Of a stretch of 64,000 nt of DNA, positions 1 to 64,000 are shown in pieces (positions within the stretch are counted from its first letter, which is position 1; each line of letters begins with the position of its first letter). Source of the stretch: Acidobacteriota bacterium (GTDB taxonomy: Bacteria; Acidobacteriota; Terriglobia; Bryobacterales; Bryobacteraceae). The notes below the pieces were generated by a model. That model worked only from the letters and a program-made list of their open reading frames with translations. It was not told where the DNA came from and did no database searches. Location: NCBI GenBank assembly GCA_029776225.1, contig JAKOTR010000080.1:23918-87917 (forward strand), given 5' to 3'. The position numbers and the translations under genes were made by a program.

Positions 1-1401
1 GAGGCCGAGATGCGCTACCACCTGGTCTTTCACGACGCGGCCGGCACGAGCTATCTGCTCGAAGGCCGCAAGTACATGGAGCGCAGCGGGCGCGGCGGCG
101 CCGCCGCCATCCGGGAGCTGCTCTACGACTACACGACGCTCTATTGCCGCGTCTACCGGCTGGATGCCGCCGGGAGCCGCCAGCCGTTGGGGCTCGCGTA
201 CCTGAAGTTCCGCACCTTCGAGGATCTCGCCGCGGTGGGCAACCTGGCTGGATTCCTTGCTTCGTTCCGCGTCACTGGGACCGCGGATCCGGCCTTGCAG
301 CTCCAGGCGCGCATGCGCTTCCTGGCTTTCACAGGCCAATTCGTGCAACGCGAATACGACCCGCTGTCGCCCGATATCGGCCGGCTCGACGTGGACGTGG
401 AGGCGGAGGTCCGGCGCGGCGCCGACACCCCGGACTACTTCACTACGCGCCCCACCAGCGAGTTGCACGCCATTCTCCGGGAGACGCAGTCGCTGCCGCT
501 CGAGCGCCTTCTCAACACCGGCGCCAGGCGCATCGACCTAACCCGCCGGCGCGTGATCCGCGACATCTTCTGGAAGGGCTCCTTCGCCGCCGACACCCTG
601 CTCGGCTGGGAGGAGCGCCTCCGGAATCAAGCGGTCCCCGGCGCCGAGCGCGCTGCGGCCATCTTCGCCCGCGGCAGTTTCTGGAAGCGCTTTGACCGCA
701 TCGAGAACGGCCGTGCCACGGGACACGTGGTGAACTACGATCTCGAGTGGCTTCCCGGCGATCCCGAGGTGCGCGAGGTCGAGTATCCCGACGACAACCG
801 CCGCTATTTCAAGAAGGGCGACCGCGTGCTGCTGCTCACCTACCGCAACGACCCCTACCGCATCGTCTACGACACCATCAAGCTCATCGACGAAGACAAC
901 GCCATCGGGGTAATGCACCTGGGCGACTTTCCCAATGGGATAGAGTTCGCCGCCTTCGTGATGTCGCGGCACAACTACCCGCTGGAGCATATGTCCATCG
1001 AGGACCACGAAGCCATCTTCAACATGCCGGGCGTTGAGGCAGTCGAAATCGAGGCGGCTAGCGCATGGGAGGGCAACCTGGTGCCGCTGGAACATCCGGG
1101 GACCAGCTTGCTCCGCCGGATCCCCGACGCGCCGGTGCGCATCGAGGTGGACTCCAACGGGAACCGCTCCCTGACGCTCGAAGCTGGTGGATCGAAGATG
1201 GTTTTTCCCCATGGTCAGGTGACGCTGGAGGTCCGGCGCATCGACGCCGATACGTTGCTGGGCAAAGCGGTCATCGCCGCCGCGGAGGTCTCGCTCGCCG
1301 CCGCGCTCCGCAACTACGCCTCCAGCGAAGATGGCCGGCTTGTGCTGCGCTGCCTCGTGAACCGCGCCGCGCGTGCGGAGTCCGGCGCCGCCGGATTGTG
1401 A
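1..1401 (+). CDS. GMC-oxidoreductase-associated protein, C-terminal part (5' end outside window)
   Basis: The first ATG is at 10, but the codons before it (GAG GCC GAG) are open in the same frame, so the gene probably starts outside the window. Residues 1-130 after that ATG resemble the domain that follows the flavin domain in cholesterol-oxidase-like GMC proteins: a 'MxYxLxF...G..Y.L.G.K' strand pair, then 'DYTTLYCRVYR', a 'GLAYLKFRTFEDL' segment and 'ARMRFLAFTGQF'. The remaining 330 residues (around 'FWKGSFAADTLLGW' and 'GVMHLGDFPNG') match no family I recognise. No signal peptide or membrane segment is visible. The gene converges on the CHAT/STAND operon, with 31 bp between the two stop codons. 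The family link is from memory of the sequence pattern. The function of the full protein cannot be judged without the upstream part. Confidence 0.6.
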   Translation, partial: EAEMRYHLVFHDAAGTSYLLEGRKYMERSGRGGAAAIRELLYDYTTLYCRVYRLDAAGSRQPLGLAYLKFRTFEDLAAVGNLAGFLASFRVTGTADPALQLQARMRFLAFTGQFVQREYDPLSPDIGRLDVDVEAEVRRGADTPDYFTTRPTSELHAILRETQSLPLERLLNTGARRIDLTRRRVIRDIFWKGSFAADTLLGWEERLRNQAVPGAERAAAIFARGSFWKRFDRIENGRATGHVVNYDLEWLPGDPEVREVEYPDDNRRYFKKGDRVLLLTYRNDPYRIVYDTIKLIDEDNAIGVMHLGDFPNGIEFAAFVMSRHNYPLEHMSIEDHEAIFNMPGVEAVEIEAASAWEGNLVPLEHPGTSLLRRIPDAPVRIEVDSNGNRSLTLEAGGSKMVFPHGQVTLEVRRIDADTLLGKAVIAAAEVSLAAALRNYASSEDGRLVLRCLVNRAARAESGAAGL

Positions 1402-1432
1402 GCAGCGGCTGCGAACGGCGGCGCCTCGAATT

Positions 1433-2368
1433 TCAGACCACTCGGTAGGGCGGCTCGAAGTCGGCTACTCCGGCATGGCGTGCTGCCATCCAGCGCAGGA
1501 CGTAGACCTGCGCCGGGTCGGTCTTGGATCCTGTCAGCGCGTTGGGCAGCACTTCGAGCAGGATGTGGGCCCCCGGGTCCCTGTAGTAGTCGATATCCAG
1601 CTCCACCTTGATGAAGGGCTGGCAAGGGTGCCTGTCGTTCTCGTGAAAGGTGATCTGGACGTTGGCTTCGCCGAACTGCGCCTGCTTGTAGCTTCTGGTG
1701 GCGCCAGGGTGGAACGGGAGGGCGTCGGGCCGCGGCTCGAAGGCGCCCTTGGCGGCAGCGCGCTCCACTTGGTCCAACAGCCTCGTATCGGCCCAGGCAA
1801 AGAAGCGGTCCTGGTCCATCTGGTCCCAGATGAGCTCCTGCAGGTAATCTACGGGCGTGCCCTCCGGTAGGTGAATCTCCCGCAACGCGGTGAAAATGTT
1901 CAGGAAGCACGCGAGCGCGGCGGGGCGCTGCTCGAGCAGGTCTGTGTAGCGCCTGGCGGCGGTGTCCTTATCAGGAGGATCACCAGCGCCGGCCGTCAGC
2001 ACCCGCGCGTAGGCAGGGTCTCGCAGCAGCGTTTCCCAACGCGCCTCGTGAAAGTTGTATTCCGGGTTGTTGCGCACGAGCATCAGATCGATCTTCCCGG
2101 GTTGATCCGGAGTCACCTTGACCGGGGTGAAGCCGACCTGCCGGAAACCTTCCGCCCAGGCCACCACCGTGTAGCTGTCACCGAAGTTATTGTGAAACGG
2201 CAGTTTTTTGAACACAATCCTCGACGCTTTGTGAAACTCTCGGTGTACCTGTTTCTGGTATCCGTTCAGCAGGGTAATCAGGATGTTGGCGTCTGTCCTC
2301 AGGGGCTCGCGCAGCCCCGAGTACAGGCTTACTGTGATCTGGCAGGTTGGTTTCGTGGACTTAGGCAT
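1433..2368 (-). CDS. Hypothetical protein, last gene of the CHAT/STAND operon
   Basis: This 311-residue protein belongs to no family I recognise. It is soluble, with no signal peptide or transmembrane segment. An N-terminal beta-rich part ('CQITVSLYSGL', 'DSYTVVAWAEGF', 'KIDLMLVRNN') is followed by a helical middle and a C-terminal strand-rich part ('ANVQITFHEND', 'IKVELDIDYYRDPGAHILLEVL'). It starts 11 bp after the lipase-like gene and ends the six-gene minus-strand operon. Its place next to the lipase suggests a partner, chaperone or immunity-type role, but that is only inference from position. Codon use and GC content look like its neighbours. Confidence 0.7.
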   Translation of the reverse strand: MPKSTKPTCQITVSLYSGLREPLRTDANILITLLNGYQKQVHREFHKASRIVFKKLPFHNNFGDSYTVVAWAEGFRQVGFTPVKVTPDQPGKIDLMLVRNNPEYNFHEARWETLLRDPAYARVLTAGAGDPPDKDTAARRYTDLLEQRPAALACFLNIFTALREIHLPEGTPVDYLQELIWDQMDQDRFFAWADTRLLDQVERAAAKGAFEPRPDALPFHPGATRSYKQAQFGEANVQITFHENDRHPCQPFIKVELDIDYYRDPGAHILLEVLPNALTGSKTDPAQVYVLRWMAARHAGVADFEPPYRVV

Positions 2369-2379
2369 CTTCTATGCGG

Positions 2380-3228
2380 TTATGCGATGCCGGAGACGCT
2401 CTGGGCGATTCGTAAATAAACGGCCTGAATGGCGCGTTCGTACTCGACCGGGTTCTGTCCCGCCAGCCACTCGCGGACGTCCCACCAGCCGATTTGGTTG
2501 AAATGGTCGGCGGGAATCGGGAAGCGGTGCTGTGCGACGCGTTTTCTATGGCCGTCCGATACCAGTTCGGCGCACCACAACTGGGAGCGCACCGGCACCA
2601 GTCCATCGTTGTCTCCTTCGAAATTTTGGATGATCTGCCAGAATGCCTGGAGCGGACCGAGCACGCGGTATTTCTCCTGGCTGCTCGCGTAGGTTTGGTA
2701 CACCACCGGGTTGGCGGCTTCCGCTGCTTCGGCGCGCCGGTTGAATGCCTGGCAGGCGCTGGTGGTAAGGGAGGCGAACCCCCGGAGATCCACCACATCC
2801 TCGAGTGCGCGGATCAGCTCGTCCCCGCCGTTGCTGAGGCCCCAATCGGCGAAGCTGGTGCCAAGGTGCGGTGTTCCCACCGTCGTGAGACTTGCCACCT
2901 TCTGATCCATCCCGGGGATGTCCACGATCATGTGCCGCGCATCCAGCCCGCCCATGCTGTGACCGATGATGTGAACCTTCCCGTGCCGCGCGCACAGCGC
3001 ATCCACCTGCTCGGCCAGCTCCCTGGAGCGCTGCTCGATGCTGGCGGCGAAACTGACGTTGGTGTGATAGACGGTGAAGCCGTGCTGCTGGAGAAACGGC
3101 CTGATGTTGCGGAAGTAGTGCAGGGCGTCGTTGCCGGTAATGTCCGTGAGAATGCCGCGCGCCTCCAATTCCCTTCGCAGAATGTCGAACCGCGCGATGC
3201 CATGCGCCAGAACGATGGGATAAGCCAT
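2380..3228 (-). CDS. Triacylglycerol-lipase-like alpha/beta hydrolase
   Basis: This 282-residue alpha/beta hydrolase resembles bacterial family-I lipases. The chain opens with the oxyanion-type motif 'PIVLAHGI' (residues 4-11). The nucleophile elbow is GHSMGG (89-94, Ser91), followed by 'GTPHLGTSFADW' near 118-129. Near the C-terminus 'DNDGLVPVRS' supplies a candidate catalytic Asp, and a His lies in 'IPADHFNQIGW'. These segments follow the order seen in Pseudomonas-type lipases, which hydrolyse ester bonds of glycerides. No signal peptide is present, so it probably acts in the cytoplasm or on the inner face of the membrane unless exported by another route. It sits in the CHAT/STAND operon, 14 bp after the HEXXH gene. 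A cytoplasmic lipase beside a caspase-like protease fits a membrane-damaging effector, but this is inference. Confidence 0.82.
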   Translation of the reverse strand: MAYPIVLAHGIARFDILRRELEARGILTDITGNDALHYFRNIRPFLQQHGFTVYHTNVSFAASIEQRSRELAEQVDALCARHGKVHIIGHSMGGLDARHMIVDIPGMDQKVASLTTVGTPHLGTSFADWGLSNGGDELIRALEDVVDLRGFASLTTSACQAFNRRAEAAEAANPVVYQTYASSQEKYRVLGPLQAFWQIIQNFEGDNDGLVPVRSQLWCAELVSDGHRKRVAQHRFPIPADHFNQIGWWDVREWLAGQNPVEYERAIQAVYLRIAQSVSGIA

Positions 3229-3242
3229 GAGTACCCTCTCCT

Positions 3243-4616
3243 TTACTGAAGCCGCTGGAAGATCCGCGCGAAATCCTGCTTACCCAGCTTGCGGTTCTCC
3301 TCGTCGGCCTTTTGCTGTTGCTGCTGCGTGCGCGCCCGCTCCCCGGAGCGCAGATCGCTGGTCAACAGGCTCTCCATTTTTTGCTCCAGCCGCTCGGCGG
3401 GCGAGATGCCGTTGATGGGCCGGTAGTACGCATCCGGTTTCGTCGCGTAGGCGATGCGCGCTGCCGCCAGCATCACCCGCAGGTCGCGGTAGTCCTTGAG
3501 CACCCTGCCTTCGAGCGCGCATTGCGCCTGCGTCCGGGCGCGCTCGTACTGCGTCGCGTCGAAGGTGAGAGCCGAACGCAGCGAGCCGCCCAGGGCTTCG
3601 ATCTGGCCGTCCAGGAAACGCTCGGCAATCGCCGGCGCATCCTCCTCGGCGAAGCAGGACTGCCCGGCCGGCAGCGGATACTCCGCGTCCCAGGCCGTCA
3701 GGATGCGATCAGCCGGTTCCTCAAAGCCCATCTTCCGGAGGACCTGAACATTGATGCGGACGCGCAGGTTCTCCGGCGGGTACGGCTCCACGGCCGGCTG
3801 ACGGGCCAGCAGTTCCTGCGGGTCCGCCAGCAGGAAATCGGCCAGCGCGCAGACGAACGGCGGCCCCGCCGCCAGGCAGCCACAGACGTCCGCGAACACC
3901 TCCGAGCGCCACGCCTTCCACAGCGGAGCGCGCGCCGCGCCCCCGGATTCTTCGAGCGCTTCGTCGATCATGGTGTCGAGCGCCGCCTCCAGGTCGAAGT
4001 CGGCCTCCACCGAGTGGCCCACTTCGTGCCCGATGGCGAGGGCGTCCGGCAAGTGCAGCACCTGGTTCCACGGCACCCCGATCACTGGAAACGGCAGCGA
4101 CGAGGTGGCCTGCTTGAAGCCGGAGCCGCTGATCAGCTCTCGCGGAACCGCCTCCGCCTGGAAACTTGCGTCGCGAGTGAGGATGAACGGGCTCATCCCG
4201 CCGTTCAGGTAAACCAGCGGTGGCTCCTTCATCGCGCGCCCGGGGTTCGCCTGCCGCGCCTGCTCGTAGATCGGGTGGTAACACAGCCAGGCGAACTCGT
4301 CGGCAATCGCGAGATACCGCGCGAAGGCCTTCTCGTAACGCTGCGCCAGCTTGGAGCGGAAGAACTCCCAGATGCGATGTACTGCCAGCAGAGTGCGCGC
4401 CATTTCACGCGCGGTGGAAAGGCTGTTGTCGGTGGCCAGGATTTCACGGACGGCGTCCTGAAAGCCTTGCAGGCGGCCGATGGCGGCGCGCACCTGGGTG
4501 TGGTGCTTGGGGAACGGGCCGCCGGGGGCGGTGGCATTCAACCAGCGCTCGAACTCAAGCGCCAGGGCCTCCATCTTCCGCTCGACTTCCGCCTGCTTGC
4601 GTTCCGCGTAGCCCAT
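3243..4616 (-). CDS. HEXXH metallopeptidase-like protein
   Basis: This 457-residue protein has a zinc-peptidase-like core: HEVGH at residues 197-201 and, 37 residues later, a 'SEVFADV' segment (Glu239, Asp243). This is the HEXXH...ExxxD layout of gluzincins such as the M48 group. The N-terminal 130 residues are strongly helical with many Arg/Glu pairs and look like a coiled-coil or bundle. The C-terminal 150 residues are also helical and charged, ending in 'RSGERARTQQQQQKADEENRK'. There is no signal peptide or transmembrane helix, unlike true M48 proteases. The gene begins 4 bp after the STAND gene stop, so it is probably translationally coupled. It could be an effector or a processing enzyme of the operon. 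The peptidase call rests on the motif alone. Confidence 0.65.
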   Translation of the reverse strand: MGYAERKQAEVERKMEALALEFERWLNATAPGGPFPKHHTQVRAAIGRLQGFQDAVREILATDNSLSTAREMARTLLAVHRIWEFFRSKLAQRYEKAFARYLAIADEFAWLCYHPIYEQARQANPGRAMKEPPLVYLNGGMSPFILTRDASFQAEAVPRELISGSGFKQATSSLPFPVIGVPWNQVLHLPDALAIGHEVGHSVEADFDLEAALDTMIDEALEESGGAARAPLWKAWRSEVFADVCGCLAAGPPFVCALADFLLADPQELLARQPAVEPYPPENLRVRINVQVLRKMGFEEPADRILTAWDAEYPLPAGQSCFAEEDAPAIAERFLDGQIEALGGSLRSALTFDATQYERARTQAQCALEGRVLKDYRDLRVMLAAARIAYATKPDAYYRPINGISPAERLEQKMESLLTSDLRSGERARTQQQQQKADEENRKLGKQDFARIFQRLQ

Positions 4617-4620
4617 GCCG

Positions 4621-7600
4621 TTACCACGCCACCGGAATTTCGGGGTCCAGCGTGAACAGAGCCGGCGGCAGCAGAAGCGGCAACTCCGCGAGGCCGCGAT
4701 ACAAGTCGGCGGCGGAGCGCCGCTCAGCGGCGGCGTCGGCCATCCGCCTCACCGCGTCGCGCAGCACGAAGGGATCCGCAAGGCCGGCCGCCAGCACACC
4801 CCGCGTGTTGCCGAAGCGGAACAGTTCGTCGCAGAAGGCATTCCGCAGCAGCGCCTGCCGGGCCTGATCGTAGGGGTCCGGAGGCAGGACGGCTTCCACG
4901 AGAACAAAAGGATGCAAGCCGGCGCCGGAGATGCGCCGCAGCCATCCGTCCAGTGCGCTGGGGGTGATGGTTGATTCCATGCCGCCGAAATCCAGGCACA
5001 CCTCGCCAGTTCGTGTCGACTCCTGGAACGCCGTCACGAGGTGCACCAGGGTGGGGCGGAAGCCGGGCAGCCCCACCAGGGCCAGTTGCTCCGGTTCGTT
5101 GAGCCGCACGACTTCCACGCCGCACCGGATGTATTCGGCCGGCATCTCCACCCCGAAGTTGCTGTGCCCCCGCTTCGTGACCTGCTGCCGCTCCACGCTC
5201 GCTTGGATGATGAGGACCTGCGGCTTCTCCTTCGGCGGGTGTTCCGCCAGCAGTCTGGCGCGGGCTTCCCGCGGATCGTCGCCGAAGGCCTTCAACAGGC
5301 TGTCGGTCTGGGGACCGTAAATGCCATCGATAATAATGTCGCGGCCGGATCGCTGAACGGCCTCCTGCAGCATCAGGACCGTGTCGCGGATGGGAACCGG
5401 CTGAATGGGGCGCCTGTAGATGGTCCGGTACGCCGCGCCCGGCAGCACGGCCTCCCAGGGAATCGAAGCCAGCGCGCCGCGCGAAGTGCGAACTTCCAGG
5501 TAGGGACCGGGCAGCGCGCCCAGCGGCGCGAGCGAATCGCGCAGATGCGCCAGAAGGCTCTCGCGCGAATAAGCAAGTGGCTCCACCAGCTCGGCCGCGA
5601 AGCCACGGGAGCCGGAGGCGGCCGGCTCCAGCCGGATCGTGTGGACCTCCTTGGTGGGTGACTGCGCCCGCACGCCTTCGGGCGTTTTTTCCAGGAGCAG
5701 CGTGACCACGGGGGGCAGCAGGTCGGCATCCCGGTGGCTCTGGGACGCGACGTTCCTGTACGCCTCAATTTCCTTAGCCAGGGAAGCCGCCTTCAGCGCC
5801 GCCCCGGATTCCACCGCGGAGCGCTGCGCGGTCAGCAGCGCGGTGAGCGCCTCGCGTTGCTTGCCCGCACGCACGGCCAGCCTGGCGCGGACCTCGTGAC
5901 GCCGCGCTACCCAAAGCGAATGGTCGGGAAAGTACTCGCCGATGAGGCGCTCGGCCTGCTCGAACAGTTGTGCGGTCCGCCTGGGAACGTCGTCCAGAGA
6001 GTATTCCGCCTCTTCAAGCAGCGCCGTGCCCCACAGTTCCGGGAACTTGCTGTAGGCTGCGCGGTAGGCCGTCAGATAGGCGTCGCGATCCGGCAGCTCC
6101 AGCAGCCCGGCGCGTCGCATCGCGGCGCGGAGTTGCCGCTGGAAGTGCGGCTGCTCGCGGCACTCCCGGTAGGCAGCCAGCAGAACTTCGCGGGCCTGTT
6201 CCGCCAAACCAAAATGGGGCGCCGCCAGACCCCATAGCCACGCTCGCAGCGCGAAATCGCGGTCGCCGCGCTGGGGCCGCGGATAGACTTCGCCGAAGCG
6301 CTGCCGGAACCCGGAATACTGCACACGCTGCGCGACGGGCTGGCGCCGGTAGGCATCCAGGAACGGAAAGCGCGCGGCCAGATCGAGGGCCTCCACCTCT
6401 TTCAGAAAAGCGGCGATTTCTTCCCGGGTGGCCAGCCCCAACGCGCCCAGGTAGGCCAGAACCCGCAGCCGGCGCCGTTGCGAAGAGGTTCGCTTGAGGA
6501 TCTCCCGCAGCACATAAGCGGCGCGCTGGGGTTTGCCGGATTCGGCCAGGATGCGTGCCTTCAGCAGCGGGCGATCGGCGGCCACACTTGCCTGAGCGCG
6601 GGGGATCGAGTGCAGCGTCTCCTCCGCCTGGTGCACGTTGCCGGCGGCCTCCAGAAACAGCATGGCCTTCTGGAACAGCGCCTCCAGCGGACCGGTGGAA
6701 GATCCCTCGCGCACAAAGGCGTCGCGAGCCGCGTTGAACTGCTCCTCAGCTTCGTTCACTCGGAACGCCGCGCGATTAACAAGGCCACGCAGCAGCCGCG
6801 TAGTGCCGTCCTCGCCGAACGGGAGCAGGCTAAGCGCTGCCGCGGGATTCTGCCGCTCCAGCGCCAGACGCACCCGGATGCGAGCGATCTCGTACGGCAT
6901 CCACGGGTTGGAGGCGGCCAACCTGCGAGCCTGCGGCGATTCCGCCAGGCGTGCGGCATCCGACCAGCGCCCCAGTTCGCACAGCACGCGGCAGCATCCT
7001 GCCAGGAGCTCGGGCGCATAGTCGGGCGCAGTACGGCCGGCCGCCGCCCGCTTCCATGCTCGCTCGTAGCACTCCAGCGCGCGGCCTAACTCCTCGCGAT
7101 CCTCCAGCCGCCGCGCCCGCCGGAACTCGATCCACTCGGGCGAAAGAGGTGGCGCGGCAAGGCGCGCCGCCCGCCGTGCAGCCGCCGCGAACCAGGCATC
7201 CCCCTTGTCCGGATCGTGTTCGTAATGGCAGCGGCCGAGCAGGTACTCCGCCATCACCAGAGCGGCGGAGTCTCGCGACGGGCCTATGACGCGCAGCAGC
7301 AGCTTTTCCGCCGCCGCGCGGCGCTCCAGGAACAGCAGGTGCGCGGCCTCCAAAATCGACGCGCGCAACTCCTGAACACGCGGTTTCGCGGCGCGCTTCA
7401 TGAAGGAACGAAAACGCCGGTAGGCGTCGTTGAACTCGCCCTCGAGCCGCTCGGCGTCGCCCTCGAGGCTGCGCAGGCGCAGCCGCTCGACCAGCAATCC
7501 CCAGGCCTGCACGGCGGCCGCTTCGGCCAGCAGGTCGTAATCCACCAGAGGGCCCTCGAGATACTCCACCGGGCGCCCGTCATCGCCTGCGAAATCGCTC

Positions 7601-9645
7601 GAAAGCGGCACTTCGGCGATGCGCGCGGACGCCGCCGGCTCCCTTGCCTGCGGCGAAGCGAGGGCGCGCCGCCAATGCTCCGCGGCCGCCGTTCCCTCAA
7701 GGTGGAAGCGGTGATACAGCGCTTCGGCCATGTGCCGCGCCCAGCTCACGGCGTTTTTCTTGGATTGGGCTGCGCGCCGCTCGAAATACCGCACTGCCGC
7801 CCGCTGCAACAGCGGATGGATTTCCTGCTCGCGGAGCAACTGCCGCATGGGGACGCGGACTTCCGGCTGCAGTACCAGCACGTCGCCGTGCAGCTCCACC
7901 CAACTGTGATCGCTGGCGTAGCGGCTGAGCTGGTTCCACAGCCGCCGGAGGTCTTCTTCCCGGTGCTTGCGCCACACTTCCCGTCCGGCGTAAAGCGACA
8001 GCTCGCCTCGGAATTCGTTGGGACGGTCCAGTTGCGACCGCCGCGTCATCTCCTTCAGCAGGAACGGCCCCAACACGTCCCGCATGAACTCGAAAGTCAA
8101 CTGCCGCGGCACAACCGCGTAGCGCAGCAGCCACGCAACGCCGTGCTCCTCCGGCGGGATGCGATCGATGATGCGCTCAATCAGCCGCGCGTACTGCGTT
8201 CCCGGATAGCGCTCGACATCGCGCGCGGTCATCCCCGGGCTGGCGATGGCCAGGTCCGCGAACAGGGCCAGCTCGAACGGGTTGCCCTGGGTCTTCTTGA
8301 TAATCGCCTGCACGGGCGTCTGCGGCGGCACTTTACGGAGGTCGCGCAGGTAGTGCAGGCTCTCCTCCGGCTCGAAACCTTCGATGAGCAGCCGGTCCTC
8401 GAGGGCGCAATGCTGCTTCATGAACTGCGGAAGACGCCCCGGATCGGCCAGGTTGTAGCGTCCCGCCAGCAGCAGTTGCAGTCCCGGACACCTCTCGCGC
8501 AGCCGCGCCAGTTGGTTGAGTATGGCCTGCAGCCCGGAGCGGTGATGCAACAGCAACTCCTCGATGGTGTCGAGCACGATCACCACATGGCTGTCTCCGA
8601 GACCTGACTGGAAGAGAGCGGGAATCTCGGACGCCAGCATTTCGGCTTCCGGACGGAGCCGCTGGAGCAGGAGCGAGCGGGAATCGTCGCGGCCCTGGAC
8701 GGCCGGCCGCCGCAGCACCGCTGCGAAATCGCCAAAGCCGTGTATCAGGCTCAGGAACGGACTGCCGGGAAGCTGCACGTTGAGCTGCCGGGCAACCGGC
8801 AGCAGAACCAGCCACGGCCATCGCGACAGCGACGGCAGGTCCAGGCGGTCCGAATCCAGGCGCGCGACCGGAATCCGGCGGCCGTCGATCTCCCGCACGC
8901 AGCGCCGGGCGATCAGCCACCGGATGAACATGGTCTTGCCGAAGCCGCCCTTGCCATAGAGGTGCAGGATCCACCGGCGGGTATCGCCCTGCCACTCCTC
9001 GAAGTGCCGCACGAGCGAGGGCCGCTCGACGAACGCCATGGTGCGCCAGTAATCGTCGGCGAAGAGCGTCCGGGAGCGATAGTACTGCTCGCGGTCGTCC
9101 AGCGCGTCGCGCAGCGCCTGGGGGATGAGAGAGGGGAAGAGTCCGTTGCGGTGCCTCACGATGCGGATCAGCGTGTCGCACTGCGCCAGGTCGAAAGCCT
9201 CGTCCGCCTCACGGTAGAGCCGCAGGAATTCCTCGAGCGCCCGCGCAGGATCGGCAAGCACAAGGTGTGTGAAGCGCTCCAACGGATCGATCGGCTCGAA
9301 GTATGCGGCCAGCTTCGCACTGAAGGCGCGCGCCTCTTCGGGTTGCTGCTTCCAGGCCTCCAGCCCCGCACGGGCGGCGTCGTCGCGCAGTGCGTAGCGC
9401 ACGGGTTCGCCGCGCAAGCGCTCCACGTCCGGAGAAGCGATGAACGCCTCCCAGTCCGGCGCGTCCGGGAGGTCCGCCGCCAGTACCCGTTCAAAAAGCT
9501 CACGGTCGAACCATCGCAGCAGGGCAGCACGCCGGAGCAGCGGCGATGCAGGCGGCTCTGGCGGCGCATCCAGGACCATGTTGAACAGGTCCGTGAGCGT
9601 CCGGCCCCGCTCGATCATTGCAAAGAGCTGATCCTTCGTAAACAC
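4621..9645 (-). CDS. Large STAND-type NTPase with helical repeats and a degenerate CHAT-like C-terminus
   Basis: This 1674-residue protein starts at a GTG that shares one base with the TAG stop of the upstream CHAT gene (TAGTG), a clear sign of translational coupling. Residues 1-210 are a helical N-terminal region. The NTPase core has Walker A GKGGFGKT at 231-238, a Walker B-like 'VVIVLDTIEE' near 354-363 and a sensor-like 'LLLAGRYN' at 391-398, as in NACHT/STAND ATPases. Residues 650-1310 are rich in Ala/Arg/Glu helix pairs that look like TPR-type repeats. The last 350 residues resemble a CHAT domain ('LEVRTSRGALASIPWEAVL' and a 'VHLVTAF' strand), but they lack the GHG histidine and the NAC cysteine. 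A peptidoglycan-binding-like motif (1423-1455) is inserted there. It is probably the sensor and oligomerising scaffold of the operon. Confidence 0.75.
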   Translation of the reverse strand: MFTKDQLFAMIERGRTLTDLFNMVLDAPPEPPASPLLRRAALLRWFDRELFERVLAADLPDAPDWEAFIASPDVERLRGEPVRYALRDDAARAGLEAWKQQPEEARAFSAKLAAYFEPIDPLERFTHLVLADPARALEEFLRLYREADEAFDLAQCDTLIRIVRHRNGLFPSLIPQALRDALDDREQYYRSRTLFADDYWRTMAFVERPSLVRHFEEWQGDTRRWILHLYGKGGFGKTMFIRWLIARRCVREIDGRRIPVARLDSDRLDLPSLSRWPWLVLLPVARQLNVQLPGSPFLSLIHGFGDFAAVLRRPAVQGRDDSRSLLLQRLRPEAEMLASEIPALFQSGLGDSHVVIVLDTIEELLLHHRSGLQAILNQLARLRERCPGLQLLLAGRYNLADPGRLPQFMKQHCALEDRLLIEGFEPEESLHYLRDLRKVPPQTPVQAIIKKTQGNPFELALFADLAIASPGMTARDVERYPGTQYARLIERIIDRIPPEEHGVAWLLRYAVVPRQLTFEFMRDVLGPFLLKEMTRRSQLDRPNEFRGELSLYAGREVWRKHREEDLRRLWNQLSRYASDHSWVELHGDVLVLQPEVRVPMRQLLREQEIHPLLQRAAVRYFERRAAQSKKNAVSWARHMAEALYHRFHLEGTAAAEHWRRALASPQAREPAASARIAEVPLSSDFAGDDGRPVEYLEGPLVDYDLLAEAAAVQAWGLLVERLRLRSLEGDAERLEGEFNDAYRRFRSFMKRAAKPRVQELRASILEAAHLLFLERRAAAEKLLLRVIGPSRDSAALVMAEYLLGRCHYEHDPDKGDAWFAAAARRAARLAAPPLSPEWIEFRRARRLEDREELGRALECYERAWKRAAAGRTAPDYAPELLAGCCRVLCELGRWSDAARLAESPQARRLAASNPWMPYEIARIRVRLALERQNPAAALSLLPFGEDGTTRLLRGLVNRAAFRVNEAEEQFNAARDAFVREGSSTGPLEALFQKAMLFLEAAGNVHQAEETLHSIPRAQASVAADRPLLKARILAESGKPQRAAYVLREILKRTSSQRRRLRVLAYLGALGLATREEIAAFLKEVEALDLAARFPFLDAYRRQPVAQRVQYSGFRQRFGEVYPRPQRGDRDFALRAWLWGLAAPHFGLAEQAREVLLAAYRECREQPHFQRQLRAAMRRAGLLELPDRDAYLTAYRAAYSKFPELWGTALLEEAEYSLDDVPRRTAQLFEQAERLIGEYFPDHSLWVARRHEVRARLAVRAGKQREALTALLTAQRSAVESGAALKAASLAKEIEAYRNVASQSHRDADLLPPVVTLLLEKTPEGVRAQSPTKEVHTIRLEPAASGSRGFAAELVEPLAYSRESLLAHLRDSLAPLGALPGPYLEVRTSRGALASIPWEAVLPGAAYRTIYRRPIQPVPIRDTVLMLQEAVQRSGRDIIIDGIYGPQTDSLLKAFGDDPREARARLLAEHPPKEKPQVLIIQASVERQQVTKRGHSNFGVEMPAEYIRCGVEVVRLNEPEQLALVGLPGFRPTLVHLVTAFQESTRTGEVCLDFGGMESTITPSALDGWLRRISGAGLHPFVLVEAVLPPDPYDQARQALLRNAFCDELFRFGNTRGVLAAGLADPFVLRDAVRRMADAAAERRSAADLYRGLAELPLLLPPALFTLDPEIPVAW
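5281..5379 (-). other. Peptidoglycan-binding-like motif inside the STAND protein
   Basis: Residues 1423-1455 of the STAND protein read as a PG_binding_1-like motif: a 'LQEAV' helix, 'GRDIIIDGIYGPQT' and 'LLKAF'. The usual family pattern is LQ..L...G.....DG.YGP.T..A...F. It falls between the 'IPWE' strand and the Rossmann-like strand 'KPQVLIIQA' of the degenerate CHAT-like domain. The similarity is visible by eye, but the stretch is short and a chance match is possible. Confidence 0.4.
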
Positions 9646-11654
9646 TACAGCAACTCCAGCAAGGCCACCAGCTTCGGCAGTTCGTCCGGCCGAACGTCGC
9701 GTCGCAACTGTTGAAGATGAACCGCCAGCGCCGGCAGCGGGCGGCCCGGATTGCGGCGGAAGAAGAACTCCTTCAACAGCTCAGGCACCTCACCGGCCGG
9801 GAACTTTTTCAAGTCGATGACCTGCCACAGGTCCTCGGCAAACTCGAGCTGGTAATCGCCGCGCGAGTCGAACGGCAGTTCAACGATGATCTTTACGGGT
9901 CCCGCCGGTTCGGCCGCAATCCGGTCCCACAGGTTTTCCTTCAGAATGCGGATGTGGGCGGCGCTCAGCGACTGCAGCGGCGTGCTGATGCGGCTCACCG
10001 CAACCACCGTGTTCTTTCCGGTGTGCTCGGCCTGGTTGCGCAGGGCCTGGTGAAAGGTCCCCAGCACCTTCTCATGGGCGTCGTTGCGGGAAGCAAGGTC
10101 CTCGAGTGTGATCTGGAGGCGGTTTCCGGGCGGCGGCGCCGCGATTCCCGCAAGCCGCGCCACGTCTTCGTAAAAGCGCTGGCGCACCTCCGGCGCGAGC
10201 GGCTGCGCCAAATCGTCCATTTCCAGCGATCCTTCCGCGAGCGCCAGCACGAACTGCAGCCAGTCGGTCTTGTCGAACGCTTCGATGGCGTGCACTCCGT
10301 AGCGGTTCTGCGCCAGTGCGTGCAGCAGCCACATCTGCAGCCATGTCTTGCCGACCTTCTCCTCCTGGCCTTTCAGGACCACGGCCGAGCAGTGCCGCCT
10401 GGCGATCTCGCTTTGCGCCATCGAATGGATCGCCAGCCGCCGCTCTTCGACGCGGTCCACGAAGCACCGGCGTACTTCATCCAGCCCAGGCGCGCTCACC
10501 CGCGCGCGGCGCGGGCAGTCCAGAATGTGCTCCGGCGCGGCAGCCACGCTGAGGACGGGCACGAACGCGTGCCGCGTGTCCGCTCCCATCGCCGCGTGCA
10601 CCATGTCGCGGGCCGCGGCCAGCGCCCCGTCGATGTGGCGGCCGTTGACCAATTCGCTGTAGAACCGCCGCGTGCAGATGCGAGCCGCCTCGCCGCTGAC
10701 GTCCGCCTGCATGGCCAGCACCGAGAGCGCCCGCCCGCGGAAGAAGGCCTGCGCGATGGAAAAGAAATCGCTGTGTTTCGGCAGTGCCGTGCGGCAGGCG
10801 TTGAGGAACGCCAGGCGCAGCACGCCTCCCATGGTCCTGATGTCGAGTTCGATCTGGGCGCTGGTCCAGTCGTGCTTGTTCTGCGCATCGCAGATTTCCA
10901 GCCGCGGCGTCCCGCCGTCGGTCCGTCCGTGCCCGATGAAATGGAAGATGTGCGGCCGGAAGGTCTGCAACTCGATTTTCAAATCGGCCGGAGTGAAACT
11001 CTTGCGGCGCCGCGTTTCCAGAATGGCCAAATCGAACAGGTGCTCGGATTCCCGCAGCACCTCGCGGATGGCCTCGAGTTCCTCGTCGGCCTTCAAGCTG
11101 GCGGCTTCGGCTTCCCCAGCTCCAACTACCACCAGCACGCGGATGGGCCATACAGCCGCGTCGCTGCGCGGGATGAACTTGCGCTTTTCTGCCCGCAGCA
11201 CCGGCATGTCGCTGATGAGAAACAGGTCGTGGGTGGACCGCATCAGTTCCCAGGGCAGCGCCGCCAGCGAGTCGTCAACCTGGAGATAAGTGCGCAAGCC
11301 CGCGGGCCGGGGAGTGGTGGCCTTGGCTGCGGGCGACTGCGCTTCCCACTCCTCGATTGCTTCCTCCACTTCCTGGATGGCGCGGTCCCACTCAGCCGCT
11401 ACCGAGCCGGTGTGCAGCGCCGACCACATCTGGCAGCCGATCACGCGGAAGTTGCTGTCCTGATCCTCGGTTTCCAGAAAGAAGCGCTGGATAGCGGCTA
11501 CGTCGAGTGCGCCGCCCGGCTCGAAGAGCGCCGCGGGCAGCGCCTCCCGGGCCGCAGGCTTCTCCTCGCGCACGCCACCGCGCCACCGGTATAGCTCCAC
11601 CACGTAGTCGCCGCTGCCGCTCGGACGCGATACCGCCAGCGTGATCGAGTTCAT
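9645..11654 (-). CDS. CHAT-domain caspase-like protease with C-terminal P-loop-like region
   Basis: The open frame extends back to 12008, but the first 118 codons only shadow the phosphoesterase gene. The ATG at 11654, 4 bp after that gene's TGA, gives 669 residues. Residues 120-370 form a CHAT domain: 'AALPWELM' (131-138), 'HIFHFIGHG' with His242 and 'LAFLNACRTA' with Cys287, the expected catalytic pair of this caspase-like (clan CD) family. Residues 376-669 follow with a P-loop-like 'GQEEKVGKTW' (429-438) and Rossmann-like strands ('NTVVAVSRI', 'PVKIIVELPF'), resembling a reduced STAND module. The next gene encodes a STAND NTPase, so the pair may form a sensor-protease complex. CHAT proteases are known partners of gasdermins and of the type III-E CRISPR effector. 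Neither is seen in this window. Confidence 0.85.
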   Translation of the reverse strand: MNSITLAVSRPSGSGDYVVELYRWRGGVREEKPAAREALPAALFEPGGALDVAAIQRFFLETEDQDSNFRVIGCQMWSALHTGSVAAEWDRAIQEVEEAIEEWEAQSPAAKATTPRPAGLRTYLQVDDSLAALPWELMRSTHDLFLISDMPVLRAEKRKFIPRSDAAVWPIRVLVVVGAGEAEAASLKADEELEAIREVLRESEHLFDLAILETRRRKSFTPADLKIELQTFRPHIFHFIGHGRTDGGTPRLEICDAQNKHDWTSAQIELDIRTMGGVLRLAFLNACRTALPKHSDFFSIAQAFFRGRALSVLAMQADVSGEAARICTRRFYSELVNGRHIDGALAAARDMVHAAMGADTRHAFVPVLSVAAAPEHILDCPRRARVSAPGLDEVRRCFVDRVEERRLAIHSMAQSEIARRHCSAVVLKGQEEKVGKTWLQMWLLHALAQNRYGVHAIEAFDKTDWLQFVLALAEGSLEMDDLAQPLAPEVRQRFYEDVARLAGIAAPPPGNRLQITLEDLASRNDAHEKVLGTFHQALRNQAEHTGKNTVVAVSRISTPLQSLSAAHIRILKENLWDRIAAEPAGPVKIIVELPFDSRGDYQLEFAEDLWQVIDLKKFPAGEVPELLKEFFFRRNPGRPLPALAVHLQQLRRDVRPDELPKLVALLELL

Positions 11655-11658
11655 GGGA

Positions 11659-13023
11659 TCAGCAGATGGTTTCGGAATAGTGCTCCAGGCCGTCCTCGCT
11701 GATGTAGCGCGCGCGGATCGATCCGTCTTCGAAGTCCAGAACCGCGAAACCGAAACGCGTGAAGCGCTCGAGCCCATCGCGGAAGGTCTCGCGAAACTCG
11801 TGGACCACCCCGGGTGGCGTCGGGCCTTTCGGCGCGTAAACCGGGACGCCCCCGTGGCCCACCAGCCGCGCATAGGGCACGGGGTGGTTGCGGTCATAGA
11901 TCGCGCAGCGATGCTCGTGCGCCCAGAACCACGCCGTAACGCCATTCGGCTGCGAGAGCACCGGTTGCAGCTTGCGCTCCAGTTCCGGAGACCCTCCTTC
12001 CCAGGCACTGAACAACTGGTGATGGCTCAGGAGCACGGCCTTTTTCTGCGGCGCGGCGGCGCGCTTCTCCCGCACCCACGCCGCCTGCGGGCCGTACAGG
12101 CTCCCCTTTTCGCCGCGGTAATCCTGGGCATCGTAGCCGGTGTCCAGGGCCAGGATCTGCCAGTGGTCGTTCTCCAGCGAGAAGTAGCTGCATCCGCCCT
12201 GGCGCGCAAAGCGCGGCTCCTTGAGCAGGTAGTCGAAATAGGCATGCCCGCCTGTGAACATGTCGTGGTTGGCGTTGAGGCAGAAAGAGCCGATGGCGTC
12301 CGCTTCGGACTCCTTCACCGGCCAGAAGGGCAGGAAACGGTCGCGGTATTCGCTTTCGAAGCCCGAGTAGTAGACGTCGCCCAGGTGGATGACGTGCCGC
12401 TCGCGGTCCGGCGCCGCTTCGAGTTCCCTGCGCATGCGCGCGGCTACTTTTTGGGCGCGCGGCACGCCGCTGCCCCAGTCCCCCACCAGCAGCACGCGGG
12501 CTCGGTTGCCGATCCGCACGGTTGGAGGCGGCGCGGTGGGGAAGGGCCGCTGCCCGCGCATGGCGGCCAGGGCCTTGGCTGCCAGGAAGGCCACCGCCCA
12601 GCGCGGATCGGTCATTTCAAAGGGCCGCGCGAAACCCTGCGGTCCGGCGGGCTGCCACTCGGCCTTGAGAGAGCGGTCAGTGATGGCGACGTCCTGACCC
12701 GCCAGTCCCTGGGCTGCGGTCTCATCCACTGCGCCGGCGTCCCGATAGAACTCTTCAATGGCCGATTGGAGAACGCCGGTCATGGGGTCGCGCGCAATCC
12801 ACGCTGCGTCGCTGCCGCTCGCCGGCGGCGTCCCCTGGGCGCGCAGGTCCCGGATGGCGTTCAGCGCGTCGCGCAGGTCTGCTGGGCCCAGACCGTGCGA
12901 TTCGGCCATGGCCGCCGCGGCCGTGTCCCCATCTTCCAGAGCGCGCGCACGGTTTTCGAGCGCACCTTCCACAACCTGGAGACACTTCTCGAAGTCGCTT
13001 GCAGAAACGATTTCCCGGATCAT
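11659..13023 (-). CDS. Calcineurin-like metallophosphoesterase, first gene of the CHAT/STAND operon
   Basis: The C-terminal 285 residues of this 454-residue protein form a calcineurin-like phosphoesterase. Metal-binding motifs appear in order: GDWGSG (181-186), 'HLGDVYYSG' (213-221), 'NANHDM' (250-255, in place of GNHD), 'LLSHHQ' (331-336) and 'HEHR' (369-372). The substrate cannot be read from the sequence; the family includes nucleotidases, cyclic-nucleotide phosphodiesterases and protein phosphatases. The N-terminal 170 residues are helical ('LEDGDTAAAAMAE', 'DLRDALNAIRDL') and match nothing I know. They could be an adaptor for the STAND partner. The ATG is preceded by a strong Shine-Dalgarno sequence (GAGGGG). 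As the promoter-proximal gene it may control signal levels or act as an effector. No signal peptide is present. Confidence 0.85.
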   Translation of the reverse strand: MIREIVSASDFEKCLQVVEGALENRARALEDGDTAAAAMAESHGLGPADLRDALNAIRDLRAQGTPPASGSDAAWIARDPMTGVLQSAIEEFYRDAGAVDETAAQGLAGQDVAITDRSLKAEWQPAGPQGFARPFEMTDPRWAVAFLAAKALAAMRGQRPFPTAPPPTVRIGNRARVLLVGDWGSGVPRAQKVAARMRRELEAAPDRERHVIHLGDVYYSGFESEYRDRFLPFWPVKESEADAIGSFCLNANHDMFTGGHAYFDYLLKEPRFARQGGCSYFSLENDHWQILALDTGYDAQDYRGEKGSLYGPQAAWVREKRAAAPQKKAVLLSHHQLFSAWEGGSPELERKLQPVLSQPNGVTAWFWAHEHRCAIYDRNHPVPYARLVGHGGVPVYAPKGPTPPGVVHEFRETFRDGLERFTRFGFAVLDFEDGSIRARYISEDGLEHYSETIC

Positions 13024-13286
13024 CCGCTTCCCCTCTGAAAAGCGATCGGGATTTAGTATAACCCGCTGGCCCGCAAGCGCGATAGAATCCGCACGCCCAA
13101 AAGGCGATGCGCCTCAATGAGTTTACAACTCACGCCGGCGCCGAGGCTCGCGTCCGCACACGAAACGCGAGGCACGCAAACTGCCGGCGCGCACAGAAAA
13201 ACAGTACTCGCCGGAGATGAGAATGGTGTGCCCTCTTAGAACCGAGATGACGGAGAGGGGCGCACGATACGAGAAGGCGTGAGTTT
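13024..13286. other. Intergenic region at the operon head
   Basis: This 263-bp stretch lies between the operon start and the decayed dehydrogenase. It carries the possible -10 element on the minus strand. I see no complete gene, tRNA or clear repeat. It marks the border between the CHAT/STAND operon and a region with degraded genes. Confidence 0.4.
13055..13060 (-). promoter_or_regulatory. Possible -10 element of the CHAT/STAND operon
   Basis: On the minus strand the hexamer TATACT lies 32 bp before the phosphoesterase start codon, in a short AT-richer patch. The hexamer 17 bp upstream (ATCGCG) is a poor -35, so activation or another sigma factor may be needed. Confidence 0.3.
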
Positions 13287-13517
13287 GTGAGGTGCACGGT
13301 TGGGGGAGCAGCGGTCACCGCCGGATTCCCGACGATCATCCCCGCTTCTGCGATCGGCGCCGCCGGCGCAACACCGCCAGGCGATCGCATCGCCTTGGGC
13401 TGCACCGGAGTGGGCGCGATGAGCTTCAACGACATGGGGGCTCTTCTCCAGCACGACAATGTTCGTGTTGTCGCCGTCTGCGACGTGCAGAGCCGCCCGG
13501 ACGGGAGCTGTCAGTAG
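13287..13517 (+). pseudogene. Remnant of a Gfo/Idh/MocA-family dehydrogenase
   Basis: The 76-residue frame reads like the N-terminus of a secreted Gfo/Idh/MocA oxidoreductase: the end of a signal segment ('AVTAGFPTIIPASAIG'), then 'PPGDRIALGCTGVGAMSFND' and 'HDNVRVVAVCDV'. These match the family's glycine-rich dinucleotide-binding loop and second strand, usually GCIGVGRMG...DVQVVAVCDV. The first glycine of the usual loop is altered, the frame stops after 'CDVQSR', and the remaining 350 or so residues are absent. No RR motif or normal start lies upstream. This is a broken gene left by deletion, beside an orphan gene and another remnant. Confidence 0.7.
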
Positions 13518-13552
13518 GGCTGTTGAGGCGCGAGGTGGCACGTGCGTCAGAC

Positions 13553-14665
13553 TTATGGCGACATCTGGAATGTTATCCCTCGCACCTGTTGGCGGGTAAC
13601 CGGATGGATGGTCCAGATTCGGAGTTCGTTCGGGCCGGTCGCGGCCCGTCCGTCCAGGCACGACAAGATTGTGTAGAACCCGACCCACACGGTGAAAACT
13701 TCATTTTTCTTCAGGCGCGTGCTCCCGCCGAGGGTGCCCGTGAACCATGCGGACCCGCCTCCATCCAAGAGCCATTGGCCGTTGCGGTTGTGTGCTGCTA
13801 CTTCCGAGCCGATGATATGGGCAAAATCGTGCACGGTTTCTGGGTCGTGGTGCGTGTCGCCTACATATACGCCGGGGCGGACTTCCTGGGTGTGCCCACC
13901 GCGGGGGTATATCAGAATCTTACTGAAGATGAGCCTGTCTTCGGCGGTTCCCCACAGCGAAACTGAATGGGTGAAATAGCAATGCCAGCCCAGCCAAACT
14001 TCGCAGGGCGCGGGAGGCAGTTGATAGCCCAACGCGCACCAGTAGACGTAGCATTCAGAATCATCGAACCAATACCAGTGCGTTTTGTCCTTGATTTCTG
14101 CATGGTGGAACAGCGAGTCCCACGGCCCGGCGGCGCCAGACGCATCCGGCGTGATCGCGATTGATTTCGTCGAATCGCCGTCGTCCGGTTCCGTCGTGAT
14201 GGAATACATGGCCTTGTTGGACGAAATCGTCGTGTGAATATAGCAGCTCGGAGGGGGCGGGGCGGGCCCGATGCCGATTGTCGGAGGGGAGACCGTAACG
14301 GGCTCGAAAACACGCCCTCCACCAAAGGCGTACGGTGTTTGACCACCGTTATCGAACCAATCGGCGCCGGGAGTCCAATGGGCCCTCCGTTGAGGATTTT
14401 GCAGGGCGACCTCGCTGAAACCCTTGGACTCGAGTTGCCGCCGTTCGAGCGCTTCCAACTCATCGCTAACTTTGCCGAATCTCTTAACCGTCTCTCGATA
14501 GATCTCCTCGAGCGGCCGATCGGCCGGCAGAAGCTCGAGGCGGCGCGTCCAATCATGCGGCTCGCGAACCAGATGACCAAGCCTTAGTGCTTCGTGTCTT
14601 GCAATCTGTAGATTGGCGTAATCCCGATCGCGCTTCGAAGGTTTGACTACTATCGGTTTCTTCAC
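13553..14665 (-). CDS. Orphan hypothetical protein
   Basis: This 370-residue protein belongs to no family I recognise. The N-terminus is basic and helical ('KPIVVKPSKRDRDYANLQIARHEALRLGH', split here from the next helix 'YRETVKRFGKVSDELEALERR'). A proline-rich linker ('[13 protein letters not shown]') leads to a 230-residue C-terminal part rich in Trp, Tyr, His and Gly, probably all-beta, with 'THWYWFDDSECYVYW' and 'GDTHHDPETVHDFAHIIG'. It has no signal peptide. The local GC content is visibly lower than in the flanking operons, and it sits between two decayed genes, which suggests acquired DNA. The frame is long and undamaged and uses normal codons, so it is probably a real gene. Confidence 0.6.
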   Translation of the reverse strand: MKKPIVVKPSKRDRDYANLQIARHEALRLGHLVREPHDWTRRLELLPADRPLEEIYRETVKRFGKVSDELEALERRQLESKGFSEVALQNPQRRAHWTPGADWFDNGGQTPYAFGGGRVFEPVTVSPPTIGIGPAPPPPSCYIHTTISSNKAMYSITTEPDDGDSTKSIAITPDASGAAGPWDSLFHHAEIKDKTHWYWFDDSECYVYWCALGYQLPPAPCEVWLGWHCYFTHSVSLWGTAEDRLIFSKILIYPRGGHTQEVRPGVYVGDTHHDPETVHDFAHIIGSEVAAHNRNGQWLLDGGGSAWFTGTLGGSTRLKKNEVFTVWVGFYTILSCLDGRAATGPNELRIWTIHPVTRQQVRGITFQMSP

Positions 14666-15254
14666 GGCCCCTCCTCCGTCTGCGCACCATCTTATCAGTA
14701 ACCTTCACCATTGACGGAAAGAGGACAGCCGAGTATCGCGGCTGCAATCCGGTTGCGGCGCGCCGGTCGTCAGAACCGCACCGATAGGAGCACGTCCGCC
14801 TGATTACGGCGAAGTGCGCTCATAGGCTGCGGCGCCCAGTGGGTGTAACGGATGGTAGGTGCGAGCTTCAAAGCCCCGGCTTGCATTTGGACCCCTGCCG
14901 TGGCGGACAAACCGGACAACGCGATGGCCACCTTACTCGAGGCTGTCCAGGCCCGGAACGAATTCGACCGCGGGCGCCGGCCGTTCAGCGATGCCCGATG
15001 GACAGGTTCGGGGTTCACACAGCGTTTCGGATCGAGGAACCTCAGGCTCACTGTCCCGGCCATGCCCAAACCGGATCTCCGAGCTGCCGTGGCTGCGCTA
15101 ACACCGCGCGACACGACCGGTGTTCTTTCAGTGATTTCAAATGTCCAGAGCGAGCAGCGCCGCGCTTCAGCCCTTGTCGCCTGGGCCGAGGCGGTGATTC
15201 AGGGCAAGGGCGAGTAAAGCGCAGCAGAGCTGGTGCGGCTCTTACCGGCCCTCC
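14666..15254. other. Gene-poor stretch with degraded sequence
   Basis: This 589-bp stretch has no intact gene. It contains the barrel remnant at 14770-14913 on the minus strand and a 51-codon frame at 15062-15217 on the plus strand that cannot be assigned. Together with the dehydrogenase remnant at 13287 it forms a decayed zone around the orphan gene. Confidence 0.4.
14770..14913 (-). pseudogene. Remnant of an outer-membrane beta-barrel protein (C-terminal end)
   Basis: The last 47 codons read 'SATAGVQMQAGALKLAPTIR' followed by a 'YTHW' turn and end '...NQADVLLSVRF'. This is the pattern of the last barrel strands of opacity-type outer-membrane proteins (L..P.IRYT.W......NQ....G..F), with the usual terminal Phe. 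The sequence upstream in this frame no longer looks like a barrel, and no signal peptide is present. I read it as the truncated tail of a lost gene. Confidence 0.4.
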
Positions 15255-16754
15255 TCACCCCGCCAGGCGCTCCAGCTTCACGTCGGTTACAAAGAGCGTT
15301 CCGCGGTCCACGAAAAAGCCGAAGTGTCCCGGCTGGGCGCTTTGCAGTGGCGCCTCCAGGTTCAGCATGTTTTTCCAGGACGCGAAGATGCGGCCGTTGC
15401 GTACTTCCAGCGTGAGGCGGTAGGCCACGTCGTCCGCGATGTTGAACCAGGAGCGCGCAAGGACCTGGCGGGCCTCGGGACGGTTCCGGACCAGAAAAAC
15501 CTTGCCGTCCGGGGAATACCTGGCGGTCAGCGTCGCTTCAATGCCTCCGGCGCCGTCGGGACCTGCGAGCGCGACTGCTCCCATGTACTCGCCCGGGGAT
15601 TTCACCGCGGTCAGGGTCAGCCGCGCGTTCTGCACCGCCGAAACGTCGATCAGCGCGAGCGCCCGGCCGCTTTTCGAGCTGAGCCGGAGATGCCCGTCCA
15701 GTACGGCCGCCTCGGCATCGCTTCCGATGATCTTGAGCTGTTCCAAGGGGAGCTGCGACGGCCCCCCGAGCGTCAGATACCGGTCCGCCTCCGAACCCAT
15801 TGGGGAACGTTGCTGCATGCGGGCGGAAATAAAATCCTCAAACGGAAAATGCTGGGATTTCTGAATAATTAGCACCCGGCCGTCCGGGTACAGATACATG
15901 ACGTGGTAACTGAACGGAGCAATGACGTTCGCCGTGCGGACGAGCACCGGAACCCCGCCCATGGTTTCCGCGGAGTTGATGTGCCTGTGTCCGCAGATCA
16001 CCGCCTTGACGCACCCGGCTGACGCGATGGCTTCCTCGAACTCCGCCCGGTCGACCCAGTTCGCGGGCGGCACATGGGTGCAGATGATGACCTTCAGGCC
16101 GCGCGAGGACGCCTCCTTCAGGCTGGCACGCAGCCAGTCCATTTGAACGCGACCGAGCCCGAAAACATTGCCGCGGCCGTAGCGGCCGTTGGGGTTTGGC
16201 AGGAGGCAGTTAACTCCCACGATGCGCCAGCCCTTGAGATCGTGGCGGCGATAGGGCGCTCCGAAGTGCCGGGTCCAGGCTCCCAGTTGCGCCTCGTCCG
16301 TGTAGCTCGCTTCCAGCGTTTCATGATTGCCCAGGAGCGGCATGAACGGATGCGTGAGGCGGCCGTAGAACGCCTTCGCGAACGCCAGTTGCCGGTTGTA
16401 CTCGTCGGGCGGCGGGAAAAACGACCCTCCGGCGCTAATCACATCCCCGCCATGGACGGACAGGTCGGGCCGCTCCTCGTTGAGGACTTCGGCCAGGTCG
16501 GGCATCCGGCGGTCGGTGCTGGTCGTGATCTGTGCGCCGCCACCCCAATTCTCCAGGTGTCCGGGCCAGTAGTGGTGGTCGCTGACAAAGACGATTTTGC
16601 TTTCCCATCCCTCGGGAACGAAGCGGCCGGTGTAAAGGACAGTCCCGCCGCCCGCCGCCTGTCCGGCGAGCGCAGTGCGGGCCGCGGAAGCCCCGGCGAG
16701 GGCAGTGCTCCAAATCTGCAGGAAAGCGCGGCGGCCAAGTCTGGTGCTCTTCAT
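15255..16754 (-). CDS. Tat-exported calcineurin-like metallophosphoesterase
   Basis: This 499-residue protein starts with a twin-arginine-type signal ('GRRAFLQIW', residues 7-15, then an Ala-rich hydrophobic stretch to about residue 30). The phosphoesterase motifs follow: 'FVSDHHYW' (D-x-H, near 53), 'VHGGDVISAGG', 'LLGNHETLE', 'VIICTHVPP' and 'AVICGHRHI'. The last 200 residues are beta-rich and hold a laminin-G-like or DUF1080-like jelly roll ('LTLEVRNGRIFASWKNML', 'GHFGFFVDRGTLFVTDVKLERL'). The protein probably acts in the periplasm on an unknown phosphoester. It is transcribed divergently from ribBA and is unrelated in sequence to the phosphoesterase at 11659-13023. Confidence 0.85.
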   Translation of the reverse strand: MKSTRLGRRAFLQIWSTALAGASAARTALAGQAAGGGTVLYTGRFVPEGWESKIVFVSDHHYWPGHLENWGGGAQITTSTDRRMPDLAEVLNEERPDLSVHGGDVISAGGSFFPPPDEYNRQLAFAKAFYGRLTHPFMPLLGNHETLEASYTDEAQLGAWTRHFGAPYRRHDLKGWRIVGVNCLLPNPNGRYGRGNVFGLGRVQMDWLRASLKEASSRGLKVIICTHVPPANWVDRAEFEEAIASAGCVKAVICGHRHINSAETMGGVPVLVRTANVIAPFSYHVMYLYPDGRVLIIQKSQHFPFEDFISARMQQRSPMGSEADRYLTLGGPSQLPLEQLKIIGSDAEAAVLDGHLRLSSKSGRALALIDVSAVQNARLTLTAVKSPGEYMGAVALAGPDGAGGIEATLTARYSPDGKVFLVRNRPEARQVLARSWFNIADDVAYRLTLEVRNGRIFASWKNMLNLEAPLQSAQPGHFGFFVDRGTLFVTDVKLERLAG

Positions 16755-16959
16755 AGGTTGGGTTCTCCTTTTCCCAGCAGGTTCGCCTCACGCAGTGGCA
16801 GCTCTTCTGCGGAGTAGAAAAAGTATATTCCTTGCCGCCGGGAGGGCGCCAGCAGAACGGATCGCGAAAGGCCTGCGCGGCCGCGAAGGGAAGGGCCGCC
16901 CCGTGAGCTCTGGCGTCCGGAAAGCCCGCCGCGGGCCGGCGTATTGGATACTGTAATTT

Positions 16960-18087
16960 ATGCCTTTTGTGTCGGTGCCGGAGGCGGTCGAGGAGTTTCG
17001 CGCCGGGCGCATGCTCGTCATTGTGGACGACGAAGACCGTGAAAACGAAGGGGATTTGGCGGTTGCGGCCGAAAAGATCACGCCAGAAATCGTGAACTTT
17101 ATGGCCACGCACGGGCGCGGCCTCATCTGCCTGACGCTCACGCCTGAGCGCTGCGACGAGTTGCATCTGCATCCGATCACGCCGCACAACACTTCGCGGT
17201 TCGGAACCGCGTTCTGTGAGAGCATCGACGCGGCCGAGGGAGTGACGACGGGAATTTCCGCGGCCGATCGCGCGCGCACGATCCAGGTGGCTATTTCTCC
17301 AGACTGCCGGCCGAGCGATCTGGCGCGTCCGGGTCATGTTTTCCCGCTTCGGGCGCGGGAGGGCGGCGTGCTGGTGCGCGCCGGGCAGACGGAGGCTTCG
17401 GTGGACCTGGCGCGGATCGCCGGCCTGGCGCCCGCGGGCGTGATCTGCGAAATCATGAACGAGGACGGCACGATGGCGCGCGTGCCGCAGCTTGAGGAAT
17501 TCTGCCGCCGCCACAACCTGAAAATGATTTCGGTGGCGGAGCTGATTCGCTACAGGTTGCAGCATGAGCGGCATGTCCGGCGCGTCGCCGAGGGCTGCCT
17601 GGCTACCGAGTTCGGAGAGTTCCGCACGATCGCATACACCTCCGTGGCGGACCAGGAGCTGCACCTGGCGCTCGTCCGCGGTGAAGTCGCAGACAAGGAG
17701 AGCGTGCTGGTGAGGATGCACGCGCGCTGCGTGTACGGGGACGTGTTCGGCGCCACCACCTGCGACTGCCAGAAGACGCTGCGGAAAGCGCTGGCGCGCA
17801 TTGCCGAGGAAGGCGGCGTGGTGGTGTACCTCCATATGAGCGGCCCGGGCGTGCGGATTTTTCAAAAGGAACCCATCGGCGAAATCGTGCCGCATACGCG
17901 CGATTTCCGGCACTACACCGAGCCGGACGGGAAGCGTATACTTCAGTATGAGAGCGGAATCGGGGCGCAGATTCTCTCAGACCTCGGTCTGCGCAAGATC
18001 CGCCTGCTGACAAACCATCCGCGCCGCGTCATCGGACTGGAGGCATTCGGGATCACGATTGTCGAGCAGATTGCCGTGCCGGTCTGA
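16960..18087 (+). CDS. ribBA: RibBA-type riboflavin protein: DHBP synthase with degenerate GTP cyclohydrolase II half
   Basis: Residues 1-200 are a full 3,4-dihydroxy-2-butanone-4-phosphate synthase: '[11 protein letters not shown]' (22-32), 'THGRGLIC' (50-57), 'TGISAADRA' and the 'RPGHVFPL' loop. This half makes the four-carbon unit of riboflavin from ribulose 5-phosphate. Residues 205-375 resemble GTP cyclohydrolase II and keep the zinc cysteines (C257, C268, C270), but the usual 'RQEGRGIGL' is 'HMSGPGVRI' (292-300) and the loop holding YALQDQG/DTVEAN is missing. The 'D.R.YGIGAQIL' segment reads '[12 protein letters not shown]', so the catalytic Asp and Arg are replaced by Leu328 and Tyr330. 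The second half is therefore probably inactive and another ribA should exist. No FMN riboswitch is recognisable in the 205 bp upstream. Confidence 0.85.
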
Positions 18088-18115
18088 AAAAAGCTTTTGA
18101 TTTGGAGACTTGTTC

Positions 18116-18517
18116 ATGAGCATTCGAATCATCGCAAGCGTGCTGTTGCCGGCCGTGGCGCTCACGCTCCTGGTTCCCGTTGATCTCCTGGCCCAGAATC
18201 ATGTCGTTTCTTCCGCGGAACTGCGTAGCGAGCTGCGCCGGGCGTCGGCGGCCCGGCAGCGCGACATCGCGACGCTGGAAAAAGTGCTGGCATCTCCGGA
18301 GGGAAAGAAGGCCCTGGCTTCCTTTAAGATGGACGCCGGCAAAGTGCAGCAGGCTCTGCACCATCTGAGCGATCAGGAACTGGCGCGGCTGGCGGCGCAG
18401 GCCAACCGCGTGCAGGAAGACTTCGCCGCCGGCACCCTGACCCTCACCAACCAGCAGGTAACCTACATCATCATCGGCGCAATCATCATCGCGGTGATCG
18501 CGATCGTTGCGCACTAA
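18116..18517 (+). CDS. Small PA2779-type secreted/membrane protein
   Basis: The frame can begin at TTG 18110, but the ATG at 18116 has GGAG eight bases upstream and gives 133 residues. A signal sequence ('IIASVLLPAVALTLLVPVDLLAQ') precedes a helical acidic/basic domain ('SSAELRSELRRASAARQRDIATLEKVL', read in two pieces, then 'ALHHLSDQELARLAAQANRV') and a C-terminal membrane helix ('YIIIGAIIIAVIAIVAH'). This is the layout of the PA2779 family, which is typically encoded beside a PA2778-family C39 peptidase, as here (12 bp gap). The job of the family is unknown. The C39 peptidase may cleave or be anchored by it. Confidence 0.7.
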   Translation: MSIRIIASVLLPAVALTLLVPVDLLAQNHVVSSAELRSELRRASAARQRDIATLEKVLASPEGKKALASFKMDAGKVQQALHHLSDQELARLAAQANRVQEDFAAGTLTLTNQQVTYIIIGAIIIAVIAIVAH

Positions 18518-18529
18518 TCGCCCTCTCGC

Positions 18530-19030
18530 ATGCTGTTGGCTGTGGCGATGCTGTATGCCGCTGCGACGAGCGGCTTCTGGCTGGATGTGCCTTACATCCG
18601 GCAGGAAAAGAACGGCTGCGGCGCGGCGAGCATCGCCATGGTCATGCAGTACTGGAAGGAGAGAGGCGCTCCCGTGAGCGCCGCGGACGCCGGTCCCGAA
18701 GCCATTCACAAGCGGCTGTATTCGCGGCGCGCCAAAGGAATCTACGCATCCGACATGGAGGGGTATTTCCGCGAAAAGGGATTTGAAGTTTTCGCTTTTC
18801 GCGGCGAGTGGGCGGACCTTGAGCAGCACATCCGCAAAGGCCGCCCGCTGATCGTGTGTTTGCGTCAGGGCGGCCCGCTGCATTACGTGGTTGTGGCCGG
18901 GGTGGATGACGGCTTCGTTCTGGTGAACGATCCCGCGCGCCGGAAGCTGCTGAAGCTGGATCGCGAAGGGTTCGAGCGCGACTGGAAAGACCGCTGGACG
19001 CTGCTGGCCGTTCCGCGGCAGGTCCAGTAA
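18530..19030 (+). CDS. C39-like (PA2778-family) cysteine peptidase
   Basis: This 166-residue papain-like peptidase of the C39 type has a short hydrophobic N-terminus. The catalytic Cys30 sits in 'QEKNGCGAASIAMVMQYW', His118 in 'GPLHYVVVAGV' and the third residue, Asp134, in 'LVNDPARRK'. C39 peptidases usually remove double-glycine leaders inside ABC exporters. Here there is no transporter, and the free-standing form follows a PA2779-like gene, as in the PA2778/PA2779 pair. The stop codon overlaps the next start (TAATG), coupling it to the TPR-barrel gene. Its substrate is unknown. Confidence 0.8.
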   Translation: MLLAVAMLYAAATSGFWLDVPYIRQEKNGCGAASIAMVMQYWKERGAPVSAADAGPEAIHKRLYSRRAKGIYASDMEGYFREKGFEVFAFRGEWADLEQHIRKGRPLIVCLRQGGPLHYVVVAGVDDGFVLVNDPARRKLLKLDREGFERDWKDRWTLLAVPRQVQ

Positions 19031-20529
19031 TGCAGGCGCTGCTGATCCCGGCGCTGCTGCTTTTCCAGGTGGCGCCGGTGGAGGACAATCTCGCGCGCGG
19101 CGTGGCCCTGGCGCGCGAAGGCCGCTTTGCGGAGGCCCGCGAGGCGCTCGAAGCCGGTTGGAAGGCCGCGCCGGGCGACAAACGATTTCCCACCGAGATG
19201 GCCGGCCTCGCGTTCCGGCAGAAGCAGTTCGGAGCCGCGAAGAAATATTTGCGCGCCGCGCTGCGGCTCGACCCCGAAGATCCCTACGCATCGGAGTTCC
19301 TGGGAACGCTGTTTCTACTGGAGGGGAACCAGGAAGCGGCACTGAAATACTGGAACCGCGCGGGACGGCCGCGGGTGCGGGAGATCCGGATGGAACCGGA
19401 GCCCGCCGTCGATCCGGTGCTGCTCGACCGGGCGTTTGCGTTCTCGCCGGCGGCGGTTCTGAAGCTGGAAGAGTACCGCCTCACGCGGGCCCGGCTCGAG
19501 CTGCTGGGAATTTTTCCGCTCTGGAAAATCGAGCTGCTGCCGGGCGAAGGCGAAGATTTCGAGGCCGTTTTCCGTTCCACCGAGAGGCGGGCCTGGTGGC
19601 TCTCACTCGCGCGCGGCGTGGCGTTTCAGACGGTGTATCCCGAGTTTTACAACCTGCGGGGCTCGGGTACGAATTTCGTTTCGCTGGTCAGGTGGGACGC
19701 GCAGAAGCGCCGCGTGTTCGCCGCCCTTTCCAGCCCGATTGCGCAAGATCCCGGCCGGCGCCGCACCTTCTTTGCCGACGCGCGGAACGAAAACTGGAAC
19801 GTACCCGGCCTGGGCGGCTTCAACCTGCAAAAGGTGGAAGGGGGCGCCGGGTTGGACTGGATCGTGAACAGCCGCTGGGGATGGGGGATCAGTTTCGGGG
19901 CCGCGACGCGGCGGTACCGGAACAGCACGCTTCCGGGGGGCGCGTCGCTCTGGTCGGAGGCGCGGGTCCGGTACGGCCTGCTCCGGGTTCCCGAGCGGCG
20001 GCTCACGGTGGAATCCGGGGCGTCGTGGCGGGTGGGGCGCACGTTCGAGCGGTCGCTGGGGTTGTTTTCGCAAGGGCAGGCGTCGCTCGAGGCGCGATGG
20101 TTCCCGCAGGCGCGCGGCGAGGATTTCGCGACCACGGCGCGGGTCCGGGTAGGGGGCACGGTAGGGGAGGTCCCCTTCGATAGCCTCTACATGCTCGGGC
20201 TGGAACGCGACAACGACCTCTGGCTGCGGGCGCACATCGGATCCAGGAACGGGCAGAAAGGCAGCGCTCCTATGGGGCGGAGCTTTGTACTTACTAACTG
20301 GGAATTGGACAAGCTTGTCTGTTCCGTGGGGATGGTGAGCATCAGCGTGGGGCCTTTCGTGGATAGCGGGCGTGCTTACGCCGCGGCGCCTCTGGGTTCG
20401 GGTAAGTGGTTATGGGACGCCGGGACGCAGGCAAAGGTGCGGGTGGCGGGAGGATTCGCGGTTGTGTTCTCATACGGCAAGGACCTGCGCACGGGCGGCG
20501 GCGCGTTCTATGTGACACTGGCGCCGTAG
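19030..20529 (+). CDS. TPR/POTRA-like outer-membrane beta-barrel protein
   Basis: This 499-residue protein begins with a short signal-like segment, then TPR repeats (about residues 20-115: 'ALAREGRFAEAREALEAGW', 'AAKKYLRAALRLDPEDPYA', 'GNQEAALKYWNRAG'). A single POTRA-like unit follows ('LDRAFAFSPAAVLKLEEYR', 'LELLGIFP', about 133-165), then about 330 residues of alternating amphipathic strands with many Gly, Arg and aromatic residues, ending 'GGAFYVTLAP'. This matches a TamA/ShlB-like barrel, although the lone POTRA and N-terminal TPR are unusual. It is translationally coupled to the C39 peptidase (TAATG). A role in outer-membrane insertion or export of a peptidase-processed substrate is a reasonable guess. 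Confidence 0.65.
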   Translation: MQALLIPALLLFQVAPVEDNLARGVALAREGRFAEAREALEAGWKAAPGDKRFPTEMAGLAFRQKQFGAAKKYLRAALRLDPEDPYASEFLGTLFLLEGNQEAALKYWNRAGRPRVREIRMEPEPAVDPVLLDRAFAFSPAAVLKLEEYRLTRARLELLGIFPLWKIELLPGEGEDFEAVFRSTERRAWWLSLARGVAFQTVYPEFYNLRGSGTNFVSLVRWDAQKRRVFAALSSPIAQDPGRRRTFFADARNENWNVPGLGGFNLQKVEGGAGLDWIVNSRWGWGISFGAATRRYRNSTLPGGASLWSEARVRYGLLRVPERRLTVESGASWRVGRTFERSLGLFSQGQASLEARWFPQARGEDFATTARVRVGGTVGEVPFDSLYMLGLERDNDLWLRAHIGSRNGQKGSAPMGRSFVLTNWELDKLVCSVGMVSISVGPFVDSGRAYAAAPLGSGKWLWDAGTQAKVRVAGGFAVVFSYGKDLRTGGGAFYVTLAP

Positions 20530-20559
20530 CCGCTTGGGAAGGCTAGGGTTAAACTGGAC

Positions 20560-21483
20560 TTGAAAGGCCCGTTGAATTTGCATCCTCACAATCACGGCAC
20601 GGACATGGGGAAGGTACTGGCCTGGTCGCTGGGCCTGACCCTGGTGTTCGTGATCGTGGAAGGGCTAGCGGGTTTGCAGGCGCGAAGCCTGGCGCTGCTT
20701 TCCGACGCCGGTCACAACCTCACGGACGCGCTTGCGCTCGGGCTGGCGTGGCTCGGCGTCTACGTCGCGCGCCGCCCCCCCGACGAAAGGAAGACCTACG
20801 GATATCACCGCGCGGGCGTGCTGGCCGCCTTCGTGAACGCGCTGTCGCTGCTAATCCTCGCCGGCTACATTCTTTACGAAAGCTACCACCGCTGGCGGCA
20901 GCCCGAGGAAGTTCACGAGTTTACGATGCTCGTGGTCGCGGCGCTCGGGTTGGCGGTGAATGCGTGGATCATGCTGGGTCTGCGCAAGGAGCGCCGCCGC
21001 GATCTCAACGTGCGCAGCGCCTGGGCGCACATGCTGGGCGATGCACTGGGATCCATCGGCATCATTATCGGGGCGGTGGTGATCCGCTACACGGGATGGA
21101 ACCGCACGGACCCGCTGCTCTCCGCTCTGATCGGGCTGCTGATCGTCTGGACGGCGTGGGACATCATCAAGGAGTCCCTGAACATACTCCTGGAGGGACT
21201 GCCGCGCGGGCTGGATCTCAACGAGGTGACCGGCGCGATGCTGGCGATCAAGGGAGTGCTCGAAGTCCACGATCTGCACATCTGGAGCCTGGGATCGAGC
21301 ACGCACGCGCTGAGCTGCCACGTGCTGATCGAAGACGTTCCGCCGTCGGAGAGCGAATCGATTCTGCGGCGAATCAACCACGTGCTCGCCGAGCGGTTCC
21401 AGATTCACCACACGACCGTGCAGTTCGAGCACGTGAGCTGTCCGGGTTGCCCCATCGAAAACCACTGGGAGCGTCCGGCTTAA
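20560..21483 (+). CDS. Cation diffusion facilitator (CzcD-like Zn/Co/Cd exporter)
   Basis: This 307-residue inner-membrane protein has six membrane helices. It carries the CDF metal-site motifs: 'LLSDAGHNLTDAL' in the second helix (His and Asp ligands) and 'AHMLGDALGS' in the fifth. A His-rich N-terminus ('LHPHNHG') and a C-terminal cytoplasmic ferredoxin-like domain ('GVLEVHDLHIWSLGSS', 'IHHTTVQFEH') match CzcD-type exporters, which move Zn or related ions out in exchange for protons. The start given is TTG. The first ATG would be at 20605 and would drop the His-rich segment, so TTG 20560 or 20575 is preferred. The 3' end overlaps the end of prmA by 4 bp on the other strand. Confidence 0.88.
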   Translation: MKGPLNLHPHNHGTDMGKVLAWSLGLTLVFVIVEGLAGLQARSLALLSDAGHNLTDALALGLAWLGVYVARRPPDERKTYGYHRAGVLAAFVNALSLLILAGYILYESYHRWRQPEEVHEFTMLVVAALGLAVNAWIMLGLRKERRRDLNVRSAWAHMLGDALGSIGIIIGAVVIRYTGWNRTDPLLSALIGLLIVWTAWDIIKESLNILLEGLPRGLDLNEVTGAMLAIKGVLEVHDLHIWSLGSSTHALSCHVLIEDVPPSESESILRRINHVLAERFQIHHTTVQFEHVSCPGCPIENHWERPA

Positions 21484-22274
21484 GCGGGGCTCAGGCAGAC
21501 CAGCGCCGCCCAGTCTTCCTTTTCGAGAGTCTCGGAGCAGCCGCCGAAAGCTCTGCGAACGCGTTCGGCATCCCGCACGGAAAAGCCGGAGAGGATCGCC
21601 CGGCCCTGCGGCTTGCGGATGCGGCAGATCTCCGGCGCGAGCGCCATTAGGGTTTCGGCATTGATGTTGGCGACGATCACATCCGCCGCGGCATCGCGCA
21701 CCGACCGCACCGAACCGGTGAAAAGCCCGACGGGCACGCCGCCGGAGCGGAAGCGCGCGCTCGCCGAGGCGACGGCGGCGGGATCGATGTCGCAGGCGTA
21801 GATGGGCGACGCGCCGAGCAGGGATGCGGCCAGGCAGAGAATGCCCGTGCCTGTTCCGACGTCGAGCACCGAGTCGCCGGGGCGGACGCAGCGCTCCATT
21901 GCTTCCAGGCAAAGCTGGGTGGACGTGTGCCATCCCGTGCCGAAGGCCTGGCCGGGATCCATGTCGATGCGAAAGCGGCCGGGCGGCGCCGGTTCATCGC
22001 TCCACGCGGGCGCGAGATAAAAACGGCTCCCGACCAGCACGGGAGTCCACAGAGATTGCGCGACGGCGATCCAGTCGCGATTCTCGGCGGCCTCCCACCG
22101 CGGGTTATAAGCGGCGAACTCCGAGGCGTCGAACCGGTGCTCGAAGTATGCGGCAAGCGTGCAACCACCGCCCGGGACGTTTTGTTCGGTGACGCCCGCC
22201 GTGCCGCGCTCCCAAAGTTCGGCAATGAGCAGATCTTTCTCCGCGGCGTTTGTTTCCAGGTGCAGGATGAACAT
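21480..22274 (-). CDS. prmA: Ribosomal protein L11 methyltransferase
   Basis: This 264-residue SAM-dependent methyltransferase trimethylates ribosomal protein L11. The substrate-recognition N-terminal region (about 1-90) is followed by the PrmA signature 'DPGQAFGTGWHTST' and the SAM-binding motif 'LDVGTGTGILCLAA'. Then come 'ACDIDPAAVASA' and the catalytic-core segment 'VIVANINAETL'. The length is close to the usual 290. It lies 6 bp after a KefB-like antiporter gene, so they are probably co-transcribed, although they have no obvious functional link. Confidence 0.92.
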   Translation of the reverse strand: MFILHLETNAAEKDLLIAELWERGTAGVTEQNVPGGGCTLAAYFEHRFDASEFAAYNPRWEAAENRDWIAVAQSLWTPVLVGSRFYLAPAWSDEPAPPGRFRIDMDPGQAFGTGWHTSTQLCLEAMERCVRPGDSVLDVGTGTGILCLAASLLGASPIYACDIDPAAVASASARFRSGGVPVGLFTGSVRSVRDAAADVIVANINAETLMALAPEICRIRKPQGRAILSGFSVRDAERVRRAFGGCSETLEKEDWAALVCLSPA

Positions 22275-22280
22275 GAGCTT

Positions 22281-24044
22281 CTAGCTTGCCCGTTGCTGGT
22301 AACTCCGGTTGGCCAGCTTGTAGAGCTCCGTCCGGGTCCGCTCGCGTTCCTTATCCATTTGCTCCGGCGTTGCTCCGACGCGCTGGAGAATGGCGTCCAC
22401 CATGGCGATCGCGACTTCGGCTTCACCGGAGAAGGCCAGGTCCGCCCCCGCCTCGCGCAGCGCGCTCGTCTGGGACAGGAACTGCGACCTTGCCAGAACC
22501 TGAATGCGCGGGTTGATCTCGCGCGCGACCCTGATGATCTCATAGGATTCGCTCGCGCCCGGCGCCGAGAGGATGAGCGTGTCGGCCGCTGCAACGCCGG
22601 CTTGTCTGAGGACGTCGGGCTGTGCCGCATTCCCGTAAACCGCGCGGATGCCGCGCCGCTGCAACCGGCGGATCGTGTCGATATTGAGCTCAATGACGGT
22701 GGGGATAAAGTCGTGCTCGGAAAGGAGCCGCACCACCGTCTCCCCCACGGGGCCGTAGCCGATGATGATCGCCCGCGGCTGGCCCTCATCCGGCTGGTGA
22801 TGGTGATCCCCGTGTGCGGCCATAATGGCTTTTCCGGCTCGCGGCTCGAGCAGCTTTCGGACGCCGGACTTGGCGAGCCGCCGCTCGAGTGCGGGCAGCG
22901 CCCGATACAGCACGGGGTTGAGCGTGATGGAAACGATGGCGGCGGCGACGACCGAGTCAGTGGCGCCGCTCGGAAGCACGCCCAGTTGATCGCCCAGAAC
23001 CGTGAGCATAAACGAGAATTCGCCGACTTGGGCAAGCGCGGTCGCCACGCGAAGCGCGATTCGCAAACCATAGCCAAGCGGGACAACGATCAGGATGGCG
23101 GCCAGCGGCTTGCCCAGCATCACGATTCCGATCGCTGCGGCCGTGAGCACTGGCTGGCGGAGCAGATGCTGCGGATCGAACAGCATGCCCACGGAGACGA
23201 AGAACAGCACGGCGAAGGCATCCCGCATGGGCAGGGCTTCCGAGGCGGCCCGGTAGCTGAACTCCGATTGCCCGACCACCATACCGGCCAGGAACGCGCC
23301 GAGCGCCATGGAGACACCGAAAATCGCCGCTGAGCCGACCGAGATCCCGATCGCGATGGTCAGCACGGTCAGCGTGAAAAGTTCACGCGAGCCTGTGCGC
23401 GCAGCGGCCGTTAGTAGCCGTGGAAGCAGTTTCCCGCCGGGCCCCAGCGTGAGCGCGGTGAGAGCGATCAACTTCACTGTCGTGATGCCAAGCGCGGCGG
23501 GAAGATTGCTCGAATCCGCCTTGGCCCCCGCGAAGATGGCCGGCAAGACCACCAGCACGAACACGGTGAAAATGTCTTCGAAAACGAGCCAGCCGATCGC
23601 GATGCGTCCCGACCGGGTGTGCAGATCCCCATGGTCGGAGAGCACGCGGGTGAGCACGACGGTGCTGGCTACCGAGAGCGAAAGGCCGAATACGAGCCCC
23701 GCCGACCACGACCAGCCACACGCGTGTCCGACAAGCAGCCCCAGCAGAGTCGCCATCGAGCTCTGGACCAGGGCCCCCACCACCGCGATGCGGCGCACGG
23801 CCAGCAGATCCTTCAGGTGAAAGTGCATCCCGACGCCGAACATGAGAAGGATTACGCCCACTTCGGCAAGCTGTTCGGCGATACCCCGATTGGCGACAAA
23901 CCCGGGCGTGTGCGGGCCAAGGATCAGCCCGGCCACCAGGTAGCCGACAATCGCCGGCAGCTTCAGACGAAGCGCGACGAATCCGGAAATCAGCGCAACT
24001 GCGAAACCGGCGCCGAGGGTAAGGATTAGTTCAACGTTATGCAC
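22281..24044 (-). CDS. CPA2-family cation:proton antiporter with TrkA-N domain (KefB/YbaL-like)
   Basis: This 587-residue protein has about 12 membrane helices (residues 5-385). The CPA2 feature 'YLVAGLILGPHTPG' is near residue 36 and 'FFVSVGMLFDP' near 278. The cytoplasmic C-terminal half is a RCK/TrkA-N nucleotide-binding domain with 'AIIIGYGPVGETV' (GxGxxG) and the acidic strand end 'PTVIELN'. Such proteins exchange K+ or Na+ for H+ and are gated by NAD(H) or glutathione adducts. No KefG/KefF-like regulator gene is nearby. A His-rich stretch ('AAHGDHHHQPDEG') links the two halves. The call is firm at family level; the ion is not decided. Confidence 0.88.
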   Translation of the reverse strand: MHNVELILTLGAGFAVALISGFVALRLKLPAIVGYLVAGLILGPHTPGFVANRGIAEQLAEVGVILLMFGVGMHFHLKDLLAVRRIAVVGALVQSSMATLLGLLVGHACGWSWSAGLVFGLSLSVASTVVLTRVLSDHGDLHTRSGRIAIGWLVFEDIFTVFVLVVLPAIFAGAKADSSNLPAALGITTVKLIALTALTLGPGGKLLPRLLTAAARTGSRELFTLTVLTIAIGISVGSAAIFGVSMALGAFLAGMVVGQSEFSYRAASEALPMRDAFAVLFFVSVGMLFDPQHLLRQPVLTAAAIGIVMLGKPLAAILIVVPLGYGLRIALRVATALAQVGEFSFMLTVLGDQLGVLPSGATDSVVAAAIVSITLNPVLYRALPALERRLAKSGVRKLLEPRAGKAIMAAHGDHHHQPDEGQPRAIIIGYGPVGETVVRLLSEHDFIPTVIELNIDTIRRLQRRGIRAVYGNAAQPDVLRQAGVAAADTLILSAPGASESYEIIRVAREINPRIQVLARSQFLSQTSALREAGADLAFSGEAEVAIAMVDAILQRVGATPEQMDKERERTRTELYKLANRSYQQRAS

Positions 24045-24246
24045 CTGTTCTTTCCACGATAACGCGAATGTGATTCATTACGAAAGTCTTAGGTGCTCAC
24101 CGGGCCGGGGGCTCAGGGCCAAAAACCGTTCAGGTCACGGCGAAAATCGGCGCCGGTCGGATCCGGCGCGCCCCCCGAAGCGCTCGCGCGGATCGGGCAG
24201 GCAACTTTGCCCGTTCGGGGCGGCGGCTCGTGCGTGAGGGCGCCGA

Positions 24247-24885
24247 TCAAAAACCTATCGAGGCCAACACCTCCGAAGGCCGCTTGTCAAACGCCTGGCA
24301 GATGGCAAGAAAGCTCTCGATGCTGGGAAGGTGCGCTCCGCGCTCGATCGAGCTGATCTGGGACACGCTCAGCCGGGCGGAGGCGGCCAGGTCTTTCAGC
24401 GACCACTTGCGCTCGACTCGAAGCATTTTGATGCGGTGGCCGAGGCGCTCGCGGATGAGGTCCTGCGGAGCGCGGCCCAGATTGAACGCATTGACGGCAT
24501 GCTCGAGCGTTTGCCTGAGCTGGGAGAGCGAGAAGGGTTTCGCGAGGTAATCGAACGCCTTCCGCTTGAAGGTGGCGCGCATGTCTTCGAGCGAAGGATA
24601 CCCGGTGACAACTATGACGCAGATATCGGGGTGGCGCGCCTGCAACTGTTCGAGCACCTCCTCTCCCTTGAACTCGCCCATTTTCATGTCGAGCAAAACG
24701 ATGTCCGGCGGGCGCCGCGCGAAGGACTCCAGCAGGTCGCCTGGATGGTGAAACACGCGGACGGAGTAGCAGCCCTCGTCCTTAAGAAAATCCTCGATGT
24801 AATGTAGAAAGTCCAGATCGTCGTCCAGAACCGCGACGTCAATGAGAGAGGAAGCGGTCGAGTCGGCCGCGGCATCGTTTTTCAT
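24247..24885 (-). CDS. Response regulator with REC and XRE-type HTH domains
   Basis: This 212-residue protein has a receiver domain at 14-135 with the acidic pair at 21-23, phospho-acceptor Asp66 ('IVLLDMKMGE'), Thr94 and Lys116 ('LAKPFS'). Residues 149-210 form a Cro/C1-type HTH ('LKDLAASARLSVSQISSIERG', taken as helices 2 and 3, and 'LPSIESFLAICQAF'). Most DNA-binding response regulators carry OmpR, NarL or Fis-type domains, so a REC-XRE fusion is uncommon. The start overlaps the end of the histidine kinase gene by 4 bp (ATGA). The pair is divergent from the actA-cox locus, which makes that operon a plausible target. Confidence 0.9.
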   Translation of the reverse strand: MKNDAAADSTASSLIDVAVLDDDLDFLHYIEDFLKDEGCYSVRVFHHPGDLLESFARRPPDIVLLDMKMGEFKGEEVLEQLQARHPDICVIVVTGYPSLEDMRATFKRKAFDYLAKPFSLSQLRQTLEHAVNAFNLGRAPQDLIRERLGHRIKMLRVERKWSLKDLAASARLSVSQISSIERGAHLPSIESFLAICQAFDKRPSEVLASIGF

Positions 24886-26396
24886 GAGTGTTCACCTCCG
24901 GAACGCCGCGCGGGAGCAGACGCCGGTAGTTGCACCTCCAGACGCGCGCCCCCCTGCGGGCGGTTGGCAGCCTCTATACGGCCGCCGTGCTGGTGGATGA
25001 TTCCCTCTGCGACCGCGAGGCCGAGCCCGGTCCCGCGGGCGTCGAGGCGCGTGGTGACAAAGGCCTCGAAGATCTGGGGGAGCACGTCGGGCGGAATGCC
25101 CGGCCCGTCGTCCTCCACACTGATCGAAATCCAGGGCGCATTTTCCACCAGGTAGCGGCTGGAAGATACCCAAATATGGCCGCCGGGTTTGACTGCACTT
25201 AGTGAGTTTCGCAGTAAGTTAACAAATACCTGTACTAACCGGTCCGCATCGCCAATTACTATATGGTCCCGTGAAACATTGTTTACAAAATGCACAGAGG
25301 ACGCTTTTTCGTCGATCTCGACCAGGGACCAGGCTTCGTCAATCACGGGGCCGACGGCGACGGGCGTCATCTCCTGGGAGCGCGGGCGGGCGAAGTCGAG
25401 CAGGCTTTCGCTGATGCGGCGGAGGCGCTGTGTCACCCGCAGCATGCGCCCGAGGCGTTCCTGAGCCGGTTGATCGCTCACGGTTTCGATCAGCTTTTCG
25501 ATGGAGCCGTGAAGGACCGCGAGCGGGGTGTTCAGCTCGTGGGCGACGCCGGCGCTGAGCAGGCCGAGGCTCGCCAGGCGGTCCTGCTCGGCCAGGTTGC
25601 GCTTGGCGGTTTCCAGGAGCCTATTCTTGCGCTTCAGATCGTCGGCGGCGCGTTCGAGGCTGGCGAGCGCGGCGGCCAGGTCCGCTTCCCGGCGGCGCAG
25701 ATCGGAGACGGTCTCGTTGCGCGACCGCATGATCTGGCCCAACTCGTCGCCCGGAATGAGGCTGGGGTCGATCAGCTCGTTGGCCGTATCGCCCCGGCGG
25801 GTGGCCCTGTCGGCATCCAGCAGCAAACGCAGCGGCCGGTAAACGTACTGGGGCATGATGAGCGCTTCCAGCAGCAGCACGGCCGCCAGGTAAATCAGGC
25901 CAAGCACGATGATGAGGGCCCAGCGCGCGCGCTCGACGGACTGGGCGTAAAAGGCCGCTGGCCCTTTGATGCTCTGGTAGAGCCCGGAGCCCGGATCGCG
26001 CCGGTACATGTCCTCTGAGCTGGCCGCGTCCCGCCAGACAACCCCGGGGCGCGCATCGAGCCACTCACGGACGGCTTGCGGGATACCCAGGGCGTCCGCC
26101 GTGCCTTCGCGAAATTTGTAAATTTCCAGAGCTGGTGAGCGCAGGGCAGAGCTGCTCCTCTGGAATAGCTCAGTGACCAGGGCGGTCTCGCGGGCCTGGG
26201 CAAGTTCCGCCTGCCGGGCGAAGGGAGGAATCAGCGCCAGATACACCGCCGAAGCCAGCACCACGAAGAAGATGTTGTGTAGAACCATCAACTTCGGGCG
26301 AACCTTGAGGTCAGCGAAAAGCCTTCCCAGGCCGCCCGGAAGCCTCCTCCGGCCCGCGCCTCGCGCCGTTCCTGTCCCGCCGCCGCCCCCGTTCAC
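24882..26396 (-). CDS. Membrane sensor histidine kinase
   Basis: This 504-residue kinase starts at GTG. A Gly/Arg-rich N-terminus precedes the first membrane helix ('VLHNIFFVVLASAVYLALI', near 40-58). A 120-residue periplasmic loop and a second helix ('ALIIVLGLIYLAAVLLLEAL') follow, then a HAMP-like linker and coiled coil ('RRREADLAAALASLERAADDL'). The H-box is 'GVAHELNTPLAVLHGS', and the ATPase domain has N ('LLRNSL'), G1 ('EDDGPGIP') and G2 ('GTGLGLAVA') boxes. It phosphorylates the REC-XRE regulator encoded immediately downstream. The periplasmic loop has no recognisable ligand domain. Its start lies 154 bp from actA, transcribed the other way. Confidence 0.9.
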   Translation of the reverse strand: MNGGGGGTGTARGAGRRRLPGGLGRLFADLKVRPKLMVLHNIFFVVLASAVYLALIPPFARQAELAQARETALVTELFQRSSSALRSPALEIYKFREGTADALGIPQAVREWLDARPGVVWRDAASSEDMYRRDPGSGLYQSIKGPAAFYAQSVERARWALIIVLGLIYLAAVLLLEALIMPQYVYRPLRLLLDADRATRRGDTANELIDPSLIPGDELGQIMRSRNETVSDLRRREADLAAALASLERAADDLKRKNRLLETAKRNLAEQDRLASLGLLSAGVAHELNTPLAVLHGSIEKLIETVSDQPAQERLGRMLRVTQRLRRISESLLDFARPRSQEMTPVAVGPVIDEAWSLVEIDEKASSVHFVNNVSRDHIVIGDADRLVQVFVNLLRNSLSAVKPGGHIWVSSSRYLVENAPWISISVEDDGPGIPPDVLPQIFEAFVTTRLDARGTGLGLAVAEGIIHQHGGRIEAANRPQGGARLEVQLPASAPARRSGGEHS

Positions 26397-26452
26397 GTTT
26401 GCGGCTCCCAGCGCCCCTCAATTTCGTCTTGCGACCGATCCGGCCGGCTGTG

Positions 26453-26465
26453 CATCCAATGGATG
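26453..26465. promoter_or_regulatory. Short inverted repeat between sensor kinase and actA
   Basis: CATCC-AAT-GGATG is a perfect 5-bp inverted repeat with a 3-bp spacer in the 154-bp divergent region. XRE-type regulators often bind short palindromes, so it is a candidate operator for the adjacent regulator. It is short enough to occur by chance. Confidence 0.3.
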
Positions 26466-26497
26466 TGATTATTCCGGGGCAGGAAAAGTTGCGCCGT

Positions 26498-26526
26498 TTG
26501 CGGAACCTCTACTGTTCTGCTAGAAA
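26498..26526 (+). promoter_or_regulatory. Possible promoter of the act-cox operon
   Basis: TTGCGG and TAGAAA are separated by 17 bp, and the -10 hexamer ends 24 bp before the actA ATG. The fit to the housekeeping consensus is moderate. No other good pair is seen in the short divergent region. Confidence 0.35.
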
Positions 26527-26550
26527 GGAAAAAGGTAAGTCGAACTGGGA

Positions 26551-27198
26551 ATGACCCCTATCTTTCCTAAGCAGGCGGATAAGTATTTTAGGATCGGCTT
26601 ATCTCTATTTGTGCTGGCAATATTAAGTGGAGTTAGTATCTCCGCTTATATGTTCAGCCCGAACCGCGCCGAAACCGGGTACTCTCCCGTTCAACCCGTT
26701 GAATACAGTCATAAGCTGCACGCCGGTAATCTCGGGATGGATTGCCGCTACTGCCATTCGACGGTAGAGCATTCGGGGTTTGCTGCTCCACCCACCACCG
26801 AAACCTGCATGAACTGCCACAAGATGGTGAAGCCGGACAGCCCGCTGTTGCAGCCGGTTCGGGAGAGCTACGCAAGCGGCCGCCCGATCCCCTGGGTGCG
26901 CGTCCATAGTCTGCCGGATTACGTCTATTTCAATCACGCCGCTCACGTAAACGCCGGGGTGAGCTGTGTCACCTGCCATGGGCGCGTGGACCAGATGGTC
27001 CAGGTGCGCCAGGTTGAGCCGTTGACCATGAAGTGGTGCGTGGATTGCCACCGCGATCCGGCGCCCCACATTCGCCCACGCGAACTGGTTACGAAACTTG
27101 ACTGGCAGCCGGACGGGGACCCGGCTGAAATCGGCCGTCGACTCATGGCGGAGAACAACATCCACCCACCGGAGAATTGCTCGGGGTGCCATCGATGA
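26551..27198 (+). CDS. actA: Alternative complex III pentahaem cytochrome c subunit ActA
   Basis: This 215-residue protein has one N-terminal membrane helix ('IGLSLFVLAILSGVSISAYMF') and five CxxCH haem sites: CRYCH (65-69), CMNCH (86-90), CVTCH (139-143), CVDCH (163-167) and CSGCH (210-214). This is the haem count and layout of ActA, the membrane-anchored pentahaem subunit that passes electrons within alternative complex III, a quinol oxidase that replaces the bc1 complex. It heads the act-cox operon, and its stop overlaps the actB start (ATGA). Confidence 0.93.
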   Translation: MTPIFPKQADKYFRIGLSLFVLAILSGVSISAYMFSPNRAETGYSPVQPVEYSHKLHAGNLGMDCRYCHSTVEHSGFAAPPTTETCMNCHKMVKPDSPLLQPVRESYASGRPIPWVRVHSLPDYVYFNHAAHVNAGVSCVTCHGRVDQMVQVRQVEPLTMKWCVDCHRDPAPHIRPRELVTKLDWQPDGDPAEIGRRLMAENNIHPPENCSGCHR

Positions 27199-30092
27199 AC
27201 CAGACCGGAAAACAATACTGGCGAAGTCTCGAACAACTCTCAAATACCCCTCAGTTTTCCGAGTGGCTGCATCGCGAGTTTCCCGAGTCGGCAGCCGTGC
27301 TCGATTCCTCTTCCCGCCGGACCATGTTGAAGCTGATGGCCGCTTCTTTCGGCCTGGCGGGGCTGACCGCTTGCAGCCGTCCGGTGGAAAAGATTCTGCC
27401 CGCGGCTAAGGGCTCCGAGGAGTACACTCCCGGCAAGCCGGTTTTCTACAGCACGGTGATGCCTCTGAACGGGGCGGCGACGGGGCTGATCGTCGAGACG
27501 CACGAGGGCCGGCCGACGAAGATCGAGGGCAATCCGGAGCACTCCTCTAGCGGCGGGGCCTGCTCTGCGTTCGCGCAGGCTTCCATTCTCGATCTGTACG
27601 ATCCGGACCGCGCGCGCTTCGTAACCCATGAAACGCGGCAATCAAGCTGGGACGAATTCTTTGCCTTTGCGAAGCCGCACTTCGACCCCACGCAGATGGG
27701 CGCGGGCGAGGGTCTGCGTTTCCTGAGCCAGACGGTGAATTCGCCATCGCTGGATGCCGTGCGGGAACACGTGCTTCGCCGCTACCCGAAGGCGCGGTGG
27801 GTGGAGTACGAACCGGTCTCGCGCGACGAAGAACTGGCCGGTTCGGAGCTGGCGTTCGGACGGCGCCTTCAGGCGCATTACCGGTTTGATCGAGCGGACG
27901 TCGTGGTGTCGCTCGATGCGGACTTCCTCGGGCTCGACAGCCCTGAGGTTCGTTATAGCCGTGACTTCTCGCGGCGCCGCCGGGTGGCCTCGGAAAAGGA
28001 TTCGATGAACCGGCTGTACATCGCCGAGAGCCAGTACTCAGTCACGGGCGCGATGGCCGATCACCGTTTCCGCATGCGGGCCGCGGAAGTGCCCGATTTT
28101 GCGGCGGACCTGGCGCGGGAACTGGGCGTTTTGCCTCCGGCTTTGACCGTGCTGAATGCGAACTCGCGCGGCAAACGCGCGGCGGCAGTGGCTCGGGATT
28201 TGAAGCGCAGCCGGGAGCGGTCGATCGTGATCGCCGGTCCTCGGCAACCCGCCGAGGTACACGCGTTGGCGCACCTGATGAATTACGCGCTGGGGAACGT
28301 GGGGCGGACGGTAGTGTACACCGAGTCGCCGTTCGTCCCCCAGTTGACCGCGCTGAAGGAACTGGCGGAAGAAATGGCCGCCGGCAAGATCAGTACGCTG
28401 GTGATCCTGGGCGGCAACCCCGTTTACGACGCGCCCGCGGACCTCGAATTCGGGGCCGCGATGAAGAAGGTCGCCGTCACGATCCATCTCAGTGTTTCGC
28501 AAAACGAAACGTCAGCGCTCGCGAAATGGCATCTGCCGGAGGCGCACTACCTGGAAGCGTGGGGCGACGCGCGCGCGCTGGACGGCACGGCCTCGATTCA
28601 GCAGCCGATGATTCGTCCGCTTTACGGGGGCAAGACGGCGGCGGAGGTGCTGGCCGCGCTCACGGGATACAAAGACCAGCGCGCGTATGACATCGTCCGG
28701 AATTACTGGATGGCGAAGTGGCCTGCGCGCGACGCGGAATCGATGTGGCGGCGCTGCCTGCATGACGGCGTAATTCCGGGCACGCAGTACCCGCTGGTCG
28801 AGCCGAAGCCCGGCAAAGCGCCGGAGCTGCGCCCAAGCGAGGCGCCTGCCGGCCTTGAACTCGCGTTTTACCCGAGCGCGAGTGTGTGGGACGGCCGCTT
28901 CGCCAATAACGGCTGGCTCCAGGAAACTCCCGAGCCGATGACGAAGCTCACCTGGGATAACGCCGCGCTGGTTAGCCCGGCTACCGCCAGGGAATTCGGG
29001 CTGGCGACGGGCGACCTCATCAACATCGAGGTTCAGGGACGGCAGGTTCCGATGCCCGTTTGGATTCAGCCCGGGCACGCCGACGGCGCGATCTCCGTGG
29101 CTCTCGGATACGGGCGTACACGCTGCGGCCGGGTCGGGGATAACGTCGGGCATAACGCGTACAGGATAAGGACCACCGCGAACTTCCATTTCGGCAGCGC
29201 TTCGATCCAGAAAACGGGACGGAAGTACCGGCTGGCAAGCGCGCAGGAACACTTTGCGATGGAAGGCCGCGCGCCGGTGCGGGAAGCCACGCTGGAGGAA
29301 TACCGCAAGGAGCCGCACTTCGCCGCGGAGCACAAAGGCGAGGCGTTCTCGATCTTCGGCGACTTCGATTACTCAAAGGGCTACCAGTGGGGCATGGTCA
29401 TCGACCTGAACGCCTGCATCGGATGCAACGCCTGTACGGTGGCGTGCCAGGCCGAAAACAACATTCCCATCGTGGGCAAGGACCAGGTGGCGCGCGGGCG
29501 CGAGATGCACTGGATCCGCCTGGACCGCTACTACACGGGTCCGGAAGACGACCCGCAGGCGGTGACGCAGCCGATGAACTGCCAGCAGTGCGAGCGGGCG
29601 CCGTGTGAATCGGTCTGCCCGGTGGGCGCTACAAGCCACAGCCCCGAAGGCCTGAACGATATGGCGTACAACCGCTGCGTCGGCACGCGGTATTGCGCCA
29701 ACAACTGCCCGTTCAAGGTGCGCCGGTTCAACTTCCTCAACTACCACAAGGGCCTGACCGAGACGGAAAAGATGGCCTTCAACCCCGACGTAACCGTTCG
29801 CATGCGCGGGGTGATGGAAAAGTGCACCTACTGCGTGCAGCGCATCGAAGAGAAGAGGATTCAGGCAAAACTCGAGGGGCGCCGCCCGATCCGCGACGGC
29901 GAGATCACGCCGGCGTGCGCGCAGACCTGCCCCGCCGAAGCGATCGTGTTCGGGAACATCAACGATCCGAACAGCCGGGTGGCGAAGCTGAAAAAACTGA
30001 ACCGCAATTACACGCTTCTCGATGAGCTGAATTTGAAGCCGCGCACTTCGTATCTGGCGAAGCTGCGTAATCCCAATCCGGAGCTGGCATAA
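27195..30092 (+). CDS. actB: Alternative complex III iron-sulfur/molybdopterin-like subunit ActB
   Basis: The frame is open from TTG 27177, but the ATG at 27195, overlapping the actA stop, gives 965 residues and is the better start. A Tat-like signal is visible ('[19 protein letters not shown]', near 40-58). Residues 70-680 resemble the molybdopterin-oxidoreductase fold (ActB1). Residues 720-960 are the ferredoxin-like ActB2 part with cysteine clusters '[11 protein letters not shown]', '[13 protein letters not shown]', '[13 protein letters not shown]', 'CTYCVQ' and 'CAQTCP', enough for four FeS clusters. It is the largest ACIII subunit and carries electrons from quinol toward the cytochromes. 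In ACIII the Mo-like domain is thought to lack cofactor. The fused single-chain form is normal. Confidence 0.93.
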
Positions 30093-30093
30093 C

Positions 30094-31469
<1,376 letters not shown>

Positions 31470-31473
<4 letters not shown>

Positions 31474-32054
31474 AGGAGCCAATGGTAAGAACCGGGACGG
31501 CGGCGGCGCCGCAGACGGCGGAAAAGGTCTCGATATACGGCGTGGTGGCGGAGTTCGAGAGCCCGGAAGCGCTCCTCGAAGGGGTTCGGGCGGCGCGCGC
31601 TCTCGGGTACGACAAGATGGACGCGTACACGCCGTTTCCGGTCCACGGGATTGACGAGGCGATGGGCATCCGGCGGTCGCGGCTCGGCTGGATCGTGCTC
31701 GGCGGCGGTATCATCGGCGCGGTTGCCGCGGTTCTGTTGCAGTGGTGGACGGGCGCGGTTGCGTCGCCGCTGGTGGTGGGGGGCAAGCCTCTGTTCGCGT
31801 TCGAATTCGGCCTGCCAATCATCTTCGAGCTGGCGGTCTTGCTGGCGGCTTTCGCGGCCGTCCTGGGCATGCTTGCGTTGAACGGCCTGCCCCGTTTCTA
31901 TCACCCGGTGTTCAAGTATTCGCGGTTCGACCGCGCGGCGGACGACAGATTCCTGCTGGCGCTGGAGGCGAATGGCGCGGGGTTTGATGCCGAGCAGGCG
32001 GCCGAAATTCTCAAATCCGCCGGGGGCAGGCACGTTGAGGTGGTGACGGAATGA
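31470..32054 (+). CDS. actD: Alternative complex III subunit ActD (DUF3341)
   Basis: This 194-residue DUF3341 protein has a cytoplasmic N-terminal alpha/beta domain ('[20 protein letters not shown]', then '[20 protein letters not shown]') and two membrane helices ('[20 protein letters not shown]', '[20 protein letters not shown]'). A cytoplasmic tail carries '[18 protein letters not shown]'. It matches ActD, a structural subunit bound to ActC and ActF. It overlaps its neighbours on both sides by 4 bp, which supports fixed stoichiometry through translational coupling. Confidence 0.93.
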
Positions 32055-32629
32055 TGCGGGCGGCTCCAATTCTTTTGGCGCTGATTGGCTTGGGCTGCGG
32101 CCCGAACACTCCGCCGCTTGAGGTGTTCAACGACATGAAGCATCAGCCGAAGTACTTGCCGCTGGAGGCCAGCCCGCTGTTCGCCGACGGGAGCGCGAGC
32201 CGGCCGGCGCCGGAAGGAACGGTGGCGCGAGGGGAGCTCCGGGAGGATACGGTTTTCTACACCGGCAAGAGCGGCGGCGAGTATGCGGCCAATCCGCTGC
32301 CGCTCACCATGGAGGTTCTCCAGCGGGGGCGGGAACGGTTCGATATCTACTGCGCGCCGTGCCACGACCGCACCGGCGAGGGCAGGGGAATTGTGGCGCT
32401 GCGCTCGAACTGGCTTCCGGTGAACTTGAACGATGACCGGATTCGCCAAATGCCCGATGGGCAGCTATTCGAAACCATCACGTACGGACAGCGCACCATG
32501 CCGGGCTACCGATTCCAGATCACGGAACACGACCGCTGGGCGATCGTCGCCTACGTGCGCGCGCTGCATCGCGCGACGAGGGGCACGATCCAGGATGTTC
32601 CGCCGGAACTTAGGAGCGCATTGAGGTGA
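32051..32629 (+). CDS. actE: Alternative complex III monohaem cytochrome c lipoprotein ActE
   Basis: This 192-residue protein starts with a lipoprotein signal ('LALIGLGC', Cys16) and has a single haem site, CAPCH (101-105), with a Met ligand probably in 'TMPGYRF'. ActE is the periplasm-facing cytochrome that connects complex III to the downstream oxidase or carrier. The N-terminal 90 residues contain the conserved ActE segment 'VFNDMKHQPKY..LEASPLFADG'. Start and stop overlap actD and actF by 4 bp each. Confidence 0.93.
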   Translation: MMRAAPILLALIGLGCGPNTPPLEVFNDMKHQPKYLPLEASPLFADGSASRPAPEGTVARGELREDTVFYTGKSGGEYAANPLPLTMEVLQRGRERFDIYCAPCHDRTGEGRGIVALRSNWLPVNLNDDRIRQMPDGQLFETITYGQRTMPGYRFQITEHDRWAIVAYVRALHRATRGTIQDVPPELRSALR

Positions 32630-33837
32630 GCATGTCAAGCGCGGAGCGGACGGTTCAGGTCCTCGATAACTACGAAATGGATGCGCGGCTGTGGAGACGC
32701 GGCCGCAACGCGCTGGCGCTGTTGGCGCTGGGCGGCTGGGCGGTGCTGGCCGCCGGCTATTCGTCCGGCAGCGCGGCGTTCTACCCCGCTTACCTGCTTG
32801 CTTTCGTGTACTGGTTGACCATCGCGCTCGGCGCGTTGTTCTTCGTCATGCTGCAACATTTGAGCGGCGCGGCCTGGAGCGTTACGAGCCGCCGTGTGGC
32901 CGAGACCATCGCGCTGGTGATTCCGTTAAGCGCGGTGCTGTTCCTGCCCATCGTGTTCGGCCTGCCGCAGCTTTACGAGTGGGCGCGCCCGGAAGTCGTG
33001 GCCGCCGACCCCGTGTTGCAAGCCAAGCAGAGCTATCTGAACCCGCGGGGTTTCACCCTCCGCGCGGCCGCGTGTTTTCTCATCTGGGGGCTGTGGGCCG
33101 TGATTCTGTACCGCAATTCGGTGAAGCAGGATGACGGCGGGACGCTGGAGTTGACCCGCGCGGCAGCGAAGTGGAGCGCGCCGGGGATGATCCTGCTGGC
33201 GCTCACCGTCTCGCTGGCCTCGTTCGACTGGTTGATGTCGCTCGATCCCCACTGGTTCTCGACGGTGTTCGGAATCTACATCTGGTCGGGTTCGGGACTG
33301 GCAGGCTTCGCGGCCATCACGCTGGTGCTGCTGGCGTTCCGGCGGATGGGGATGCTGCGCGCCTCGGTCAACCACGAGCACTATCACGACCTCGGGAAAT
33401 GGCTGTTCGCGCTCACGGTGTTCTGGGCTTACATCGCGTTTAGCCAGTACATGCTGATCTGGTACGGAAACATACCCGAGGAAACGGCGTGGTATCACGA
33501 GCGCACGGCGGGGACGTGGCGCTCGGTGGCAGCCCTGCTCGTTTTTGGGCGTTTCTTCGTCCCGTTCGCCGTGCTGATGCCGCGGGCGGCCAAGCGCAAC
33601 TTAGCCGTGCTGGCCGGTGCGGCCGCCTGGATTCTGCTGATGCAGTACGTCGAGCTGTTCTGGGTGATCATGCCGGTGTTCCGCACGGAAGCCGGCCTGA
33701 TGTGGATTGATGTGGCGGCGGTAGCCGCCGTCGGGGCGACATTCGCGCTGGCGTTCTGGTGGCTGCTGCGGCGGCACGCGCTGGCGCCGGTGGGCGACCT
33801 GAGGTTCACAAAGGCTTTGGAGTTTACGAATGTCTGA
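32626..33837 (+). CDS. actF: Alternative complex III membrane subunit ActF
   Basis: This 403-residue integral membrane protein has about ten helices and is a paralogue of ActC. Typical segments are 'YWLTIALGALFFVMLQHLSG' and 'SFDWLMSLDPHWFSTVFGIY'; further on are 'HDLGKWLFALTVFWAYIAF' and 'YAGNIPEET' read here as 'WYGNIPEETAWY'. ActF contributes to the membrane part and possibly to proton movement. GTG 32626 overlaps the actE stop; an ATG two codons later is an alternative. Its end overlaps the next small gene by 8 bp. Confidence 0.92.
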   Translation: MSMSSAERTVQVLDNYEMDARLWRRGRNALALLALGGWAVLAAGYSSGSAAFYPAYLLAFVYWLTIALGALFFVMLQHLSGAAWSVTSRRVAETIALVIPLSAVLFLPIVFGLPQLYEWARPEVVAADPVLQAKQSYLNPRGFTLRAAACFLIWGLWAVILYRNSVKQDDGGTLELTRAAAKWSAPGMILLALTVSLASFDWLMSLDPHWFSTVFGIYIWSGSGLAGFAAITLVLLAFRRMGMLRASVNHEHYHDLGKWLFALTVFWAYIAFSQYMLIWYGNIPEETAWYHERTAGTWRSVAALLVFGRFFVPFAVLMPRAAKRNLAVLAGAAAWILLMQYVELFWVIMPVFRTEAGLMWIDVAAVAAVGATFALAFWWLLRRHALAPVGDLRFTKALEFTNV

Positions 33838-34162
33838 TCACGCAGCGCCGCCAACAGGAGCCGGGTTCGATCTCACCGAGCCGCGCACGCGTTTCATCGC
33901 GGCGTTCGGGCTGGTCGCGCTGATCGTGGTGGTGGCGATTGTTTTGGGCCTGCAAGCCTACGTAAATCACGTCACGGAGCAGCAGGTTTTCAAGCGGGTG
34001 CTTGAGCCGGTGTCCGAGGACCTGCGCGCGCTTCGTGCCCGCGAGGACGAAAAGCTGAACACCTACAGCTATATTGACCGCGAGAAGGGCACGGTACGGC
34101 TGCCGATTACGCGAGCCATGGAGCTGCTCTCACAGGAACACGCGCAGGGGGCCGCACAATGA
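33830..34162 (+). CDS. Small single-helix membrane protein of the act-cox operon
   Basis: This 110-residue protein has one membrane helix ('FIAAFGLVALIVVVAIVLGLQAY', trimmed) after a soluble N-terminus and a periplasmic helical tail. The tail contains 'LNTYSYIDREKGTVRLPITRAMELL', quoted here as 'YSYIDREKGTVRLPITRAM'. A protein with this tail pattern is commonly found between actF and the SCO gene in act-cox loci. I know of no experimental role. It could stabilise the oxidase or recruit the SCO chaperone. It overlaps both neighbours by 4-8 bp, so it is surely part of the operon. Confidence 0.8.
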   Translation: MSDHAAPPTGAGFDLTEPRTRFIAAFGLVALIVVVAIVLGLQAYVNHVTEQQVFKRVLEPVSEDLRALRAREDEKLNTYSYIDREKGTVRLPITRAMELLSQEHAQGAAQ

Positions 34163-34950
34163 GACTGCTCGCCGCATTTCTGGCGATCGCCGCGGCAACA
34201 GGATTGTACGCGGAGCAGGTCGTGCCGCCGCAACTTCAGGGTGTGGGCATCGATGAAAAGCTGGGGCAGCAGATCGATCTCAGCCTGACGTTCACCGCCG
34301 AAAACGGTCAGCCGGTGGCGTTGGGGGAGTTCTTCAACAAGGGCAAGCCGGTGATTCTCGACCTTGTCTATTATTCCTGCCCCATGCTGTGCACTCTGGT
34401 GCTGAACGGCCAGACAACGGCGCTTGAAAATATTCCCGCTACCGTTGGGAAAGATTTCGATGTGGTTACGATCAGCATCGATCCCACCGAGACGTTCGAA
34501 CTCGCGCGGCAGAAACGCGAGGCGTACCTCGCGCAGTACAGGCGCGCTTCCACCGGCTGGCACTTCCTGGTGGATCGCGACGGCAACGTGAAGAAGCTTG
34601 CCGATCAGGTGGGCTTCCGGTACCGCTACGACGAGCAGCGGCAGCAGTACGCGCATGCCGCCGCCATCATGTTGCTGACGCCGGAAGGCAAAGTGTCGCG
34701 CTATCTGTACGGGATCAAGTTCAATCCGAGAGACGTGAGACTGGCGCTCGCCGAGGCGGCGCAATCCAAGTTTTCGCTCAGCGTGGACCGTGTGCTGCTC
34801 TACTGCTTTCAGTATGACCCGGACGCCCAGGGATACGTCCTGTTTGCCAGAAATCTCATGAAAGCGGGCGGAGCGGTGACGGTGCTTGGGATCGTGACGA
34901 TGGTGCTCCTGCTGAGGCGGCGGGAAAAGAAGATGGCGGTGGTTCGATGA
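34159..34950 (+). CDS. SCO1/SenC-family copper chaperone
   Basis: This 263-residue protein has a signal peptide and a thioredoxin-like fold with the SCO copper site: Cys74 and Cys78 in 'YYSCPMLCTLV' and a later His in 'YAHAAAIMLLT'. It has a second, C-terminal membrane helix ('AVTVLGIVTMVLLLRR'). SCO proteins deliver copper to or reduce the CuA centre of cytochrome oxidase subunit II, and coxB is the next gene (4-bp overlap). The C-terminal anchor is a variant found in several act-cox operons. Confidence 0.9.
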   Translation: MRLLAAFLAIAAATGLYAEQVVPPQLQGVGIDEKLGQQIDLSLTFTAENGQPVALGEFFNKGKPVILDLVYYSCPMLCTLVLNGQTTALENIPATVGKDFDVVTISIDPTETFELARQKREAYLAQYRRASTGWHFLVDRDGNVKKLADQVGFRYRYDEQRQQYAHAAAIMLLTPEGKVSRYLYGIKFNPRDVRLALAEAAQSKFSLSVDRVLLYCFQYDPDAQGYVLFARNLMKAGGAVTVLGIVTMVLLLRRREKKMAVVR

Positions 34951-35891
34951 GAGATTGGCTGCGCTCCATATTACTGCCGGCGGAAGGGACGAGCTATGCG
35001 GGCAGTGTAGATAGTCTGTTCTTCTTCCTGTTCTACATGGGCGTGTTTTTCTTCCTGCTCATCGCCGGCCTGCTGACTTACTTTCTCATCCGTTACCGGC
35101 GGCGGGGACCGGACGACAGAACGCCGTACATCGTGAAGAACCACAAGCTGGAAGTCGTCTGGACCCTGATTCCGCTCTCGCTCGTCATCTTCATCTTCTT
35201 CTGGGGTTTCCACACCTACATGGACGCAGCCGTGAGTCCGGGCGACGCGATGGAGATACGGGTCACGGCGAGAAAGTGGGTGTGGGAGTTTGAATACCCG
35301 AACGGGATCCGCTCGCTGAACGAACTGCACGTGCCGCTCAACAAGCCGGTCAAGCTCCTGATGACGTCCGAGGACGTGATCCACAGCTTCTACGTGCCCA
35401 CTTTCCGGATCAAGCAGGACGTGCTCCCGAACACCTACACGCAGCTTTGGTTTACGGCCAAGGAACCCGGAATGCACCGCCTGTTTTGCGCCGAGTACTG
35501 CGGGACGAGCCATTCGGACATGCTGGGCAGAATTTTCGTCGACGACGAAAAGACTTACAACGAATGGCTGGAGACGGGTGGCGATGAGGGCAAGGATATG
35601 CCCCTGGCGGAGTTCGGCGCGATGCTGTTCAAGAGCCGCGGCTGCAATACCTGCCACACGATCGACGGCACGCGCGGCGAAGGTCCGAGCTTCCGCGGCG
35701 TGTTCGGCAGCCAGGTGAAGCTTCAGGACGGGAGCACGGTCCTCGCCGACGAGAACTACATTCGCGAGTCGATCCTGCGGCCGCAAGCCAAGATCGTGGC
35801 CGGTTACCAGCCGATCATGCCGACCTTCGAGGGAATGCTTCGCGAGCGCGAGATCAACGCGCTGGTGGAGTTCATCAAGGCGCAGAGGTAA
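34947..35891 (+). CDS. coxB: Cytochrome c oxidase subunit II with fused cytochrome c (caa3 type)
   Basis: This 314-residue protein has two N-terminal membrane helices (24-48 and 70-90) and a cupredoxin domain with CuA ligands His146, Cys181, Cys185, His189 and Met192 ('CAEYCGTSHSDM'). The C-terminal cytochrome c domain has its haem site CNTCH at 233-237. The fusion marks a caa3-type oxidase, in which the fused haem receives electrons, here probably from ActE. No lipoprotein signal is visible. It overlaps the SCO gene by 4 bp and lies 6 bp before coxA. Confidence 0.93.
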   Translation: MRDWLRSILLPAEGTSYAGSVDSLFFFLFYMGVFFFLLIAGLLTYFLIRYRRRGPDDRTPYIVKNHKLEVVWTLIPLSLVIFIFFWGFHTYMDAAVSPGDAMEIRVTARKWVWEFEYPNGIRSLNELHVPLNKPVKLLMTSEDVIHSFYVPTFRIKQDVLPNTYTQLWFTAKEPGMHRLFCAEYCGTSHSDMLGRIFVDDEKTYNEWLETGGDEGKDMPLAEFGAMLFKSRGCNTCHTIDGTRGEGPSFRGVFGSQVKLQDGSTVLADENYIRESILRPQAKIVAGYQPIMPTFEGMLREREINALVEFIKAQR

Positions 35892-35897
35892 ACGCAT

Positions 35898-37540
<1,643 letters not shown>

Positions 37541-37544
<4 letters not shown>

Positions 37545-38206
37545 GCGAGACACCGGTCGTAATCGAACAGCACGGGCACGCGCCCTTCCTGCAACACCAT
37601 TTCCACACGGCGGAGCAGCAGGCCGACGCCAGCAAGATCGGCATGTGGCTGTTCCTGGTGACGGAAGTGCTGCTCTTCGGCGGGCTTTTCGTCGGCTTCG
37701 CCGTGATGCAGTCGATGCATCCGGAGGCGTTCTTTGCGGCCCATCATCACCTCGACCGCACTCTCGGCCTGATCAACACGCTGGTGCTGCTGGTGAGCAG
37801 TTACACCATGGTGATGGCGGTCGACAGCGCGCGCAGGGGCAAGCAGCGGGCGTTGATGATCTACCTCCTGCTGACGCTGATGTTTGCCGCCGTCTTCCTC
37901 GGAATCAAGTACATCGAGTACTCGCACAAGTTCCACGAAGGGCTGCTGCCCGGCAAGTATTACAGCCACGCGGGAGACACGGTGCCCGGGCAGTTCATGT
38001 TTTTCAGTTTCTACTTCATGATGACGGGGCTGCACGGCATTCACATCGTGCTGGGCATGGCCGCGATCACCTGGCTTTGCTTCAGGGCGCGGCGCGGCGA
38101 CTTCTCGCCCGCCTACTATACGCCGGTGGATATGGTGGGACTCTACTGGCACCTGGTGGACATCATCTGGATTTACCTGTTCCCGCTGCTGTATCTGATC
38201 CAGTGA
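37541..38206 (+). CDS. coxC: Cytochrome c oxidase subunit III
   Basis: This 221-residue haem-copper oxidase subunit III has five membrane helices, with '[21 protein letters not shown]' near residue 32 (quoted as '[19 protein letters not shown]') and the conserved '[15 protein letters not shown]' and '[18 protein letters not shown]'. Subunit III holds no metal and stabilises proton uptake by subunit I. A His-rich N-terminus ('[15 protein letters not shown]') is odd and could bind metal. Confidence 0.93.
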
Positions 38207-38213
38207 GGAAAGC

Positions 38214-38606
38214 ATGAGTACGGAAGCACACGCAAGTGCGGCGAAGACCTACGGGAAGGTGCTGGGCGCCTTGATCGCGCTGACCATCATAACGGTGCTG
38301 GCGGCCGGAGTCGATTTCGGCGCGGCAAACGTGGTGATCGCGCTGGCCATCGCCACGTTGAAGGCCAGCCTGGTGGCGCTCTTCTTCATGCATCTGCTTC
38401 ACGAAAAGGCGATCAACGCGATCATTTTCGTAAGCGGATTGATTTTTCTTGGCGTGTTTCTCGCCCTGACCATGCTCGATGTGGTGGTGGCGCGCGAGCC
38501 CATCCGTCCGTCGATTCCTGCGCGCGCAACCGCCCCCGCCGCGGCAGCACCTGCTCAGCCTGCGGCAGGACCTGCTCAGCCTACGGCAGCGCCCGCTCAG
38601 CCTTAG
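38214..38606 (+). CDS. coxD: Cytochrome c oxidase subunit IV (CtaF/COX4-like)
   Basis: This 130-residue protein has three membrane helices ('VLGALIALTIITVLAAGV', 'VVIALAIATLKASLVALFFM', 'AIIFVSGLIFLGVFLALTML'). It matches the prokaryotic subunit IV family found after coxC in caa3 operons. The last 35 residues form a low-complexity Ala/Pro/Gln tail encoded by a 3 x 21-bp repeat. Its stop codon overlaps the end of the convergent GlcG/HbpS-like gene by 4 bp, so the act-cox operon ends here. Confidence 0.88.
   Translation: MSTEAHASAAKTYGKVLGALIALTIITVLAAGVDFGAANVVIALAIATLKASLVALFFMHLLHEKAINAIIFVSGLIFLGVFLALTMLDVVVAREPIRPSIPARATAPAAAAPAQPAAGPAQPTAAPAQP
38541..38603 (+). repeat. 3 x 21-bp tandem repeat in the coxD 3' end
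   Basis: Three consecutive 21-bp units encode A-A-A-P-A-Q-P, A-A-G-P-A-Q-P and T-A-A-P-A-Q-P. They differ at a few positions. The repeat is in frame, so copy-number change by slippage would only lengthen or shorten the tail. Confidence 0.85.
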
Positions 38607-38995
38607 AAGGCGGCGGCGCCTGCTTCGGCGACCGCCTGGTCCTGGGCCCCCATGCCGCCGCTCACGCCGATTGCACCCACCACCTTGCCATTGCGCCGCA
38701 GCGGAATGCCGCCGGCGAAGACCATGATCCGCCCGTGGTTCGACTCGTGAATCCCGAAAAATTCCCCGCCGGGCTGGCTGAGTTTAGCCAGGTCTTTCGT
38801 TGAAATATCGAAAGCCCGCGCCGTAAAGGCCTTATTAATGGCGATATTGATGCTGCCGATCCACGCCCCGTCCATGCGCACGTGGGACACGAGGTTGCCG
38901 CCCTCATCGACTACCGCGATGTTCATCGGCTGGCCGATTTCGGTCGCTTTCTTCTCCGCGGCGGCGATCACGCGACGAGCGTCCGCCAGTGTCAT
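38603..38995 (-). CDS. GlcG/HbpS-family (DUF336) haem-binding-like protein
   Basis: The frame is open back to 39208, but ATG 38995 has a strong AAAGGGGG ribosome site just upstream and gives 130 residues, the usual family length. Characteristic segments are 'MTLADARRVIAAAEKKA', 'NIAVVDEGGNLVSHVRMDGA', 'AFTARAFDISTKDLAKL', 'GGIPLRRNGKVVGAIGVSGG' and 'QDQAVAEAGAAAF'. The family includes HbpS, which binds haem, and GlcG of the glycolate cluster; most members have no known function. The start given here leaves no signal peptide. It ends against coxD, transcribed the other way. Confidence 0.88.
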   Translation of the reverse strand: MTLADARRVIAAAEKKATEIGQPMNIAVVDEGGNLVSHVRMDGAWIGSINIAINKAFTARAFDISTKDLAKLSQPGGEFFGIHESNHGRIMVFAGGIPLRRNGKVVGAIGVSGGMGAQDQAVAEAGAAAF

Positions 38996-39207
38996 GAAGC
39001 CCCCTTTGATTGCCTTCAGTATCGGGGCGTGTCCCCATCTTGTCAAGCCGCGCGTATCGCATTGCGGATCTCGATCTTCCGGCTGGTAGCAGAGTCTCAC
39101 AGGAAGCGGTATCGTATAAGCAAAGGGGCTCAACCGGCAGGCGCAAAGCATCACTCCCGCGCCCGTGCTAGACTTCCTGTGTTCATGAGTAGTGGATTTG
39201 ATCGCCA

Positions 39208-40599
39208 ATGATTCGACTGTTCCGCGTCTCGGTTCCCACCAGCGTCGTCGTATTGCTGCTTTCGGAAGCCATACTTCTTACGTCCTGTTATGTCTTGTCT
39301 GCCTATTTGGTGCTCGAGGCTGACCCCTCGGTTTTTCTCCTCTACGACGGCGGCCTGCTCCGCATTCTGACCGTCGTGGCAGCCGTGTTGTTCGGCCTTC
39401 ATTTCCTGGATCTGTATTCCGAGATTCGTACGGTTTCCAATATCGCGTTGGTGCTTGAGATCGGCCAGGCGATCGGCTTCGCCTTCCTGGTGGAAGCGCT
39501 TCTGGCATACGTCGACCGCGATCTGATCCTGCCGCGCCGCATGATGATGTGGGGCAGTTTCGGCGGGGTGGTGTCGCTCTCGGCCTGGCGCATCCTTTAT
39601 GGGATGGTGTTTCTGCGCGCCTTCAGCGGCGAGCGGGTGCTGTTCGTGGGAACCAATCCGGTGGTGTGCGAAATCGCCGAACAGATGGCCAAACGGCCGG
39701 AGCTTGGATACACGAATCTCGGGTATGTGGACGATTTCAGCAAACCCGGCGAGGTCCTGAACGGCGCCAAGGTGCTCGGCCCGCTTTCGGAGTTCCGCAA
39801 AATCGCGATGGAAACCAGGCCCGACCGCATCGTGGTCGGCATGACCGAACGCCGCGGGCGAATGCCGGTGCAGGACCTTCTCGATTTTCGGTTCTCGGGA
39901 ACCGTCATCGAGGACGCCGGCACCGCCTATGAGACCGCCTGCGGGCGCATTTGCACCAAGGAGCTGCGGCCCGCCCAGTTGATTTTCTCCGGTGAAATGG
40001 GGCCGAGGCGCAGCAGCGTGATCCTGCAATCCATCTACTCGCCGGCGCTGGCGCTCATCGGCACGATTCTGGCGCTGCCAATAATGCTGGTGGCCGCGAT
40101 TGCCATCAAGCTGACCAGCAAGGGCCCGGTGCTGTTCAAGCAAACGCGCGTCGGGCTGAACGGAAAGCTGTTCACGCTGTACAAGTTCCGTTCCATGTAC
40201 GTCGACGCGGAGGCGCGCACCGGCGCGGTCTGGGCCTCGAAGGACGATCCGCGCGTGACGAAGGTCGGGCGCTGGCTGCGCAGACTGCGGATCGATGAAT
40301 TGCCGCAGCTCTGGAACGTGCTGCGCGGGGAGATGGCGATCGTCGGCCCGCGCCCGGAGCGGCCCGAGTTCGTCAAGATCCTGGCAGAGAAAATCCCCTA
40401 CTACCGCCAGCGCCACTGCCTGAAGCCGGGGATCACCGGCTGGGCTCAGATCAACCACAAGTACGGGGACACGATCGAGGACACGGTCGTCAAGCTGGAA
40501 TACGACCTCTATTACATCAAGCACCTATCGGTGGCGCTCGACCTCTACATCATTTTCCACACGCTGAAAACGATGCTCCGGCTGCGCGGCGCCCAGTAA
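39208..40599 (+). CDS. Polyprenyl-phosphate sugar-1-phosphate transferase (WcaJ/EpsB-like)
   Basis: This 463-residue inner-membrane enzyme has four or five N-terminal helices (to about residue 135), a CoA-binding-like Rossmann domain ('RVLFVGTNPVVCEIAEQMA'), a fifth membrane helix and a C-terminal catalytic PglC-like domain. The catalytic domain has 'GPVLFKQTRVGLNGKLFTLY', 'KFRSMYVDAE', 'LRRLRIDELPQLWNVLRGEM', 'GPRPERPEF' and 'PGITGWAQIN'. It starts exopolysaccharide assembly by moving a sugar phosphate onto undecaprenyl phosphate. The arrangement resembles the EpsB_2 group linked to PEP-CTERM/exopolysaccharide loci, but no other polysaccharide gene is in the window. Confidence 0.92.
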   Translation: MIRLFRVSVPTSVVVLLLSEAILLTSCYVLSAYLVLEADPSVFLLYDGGLLRILTVVAAVLFGLHFLDLYSEIRTVSNIALVLEIGQAIGFAFLVEALLAYVDRDLILPRRMMMWGSFGGVVSLSAWRILYGMVFLRAFSGERVLFVGTNPVVCEIAEQMAKRPELGYTNLGYVDDFSKPGEVLNGAKVLGPLSEFRKIAMETRPDRIVVGMTERRGRMPVQDLLDFRFSGTVIEDAGTAYETACGRICTKELRPAQLIFSGEMGPRRSSVILQSIYSPALALIGTILALPIMLVAAIAIKLTSKGPVLFKQTRVGLNGKLFTLYKFRSMYVDAEARTGAVWASKDDPRVTKVGRWLRRLRIDELPQLWNVLRGEMAIVGPRPERPEFVKILAEKIPYYRQRHCLKPGITGWAQINHKYGDTIEDTVVKLEYDLYYIKHLSVALDLYIIFHTLKTMLRLRGAQ

Positions 40600-40605
40600 A
40601 GGCGC

Positions 40606-41880
40606 CTACGCCCGCGCCGTCTTGGCAAGCACATACGGACCGTCGGGAATCACCGCGATCACCGCCCCCGCGGGAAGCGACGCGAACAGCCCGGCAATAG
40701 CCTCGGACGGGGATGCATAGCTCTTGCCCCAGAGCGAAGCGTGATACTCGCGCGGCAGTCCCGGCACGTAGAAGCTCACTTCGGCTTTCGCCGTCACCAG
40801 AGCCAGCTTTTCGAGCTGCCACTGATCGACAATCACCGGGGCGCACTCGATGCGCTTCATGAACTCGGTGTCAGAGGGAAACTCCTTCACCATCCGGGAA
40901 AACTCCGGCGCGCCGCAGCCCTCATCGCAAGCGGCCATCAGCAGAATTTTCCCGCCGGGTTTCACGATGTGGGACGCCGCCGTGATTCCCTTGATCGACT
41001 GGTAGAAGGTCAAATCGAGCGGGTAGCCCGCCGCTGTTGTAATCACGGCATCCACCGGCTCGGGCAGGGTTTCGAGCATCACGCGGGATACGAACTCCAC
41101 TCCCTTGCGGTGCGCCGCTATAGGCGAGCCGCCGAACACGCCTGCGATAGAGCGGTCGCGCGCCAGCGCCACATCCAGCATGAAATCGTGCCGCGCCATG
41201 GCGGCGATTTCCAGCAGTTCGTGGTGCAGCGGATTGTCCTCGATGGAACCTTCGCACGCGCGCTCCTCGCGCATGAAACGCGGGCTGTGGATCGCCTTGA
41301 TGGTGTCCTGGCCCGCCAGCCCCGGTACGATGAGCTTGCGCCCTCCGGAAAAGCCGAGCATCAAGTGCGGCTCGATAAAGCCCAGAGTGATATGCAGGTC
41401 CGCCGATACGAACCTCTCGTCGATGTAGACGGGCGTACCGGCGGCTGTCGAGCCAAGGTAACGGTGTTCGGAGATTTCGCGCGCGCGGTGGTTTACCACG
41501 CGATACGCCCGCGCCGTTTCGTCTCCCACGATCTCCCGGATCTCCGCATCGGTCGCCGGGCGATGCAGCCCGGTGGCGATCAGAATCGTGATGCCTTCGC
41601 GCGGGATGCCGGCCTGCTCCAGGCGGCGCAGCAACGGCGGCAAAACGAGGCGGTTCGGCGCCGGGCGGGTGATGTCGCAGACCGAAATGGCGGCCGTGCG
41701 CTTGCCGCGCGCCAGCTCCAGCAACGGCGGCGACTCGATGGGGGCATCGAGCCCGCACTCGATCGCCTTCTCCGCGTCCGCCAGCGGTTGGGCCGAGCGG
41801 GCCTCCAGCACGCGGTACTCGTAACCTGACGGAAGATCTACCGTCAACCCTGTTTTCCCAAAAGCCAGATCGATTCGCAC
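40606..41880 (-). CDS. larA: Nickel-dependent lactate racemase-type enzyme (LarA family)
   Basis: This 424-residue LarA-family protein has 'DITRPAP' (69-75), His106 ('GLHRP'), His172 and Lys182 in 'EPHLMLGFSGGRKLIVPG', and His198 ('AIHSP'). In Lactobacillus LarA the matching His/Lys residues hold the nickel-pincer cofactor and act as acid/base. The family interconverts D- and L-lactate or other 2-hydroxyacids. The cofactor genes larB, larC and larE are not in this window. It converges with the sugar transferase (6 bp between stops). Confidence 0.92.
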   Translation of the reverse strand: MRIDLAFGKTGLTVDLPSGYEYRVLEARSAQPLADAEKAIECGLDAPIESPPLLELARGKRTAAISVCDITRPAPNRLVLPPLLRRLEQAGIPREGITILIATGLHRPATDAEIREIVGDETARAYRVVNHRAREISEHRYLGSTAAGTPVYIDERFVSADLHITLGFIEPHLMLGFSGGRKLIVPGLAGQDTIKAIHSPRFMREERACEGSIEDNPLHHELLEIAAMARHDFMLDVALARDRSIAGVFGGSPIAAHRKGVEFVSRVMLETLPEPVDAVITTAAGYPLDLTFYQSIKGITAASHIVKPGGKILLMAACDEGCGAPEFSRMVKEFPSDTEFMKRIECAPVIVDQWQLEKLALVTAKAEVSFYVPGLPREYHASLWGKSYASPSEAIAGLFASLPAGAVIAVIPDGPYVLAKTARA

Positions 41881-41978
41881 AACCAGCTATGCTAGCAGCA
41901 AAGATGAGCTTCTCGCGCGGGCCGGCGCACGTGCTCCATCGGGAGTGCAAAATTTTTTCTCAACCAAAAAAGAAGGGC

Positions 41979-42006
41979 TTTTCATTTTTCGCAAAGCTGC
42001 TACAAT
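41979..42006 (+). promoter_or_regulatory. Probable sigma-70-type promoter of the RRM gene
   Basis: TTTTCA and TACAAT are separated by 16 bp in an AT-rich patch. The -10 hexamer ends 89 bp before the start codon, leaving a leader of about 80 nt, as is common for cold-inducible RNA-binding-protein genes. Confidence 0.5.
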
Positions 42007-42095
42007 TCAAGTACGTTTGAGTCGCGAAAAACCTGGCCGAGAAATCCGTTCTGCCTCGTAAAGCTCGCGTATGAAAGCGTAAGGAGAAGAACCAA

Positions 42096-42413
42096 GTGAA
42101 GAATATATTTGTGGGCAATCTGGATTTCAACGCGACCGAAGATTCGATTCGTTCGCTTTTCGAAGCATATGGAACGGTGGACAAAGTAGACGTCATCACC
42201 GACCGCGATACTGGACGCTCACGGGGGTTCGCCTTTGTAGAGATGGCGGATACTGAGGCGGCCGACCGCGCCATCGCCGCCCTGAACGGACAGGTTTTCA
42301 ACGGCCGTACGCTGAACGTGAACGAAGCCAGACCGAAAGCCGATCGCGGGCACGCGGGAGGCGGTTTCTCCCGTGGCGGCGGCCCGCGCCAGCGCCGCGA
42401 ACCGCGTTGGTAA
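42096..42413 (+). CDS. RRM-type RNA-binding protein
   Basis: This 105-residue protein starts at GTG 42096, nine bases after AAGGAG. One RRM domain fills residues 2-80, with RNP2 'IFVGNL' (4-9) and RNP1 'RGFAFVEM' (43-50). A Gly/Arg-rich tail ('GHAGGGFSRGGGPRQRREPRW') follows. Such glycine-tailed RRM proteins are common in cyanobacteria and acidobacteria, often cold- or stress-induced, and probably act as RNA chaperones. The upstream region has an AT-rich promoter and a leader of about 80 nt. It converges with the small stress-type gene downstream. Confidence 0.93.
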   Translation: MKNIFVGNLDFNATEDSIRSLFEAYGTVDKVDVITDRDTGRSRGFAFVEMADTEAADRAIAALNGQVFNGRTLNVNEARPKADRGHAGGGFSRGGGPRQRREPRW

Positions 42414-42449
42414 ACGCCGTCGGTAAACGCCTAAGCTGCTGACTGCCGC

Positions 42450-42803
42450 TCAGGCATGCCGCTTGCGGACGGCTTCATCGGCCGTTTCGCGGCTGATGAT
42501 CTTGTTGAAGTTGCTTTTCTCGCCTGTTCCGGTCTCGTCCTGATAGACCAGGGCCAGATTGCGCTCCTCGAACTTGTCGAACCAGTCGTCCCAACTTATG
42601 TGTTCCAGCGATTCTTTGCCGCTGTAGCCCGGGAAATCCAACCGCAGCATGCCGATGTCGCCCTTGCCTCCAGTCCCCTTTACAACCGCTGGCTTAGCGC
42701 CCCGCTCTTCGGCCCACTTGCGGATGACCTCGTGATCGCTGGTGTACTTCGATGTATACGATTGCGCCCGCTCCGAGGTTTTCTTTGCTTGTCCCTTCGG
42801 CAT
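42450..42803 (-). CDS. Small conserved stress-type hypothetical protein
   Basis: This 117-residue soluble protein has the pattern 'SDHEVIRKWAEERGAKPAVV', 'KGTGGKGDIGMLRLDFPGYS' and 'LEHISWDDWFDKFEERNLAL'. I recall this small family as widespread and uncharacterised, sometimes mis-labelled as a glucan branching enzyme. It has no catalytic motif. The N-terminus is basic. It lies 44 bp after the DUF892 gene on the same strand, and the two may be co-expressed in stress. Confidence 0.75.
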   Translation of the reverse strand: MPKGQAKKTSERAQSYTSKYTSDHEVIRKWAEERGAKPAVVKGTGGKGDIGMLRLDFPGYSGKESLEHISWDDWFDKFEERNLALVYQDETGTGEKSNFNKIISRETADEAVRKRHA

Positions 42804-42847
42804 ACAAACACCCTCCTGAGCAGGGCGGGAGGAACCCGCCCGCGCTC

Positions 42848-43369
42848 TTAGAATTCAGTTCTCGCCTGCCCGCCCGCGGAGCGCACGGCGTCTATGTTGA
42901 CGAGGCGCTCTGCAAGTTCCGTCAGCTTTCTGTCGGCTGTCTTTTCTTCTTCCAGGCTCTGCTTCAGTAAGTGCAGGGCCTGCTCGTGGCCGAGAGTCTT
43001 TGCGTAAGAGCACACCGTGCCGTATCCGGCAATTTCGAAGTGCTCCACCTTTTGGGCGGCGGCTATGATGCCGGCGTCGATCGCGGCGGGTTCGCCTTCC
43101 ATGTCCGACATGTCTTCGCCTTCTGAGATGATTCCGCGAATTCCCTCCGACTTCTCCGCCTTGGCTTTGTAGCCGAGGTTCTCAAAAACCTGCTCGAGTC
43201 GCCGGACCTGGTTCTTGGTCTGCTCGTAATGCTCGCGGATTGCGTTTTGAAGTTCGGTGCTGGATGATTTGTCGGCCATCTGCGGCAGCGCCTTCACGAG
43301 CTGGTTTTCCACGTCATACAAGCCTTGTAGTTCCCTGAGGAAGAGATCTTCCAGAGTATTCAGTCTCAT
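42848..43369 (-). CDS. Ferritin-like DUF892 protein (YciE/YciF type)
   Basis: The frame is open from 43402, but ATG 43369, preceded by GGAGG six bases upstream, gives 173 residues and begins 'MRLNTLEDLFLRELQGLYDV', the usual family start. The four-helix bundle carries the carboxylate and His residues of a di-iron site ('YDVENQLVKALPQM', 'AIREHYEQTKNQVRRLE', 'KVEHFEIAGYGTVCSYAKTL'). YciE and YciF proteins are stress-induced and structurally ferritin-like; their activity is unknown. Confidence 0.9.
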   Translation of the reverse strand: MRLNTLEDLFLRELQGLYDVENQLVKALPQMADKSSSTELQNAIREHYEQTKNQVRRLEQVFENLGYKAKAEKSEGIRGIISEGEDMSDMEGEPAAIDAGIIAAAQKVEHFEIAGYGTVCSYAKTLGHEQALHLLKQSLEEEKTADRKLTELAERLVNIDAVRSAGGQARTEF

Positions 43370-43541
43370 AATTTCCTCCAACAAGAGAAAACAGGCGGCC
43401 ACCCGAAGTGAAAATTTCCCCGGGCGAGAGAATTTTTCCCGAGGCGCCCCTGGCTTAACCGCCTGTTCCTGTCCCCCGGTAACAAGGGGTGCAATTGGAT
43501 GCCCAGTATCCAGGGTTGGTACAGGCTGTACACTTCAGGTA

Positions 43542-44567
43542 ATGGTTCGAAGAAGAGATCTGCTGGCTGGATTCGGCGCTCTGGCAGCTTCCGCCCGCGG
43601 TGCCGCGACCTCACTCGTACGCCCTCCCGCGCTGCGCCCGGGAGACACGGTCGGGCTGATCACGCCGGCGACGTATGTGTCCGACCCGGACCTGCTGGCG
43701 CTCGTCGAGCGCACCATAAAGTACTTCGGGTTGAAGATGAAACTCGGCCGGTACGTGGGAAGGCGGCACGGTTATCTGGCTGGCACCGACGAGGAGCGCC
43801 TCGAGGATCTTCACGGCATGTTCCGCGATCCCGAGATCAAGGCCGTTTTCGCCATCCGCGGCGGCTACGGTTCCGCGCGGCTGCTGGACCGCATCGATTA
43901 CGGTCTGATCCGCAGCAACCCCAAAATCTTTCTCGGCTATAGCGACATCACCGCGCTGCACTTAGCCATTCACAAACATGCGGGGCTGGTCACCTTCCAT
44001 GGCCCGATCGTGCTTTCGGAATTCACCGAGTACACGCAAACCTGGTTCCGGCGCGCGCTGTTTGAGGCCAAGCCGCTCGGACGGCTCACCAATCCGCCTG
44101 AGAAGAATCCACTGAGACCTGAGCATCCGCTGCGCACCGTGCGGCCCGGACGCGCCTCGGGCCGTTTGATCGGCGGCAATCTCAGCCTCATTTGCTCCAC
44201 TCTGGGAACGCCCTTTGAGATCGACACCCGCGGCCGCATTCTGTTCATCGAGGATGTGGACGAGCAGCCCTACTCCGTCGACCGCATGCTCACCCAACTG
44301 CGGCTCGCGGGGAAGTTGCAGGCGGCAGCCGGGATCATCTTCGGCGAGTGCCGCAGCTGCCGCCCGCGTGACTACCGGCCTTCCTTCGAATCGACGCTTT
44401 CCGTAGGAGAAGTAATTGATGAAATCCTCGGAAAGTTCGACATCCCGGTGCTCTCGGGTCTGACTATCGGCCACACGGGAGACCAGCTCACCCTGCCGCT
44501 CGGCGTACCGGCGACGCTCGATGCCGACCGGGGTGAGTTGGTGATCGAGGAGGCCGCTGTCACATAA
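43542..44567 (+). CDS. LD-carboxypeptidase (muramoyltetrapeptide carboxypeptidase, S66 family)
   Basis: ATG 43542 gives 341 residues; the longer upstream frame is the shadow of the DUF892 gene. A Tat-like signal ('VRRRDLLAGFGALAASARGA') suggests export. S66 features are the Rossmann-like start 'LRPGDTVGLITPATYV', 'IRGGYGSARLLDRIDY', the nucleophile Ser in 'FLGYSDITALHLAIH', the catalytic Glu in 'LFIEDVDEQPY' and the His in 'IGHTGDQLTLPLG'. LdcA-type enzymes remove the terminal D-alanine from the tetrapeptide in peptidoglycan recycling. Most are cytoplasmic, so the exported form is a variant. Confidence 0.88.
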   Translation: MVRRRDLLAGFGALAASARGAATSLVRPPALRPGDTVGLITPATYVSDPDLLALVERTIKYFGLKMKLGRYVGRRHGYLAGTDEERLEDLHGMFRDPEIKAVFAIRGGYGSARLLDRIDYGLIRSNPKIFLGYSDITALHLAIHKHAGLVTFHGPIVLSEFTEYTQTWFRRALFEAKPLGRLTNPPEKNPLRPEHPLRTVRPGRASGRLIGGNLSLICSTLGTPFEIDTRGRILFIEDVDEQPYSVDRMLTQLRLAGKLQAAAGIIFGECRSCRPRDYRPSFESTLSVGEVIDEILGKFDIPVLSGLTIGHTGDQLTLPLGVPATLDADRGELVIEEAAVT

Positions 44568-44594
44568 GGCCCGGCGCCTGGCCAGGCCCGAAAC

Positions 44595-45038
44595 TCACTG
44601 TGCGGATGCGCTCCGGGCGCTCTCCTTCGGCGCCACCCCCAGTTGCTGCATCAATCCCAGCGCATCCCAGGTTACGTGGGACTCCACGAACTTGCCGTTG
44701 GCAATCCGGGTCACCGTGGTTCCCGTCACCGTCACTCGCTTGCCTGTCGGCGGGACTCCGCGCAGTTCACCGCGATGCGTGCCGCGGGCCGTCCACCTGA
44801 TGGCGCAGAAGTCCCCCTCGGTGATCAGGTCTTCGATGGTGAATTGCGCGTCGGGGAACGCCGTCAGGTAATAGCCCAGCATCTTCCTGACGCCATCCGG
44901 ACCCCTGCCGAAGTCCGGCCCGTTCGGATTATCCTCCGTGTAATTCGGCGCAAACAGCTCATCGACTACCGACAGTTGCCGGCGGTTCCACACTTCCTCT
45001 ATGAACCGCCAACACAAAGCCTTGTTGGATTCCGACAT
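44595..45038 (-). CDS. SnoaL-like polyketide-cyclase/NTF2-fold protein
   Basis: ATG 45038, with GGGAGG upstream, gives 147 residues. The SnoaL/NTF2-like fold is shown by 'NKALCWRFIEEVWNRRQLSV', 'ELFAPNYTEDN', 'LTAFPDAQFTIEDLITEGDF', 'IRWTARGTHRGELRGVPPTG' and 'GKFVESHVTWDALGLMQQLG'. The family includes ester cyclases and many proteins of unknown small-molecule function. No pathway partner is adjacent. Confidence 0.85.
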   Translation of the reverse strand: MSESNKALCWRFIEEVWNRRQLSVVDELFAPNYTEDNPNGPDFGRGPDGVRKMLGYYLTAFPDAQFTIEDLITEGDFCAIRWTARGTHRGELRGVPPTGKRVTVTGTTVTRIANGKFVESHVTWDALGLMQQLGVAPKESARSASAQ

Positions 45039-45270
45039 CCCTTGCCTCCCCCGGCTCTGGACTCTGCGGAACGCCGCCGAGGGCGCCCGCGAACTGTCGT
45101 TGATTATACGACCGGGGAAACTGGTTCCCACCCCTCTTAATGATGGCTTTAATGGGCTGGAGCCCTCCCGGGCCGGTCCGGAAGGCGCGGGCAAGCTCAG
45201 TCCCAGCCGGCGGGCCGGCCGTAAACCGCTGCGTTTGCGAATCCTTCTCTCGCTTTTCGCATCATATAAG

Positions 45271-45891
45271 ATGATGACTCACAAACTCGAAGCCAAAAAA
45301 TTCGACTCCATCATGCGCGACCTGGACGGGATTTCCGCCCGTACCATGACCGAGCACTACAAGCTGTACCAAGGCTACGTAAATAAATACAACGAGATCA
45401 TGGAAAAGATCGCGTCCGCCGACCGCGGTTCCGCGAACCAGACGTTCAGCGACATCCGGTCCCTGAAGGTGGACCTGACATTCGCCATCGGCGGCGTCAA
45501 GAATCACGAGTTGTATTTCGGGCACCTGGGCGGCAAGGGCGGCGACCCGCCGGCGGAGATCAAGCGCCAACTGGAGAAGGACTTCGGTTCCGTGGAAGCC
45601 TGGCGCAACGACCTCAAGGCCACCGGAATGGCTTCGCGCGGCTGGGCATGGCTAGCCTGGGACCGCGACTGGAACTACCTCTTCAACTACGCCGGCGATG
45701 CGCAAAACACCTTCCCCGTCTGGAACGCCGTTCCCATTCTGGCCCTCGATGTATACGAGCACGCCTACTACCTGGATTACGGCACGGCGCGCGCCAGCTA
45801 CATTGACGCGTTCTTCAAGAACGTGAACTGGGACGCCGTGGGCGCGAACTGGGAGCGTGCGCAGGCGAACCTGGCCGGTAAGCACGCGTAA
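45271..45891 (+). CDS. Fe/Mn superoxide dismutase family protein
   Basis: ATG 45271 (or 45274) gives 206 residues. Metal ligands of the Fe/Mn SOD family can be placed: a His in 'MTEHYKLYQGYVNKYN', a His in 'GGVKNHELYFGHLGGKGG', and Asp and His in 'LALDVYEHAYYLDYG'. Compared with E. coli SodB the first helix lacks one residue and one His (H-Y-K-L-Y in place of H-Y-G-K-H-H), a form seen in a divergent but common subgroup. It disproportionates superoxide in the cytoplasm. The frame continues upstream without a start that looks coding. Confidence 0.88.
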   Translation: MMTHKLEAKKFDSIMRDLDGISARTMTEHYKLYQGYVNKYNEIMEKIASADRGSANQTFSDIRSLKVDLTFAIGGVKNHELYFGHLGGKGGDPPAEIKRQLEKDFGSVEAWRNDLKATGMASRGWAWLAWDRDWNYLFNYAGDAQNTFPVWNAVPILALDVYEHAYYLDYGTARASYIDAFFKNVNWDAVGANWERAQANLAGKHA

Positions 45892-45927
45892 ACTGGACGT
45901 TTCTAACCCGCAGTGCGATGATGTTGG

Positions 45928-46764
45928 TTGAACGTCCTTGAACTTACTCTTGTAGTATTGGCAATCGCCGCCCTCGCCGGTTTTGTGGGCGCACTGACCG
46001 GCTTGGGCGGCGGTATTATTATCACCCCTGCTCTTACCCTCCTGTTTGGAGTTGACATCCGCTACGCCATCGGCGCCACCTTGGTTGGCGTGATCGCGAC
46101 ATCTTCGGGCGCCGCCGCCGCATACGTCAGGGAAGGCTACACGAACATACGGATCGGACTCTTCCTGGAGATCGCAACCACCCTGGGCGCCATCGAAGGG
46201 GCGATTCTTGCGACTGCCGTTCCGACTTCGGCGCTGGCCGTGATCTTCGGAACCGTGCTGCTCTATTCAGCCTGGCAGACCGCCAGGCCCGGCCCAGTAT
46301 CTGCTGCCGCCGCCGCTCCGGACCCGCTCGCAGCTCGTCTCCGGATGAACTCGACTTATCCCACACCGGAAGGTCCCCGCGCCTACCAGGTGCAGGGGGT
46401 GGGATACGGCTTCGGCCTCATGGCCGGCGCGGGCGCGATTTCAGGTCTCCTGGGCATCGGTTCGGGAGCATTCAAAGTGCTCGCCATGGACCGGGCGATG
46501 AAGCTGCCGTTCAAGGTCTCCACGACCACCAGCAACTTCATGATTGGCGTGACGGCCGCCGCGAGCGCTGGAGTGTATCTGAACCGCGGATACATCGATC
46601 CGGGACTGGCGATGCCCGTAATGCTCGGCGTGCTGGCCGGTTCAAGCCTGGGCGCGCGACTGCTGGCTGCGGCGAGAACAAAGGTCCTAAGGGCGCTGTT
46701 CGGATTGGTCCTCGTCTTCATCGCGATTCAGATGATATACAGCGGCCTTAAGGGGGCGCTGTGA
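45928..46764 (+). CDS. TauE/SafE-family membrane exporter
   Basis: This 278-residue protein has about eight membrane helices, starting at TTG 45928. The duplicated family motif is visible as 'ALTGLGGGIIITPALTLLFG' near residue 24 and 'ISGLLGIGSGAFKVLAMD' near 176. The TauE/SafE family exports sulfite, sulfoacetate or other organosulfur or carboxylic anions. It overlaps a DUF1634 gene by 4 bp (GTGA), a pairing that is common for this family, so the small partner is probably an accessory subunit. Confidence 0.9.
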   Translation: MNVLELTLVVLAIAALAGFVGALTGLGGGIIITPALTLLFGVDIRYAIGATLVGVIATSSGAAAAYVREGYTNIRIGLFLEIATTLGAIEGAILATAVPTSALAVIFGTVLLYSAWQTARPGPVSAAAAAPDPLAARLRMNSTYPTPEGPRAYQVQGVGYGFGLMAGAGAISGLLGIGSGAFKVLAMDRAMKLPFKVSTTTSNFMIGVTAAASAGVYLNRGYIDPGLAMPVMLGVLAGSSLGARLLAAARTKVLRALFGLVLVFIAIQMIYSGLKGAL

Positions 46765-47159
46765 GCCGCGACGGCGGCGCGCGCCGCTGGACGGACGAGC
46801 GGATTGAGAAACTCGTCGGCAACCTGCTTCGGGCGGGCGTGCTGATCTCGGCCGCGGTCGTGCTCGTCTCGGGAATCTGCTATCTCTGGCATGCCGGGAC
46901 CGGCGCGGCGGAATACCATTTCTTTCACGGCGAACCGTCCCCCCTGAACAGCGTTTCCGGTATCTTGGCTTCGCTCCGCACACTCGACTGCCGGGCTTCC
47001 ATTCAGTTTGGAATTCTATTGCTGATGGCCACACCGGTGGCTCGCGTCGCCGCCGCTGCTCTTGGATTCTACCTGCAGGGAGACCGGACGTACGTCGTGG
47101 TGTCGCTGGCCGTCTTGGCGATTCTGGCGCTCAGCCTCAGCGGTTATTGGGTGCGCTGA
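46761..47159 (+). CDS. DUF1634 small membrane protein
   Basis: This 132-residue protein has three membrane helices ('LLRAGVLISAAVVLVSGICY', 'SIQFGILLLMATPVARVAAA', 'TYVVVSLAVLAILALSLSGY') and matches DUF1634. GTG 46761 overlaps the TGA of the TauE/SafE gene. The two are routinely neighbours, which suggests a shared transporter complex. The molecular role is unknown. Confidence 0.88.
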   Translation: MSRDGGARRWTDERIEKLVGNLLRAGVLISAAVVLVSGICYLWHAGTGAAEYHFFHGEPSPLNSVSGILASLRTLDCRASIQFGILLLMATPVARVAAAALGFYLQGDRTYVVVSLAVLAILALSLSGYWVR

Positions 47160-47204
47160 GTCAGAACGGTACTTCCGCGCTCTTCGTGTTATCGTGTTCG
47201 AGAA

Positions 47205-48011
47205 ATGTCGCGCTTCAGAAGAATGATCGCGTATCCGCTGGCCGGCGCCTGCGGCTACGCGGTGCTCTACTACGCCGCGGGGCGCGCGGTTTACCATCCC
47301 ATGCGGTATCCGCACGGATTCTGGGAAGCGCAGGCCGAAGTGAATGCCCAGGACGTCTGGCTCCGCGCGGCCGACGGAGTGCGGCTGCACGGCTGGCTGG
47401 TCGATCCCCCGGGAGCGCGGGTTGTGACCCTGTTCCTCCACGGCAACGCGGGCAACGTGACGCATCGCGTGCCGCACATGCGCGAGATCGCCGCGGCGGG
47501 ATCCGCCGTGCTCACGCTGGACTATCGCGGGTACGGCAAGAGCCAGGGGCGCCCCACGGAGTCCGGGCTTTACGCCGACGCCGATGCCGCCTACGACTAC
47601 CTCAAGACCCTCGGGCGGCCCATCGTTCTCCACGGTGAATCGCTGGGCTGCGCTGTGGCGGTCGATCTTGCCGCGCGGCGTCCCTGCGCCGCCCTGGTGC
47701 TCGAAGCGCCGTTCACGTCGGCCCGCGCCATGGCCGGGCGTGTCTTGCCCGTGCTCGGGCCGCTGCTAATCTTCAGCTACGACTCGGTGCCGAAAATCAA
47801 ACGTATCCGTGTTCCGCTGCTGGTCATGCACGGCGATCGCGACACCATCGTCCCCATCGAGTTCGGCCGCGCTCTTTTCGACGCCGCCCCGGAACCCAAG
47901 ACGTTTTGGACCATACCCGGCGCGGATCACAATGACATATTGGAGTACGCGGAAGCAGAGTACAGCCAGCGCCTCAGAGCGCTTTACGAGAGCGTCGGAA
48001 AGGCGACTTAA
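47205..48011 (+). CDS. Membrane-anchored alpha/beta hydrolase (BEM46/ABHD13-like)
   Basis: This 268-residue protein has an N-terminal anchor ('MIAYPLAGACGYAVLYYAAG'), oxyanion motif 'LFLHGNAGNVTHR' (77-88), nucleophile Ser146 in 'HGESLGCA', acid Asp in 'MHGDRDTIVP' and His in 'GADHND'. This set is typical of the BEM46/YfhR group, which has serine-hydrolase activity on unknown lipids or esters. It lies 45 bp after the DUF1634 gene and may share its promoter. Confidence 0.88.
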   Translation: MSRFRRMIAYPLAGACGYAVLYYAAGRAVYHPMRYPHGFWEAQAEVNAQDVWLRAADGVRLHGWLVDPPGARVVTLFLHGNAGNVTHRVPHMREIAAAGSAVLTLDYRGYGKSQGRPTESGLYADADAAYDYLKTLGRPIVLHGESLGCAVAVDLAARRPCAALVLEAPFTSARAMAGRVLPVLGPLLIFSYDSVPKIKRIRVPLLVMHGDRDTIVPIEFGRALFDAAPEPKTFWTIPGADHNDILEYAEAEYSQRLRALYESVGKAT

Positions 48012-48030
48012 TTCTGCAAGGGTGGTCTAA

Positions 48031-48543
48031 CTACCGCTGAACTTCCTCGATCTCTGAAGGGGGAGCGTCAAGTTCACTGATGCGGATGCGGAGGTTCTGC
48101 CGCCCCTGAAGCCGTTGTTCCGGAACTTCAAACCGCACTGCCAGCATCCGGTCGATCGTCTCGCGGGGATTAATCTTCGTGCGGGCAATCAGGCTGTCGT
48201 TGAACTTCTGGCCCAGCACGGGATAGTACTCAAACAACCGCATCGCATCGACCTCCGAGACGACCAAGCCTTCGTGAGTAGTTCCGTCCGGCTCAACCAG
48301 CACCACCGAAACCTCGCGGACTATAAAGGGGTAATCCGAGGGGTTGGTTGCGCGAAAGTCGATCACTGCAGCAGAACTGTTTTCGTCCAGCGCGAGCGTC
48401 CTCACCTTCTGCACGGAACCTTTCAGTACTACGTGCGCTCCGCGCTGGACATATAAGACCGCCGCAATCGCAATCGCCACCAGCGCTATACCTATGCCGG
48501 CGAACGGCGCGAGTTTCATGTAGGGTTCAAGCGCTTTCCTCAT
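48031..48543 (-). CDS. Hypothetical single-helix membrane protein
   Basis: This 170-residue protein has one N-terminal membrane helix ('FAGIGIALVAIAIAAVLYV') and a periplasmic beta-rich domain ('GSVQKVRTLALDENSSAAVI', 'DFRATNPSDYPFIVREVSVV'). It has a late-embryogenesis-like or immunoglobulin-like feel, but I cannot name the family. It converges with the alpha/beta hydrolase (19 bp between stops) and is divergent from the TonB-dependent receptor. Confidence 0.7.
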   Translation of the reverse strand: MRKALEPYMKLAPFAGIGIALVAIAIAAVLYVQRGAHVVLKGSVQKVRTLALDENSSAAVIDFRATNPSDYPFIVREVSVVLVEPDGTTHEGLVVSEVDAMRLFEYYPVLGQKFNDSLIARTKINPRETIDRMLAVRFEVPEQRLQGRQNLRIRISELDAPPSEIEEVQR

Positions 48544-48863
48544 TGCAAAAATCCAAAACGTTCCTTTTCTCCTCGTGGGAGGCTCCTACCCGGCGCTTGC
48601 GTGAAGAATGAGGCCGAGGGCGCTGCTTCGGACACGGCCGTATGCACATTACGGACGTACACAGCTCGCGCTGAACGGCAAAACATCCCACATTCCCGTC
48701 GCAACTCTCTCCGGGTCATAGACTTCAATCATAGCCGTTTCCTGTGCAGTGTGGGCGTCCAGCCGGTCTCCACAGCTCTTTCTGCGGAGAAATCGTGAAA
48801 GTCCTTGACTTGCAGACTAAGTTCACAACACAATTGAGCCAACTGCGGAAGGAGTCTCAAAAC
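48544..48863. other. Divergent intergenic region before the TonB-dependent receptor
   Basis: This 320-bp stretch has no convincing gene. On the plus strand TTGACT (48805-48810) and CACAAT (48829-48834) are 18 bp apart and could form a weak promoter for the receptor. A GAAGGAG ribosome site lies about ten bases before the receptor ATG. The frame upstream of that ATG is open but lacks coding character. Confidence 0.35.
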
Positions 48864-51800
48864 ATGAAAAGGGAAATATTTGTAACGGCTGTGTTACTTC
48901 TGTACACAGCCGGGCTGGCGATTGGTCAAACTATGACCGGCGCAGTTACAGGCACCGTAAAGGATCAAACTGGAGCGGTGATCCCGAAAGTACGGGTCGT
49001 CGCAACAAATATTACAACTAACCTGACTTACACAACGGTTTCCAATGAAGCCGGGGTGTACAATCTCCTGTTTCTTCCCATAGGCAGCTATAATGTAACG
49101 GCGGAGATTCAGGGATTCAAGAGGACTACTCTGGGGCCATTCCAGCTCGAAATCAACCAGACGGCGCGGGTCGATATTCAACTGGAAGTCGGCGATGCCA
49201 CCCAGTCAATCGAGATCCGGGACATCGCGCCTACCCTGCAAACGGAATCCACCCAGACCGGCGACGCGCTGTCCTCAACGAAGCTGACTACAGTCCCTTT
49301 GAACGGGCGTAATTTCGCCAGCCTGACGCTGCTGATACCCGGCGCCATTTCCACTAACCCGAATGCCATGAACACCTCGGGCCGGTTTCAGGGTTCCGGC
49401 AGCCGCCCGCAGGTGAACGGCAACCGGGAACAGACGAATAACTTTCTTCTGGACGGCGTCGACGTGAACGACTCGATCGATAACCGCATCGGCTACTCTC
49501 CCAACGTCGACGCGCTTGAGGAAGTGAAGGTCATCACCGGCAACGGCTCCTCAGAGTTCGGCAACGTGGGCGGCGCGATCGTGGCGATGTCCATCAAGGG
49601 CGGAACGAACGAGGTCCACGGCAACGTATTTGAGTTCCTGCGAGATGAAAGCCTCGACGCCAACGGCTTTTTCGCCAACCGCTCCCAGACCCAAAGACGC
49701 GATTTCAGCCGGCATATTTTCGGGGGCACTCTGGGCGGGCCGATCGTGCGCAACAAGGCGTTTTTCTTCATGGACTACGAGGGGACCAAGCAGAACAGCT
49801 CCGGCCCGGCGACCGCCAGTGTCGCTCCGGAAGCCTGGCGCACGGGCGACCTCTCGGACTTTCTGATCAAGCAGCAGCAGATCGTGCGCGATCCGCTCAC
49901 CGGGTCAGACGTCGGTTCGCGGCAGCCGTTCCCCGGCAACATCATCCCTCAGTCGCGAATTACAAACCCGGTGGCGCAGTATCTATTCTCACAGCCCGAT
50001 CTGTATCCGCTGCCGAACAATCCCGGCACGGGCACTCTCGGCATTTCGAGCAACTACCGCGGGACATCGGCCACCACTCTGTCGAACCACCAGGCCGATG
50101 TGCGCCTGGATTACCGCCCCAGCGACGCCGACAGTCTGACGGGCCGTTGGTCGATCGGGCGCTACGAATCCGTCGGCAGCGAGCAGCCGCTCCCCACTCA
50201 GATGACCAGCGGAACGACGGGCCCGACCCAAAGCGTCGTGCTTACCTGGACGCGCACCTTCTCGCCGCGCGTAGTCAATGAAGCCCGCTTCGGCTTCTCC
50301 CGCATCGGCATCAACGACGTCGTGGTTGACTGGTCGGGCAAGCTCGGCCCCGACGGCAACCAGAAGTTCGGAATCCCCGGCGGGCAGTTTATACCAGGCT
50401 TGAGCGCCGTCAGCCTCGGCAGCGGCCTGACCGGACTGGGAACCGCAGCCACCATCAGCAACACGATGGACAACAAATTCCAGTACGGCAACAACCTGAC
50501 GATCCAGTACGGAGCGCACCTGCTCAAAATGGGAGTGCAGTTCATTCGCTACCGCCAGAACCGCTACTATGCGGGCAACAACGGAGCGCTCGGGAGCTTT
50601 ACGTTCGACGGCAGCTACTCCGGCATCGCCTACGGCGACTTCCTCTTGAACGCGCTGGCCAGCAAGGGCCGCGGAGGGGTCTCCGGAATGTGGGGCCACA
50701 GGCAGTGGCGCGACGGCGTTTTCTTCCAGGACGACTGGAAGGTCACCTCGAACCTGACGCTCAACCTCGGTCTCCGCTGGGAGTACGCGCAACCCATCTA
50801 CGAGGTGGCGGACCGCCAGGTGAATATCAACGTTGTCACCGGCGAACTGCTCTATGCGGGCAAGGATGGCAACAGCCGCGCCCTGTATGACCCCTATTAC
50901 AAGCAGTTCGAGCCGCGCGTGGGCTTCGCCTGGACGCCCGGTGTGTTCGGGAAGAGGCTCGTATTCCGCATGGGCTACGCGATGTCCAGTTTCATGGAGG
51001 GCACGGGCGCCAACCTGCGCCTTACCATGAACCCGCCGTTCTTCGTCGAATCCAATATCACCTACGATCAGCGCACTCCGGGCGATATCCGCACCGGCTT
51101 CTCGGACGTGATTCCCCAGGGCGATATGACCGGCCCGCGCACCGGCCCCAATCCGTTCTTCCAGGCCCGCGCATGGGACCCCAAGCTGCGTCCCCAGTTC
51201 ACCCAGCAATACAACGCCGCCATCGAATACCAGTTCAGCAACAACACGTCGCTGAACATGGCATATGTCGGCCAATTGGGCACCCACCTGGTTGTGCCGC
51301 ACGAGGCCAACCAGCCGCTGCCCGGCGAGGGCCCGTTTGCAACCTGGGCTCCGATAAATGACCGCCGCCCGCTCGCCGCCGTTCTGCCGAACGTAGGCAA
51401 TATCGCCCTTACCGAGAGCAGCGCGCGGATGAGTTACAACTCACTCCAGGTGACCGGACGGAGGCGGCTCTCCAGCGGGCTCGATTTCGTCAGCTCCTAC
51501 ACGCTCAGCAAGACGATGATGGAAAACCTGGGCTATTACGGCTGCGGTTCCGTCAATTCCGATCGCGCCTACTGGCAGAACGCCTACGACCGCCGCGCGA
51601 ATCGCGGCCCGGCCTGCTTCGACGCCCGGCACAACTTCAGTCTCGGCGGTCTCTATGAGCTGCCTGTCGGCCGCGGCAAGAGGTTCGGCTCGAACTTTAA
51701 CCGCGCGGCAGACCTCGTGCTCGGCGGCTGGAGTATCAACTACTTCGTCACCACGCACTCGGGCTTCCCAGTCACCATCGAGGCAAGCGCGGCCAATACG

Positions 51801-52211
51801 GGACAGGCCGTCCGGGGCGGCGTCCGCGCCAACCGCTACCGGAAAATGGAGATCACGTCCCAGACCGTGGACGCGTTCTTTGGCCCCGTTACGGCCGCGA
51901 ACTTCTGCGGTCCGGGGATCGACGACGGCCAGTGCGCCTACGGAGTGCCCGCCCCCGGCATGTTCGGAACCGCCGGAATAGGCACCGAACGCGCTCCGAG
52001 CTTTTTCAACCTCGATATGTCCATTGGCAAGAGGTTCAGCGTCACCGAGCGCCAGTACTTCGATTTCCGCGCCGAGTTCTTCAACGCGCTGAACCACGTG
52101 AGTTTCGGGCCTCCGGGACGCGACATTTCCACGCCCAGCTCCTTCGGCCAGATCACCGGCCAGGTGCAGGCGCCCCGCAACATCCAGTTCGGCTTGAAGT
52201 ATCACTTCTGA
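48864..52211 (+). CDS. Oar-like TonB-dependent outer-membrane receptor
   Basis: ATG 48864 gives 1115 residues with a signal peptide ('IFVTAVLLLYTAGLAIGQ'). Residues 24-100 form a carboxypeptidase-regulatory-like beta sandwich ('GAVTGTVKDQTGAVIPKVRV', 'GVYNLLFLPIGSYNVTAEIQ'), followed by a plug domain ('LTTVPLNGRNFASLTLLIPG', 'FLLDGVDVNDS') and a barrel of about 850 residues with repeated 'WEYAQP' and 'FQDDWKVTSNLTLNLGLRWE' strands, ending '...QFGLKYHF'. This is the Oar/TonB type that acidobacteria carry in many copies. They probably import carbohydrate or protein-derived ligands. No classical TonB box or partner transporter is seen next to it. Confidence 0.93.
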   Translation: MKREIFVTAVLLLYTAGLAIGQTMTGAVTGTVKDQTGAVIPKVRVVATNITTNLTYTTVSNEAGVYNLLFLPIGSYNVTAEIQGFKRTTLGPFQLEINQTARVDIQLEVGDATQSIEIRDIAPTLQTESTQTGDALSSTKLTTVPLNGRNFASLTLLIPGAISTNPNAMNTSGRFQGSGSRPQVNGNREQTNNFLLDGVDVNDSIDNRIGYSPNVDALEEVKVITGNGSSEFGNVGGAIVAMSIKGGTNEVHGNVFEFLRDESLDANGFFANRSQTQRRDFSRHIFGGTLGGPIVRNKAFFFMDYEGTKQNSSGPATASVAPEAWRTGDLSDFLIKQQQIVRDPLTGSDVGSRQPFPGNIIPQSRITNPVAQYLFSQPDLYPLPNNPGTGTLGISSNYRGTSATTLSNHQADVRLDYRPSDADSLTGRWSIGRYESVGSEQPLPTQMTSGTTGPTQSVVLTWTRTFSPRVVNEARFGFSRIGINDVVVDWSGKLGPDGNQKFGIPGGQFIPGLSAVSLGSGLTGLGTAATISNTMDNKFQYGNNLTIQYGAHLLKMGVQFIRYRQNRYYAGNNGALGSFTFDGSYSGIAYGDFLLNALASKGRGGVSGMWGHRQWRDGVFFQDDWKVTSNLTLNLGLRWEYAQPIYEVADRQVNINVVTGELLYAGKDGNSRALYDPYYKQFEPRVGFAWTPGVFGKRLVFRMGYAMSSFMEGTGANLRLTMNPPFFVESNITYDQRTPGDIRTGFSDVIPQGDMTGPRTGPNPFFQARAWDPKLRPQFTQQYNAAIEYQFSNNTSLNMAYVGQLGTHLVVPHEANQPLPGEGPFATWAPINDRRPLAAVLPNVGNIALTESSARMSYNSLQVTGRRRLSSGLDFVSSYTLSKTMMENLGYYGCGSVNSDRAYWQNAYDRRANRGPACFDARHNFSLGGLYELPVGRGKRFGSNFNRAADLVLGGWSINYFVTTHSGFPVTIEASAANTGQAVRGGVRANRYRKMEITSQTVDAFFGPVTAANFCGPGIDDGQCAYGVPAPGMFGTAGIGTERAPSFFNLDMSIGKRFSVTERQYFDFRAEFFNALNHVSFGPPGRDISTPSSFGQITGQVQAPRNIQFGLKYHF

Positions 52212-52234
52212 TGAGCGCCGGGTCATGCCCAACC

Positions 52235-52260
52235 GCGGGCCGTGCACATGCGCGGCCCGC
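52235..52260. terminator. GC-rich hairpin between convergent genes
   Basis: GCGGGCCG and CGGCCCGC form a perfect 8-bp stem with a 10-nt loop, 24 bp after the receptor stop and 19 bp before the end of the permease gene. There is no T-run, so it could be a weak bidirectional terminator or a processing hairpin. Confidence 0.4.
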
Positions 52261-52278
52261 CATGCCCGGCCAGGGCGG

Positions 52279-53463
52279 TCAATCCCCCAGCAGCCGCCCG
52301 TATGCCTCGAGCGGCTTTACGTTATCGCACACCGCTTTCAGTCCCGCCGTGAGTGGAATCGCGAGGATCAAACCGGCTGCGCCCCACAGCACGCTCCAGA
52401 ACATCAGTGCGACCGTGACCACCAGCGGGTTTAAATGCACCCGCGGCCCCACGATCTTTGGATACAGCAGGTTCGTTCCAATCAGGTGCAGCAGCGACAC
52501 GATCGACAGGATGATCAGGTACGGCGGCATCGTGTCGTAGCGGATCAGCGCTCCCAGCAGCGCGGGCACCAGCGCCAGAGGCAGGCCGATGTAGGGAACC
52601 AGGGAGAGAATTCCACTCAGCGGGCCGAGCAGGAAGGGATACGGCAGTTGAAAGAGCCAGAACACGAGCGTCGTAATGGCCGCCAGCAAAAGCCCGAGAA
52701 GCGAATTGCCCACCACGAAGGCACGAACCATGCTCGCGATGCCTTCCAGGCTCTTGCCGGCCATGATACGCCCCTGGTCCTCGAACAGCAGTAAGAAAGT
52801 GTGGTGGATGTGGTCGCGCCAGCTCAGCATGAAGTAGACCAGAAAGGGAACGAACGACGCCATCAGCAGAATCTTGTAAACCGAGGCGGCATGGTCGTAG
52901 ACAAAATCGAGCAGCGGCGACCGCGACGGCCGGATGCGCACTTCCTGCACTGTCCCCGGCGCAACCGGCGGGGGAGCGGGAGGCAGGACCGGCTCGGCGG
53001 CCCGGCGGCGCTTGGCGGGCGCAACCGGCTTGGGGGGCTCGGGCGCCGGCGCCTGCACCTGTTGCCCGCGGAACCGCCTCGGCACGATCACTTCCCCTAC
53101 CCAGCGCTCGATTCTTTCCATCCTCGTGACTACCTGCTCGGCGAGCTGGTCGATCCGCTGGCTGTATTTCGGAAAGTCTTCCACCACCAGCGCAACCTGC
53201 GTGTACGCCGCAAGTCCCACCAGATATAGCAGGCAGATCGCCATCGCGCACACTACAAAACTGGCCAGTGCGCGGGGGACGCGAAACCTCATGAGCAGAA
53301 CCACCGAGGGTTCGAGGATGAAGGCCAGGATTACAGCCGTGGTCAGGGTGATCAGGAACATCCGGCCGTAATACAGCAGAGCGATCGTGCAGGCCAATCC
53401 AATTACGGATGCGCTCACGCCTCGGGGCCTGATAGTGCTGATTCTCCGTGATAATACCGCCAC
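52279..53463 (-). CDS. AI-2E/PerM-family membrane transporter
   Basis: This 394-residue AI-2E/PerM-type permease has about eight membrane helices. It has the family pattern 'LEPSVVLLMRFRVPRALASF', a long soluble segment (100-190) with coiled coil and a Pro-rich linker ('PAPEPPKPVAPAKRRR'), and 'VVGNSLLGLLLAAITTLVFW', 'PYPFLLGPLSGILSLVPYIG' and 'LNPLVVTVALMFWSVLWG'. Members move quorum-sensing molecules or sodium, but most are uncharacterised. The Pro-rich insertion is longer than usual. Confidence 0.9.
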   Translation of the reverse strand: MAVLSRRISTIRPRGVSASVIGLACTIALLYYGRMFLITLTTAVILAFILEPSVVLLMRFRVPRALASFVVCAMAICLLYLVGLAAYTQVALVVEDFPKYSQRIDQLAEQVVTRMERIERWVGEVIVPRRFRGQQVQAPAPEPPKPVAPAKRRRAAEPVLPPAPPPVAPGTVQEVRIRPSRSPLLDFVYDHAASVYKILLMASFVPFLVYFMLSWRDHIHHTFLLLFEDQGRIMAGKSLEGIASMVRAFVVGNSLLGLLLAAITTLVFWLFQLPYPFLLGPLSGILSLVPYIGLPLALVPALLGALIRYDTMPPYLIILSIVSLLHLIGTNLLYPKIVGPRVHLNPLVVTVALMFWSVLWGAAGLILAIPLTAGLKAVCDNVKPLEAYGRLLGD

Positions 53464-53560
53464 GACGTCCCTGAAAAAGCCGCAATCAGCGTCGGAAATC
53501 GCTATCCGCTACTCTATCACGGAGCACCCTATAATGTAATGTGCGCGCCCGCCGCGCGGA

Positions 53561-54046
53561 ATGAGCGGCCAGCCCGCACCAGAGACGAGGAAAGTGTCTG
53601 AAGCCGCGCGGAGAATCATGGCTCTCGACGTTGGCAAGCGCCGCATCGGGGTAGCCGTCAGCGACGAGCTCGGGCTGACCGCCCAGGGGTTGCCGACCAT
53701 CGAACGAAAGAACAATCGCGAGGATTTTGCCGCCTTGGCTCGCCTTGCTTCCGAACATAACGTTTCCCTGTTTCTCGTGGGCCACCCCATTTCTATGAGC
53801 GGCGAAGAGGGGCCTCAGGCGGCCGCCATTCGGCGCTTCGCCGAGGCGCTCTCTGAGCGGACCGGCGTGCCCGTGAAGCTGTGGGACGAGCGGCTGACCA
53901 CGGTTCAGGCCCAGCGCGTTCTCCGCCAGAGCGGGATCAGCATCCAGAAGCGCGCCCGCGCCGCGGACCGGCTCGCGGCCGTGATCCTCCTGCAAAGCTA
54001 TCTCGATGCGGCCGGAATGGGCCTGCAACCGGGGTGCGCCCCGTGA
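53561..54046 (+). CDS. ruvX: Putative pre-16S rRNA nuclease / Holliday junction resolvase-like YqgF
   Basis: This 161-residue RNase-H-fold protein has 'RIMALDVGKRRIGVAVSDEL' (19-38), 'LFLVGHPISMSGEEGPQA' (with 'VG' and 'SG' motifs), 'VKLWDERLTTVQAQRVL' and a final acidic 'RADRLAAVILLQSYLD'-type segment. The N-terminal 18 residues are an extension. YqgF trims pre-16S rRNA in E. coli; a Holliday-junction role has been proposed. It overlaps mltG by 4 bp, a common pairing. Confidence 0.92.
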   Translation: MSGQPAPETRKVSEAARRIMALDVGKRRIGVAVSDELGLTAQGLPTIERKNNREDFAALARLASEHNVSLFLVGHPISMSGEEGPQAAAIRRFAEALSERTGVPVKLWDERLTTVQAQRVLRQSGISIQKRARAADRLAAVILLQSYLDAAGMGLQPGCAP

Positions 54047-55092
54047 AGTTTCGTCTCCTCCTGCTGCTATTGGCGGCTCTGGCCGCCGGCGTTGTGGCCG
54101 CTGCCTGGTGGGTGCACGCGCCCTACCGCGGCTTTTCCGGCGCGGTGTTTGTGGACATTCCCAAGGGCACGGGCACGCCCAAGATTGCCCGGATGCTCGC
54201 GAGCGCCGGCGTCATCCAGCATCCGGTTCAGTTCCTGATCCTGCGCGCGGTCCGCCCGGACGTGCGCCTCCACGCAGGAGAATACCGCTTCGCGGAGCCC
54301 GCGAGCGCGCGGCAGGTGTTCGAGCGCATCGCCCGCGGCGACATCTTCTACTACGTCCTGGCCGTGCCGGAGGGCAACAACATTTTCGATATCGCGGCCA
54401 CTCTCACGCGCCAGGGCATCATGGACGGCAAGAGTTTTCTGGCCGCCGCTCAGGACCCATCCCTCATCCGCGACCTGGCCCCCCAGGCGCCCTCGCTCGA
54501 AGGGTATCTTTTCCCTGATACGTATCACCTCACGCGGCACACCACCCCCGCGCAGCTCTGCAAGATGATGACCGATCGCTTCCGCAAGGTGTGGAGCGAG
54601 CTTGCGCCGCCGGACGCCCCGGTTCACGACACCGTTACGCTGGCCTCCCTCGTCGAGAAGGAAGCCCGCCTGCCTCAGGAGCGCCCCCTGATCGCGTCCG
54701 TCTTCCTTAACCGGCTCCGTCTGAGAATCCCGCTCCAGTGCGACCCCACGGCGATCTACGCGGCTTTGCTCGAAGACCGTTACCGGGGCACGATCTACCG
54801 CTCGGATCTGGACAGCAAGCAGCGCTTCAACACCTACCAGCACGCCGGCTTGCCGCCCGGGCCGATTGCGAACCCCGGTGCGGAATCACTCCGCGCCGCG
54901 CTGAACCCGGCCCAAACCGACTTCCTTTACTTCGTCGCCCTGCCCGACAACTCCGGCGCGCACCGGTTCTCGAAAGAACTGGCGGAGCATGCCCGCGCCG
55001 TCCAACAATATAGACGTGGCCTCCGCCAGGCGAAGCAAGCGGACCGAACTGAACGCGTACCTGGAAGAAAAACGCCCCGAAAAAATCACTGA
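54043..55092 (+). CDS. mltG: Endolytic transglycosylase MltG
   Basis: GTG 54043 overlaps the ruvX stop and gives 349 residues. A membrane anchor ('LLLLLLAALAAGVVAAAWWV') precedes a LysM-like segment and the YceG domain with 'EGNNIFDIAATLTRQGIM', 'LEGYLFPDTYHLTR', the catalytic Glu in 'LASLVEKEARLPQERPLIA', 'QCDPTAIYAL'-type sequence and 'YNTYQHAGLPPGPIANPG' (Asn-Thr-Tyr motif, read 'FNTYQHAGLPPGPIANPG'). MltG cuts nascent glycan strands and sets their length. The C-terminal tail is basic. A further gene overlaps its last 104 bp. Confidence 0.93.
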   Translation: MKFRLLLLLLAALAAGVVAAAWWVHAPYRGFSGAVFVDIPKGTGTPKIARMLASAGVIQHPVQFLILRAVRPDVRLHAGEYRFAEPASARQVFERIARGDIFYYVLAVPEGNNIFDIAATLTRQGIMDGKSFLAAAQDPSLIRDLAPQAPSLEGYLFPDTYHLTRHTTPAQLCKMMTDRFRKVWSELAPPDAPVHDTVTLASLVEKEARLPQERPLIASVFLNRLRLRIPLQCDPTAIYAALLEDRYRGTIYRSDLDSKQRFNTYQHAGLPPGPIANPGAESLRAALNPAQTDFLYFVALPDNSGAHRFSKELAEHARAVQQYRRGLRQAKQADRTERVPGRKTPRKNH

Positions 55093-55489
55093 GGCGGAGT
55101 GGGCCGAGCTGCTCACCCGTTTGGCGCCGGTCTCCGAAAGCTATTTACGGCGGCTGCTCCGCGAAAGCGGCGTGCCTCTCGTGCCCGTGGTGGCGGGTGT
55201 CCGCCAGGGCTCGCTCGCCGAGCTGGAGCGCAGCCTGCTGGAGCTCGGGGAAGAGTACGCCCGCGCCCGCGAGGCCGGCGACAAGGCCCGGGAGCGCCTC
55301 TGCCGGCGCCTGGTGATCGAAGCCAAGGACCACGCCCGGTGGGCGCTGCGCCGCGGCCGCACCGAGAAGGAGGAAATGATCCTCTGGATGCTCACCTGGC
55401 TCGAAAACCCGGGCATTTTTCCCGCCTGGGTGAAGCTGAGGAAGAATGCCGTTGGTAAGACGGCTACGGAGCCAGAATCCCCCCGTTGA
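54989..55489 (+). CDS. Conserved-looking hypothetical protein overlapping mltG
   Basis: This 166-residue protein is highly charged and helical ('LNAYLEEKRPEKITEAEWAE', 'LERSLLELGEEYARAREAGD', 'RRLVIEAKDHARWALRRG', 'KEEMILWMLTWLENPGIFPA'). I cannot name a family. ATG 54989 overlaps the last 104 bp of mltG in another frame. GTG 55016 would shorten the overlap to 77 bp. The 3' end overlaps the convergent SDR gene by 26 bp. Strong third-position GC bias past the mltG stop supports a real gene. Confidence 0.75.
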   Translation: MPAPSNNIDVASARRSKRTELNAYLEEKRPEKITEAEWAELLTRLAPVSESYLRRLLRESGVPLVPVVAGVRQGSLAELERSLLELGEEYARAREAGDKARERLCRRLVIEAKDHARWALRRGRTEKEEMILWMLTWLENPGIFPAWVKLRKNAVGKTATEPESPR

Positions 55490-56216
55490 CCTCGATTGTC
55501 TGCCCGTGAACGTACCGTGCCGCATCGGAGCACAGAAACACGATCACGTCGGCGATATCCTCGTTGGTGGCCAGCCTCCCCGCCGGAGTCGCCGCCACTA
55601 CATTCTCGAGCATCTGCCGGGTTGAAAACTGCTCGTGGAAGTAGTTATCCACCGTGCCCGGGCTGACGGCGTTCACCCGGATCCCCTGCGGCGCGAGCTC
55701 CTTGGCCAAACCCTTCGTCATCGTCATCACGGCGGCTTTCGCGGCAGCGTACACGGTCGCTCCCGGCCCTCCCCCGTTGCGGGCGGCGATCGAGCTGAGG
55801 TTTACGATGCAGCCACCGCCCCGGCGGATCATCGCCGGAACGGCTGCCTGCGTGATCATCCACGCGCTCTTCACGTTGAGGTTCATCACCTCGTCGTAAA
55901 GCTCGTTGGTGAACTCGAGAAGCTTGGCGCGTTTCACCAGCGAACCGGCGTTGTTGATCAGGATGTCGGTTTCAGGCATCTGGCTGATGAACGACTCGAT
56001 GCCCGCCATCGTGCCGAGGTTCGCTCCAATCAGATCGCACGCTGCTCCCGCCGCGCACACCGCCTGCGCCGTACGCTCCGCGCCTTCCTTGTAACTGTTG
56101 TAATGCACCACCACCCGCTTGCAGCCGCGGCGTGCCAGCGCGATTGCCGTCGCCGCCCCGATGCCGCGTGAGGCGCCCGTTACCAGCGCCGTCTTGCCGT
56201 TGAACTCGTCCGCCAT
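55464..56216 (-). CDS. Short-chain dehydrogenase/reductase (FabG-like)
   Basis: This 250-residue SDR has the cofactor motif 'TGASRGIG' (14-21), 'NNAG' (88-91), and catalytic Ser ('NLSSIAARNGG') and Tyr-x3-Lys ('YAAAK'). It ends 'DAARYVHGQTIEVNGG', the FabG-type tail. The His/Arg pattern after the second strand favours NADPH. It reduces a 3-oxo or similar carbonyl; the substrate cannot be set from sequence. It is the last gene of the lptD-ttcA-SDR run. Confidence 0.92.
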   Translation of the reverse strand: MADEFNGKTALVTGASRGIGAATAIALARRGCKRVVVHYNSYKEGAERTAQAVCAAGAACDLIGANLGTMAGIESFISQMPETDILINNAGSLVKRAKLLEFTNELYDEVMNLNVKSAWMITQAAVPAMIRRGGGCIVNLSSIAARNGGGPGATVYAAAKAAVMTMTKGLAKELAPQGIRVNAVSPGTVDNYFHEQFSTRQMLENVVAATPAGRLATNEDIADVIVFLCSDAARYVHGQTIEVNGGILAP

Positions 56217-56268
56217 CCTGTCCTCCAGCTTGAGAAAGAATCATGTTCGCATCGGAAGGCGAACAGGG

Positions 56269-57051
56269 TCAATCTTCCAGGACGGGCAGCAGGTCGCCGC
56301 CTTCCGCGGGTGCGCCGTCGGGATTGAGAAAGCGCGTGTCGAGCAGCCGGTTCAAATCCACGTTGCCCATGGCCGACAGGATATTCTGCTTGAGGTGCGG
56401 GAAATCCTGCTCCAGGCGGGCGAACATGTCGCGGATCGCCCGCCGGACCGTGCCCGTGCGCTGCGAGCAGCCGCACGGCACCACCGGCGCGCCCAGCATT
56501 TCGACGTACCGCCGCGTGAGGTCCTCGGTGACGAACAGCATCGGCCGGATGAGCCGGAATTCCTTGTCGCGGGAGTGCGTCACCGGCGGCAGCGCGCTCA
56601 GTTTTCCGGTGAAAAGAGTGTTACGCAGCAGCGCCTCGCAGAAGTCGTCTGCCGTGTGGCCGAAGGCGATCACGTTGGCGCCCAGCCCGCGCACCACTTC
56701 GTACACCGCGCGCCGGCGGTACCGGCTGCACAGGTCGCAGCCGTGTTCCGGTTTCTCTTCGATGAGCCGCAGCGACGGGGTGTCCCGGAAGTAGGTCCAG
56801 GCTATCCCCTTTTTTTTCAGATACTCGGCCAGCGGTTCGATCGGCCGCAAGAACTTGCCCTGCTCGATGGTAAACGCCGAAACCGTAAACTCCACCGGCG
56901 CCCGTTTCTGAAGCAGCAGAAGCGCTTCGAGCATCGTCAGGGAGTCTTTTCCCCCGGAGAGCGCCACCGCCACGCGGTCGCCGTCGCGGATCATCTTGAA
57001 GCGGCCGATGGCCTCGCCGGTTTTGCGAAGAAGGGTTTTCTCCAGGTCCAC
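56269..57051 (-). CDS. ttcA: TtcA/TtuA-like tRNA-thiolation ATP-binding protein
   Basis: This 260-residue PP-loop ATPase has 'ALSGGKDS' (30-37), a Cys pair C105/C108 ('HGCDLCSRYRRR'), 'IAFGHTADDFCEALL' and a later Cys in 'VPCGCSQRTG'. The three cysteines match those of TtcA, which hold a [4Fe-4S] cluster and add sulfur to C32 of some tRNAs. TilS lacks them. It lies 35 bp after the lptD gene on the same strand and 52 bp before the SDR gene. Confidence 0.88.
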   Translation of the reverse strand: MDLEKTLLRKTGEAIGRFKMIRDGDRVAVALSGGKDSLTMLEALLLLQKRAPVEFTVSAFTIEQGKFLRPIEPLAEYLKKKGIAWTYFRDTPSLRLIEEKPEHGCDLCSRYRRRAVYEVVRGLGANVIAFGHTADDFCEALLRNTLFTGKLSALPPVTHSRDKEFRLIRPMLFVTEDLTRRYVEMLGAPVVPCGCSQRTGTVRRAIRDMFARLEQDFPHLKQNILSAMGNVDLNRLLDTRFLNPDGAPAEGGDLLPVLED

Positions 57052-57086
57052 AATTTATTGTAGTGCGGGGCCGGAGGAGGGCGGCT

Positions 57087-59432
57087 TCAGAACATCCGGT
57101 CCTGGCGCTTCAGCGTGCCGAAGGAGCCCAGGTTCGCCACGGAGAACGCAAACACGTACTGGTTCTCGTTGCGCCCTTCCAGTCCGATACGGCGGTACTG
57201 GATGCTGAAACCGCAGCAGTCGGTGTTGTAGGTGACCTGGGTGGTCGCAAAGCGCATGATCCCGAATTTGAAGTCGTAGTTGGCGAGGAACCCGGCATTC
57301 CAGCCGCGCCGGTTTTCATTGCCGATTCTGACCTGCCCGGTGAACTGGTTCGAACTAGGCGAGAGCAGCGGCACCCCGCGCACCGTGTTGTGCATCAGCG
57401 AGAACCAGTATTCGCCAACGCGCAGATCCGCCGTGAATCCGCTGTTCACCACCATCTTGCGCAGCGGATCGTAATCGGCGCGCCACTCCAGCCCGAAATT
57501 CGATCTCGGACTCATCCGCAGAATGGAAACCACCGGCGAGTAGTTCCGGGGACCGTCCAGAAACGCGTACGGCGTCAAGGCCAGCGCGCTGAGGAGCGTG
57601 TTGCGTCTCCCCTCAACCACCGCCCCGCCGAAGGTCGGGTCGAAGTAGCGCTTCTGCCAGAGCTGCCAACTCAGGATCTCTTCCACGTTCCCGTTGCGTT
57701 TCGCAAAAATGCGGTTCGTGATCGACAGCTCGGCTTCATTTGTATTTGAGTACAGCTCCGTCTCGTCGAAACGGATATAGCGGTGGAAGTCCGTGATGCC
57801 CGTGACGTAGCGGTAGGACACCCGCGGCTCGATGACGTGCTTGAGCCTGCCGTCGAAAATGCGGGCGAGCGAGGGCGGCGCCAGCGTAACGTCGAATTCC
57901 CGGGCGCTGCGGTTCACGTCCTGCCCCACGATGCGGGTGTCGCGCACGCTTTCCCCGTAATGCGTGCCGCGGAAAGCGACGCTCGGTATCAGGCTGAAAT
58001 CCTTCCAACGCAGCGCGGTAGTCACCCGGGGGTAAAAGTCCATCCGCTGGAGGAACTGGCGCGTCTGGAAGAGCAACTGCGTGCGGCGCAGCAGGCCAGC
58101 GCTCGAATCCCAGGAAATCCAGAACGGGAGATTGCGCCAGAGTTGGCGGTCGCGGCTGGAAAAGCTCACTTCGGGCAGCTTGCGGATGACGATCGTATCC
58201 CCCGGAAGCGTGCTCTGCGTGTTCTCGTTCCGCTGCATGGCAAACCTCAGGCCGTAGGTGGACCAATCCTTCGCCACGTAGCCCACCGAGTGAACTTCGC
58301 CCTGAATCGCCTCGGCAAAGGACTCCGTGAACGCCCGGCGGAAAACCAGGGAGCTGAGATAATTGGCTTCCACCCGGGCATAGAAGCCGCGGCCGAGATC
58401 GGAACGCGCCTGTACGGAGGCGAGAAAGCCGCCCTCCCCCAGGCGGTCGTTTACGCCGTACATAACGGCGTTGAAGTCGGTTCCGGCGTTGGGCTTGCCG
58501 CGGAGGTCAACGTGGTGGGCGAAGCCGCGCTGGGTGAAATACTGGGCGCGGTAGGTGGCATCGTAGCTGCGGTTGATGGCCCAGTAGTATCCGGCGCCGA
58601 TCATCTTGCCGCGCCGCGAGCTGTTCCCGATATTGGGCGTCAAAAAGCCGCTGCGCCGCGGCAGGCGTTCGAGCGACTTGTAAAAGAAAGGCATGTAAAA
58701 AATCGGCGCCCACCGCATCCAGAAGACGCTGCGGTAGGCGATGGCGCGGTTGTTCGGGATGATGTCGAAAACCGGGCCGCGCAGCACCCACCAGGGGTTG
58801 GGCATCCTGCAGTTCGTGATGTAGCCGTCGTAGAGAATGTATTTCTCCTTGCGGCGCTCGGCCCACTTGCCGCCGAAATGAAACGGATTCGTGGTGGTCA
58901 GGATGCCGGGCCGGGGCTCCATGTCGACCGGCGAGGTGCCTTTGACATTAAAGAACCTGCCGGTCTCGTCCTCGATGTTGTATTCGACACGGTCGGCCCA
59001 AAGCTCTTCCCCGCCTTTGTAGTGGCGGAGATAGACGTTGCCGCGCGCCTCGGCGTCGCCCGTCTCGCGGTTGTAGTCGATCTCGTCGGCCTTCAGCAGC
59101 ACCGTGGCCGTCTCGATCTGCGCCGCGCCGCGCAGCCTGTACCACGGGCCTTCCTGCATCTGCGAAATCGCGCCGATCAGCGCATAGCCCTCCGGAACCT
59201 GGTTCGAGGTGACTTGCCCGCCGCTCCCGGATGCTTCGCCCTCCGGTCCGAGGACGGTCTGAACCGGCGCGGTGGAGGGCTGCGGGGGCGCCTGAGCGAA
59301 CGCAAGCGAAGCCAGGAACGCCAAAATCAAAGCTTTTTTTCTGGCAGGCCCCGAATGTCCGTGACAAACTCCGCCGATTATGTTACTAAGAGCTTGATAG
59401 GAGTTGTGTTGCGTATGGCCCCAAAAACTCAA
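57087..59432 (-). CDS. lptD: LPS-assembly outer-membrane protein LptD
   Basis: This 781-residue protein has a signal-like segment ('KKALILAFLASLAFA'), an OstA-type N-terminal beta-jellyroll (about 95-185: 'ATVLLKADEIDYNRETGDAE', 'GNVYLRHYKGGEELWADRV'), then a C-terminal barrel ('LPRRSGFLTPNIGNSSRRG', 'GAGYYWAINRSYDATYRAQY'). LptD inserts lipopolysaccharide into the outer leaflet with the lipoprotein LptE. The start is uncertain: the frame opens at TTG 59432 and no good ATG is near, so a later non-ATG start is possible. It shares a 34-bp divergent gap with the RDD gene. Confidence 0.9.
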   Translation of the reverse strand: MSFWGHTQHNSYQALSNIIGGVCHGHSGPARKKALILAFLASLAFAQAPPQPSTAPVQTVLGPEGEASGSGGQVTSNQVPEGYALIGAISQMQEGPWYRLRGAAQIETATVLLKADEIDYNRETGDAEARGNVYLRHYKGGEELWADRVEYNIEDETGRFFNVKGTSPVDMEPRPGILTTTNPFHFGGKWAERRKEKYILYDGYITNCRMPNPWWVLRGPVFDIIPNNRAIAYRSVFWMRWAPIFYMPFFYKSLERLPRRSGFLTPNIGNSSRRGKMIGAGYYWAINRSYDATYRAQYFTQRGFAHHVDLRGKPNAGTDFNAVMYGVNDRLGEGGFLASVQARSDLGRGFYARVEANYLSSLVFRRAFTESFAEAIQGEVHSVGYVAKDWSTYGLRFAMQRNENTQSTLPGDTIVIRKLPEVSFSSRDRQLWRNLPFWISWDSSAGLLRRTQLLFQTRQFLQRMDFYPRVTTALRWKDFSLIPSVAFRGTHYGESVRDTRIVGQDVNRSAREFDVTLAPPSLARIFDGRLKHVIEPRVSYRYVTGITDFHRYIRFDETELYSNTNEAELSITNRIFAKRNGNVEEILSWQLWQKRYFDPTFGGAVVEGRRNTLLSALALTPYAFLDGPRNYSPVVSILRMSPRSNFGLEWRADYDPLRKMVVNSGFTADLRVGEYWFSLMHNTVRGVPLLSPSSNQFTGQVRIGNENRRGWNAGFLANYDFKFGIMRFATTQVTYNTDCCGFSIQYRRIGLEGRNENQYVFAFSVANLGSFGTLKRQDRMF

Positions 59433-59466
59433 TCGAACATCCTAACACGGACCGGTTGGCGGGGCA

Positions 59467-60324
59467 GTGACGGGCCTGCGCAACGAGACTAAAGCCTTGC
59501 GCTGCAGATATTGCGGATCTTCAACCTCGGAGCACGAGCACCGGTGCCACCATTGCGGCCGCTGGCTCAAAGGGCCGCAACCCGTTTTCCCCGTCGCGAA
59601 CTCCGCGGCCGTTCCCGCGCCTGCCCTTGAGCCTCCGTTGGCCGCTGAGGAACCCGAGCAACCGGCGCGGCCGGCACGGCGACCGCGGCAGCCCTCGCTC
59701 TTCGCCTCCGAGAGGCCCAAAGTAATCCCGTTTGAAGCCGTGGCAGCGCGCAGCCTGGCGCGCACGCGGTTGGGCGCTCCCCGCCGGCAATCGCGGCCGC
59801 TCGATGCGGCTGCCCCGCGCGTCAGGCAGCAACAGAAACTGGATTTCCGCCCCACCGCGCAGCGGCCGCAGACCGCATGCATCGAAGTGCCCGCCGCCTC
59901 TCCGCAAGTCCGGCTGAAAGCGGCCTGCGCCGACGCCGGGCTGGTGGCCATCGGGGTGGCCCTCGCCGCCCTCCCCTTCCACCTGATGGGCGGGACCTTT
60001 GAACTGGCGCGCGGCGCGGCGTTGTATTACGGCATAGCTGTCGCCGCGATGGCGCTTTTCTATCATCTCTTCTGGTCCGTGCTCGGACGCGAAACCCCGG
60101 GTATGCAACTGTTCCGGTTGCGGCTGGTGACGTTCGACGGCTCGAGGCCGGGCTGGCGCCTGCGCGTGCTGCGGCTCGGGGCGGTCTGCCTGAGCATCGT
60201 CGCCGCGGGGATCGGCCTGATATGGGCCCTGGTCGACGAAGAGAAGCTCACCTGGCAGGATCACATTTCTGAGACCTTCCCGATAAGCTACGATCCCACC
60301 CCGCGCACGTTCCACAGGAAGTAA
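59467..60324 (+). CDS. RDD-family membrane protein with N-terminal zinc ribbon
   Basis: This 285-residue protein starts at GTG. Residues 13-30 form a zinc ribbon (C13, C16, C27, C30: 'CRYCG...CHHCG'). A Pro/Ala/Arg-rich linker (about 35-145) leads to an RDD domain with three membrane helices ('LKAACADAGLVAIGVALAAL', 'YYGIAVAAMALFYHLFWSVL', 'RLGAVCLSIVAAGIGLIWAL') and the 'ETPGMQLFRLRLV' and 'WQDHISET' motifs. RDD proteins have been linked to ion exchange but most are unknown. The divergent lptD start is 34 bp away. Confidence 0.85.
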   Translation: MTGLRNETKALRCRYCGSSTSEHEHRCHHCGRWLKGPQPVFPVANSAAVPAPALEPPLAAEEPEQPARPARRPRQPSLFASERPKVIPFEAVAARSLARTRLGAPRRQSRPLDAAAPRVRQQQKLDFRPTAQRPQTACIEVPAASPQVRLKAACADAGLVAIGVALAALPFHLMGGTFELARGAALYYGIAVAAMALFYHLFWSVLGRETPGMQLFRLRLVTFDGSRPGWRLRVLRLGAVCLSIVAAGIGLIWALVDEEKLTWQDHISETFPISYDPTPRTFHRK

Positions 60325-60344
60325 CGGCGGGCTGCCGGCGGCGC

Positions 60345-61340
60345 TCAGGGCCGCACGGGAAGGAATACCGGCTGCACCCAGGCGGTGTCTCCGCCGGACG
60401 ACTCCACGCGCGCCCGCACGTACCGCTCGTTCCCCTTGAACCGGTACACCGGCTTCAGATCGAAGCTGCGCTCGAGCACCGTGCCCCCCGCCCCGATGAA
60501 GTACGTGGTGAATTTGAAATTCCTTACCGGCTTGATCTCGATCCGCAGTTCGCTCTCCGTGACCTGGATATCGTTCAATTCCACGCCGGTGGACGCATAG
60601 AAGTTGCCCTCGCGCAGGGCCTTCACGATGCTGGCGGTATCCAGCGACGCCGCCCGCACCATCACCCAGCCGCGGCCCGGGTTGGCGAGGTTGCGCCCGA
60701 AGCGTTTGAAATGGTGGGCGTCGTCCACTGCGAAGCCGTAGATCCGCCGGCCGGCCGTGAGCAGAACGTCCCACATCTCTTCGAGCGATTCCGCGCCCCC
60801 GCCCCCGTGATTGTGAACGTCCGGATGACCGTTGTAGATCTCAAAGTGCGTCATCCCGGGCACTTCGAGCAGGTCTTTGGACGTCATCGCCCAGTTGAAA
60901 TTCGGGTGATTGACCGCCGGCAGCGCGCCCTTCGCCTTGATGGCTTCCACGTTCCGGCTGATTGTCTCCACCAGGGAGCGGCCGCCGGCAGGCCGGAGCT
61001 CCTCGCGCAGGTCGGTGGCGTTTACGTGAATCGGCTTGCGGTCGAACGAATCGGAGATCTCTTCTCCGGGTATGAGCAGAAACTTCTCCCTGGCGCCGAG
61101 CACCCGGTTGAGGTCCGCCACCTCGGTTAGATAGTTGTGGTCCGAAAGAACGAGAAAGTGGTAGCCGTTCTCCCGGTACCAAGTCGCCACCTCGAGCGGG
61201 GAGGAGTCTCCGTCGCTGTTGAGCGTGTGCGTGTGCAGGTTGCCTTTGTACCACTTGAGGGCCGCGGGCTGGCCGAATGCCACCGCGGTGGAAATCAGGC
61301 CGAGCAGCAGCGCGCGGCCGGCAAGCGAAACAGTTCCCAT
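60345..61340 (-). CDS. PHP-domain metallohydrolase (CehA/McbA type)
   Basis: This 331-residue protein has a signal peptide ('LAGRALLLGLISTAVAFG') and a PHP domain with metal-binding 'NLHTHTLNSDGD' (34-45), 'LVLSDHNYLT', 'LIPGEEISD', 'NHPNFNW' and 'GFAVDDAHHF'. This is the CehA/McbA branch, whose members hydrolyse phosphoester or carbamate-type bonds. A C-terminal beta-sandwich ('GVELNDIQVTESELRIEIKP') follows. Export to the periplasm is likely. The substrate is unknown. Confidence 0.88.
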   Translation of the reverse strand: MGTVSLAGRALLLGLISTAVAFGQPAALKWYKGNLHTHTLNSDGDSSPLEVATWYRENGYHFLVLSDHNYLTEVADLNRVLGAREKFLLIPGEEISDSFDRKPIHVNATDLREELRPAGGRSLVETISRNVEAIKAKGALPAVNHPNFNWAMTSKDLLEVPGMTHFEIYNGHPDVHNHGGGGAESLEEMWDVLLTAGRRIYGFAVDDAHHFKRFGRNLANPGRGWVMVRAASLDTASIVKALREGNFYASTGVELNDIQVTESELRIEIKPVRNFKFTTYFIGAGGTVLERSFDLKPVYRFKGNERYVRARVESSGGDTAWVQPVFLPVRP

Positions 61341-61409
61341 AGCGCAAACCAGTTTGTCACACCGGCGGCGCCGCGGAGAGCGTCCGCCCCGGCCGCGGAG
61401 CGCGGGTCT

Positions 61410-62096
61410 TTACTTCTTCGCGGGAGCCGCTTTCTTCGCCGGGCGGGGCGGTCCGAGTGGATCGTTTGCCGGGGCCGGCCCGACGCGCTCAAACGTCAAC
61501 CCTGTGATGCGCACCGGCGTCAACGGCCTGTCGTCCGCGTTCGTCTTCACATTCGCGATCTTGTTCACGACATCCATGCCGCCGACCACTTCGCCGAAAA
61601 TCGTGTGCTGGCCGTTCAAATGCGGCGTGGGCGCGACGGTGATGAAGAACTGGGTGGCGCCGGTGTTCGGCTCGCCGATATTCGCCATCGCCAGGATGCC
61701 CGGTTTGGAGAATTTCAACGTTGGGACGATTTCGTCTTTGATGGTGAAGCCCGGATTGCCCATGCCCGTTCCCGCGGGATCGCCGCTTTGAATCATGAAC
61801 CCCGCGATCACGCGGTGAAAGATCAACCCGGTGTAGAACGGGCGGCGCACCATGGCGCCTGTCTTCTGGTCCCTCCAGGCCTTGCGGCCTCGTTGTAGAT
61901 CGATGAAATTCTTGACCGTGATCGGCGCTTCCTTTTCGAACAGCCGGAGCTGGATTACGCCCATGGTTGTGGTCATGGTGGCATAAAGCCCGGGTTCGCG
62001 CTCCGGCGCTTGTGCGGCTGGGTCCGCAGGCGGCGTCTGCGCCGCCAGCAAGGCCGCGAAGAGACCCAATGCGGCAATCTTTACATGAAAGCTCAT
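61410..62096 (-). CDS. Exported cyclophilin-type peptidyl-prolyl isomerase
   Basis: This 228-residue protein has a signal peptide ('KIAALGLFAALLAAQ') and a cyclophilin domain: 'TMGVIQLRLFEKEAPITVKN', 'FIDL', 'FYTGLIFHRVIAGFMIQSGD', 'GNPGFTIKDEI', 'GILAMANIGEPNTGATQFFI' and 'HLNGQHTIFGEVVGGMDVV'. It speeds proline isomerisation in periplasmic proteins. A Lys/Ala-rich tail ('PRPAKKAAPAKK') ends the chain. It is the next gene after tRNA-Leu on the same strand. Confidence 0.93.
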   Translation of the reverse strand: MSFHVKIAALGLFAALLAAQTPPADPAAQAPEREPGLYATMTTTMGVIQLRLFEKEAPITVKNFIDLQRGRKAWRDQKTGAMVRRPFYTGLIFHRVIAGFMIQSGDPAGTGMGNPGFTIKDEIVPTLKFSKPGILAMANIGEPNTGATQFFITVAPTPHLNGQHTIFGEVVGGMDVVNKIANVKTNADDRPLTPVRITGLTFERVGPAPANDPLGPPRPAKKAAPAKK

Positions 62097-62159
62097 GACG
62101 CCTTTATACTCAAAACTTCAGCCATGCACAACCGGGGAGCGTACGGCGAGGCAGGGAAG

Positions 62160-62243
62160 TGCGGATGGGGAGGGTCGAACTCCCAAGCCCTTGCGGGCGC
62201 CGGAACCTAAATCCGGTGCGTCTGCCAGTTCCGCCACATCCGC
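62160..62243 (-). tRNA. tRNA-Leu (anticodon UAG)
   Basis: The 84-nt minus-strand sequence folds as a class II tRNA. The acceptor arm pairs GCGGATG with CATCCGC, with A as discriminator base. A D-arm 'GGCGGAACTGGCAGACGC' and an anticodon stem CCGGA/TCCGG follow, with the 7-nt loop TTTAGGT placing TAG at 34-36. A variable arm (GCCCGCAAGGGC) and the T-arm 'GGGAGTTCGACCCTCCC' complete it. No CCA is encoded. The anticodon reads CUA and, by wobble, other CUN leucine codons. Confidence 0.95.
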
Positions 62244-62408
62244 ATCTGGTGGTGTATCGCTCCCAGTCTAACGCAGAGAGCGGGGCATGCGCCGCTGGGA
62301 TGGGTTCGGTGGCGGGCCCCAGCAGCGCCGCGCCGGGCCACTGCAATGAATCAGGCAGGCCGCATCCCCACGCGGACTCCCAACCCCTGGCGGACCACCG
62401 CTGCATGT

Positions 62409-62741
62409 TCAGCGCGCTGTCATTGTGCGCGCGCCGTATTTCTTTACGGCCCGATCAATAGCCGGGGCGGCTGCGGCCAGGTCGGCGGCGTTCATCGCCG
62501 GACGGATCTCCACCTTGGCATCCAAAGCCAGGAACCACGGCTCGCTCAGCGCCGGGATTTGAGATGCATCTTTCAGGTCGCAGAACAGGTACGCAGTCCG
62601 CTCGCCGCCGTCGTCGAGGAAATACGCCGCCTCGGGTTTCACTTCATCCAGAATCGACTGAATTGTCTGGATGATGCTGCCGTCTGAGATTGCCCGGTTG
62701 CCTGTCGCCACCGGGAATGAAGCCTTCAAGAACACTCGCAT
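62409..62741 (-). CDS. Small hypothetical protein
   Basis: This 110-residue protein looks like a compact alpha/beta fold ('MRVFLKASFPVATGN', 'IIQTIQSILDEVKPEAAYFL', 'DDGGERTAYLFCDLKDASQI', 'LALDAKVEIRPAMNAADLAA'). The pattern recalls small dimeric ferredoxin-like proteins, but I cannot name the family. It has no signal or membrane segment. The region between it and tRNA-Leu (165 bp) holds nothing recognisable. Confidence 0.7.
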   Translation of the reverse strand: MRVFLKASFPVATGNRAISDGSIIQTIQSILDEVKPEAAYFLDDGGERTAYLFCDLKDASQIPALSEPWFLALDAKVEIRPAMNAADLAAAAPAIDRAVKKYGARTMTAR

Positions 62742-62836
62742 AGCCCCTCCGTGCCTTTATTCTAAGTCCGGCGGCGATTCCGCGGAGGTCCTGAACGCCT
62801 TCAGGTTCACCCCGACAGAGCCGGCGCGGAACGGGA

Positions 62837-63801
62837 TCACCGCACGGCGTTTGCCGGCACGAAGCTCCGCTCCCTGATGAGCGCTTCCGCTAGCGCAACC
62901 TCTTGGGCGTTTCCGCGCACGACCACCGCACGCAGGGCGGTACAAGGGAAAACGGTGAATATACGTCCAACAGTTCGGACAGAGTGGGCGGCCTCCTGAA
63001 TGTTGCGGTCCGTGGCGCTGGGCGCGAAATGGAAGACGCGCACCAATTCCCCGAGCTTGCCGACAGGTTCCGGATCCCAATACTCCTTTGAAGCAGGCAA
63101 TCCGCTCTCTTGAGCAGGGCCCGGCGCCCTGGCGCCCGACGCCAGTTCGGTGAACAGCCATTCGGCGAGAGCAAGCTGGCCGGGAGTCCCGCGCAGCGCC
63201 AAGGCCTCGTGGTTGTATAGCGCAAACATTCGAATAATACCCACTATTTGCGCGAAACGTGATCGAGATTTCGTCAAGTTCGCGCACCGTTGTGTTATCC
63301 GCGGCGCAGAATACCCGCACCAACTCTTGAGGGGCGCCCGGCGCCGGATAACTTGCGGAGAATCGCGCTTGTAAGTTGTCTCGCTGCCGGCCGGCAGGCT
63401 GGTCCAGTTCGGCAAGCAACCACTCGGCAGCCCGAATCTGTTCAGATGTTCCACCCGCCACCAGTGTTGGCCGGCGTCCATAGTTGAATAACTTTGGGAT
63501 CCCCGTCGTTACTTTGAGCAGCATCCGCGTTTTCTGAAGGTCTTTGGAATCCTTTATATGCTTCAGGTTGAACACACGTACCAGATCATCGCCGCCATTC
63601 TGTACCCGGTACTCGAGGCGAGATGGATCCTTACTCTGTTGCGCAGAGCCTGCGGCCACGTCCAATTCGCCCACCAGCCACGCTGCCATAGCAATCTGGC
63701 CGGCCGTTCCCCGCACTGTCAAGGTCTTCTGGCCGGCATCTGTGGATACGTGCGGCATGCCCGTAAACATGTGAATTACTCTTGCGAGTTCCTGGAGATC
63801 T
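62837..63801 (-). pseudogene. Broken gene for a multi-repeat protein (IS insertion plus frameshift)
   Basis: Two overlapping frames together spell one protein with four repeats of about 70-85 residues. Each repeat has 'LVRVF' or 'LARVI' at its start, a middle helix, and a 'GT..Q...AEWLL.ELD' type end. Repeats 1 and 2 and half of repeat 3 lie in one frame; the rest of repeat 3 and repeat 4 lie in the next. The switch is explained by one extra base in CGCG at 63251-63254 ('ISITF' then 'AQIVGIIRMF'). The 5' end is cut by an insertion sequence at about 63802. Such repeats resemble secretin-N-like domains and occur in several copies in Solibacter-type genomes. The gene is not functional as read. 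Confidence 0.65.
63251..63254 (-). other. Frameshift site in the repeat-protein pseudogene
   Basis: Reading one C fewer within CGCG restores the repeat pattern ('ISITFAQIVGIIRMFALYN') across the junction. A sequencing or assembly error at this spot would give the same picture. Confidence 0.55.
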
Positions 63802-64000
63802 AGGAGCTTGTTGAAAAACCCAAACTGAGCGCTTGGCTGATCAAACAAGGGCTGGGACAATTGTTTCATGCGCGGCGACGATCAGCAGCAAACGGGAATG
63901 TTCAGCTATGTATGCCTGGAGGACCGGGTGCCGGCGGATCATCCTCTGCGGGCCATCCGCAAGACGGTCGACGAGATCCTGCGGGCGATGGCGAAGGACT
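63802..64000 (+). mobile_element. Left end of an insertion sequence (IS5/IS1182-like), cut by window end
   Basis: A terminal sequence AGGAGCTTGTTGAAAAAC at 63802-63819 resembles the inverted-repeat ends of IS1182/IS5-type elements. A transposase start follows 48 bp later. The other end and the target duplication lie outside the window, so the boundary at about 63802 is approximate. Confidence 0.65.
63868..64000 (+). CDS. Transposase, N-terminal part (runs off the window)
   Basis: The 44 visible residues read 'MRGDDQQQTGMFSYVCLEDR' followed by 'VPADHPLRAIRKTVDEIL', the typical start of IS1182/IS5-type transposases (MRG.D..Q..MFSY...E.RVP.DHPLR.IR..VDE.L). The catalytic DDE residues lie beyond the window end. 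It is adjacent to a broken repeat-protein gene on the other strand. Confidence 0.85.
   Translation, partial: MRGDDQQQTGMFSYVCLEDRVPADHPLRAIRKTVDEILRAMAKD

What the first reader, a model, noticed from the sequence alone, without database searches (positions are those of the whole stretch)
1433..13023. Six-gene operon joining a phosphoesterase, a CHAT protease, a STAND NTPase, an HEXXH peptidase, a lipase and an unknown protein
Seen in sequence: six minus-strand genes with gaps of 4, -1 (TAGTG), 4, 14 and 11 bp, so they are made together. The CHAT protein keeps its His242/Cys287 pair, the STAND protein keeps Walker A and B, the lipase keeps its Ser, and the metallopeptidase keeps HEXXH and the downstream Glu. 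Known: CHAT proteases and STAND NTPases are typical of bacterial defence and regulated-death systems. Inference: the STAND/CHAT pair senses a trigger, the protease activates partners, and the lipase (plus perhaps the lipid-type GMC protein) damages membranes. I know of no described system with this gene set.
Basis: partly seen in the sequence, partly recalled or inferred. Interest (0 to 1): 0.85.

Follow-up and report, generated by a model that had tools for sequence, protein, structure and literature searches.

The report
Bacterial protease switch with swappable hydrolase
Six adjacent genes in one bacterial genome contain a three-protein protease module (an intact caspase-like CHAT protease, a large ATPase carrying a dead copy of that protease, and a zinc-type peptidase) that recurs side by side in distant bacteria next to different hydrolases, and it likely acts as an alarm that would switch on a self-damaging enzyme, here predicted to be a lipase.

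Summary
In detail: six minus-strand genes at 1433-13023 with gaps of 4, -1, 4, 14 and 11 bp, and intact active-site motifs. They do not travel as a six-gene unit. Three do: CHAT, STAND and HEXXH lie in that order on one strand in 25 of 36 loci found with the HEXXH family, in Acidobacteria, Planctomycetes, Myxobacteria, Actinobacteria and Chloroflexi, and on a Sinorhizobium conjugative plasmid. CHAT His/Cys, STAND P-loop and HEXXH...E are kept in 26 of 26 sets, window included. Beside the core stand different hydrolases: trypsin-like (5 of 26), matrixin-like (3 of 26), the window's lipase (1 of 26); subtilase, phospholipase D or C25 peptidase in related loci. All six trypsin-like proteins found have a 67-113-residue leader before an intact I-[IV]-G-G start: sequence evidence for zymogens. 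Best reading: a defence or regulated-death switch of the STAND/caspase kind with a replaceable effector. Defence is untested; development or stress proteolysis remains a real rival. My open-library paper searches showed no description of this gene set.

The parts
11659..13023 (-). MPE: calcineurin-like metallophosphoesterase, 454 aa, about 170-residue N-terminal region without a Pfam family
   Evidence: Metallophos 39.7 bits; PDB purple acid phosphatases E 3.9e-6; in the loci examined, homologues only in L005 and L009, upstream of CHAT
9645..11654 (-). CHAT: intact caspase-like CHAT protease (His242, Cys287) followed by a P-loop domain related to the STAND NTPase; core gene 1
   Evidence: His and Cys 26 of 26; C-terminal part vs STAND NTPase: hhalign probability 97.9, E 3.8e-13
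4621..9645 (-). STAND: helical N-terminus (not modelled), P-loop NTPase (Walker A at 231, Walker B at 355), long middle part, C-terminal catalytically dead CHAT domain; core gene 2
   Evidence: (C-terminus vs CHAT: probability 97.3, E 2.7e-11)
4630..5610 (-). pseudo-CHAT domain within the STAND gene (codons 1346-1672)
   Evidence: catalytic His and Cys positions substituted in 26 of 26
3243..4616 (-). HEXXH: glutamate-zincin-like metallopeptidase (HEVGH 197-201, Glu239), 457 aa, no known family matched; core gene 3
   Evidence: (AlphaFold2 mean pLDDT 90.1)
2380..3228 (-). LIP: alpha/beta-hydrolase of the bacterial true-lipase type (GHSMGG, Ser91); starts at the catalytic domain, no signal peptide evident by inspection; putative effector
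   Evidence: (lactonizing lipase 9g8u E 1.9e-14)
1433..2368 (-). UNK: carboxypeptidase-regulatory/CnaB-like beta-sandwich (residues 7-101) plus a conserved C-terminal domain; possible partner of lipolytic enzymes
   Evidence: (mean pLDDT 90.3)

Best explanation
Six co-directional genes here include a three-protein protease module (an intact CHAT protease, a STAND ATPase that ends in a catalytically dead CHAT domain, and a HEXXH metallopeptidase) that recurs across several bacterial phyla and likely forms a trigger-sensing switch whose CHAT protease would activate a locus-specific hydrolase, here predicted to be an intracellular lipase that damages the cell's own membrane. Shown by sequence: the core, its fixed order in most loci found, the intact active-site residues, the dead CHAT partner, and the change of neighbouring hydrolase between lineages. 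Inferred: (1) the STAND protein senses an invader or stress and assembles on ATP binding; (2) its dead CHAT domain docks and clusters the active CHAT protease, as a pseudo-enzyme scaffold; (3) active CHAT cleaves the neighbouring zymogen and perhaps the HEXXH peptidase, whose invariant Arg148 lies in the one stretch of its model under pLDDT 50; (4) the local hydrolase (trypsin, matrixin, subtilase or lipase) destroys proteins or membranes and stops the cell or the invader. In the window, LIP with UNK occupies that position. MPE may break down a nucleotide signal.
For: Core order in 25 of 36 HEXXH loci; CHAT-STAND junction is a 4-bp overlap in 17 of 25, STAND-HEXXH in 15 of 25. Also on a Sinorhizobium conjugative plasmid. 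Rearranged but together as HEXXH-CHAT-STAND in L055, L056, L057 and L096. CHAT and HEXXH fused in one ORF in L006. Pairwise distances of the three proteins correlate over 26 loci (rho 0.69-0.81; 0 of 2000 permutations reach it). Active CHAT 26 of 26, dead CHAT 26 of 26; hhalign E 2.7e-11, against probability 0.2-1.2 for three unrelated pairs. Hydrolases beside the core: trypsin in 5, matrixin in 3 and lipase in 1 of 26; subtilase in L055 and L057; phospholipase D next to HEXXH and CHAT in L102. All 6 trypsin-like proteins have a 67-113-residue leader, an intact I[IV]GG start and GDSGGP; 5 of 6 have D-x-x-R just before it. Only PDB sequence hit of the CHAT protein at E <= 1: 8tl0, a CHAT domain protein (E 9.7e-9). 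PADLOC SAVED_CHAT is hit weakly by the window's and L011's CHAT. Patchy: 13 of 151 relatives, own genome included, and neither of two incomplete congeners.
Against: No defence or toxicity phenotype is known. 17 of 26 complete-core loci have no hydrolase directly downstream; 14 of 26 have another recurrent gene upstream of CHAT. The lipase stands beside the core only in the window among 26. It has no propeptide, so how it would be held inactive is unexplained; UNK may do it. Seven of 36 HEXXH genes (six Streptomyces and L010) have no CHAT or STAND gene detected nearby. The second CHAT of L035 keeps His and possibly Cys, so the dead partner is not universal, and in L055 and L096 the STAND C-termini gave no hit to either CHAT profile. 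The D-x-x-R site rests on two lineages, and trypsins can self-activate after Arg. The signal-peptide check was crude: its positive control scored no higher than the test proteins.
Confidence: 0.5

Rival explanations
1. A regulated-proteolysis system for cell differentiation or envelope stress, not defence: the STAND/CHAT/HEXXH set would process cellular proteins during development in filamentous or aggregating bacteria, and the hydrolases would remodel membrane or protein stores.
For: Many carriers are filamentous or complex-living genera by name (Streptomyces, Kitasatospora, Saccharothrix, Herbidospora, Polyangium; habit recalled). HetF, a cell-division protein family, is a weak hit of the CHAT protein (E 0.07). 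Conflict systems also favour such hosts, so this does not separate the two.
Against: Patchy presence in relatives, plasmid carriage and changing neighbours do not look like a conserved developmental pathway.
Confidence: 0.25
2. The core makes or activates a secreted or injected weapon or an extracellular enzyme, i.e. it is a maturation system for exported hydrolases rather than a self-directed switch.
For: True lipases and matrixins are commonly exported enzymes (recalled). The hydrophobicity check cannot exclude export: the control P0009, which I read as having a twin-arginine start, scored 1.17, and several companions scored higher.
Against: No signal peptide evident by inspection in the lipase or in most S1, M10 and S8 companions; no secretion gene among the six.
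Confidence: 0.12
3. Two unrelated units lie together by chance: a CHAT/STAND/HEXXH core and a lipid cassette (lipase, UNK, GMC oxidoreductase) with no functional tie.
For: Lipase relative on a contig without core genes, L053; UNK apart from the core in other genomes; UNK and a GMC relative in one strand series in L075.
Against: Gaps of 14 and 11 bp on one strand. Close homologues of HEXXH (93 and 84%) and UNK (80 and 70%) report the same longest-contig lengths, 134736 and 50055 bases, with source tags ACM3S5_05155 and _05165 in one MAG, so the linkage probably persists there (the contigs were not read). The same position holds other hydrolases elsewhere.
Confidence: 0.13

Closest known systems
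VMAP/iSTAND ternary and other NTP-dependent conflict systems (Kaur et al. 2020, PMC7159879: abstract, outline, passages, section 32 and part 1 of section 9 seen)
   Same: NTPase switch, caspase-fold protease, variable effectors, mostly multicellular bacteria. In VMAP systems a caspase-superfamily domain is always accompanied by a neighbouring alpha/beta-hydrolase gene. Trypsin, subtilisin and STAND components are described in System 3.
   Different: No MoxR or vWA family matched the six proteins; the constant parts here are CHAT, STAND with dead CHAT, and a HEXXH protein. The held text has no occurrence of CHAT by that name.
Craspase (type III-E TPR-CHAT; PMC9729208, passages seen)
   Same: A CHAT protease with His/Cys dyad, held inactive in a complex and switched on by an invader signal; related to separase, which cleaves after EXXR.
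   Different: RNA-guided partner there; here a STAND ATPase with a dead CHAT domain and a metallopeptidase.
SAVED-CHAT protease (PADLOC PDLC02016; PDB 8tl0, a CHAT domain protein that I recall as SAVED-CHAT)
   Same: Closest solved CHAT by sequence (PADLOC hit); a protease upstream of further proteases (recalled).
   Different: Pfam lists CHAT only and no SAVED hit in the window protein; P-loop domain follows the CHAT domain instead.
STAND NTPase/trypsin and bacterial Death-like domain systems (PMC8195603, passages seen)
   Same: STAND NTPase with trypsin or caspase partners and, for some, an alpha/beta-hydrolase domain.
   Different: Homotypic adaptor domains there; none was identified here (no dedicated search was made).
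Caspase-8/cFLIP-type active/dead protease pairs (recalled analogy only)
   Same: An active protease paired with a catalytically dead homologue.
   Different: No homology claimed beyond the caspase fold; docking untested.

Membership tests
CHAT peptidases (PF12770) | Profile match over cut-off and catalytic His/Cys | tested here: met
   68.3 bits, cut-off 24; His and Cys in 26 of 26
CHAT peptidases, domain at STAND C-terminus | Catalytic His/Cys | tested here: not met
   homologous (E 2.7e-11) but both residues replaced in 26 of 26: a dead relative, not an active protease
STAND NTPases | Walker A GK[ST] and Walker B Asp | tested here: met
   26 of 26 for both motifs. Best Pfam hit AAA_22 26.5 bits, just under its cut-off 27. 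The plasmid L101 STAND protein, not among the 26, gave no match to a simple P-loop pattern
STAND NTPases | Nucleotide-driven oligomerisation | not testable with these tools
   needs biochemistry
Glutamate zincins (clan MA, as recalled) | HEXXH plus a downstream Glu | tested here: met
   H197, E198, H201, E239; kept in 26 of 26 core sets and invariant in 40 of 40 rows of A1
Glutamate zincins | Known fold | tested here: inconclusive
MoxR-vWA ternary conflict systems | MoxR, vWA and a third component | tested here: not met
   no MoxR or vWA family among the Pfam or NCBIfam hits of the six proteins
SAVED-CHAT | SAVED domain N-terminal to CHAT | tested here: inconclusive
   Pfam at E <= 1 lists CHAT only; that Pfam holds a SAVED model is recalled. 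The PADLOC hit has two stretches, of which only the best, 290-365, is shown
EACC1-caspase two-gene systems | 5' gene with one membrane helix | tested here: not met
   no membrane-helix-like stretch in the 5' gene MPE (19-residue maximum 0.84). In 6 of the 26 complete-core loci, the window not among them, a small protein with a hydrophobic stretch precedes CHAT
CATRA ternary systems | CATRA protein with its caspase partner | not tested
   one mention seen; defining paper not seen
Anti-phage defence systems | Protection against phage | not testable with these tools
   PADLOC gives only weak partial hits

The most novel reading that the evidence does not exclude
A bacterial apoptosome-like proteolytic switch: a STAND ATPase uses a dead CHAT domain as the docking platform for an active, separase-like CHAT protease. 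That protease clips cytoplasmic trypsinogen-like, matrixin-like or subtilase zymogens after acidic-x-x-Arg, or releases a lipase, with a new metallopeptidase family as the obligate third member. It is a widespread, plasmid-mobile death system whose executioner enzyme is swapped between lineages.
Probability: 0.3. Interest if true: 0.9.

Novelty: new variant of a known kind. Interest (0 to 1): 0.72.

Why it matters
If right, bacteria own a caspase-type initiator paired with a dedicated dead homologue on an ATPase, feeding interchangeable executioner enzymes that include trypsinogen-like zymogens. That would give a simple, testable bacterial parallel to animal death cascades, add a conserved metallopeptidase family that the libraries searched here do not name, and offer new phage-defence candidates in soil bacteria and rhizobial plasmids.

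Tried and rejected

Distant HEXXH relatives in the phylum (9 of 396 genomes, own included; the other nine places 24-31% identical) were not used for the core count. Of the regions fetched around such relatives, L055-L057 and L096 carry a rearranged core. L054, L058, L059, L061, L062, L094, L095, L097-L099 showed no CHAT hit; L060 had only a weak STAND hit (E 1.1e-7); in L100 no HEXXH gene was called; gene calling failed largely in L058 and L061, where only open frames were scanned. In L014 and L017 my gene calls split the start of HEXXH in two. Defence-island enrichment was not tested against a background.

Paper searches: (CHAT, STAND NTPase and HEXXH together) gave 0 papers, one search gave 0 and one search gave 0; two searches gave 1 each; of the longer lists only the rows shown were seen (8-12 of 11 to 1,661), and none of those titles describes this gene set. 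The library lacks most subscription papers and preprints, so absence there is weak.
Full report
The observation. reproduce the six genes, their coordinates, their gaps (4, -1, 4, 14, 11 bp) and the catalytic motifs. The window is contig 5, bases 23918-87917, of a 5.18-Mb, 115-contig genome that is 97.7% complete. It is probably of the Bryobacteraceae (Acidobacteria): a genome listed as of the same family holds a contig whose length equals that of the record titled Bryobacteraceae (G494 and L009, 18026 bases). Pfam assigns CHAT, Metallophos and alpha/beta-hydrolase domains above cut-off; the STAND P-loop is just under cut-off, and HEXXH and the last gene match nothing over cut-off.

What is conserved. 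A search with the HEXXH protein found 208 relatives among the 7994 best candidates, the only ones scored; 40 rows were aligned (A1), in which H197, E198, H201 and E239 are invariant. A pattern-based scan of a collection of 84,980 species genomes with A1 gave 36 loci. In 25 of 36 the order is CHAT, STAND, HEXXH on one strand; the CHAT-STAND junction is a 4-bp overlap in 17 of 25 and the STAND-HEXXH junction in 15 of 25. By record titles, and for genus names by recalled taxonomy, these lie in Acidobacteria, Planctomycetota, Polyangia, Actinobacteria and Chloroflexi, plus one unnamed bacterium (L027). Of the other 11: L006 fuses CHAT and HEXXH in one frame; L035 has HEXXH, CHAT, CHAT; L038 has a STAND gene cut by the contig end, then HEXXH; L019 has a CHAT-like piece near the contig end, then HEXXH. 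L010 and six Streptomyces loci (L030, L031, L033, L036, L037, L040) have no CHAT or STAND gene detected nearby. Three plasmid records carry HEXXH: the Sinorhizobium one has the full core, the Bradyrhizobium one has phospholipase D, HEXXH, CHAT, CHAT, and the Paraburkholderia one showed no CHAT hit. Two of the three are typed as conjugative. Four genomes of the window's phylum carry the three genes as HEXXH, CHAT, STAND (L055-L057, L096). Distances between the three proteins correlate over 26 loci (rho 0.81, 0.69, 0.72; 0 of 2000 permutations); shared ancestry of the hosts contributes to this.

A dead partner. Over the 26 sets, window included, the CHAT His and Cys, the STAND Walker A and B and HEXXH...E are all kept (26 of 26 each, read). 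The STAND C-terminus aligns with the CHAT domain (hhalign probability 97.3, E 2.7e-11; three unrelated pairs gave 0.2-1.2), yet the catalytic His and Cys positions are replaced in 26 of 26. The CHAT protein carries, after its protease, a P-loop domain related to the STAND NTPase (probability 97.9, E 3.8e-13). So the two large proteins mirror each other: CHAT then NTPase, and NTPase then dead CHAT. Outside the 26 the picture is mixed. In the second HEXXH locus of L007 a CHAT protein stands beside a CHAT relative (E 6.4e-10) that lacks both residues. L102's first CHAT keeps His and, by reading, lacks Cys. In L055 and L096 the STAND C-termini look to me like dead CHAT domains, but neither CHAT profile hit them. 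L035's first CHAT keeps His and possibly Cys, an exception.

The neighbour changes. Directly downstream of HEXXH, on the same strand within 160 bp, the 26 complete-core loci have: trypsin-like S1 in 5 (L011, L012, L013, L015, L028), matrixin-like M10 in 3 (L014, L026, L027), the lipase in 1 (window), other genes in 3 (an N-acetyltransferase in L032, a kinase-like protein in L039 by reading its sequence, an ABC transporter in L029), and nothing in 14. Upstream of CHAT, 14 of 26 have one of three recurrent genes: MPE (3, window included), a 273-303-aa protein of unknown family (5) or a small 132-151-aa protein with a hydrophobic stretch (6). Outside the complete-core set: M10 beside HEXXH in L010 and L038, subtilase beside it in L055 and L057, and a C25 peptidase plus a weakly matched alpha/beta-hydrolase on the strand opposite the plasmid core in L101. 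The second HEXXH gene of L007 is followed by S1 and an alpha/beta-hydrolase relative.

Zymogens. The six S1 proteins have leaders of 67-113 residues and then I[IV]GG, with GDSGGP further on. Trypsin-fold enzymes need a cut before that Ile to become active (established knowledge). Five of six have D-x-x-R just before it, but four of the five are Saccharothrix, so there are two independent cases. Separase, the eukaryotic relative of CHAT, cleaves after EXXR (PMC9729208, passage). None shows a clear signal peptide by inspection, but the hydrophobicity measure did not separate a positive control.

The window's own additions. LIP resembles bacterial true lipases (lactonizing lipase 9g8u E 1.9e-14) and starts at its catalytic domain. 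At E <= 1e-20 it is in 2 of 101 relatives, own included; the other copy, 45% identical, lies on an 11.9-kb contig without a core gene. UNK belongs to a family with 1315 hits. It is in 9 of 61 relatives, own included. Wider regions were read for six of the other eight genomes: neighbours include a weak patatin match that overlaps it in L076 (25.1 bits, cut-off 27.7), a phosphoesterase-family protein in L077, and a GMC relative in the same strand series in L075; L078 has a topoisomerase-helicase; in L074, L079 and L080 I recognised no lipolytic neighbour. The tie of UNK to lipid enzymes is thus a lead only.

How it likely works. Shown: anatomy, conservation, exchange of neighbours. Inferred: STAND senses; ATP-driven assembly; the dead CHAT domain recruits the active one; CHAT cuts a zymogen; the hydrolase kills or arrests the cell. 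Known conflict systems of multicellular bacteria pair caspase-fold proteases with alpha/beta-hydrolases and use replaceable effectors (PMC7159879), which supports the reading but does not make this a member: no MoxR or vWA family was found. Patchy presence (13 of 151 relatives, own included, eight of them at E between 1e-10 and 1e-5; neither of two incomplete congeners), plasmid carriage and variable effectors favour conflict over housekeeping; nothing here tests it.

Verdict. Confidence in the module is high; in the defence or death role, about one half.

Noticed in passing
window 10-1401 (+) and L104 1-4416: C-terminal part of an open frame of at least 1472 codons that begins outside the window with GMC oxidoreductase domains; it converges on the operon 31 bp from UNK, and a relative lies near UNK in L075.
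   Followed up: partly
L063 9427-11829 (G000 contig 14): A second, stronger CHAT-domain gene (155.9 bits) in the same genome, away from the window.
   Followed up: no
L021 1863-2687, L023, L025, L032, L034 and L031, L033, L036, L037, L040: A 273-303-aa family without a Pfam or NCBIfam match precedes CHAT in five actinobacterial cores and precedes HEXXH in Streptomyces loci that lack CHAT/STAND.
   Followed up: partly
L017 2024-2479, L018, L020, L022, L024, L029, L035 2080-2502: Small 132-151-aa protein with an N-terminal hydrophobic stretch just before CHAT or, in L035, HEXXH; possibly membrane-bound.
   Followed up: partly
L102 6672-25143: On a Bradyrhizobium conjugative plasmid, PLD-like enzymes, a patatin-like enzyme, an S8/S53 peptidase, a GMC oxidoreductase and a gene annotated peptidase M4 surround HEXXH-CHAT-CHAT.
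   Followed up: partly
window 15255-16754 (-): A second metallophosphoesterase, with a twin-arginine-like start by reading, just outside the operon.
   Followed up: no
window 18530-20529 (+): C39-type peptidase gene followed directly by a TPR protein gene.
   Followed up: no
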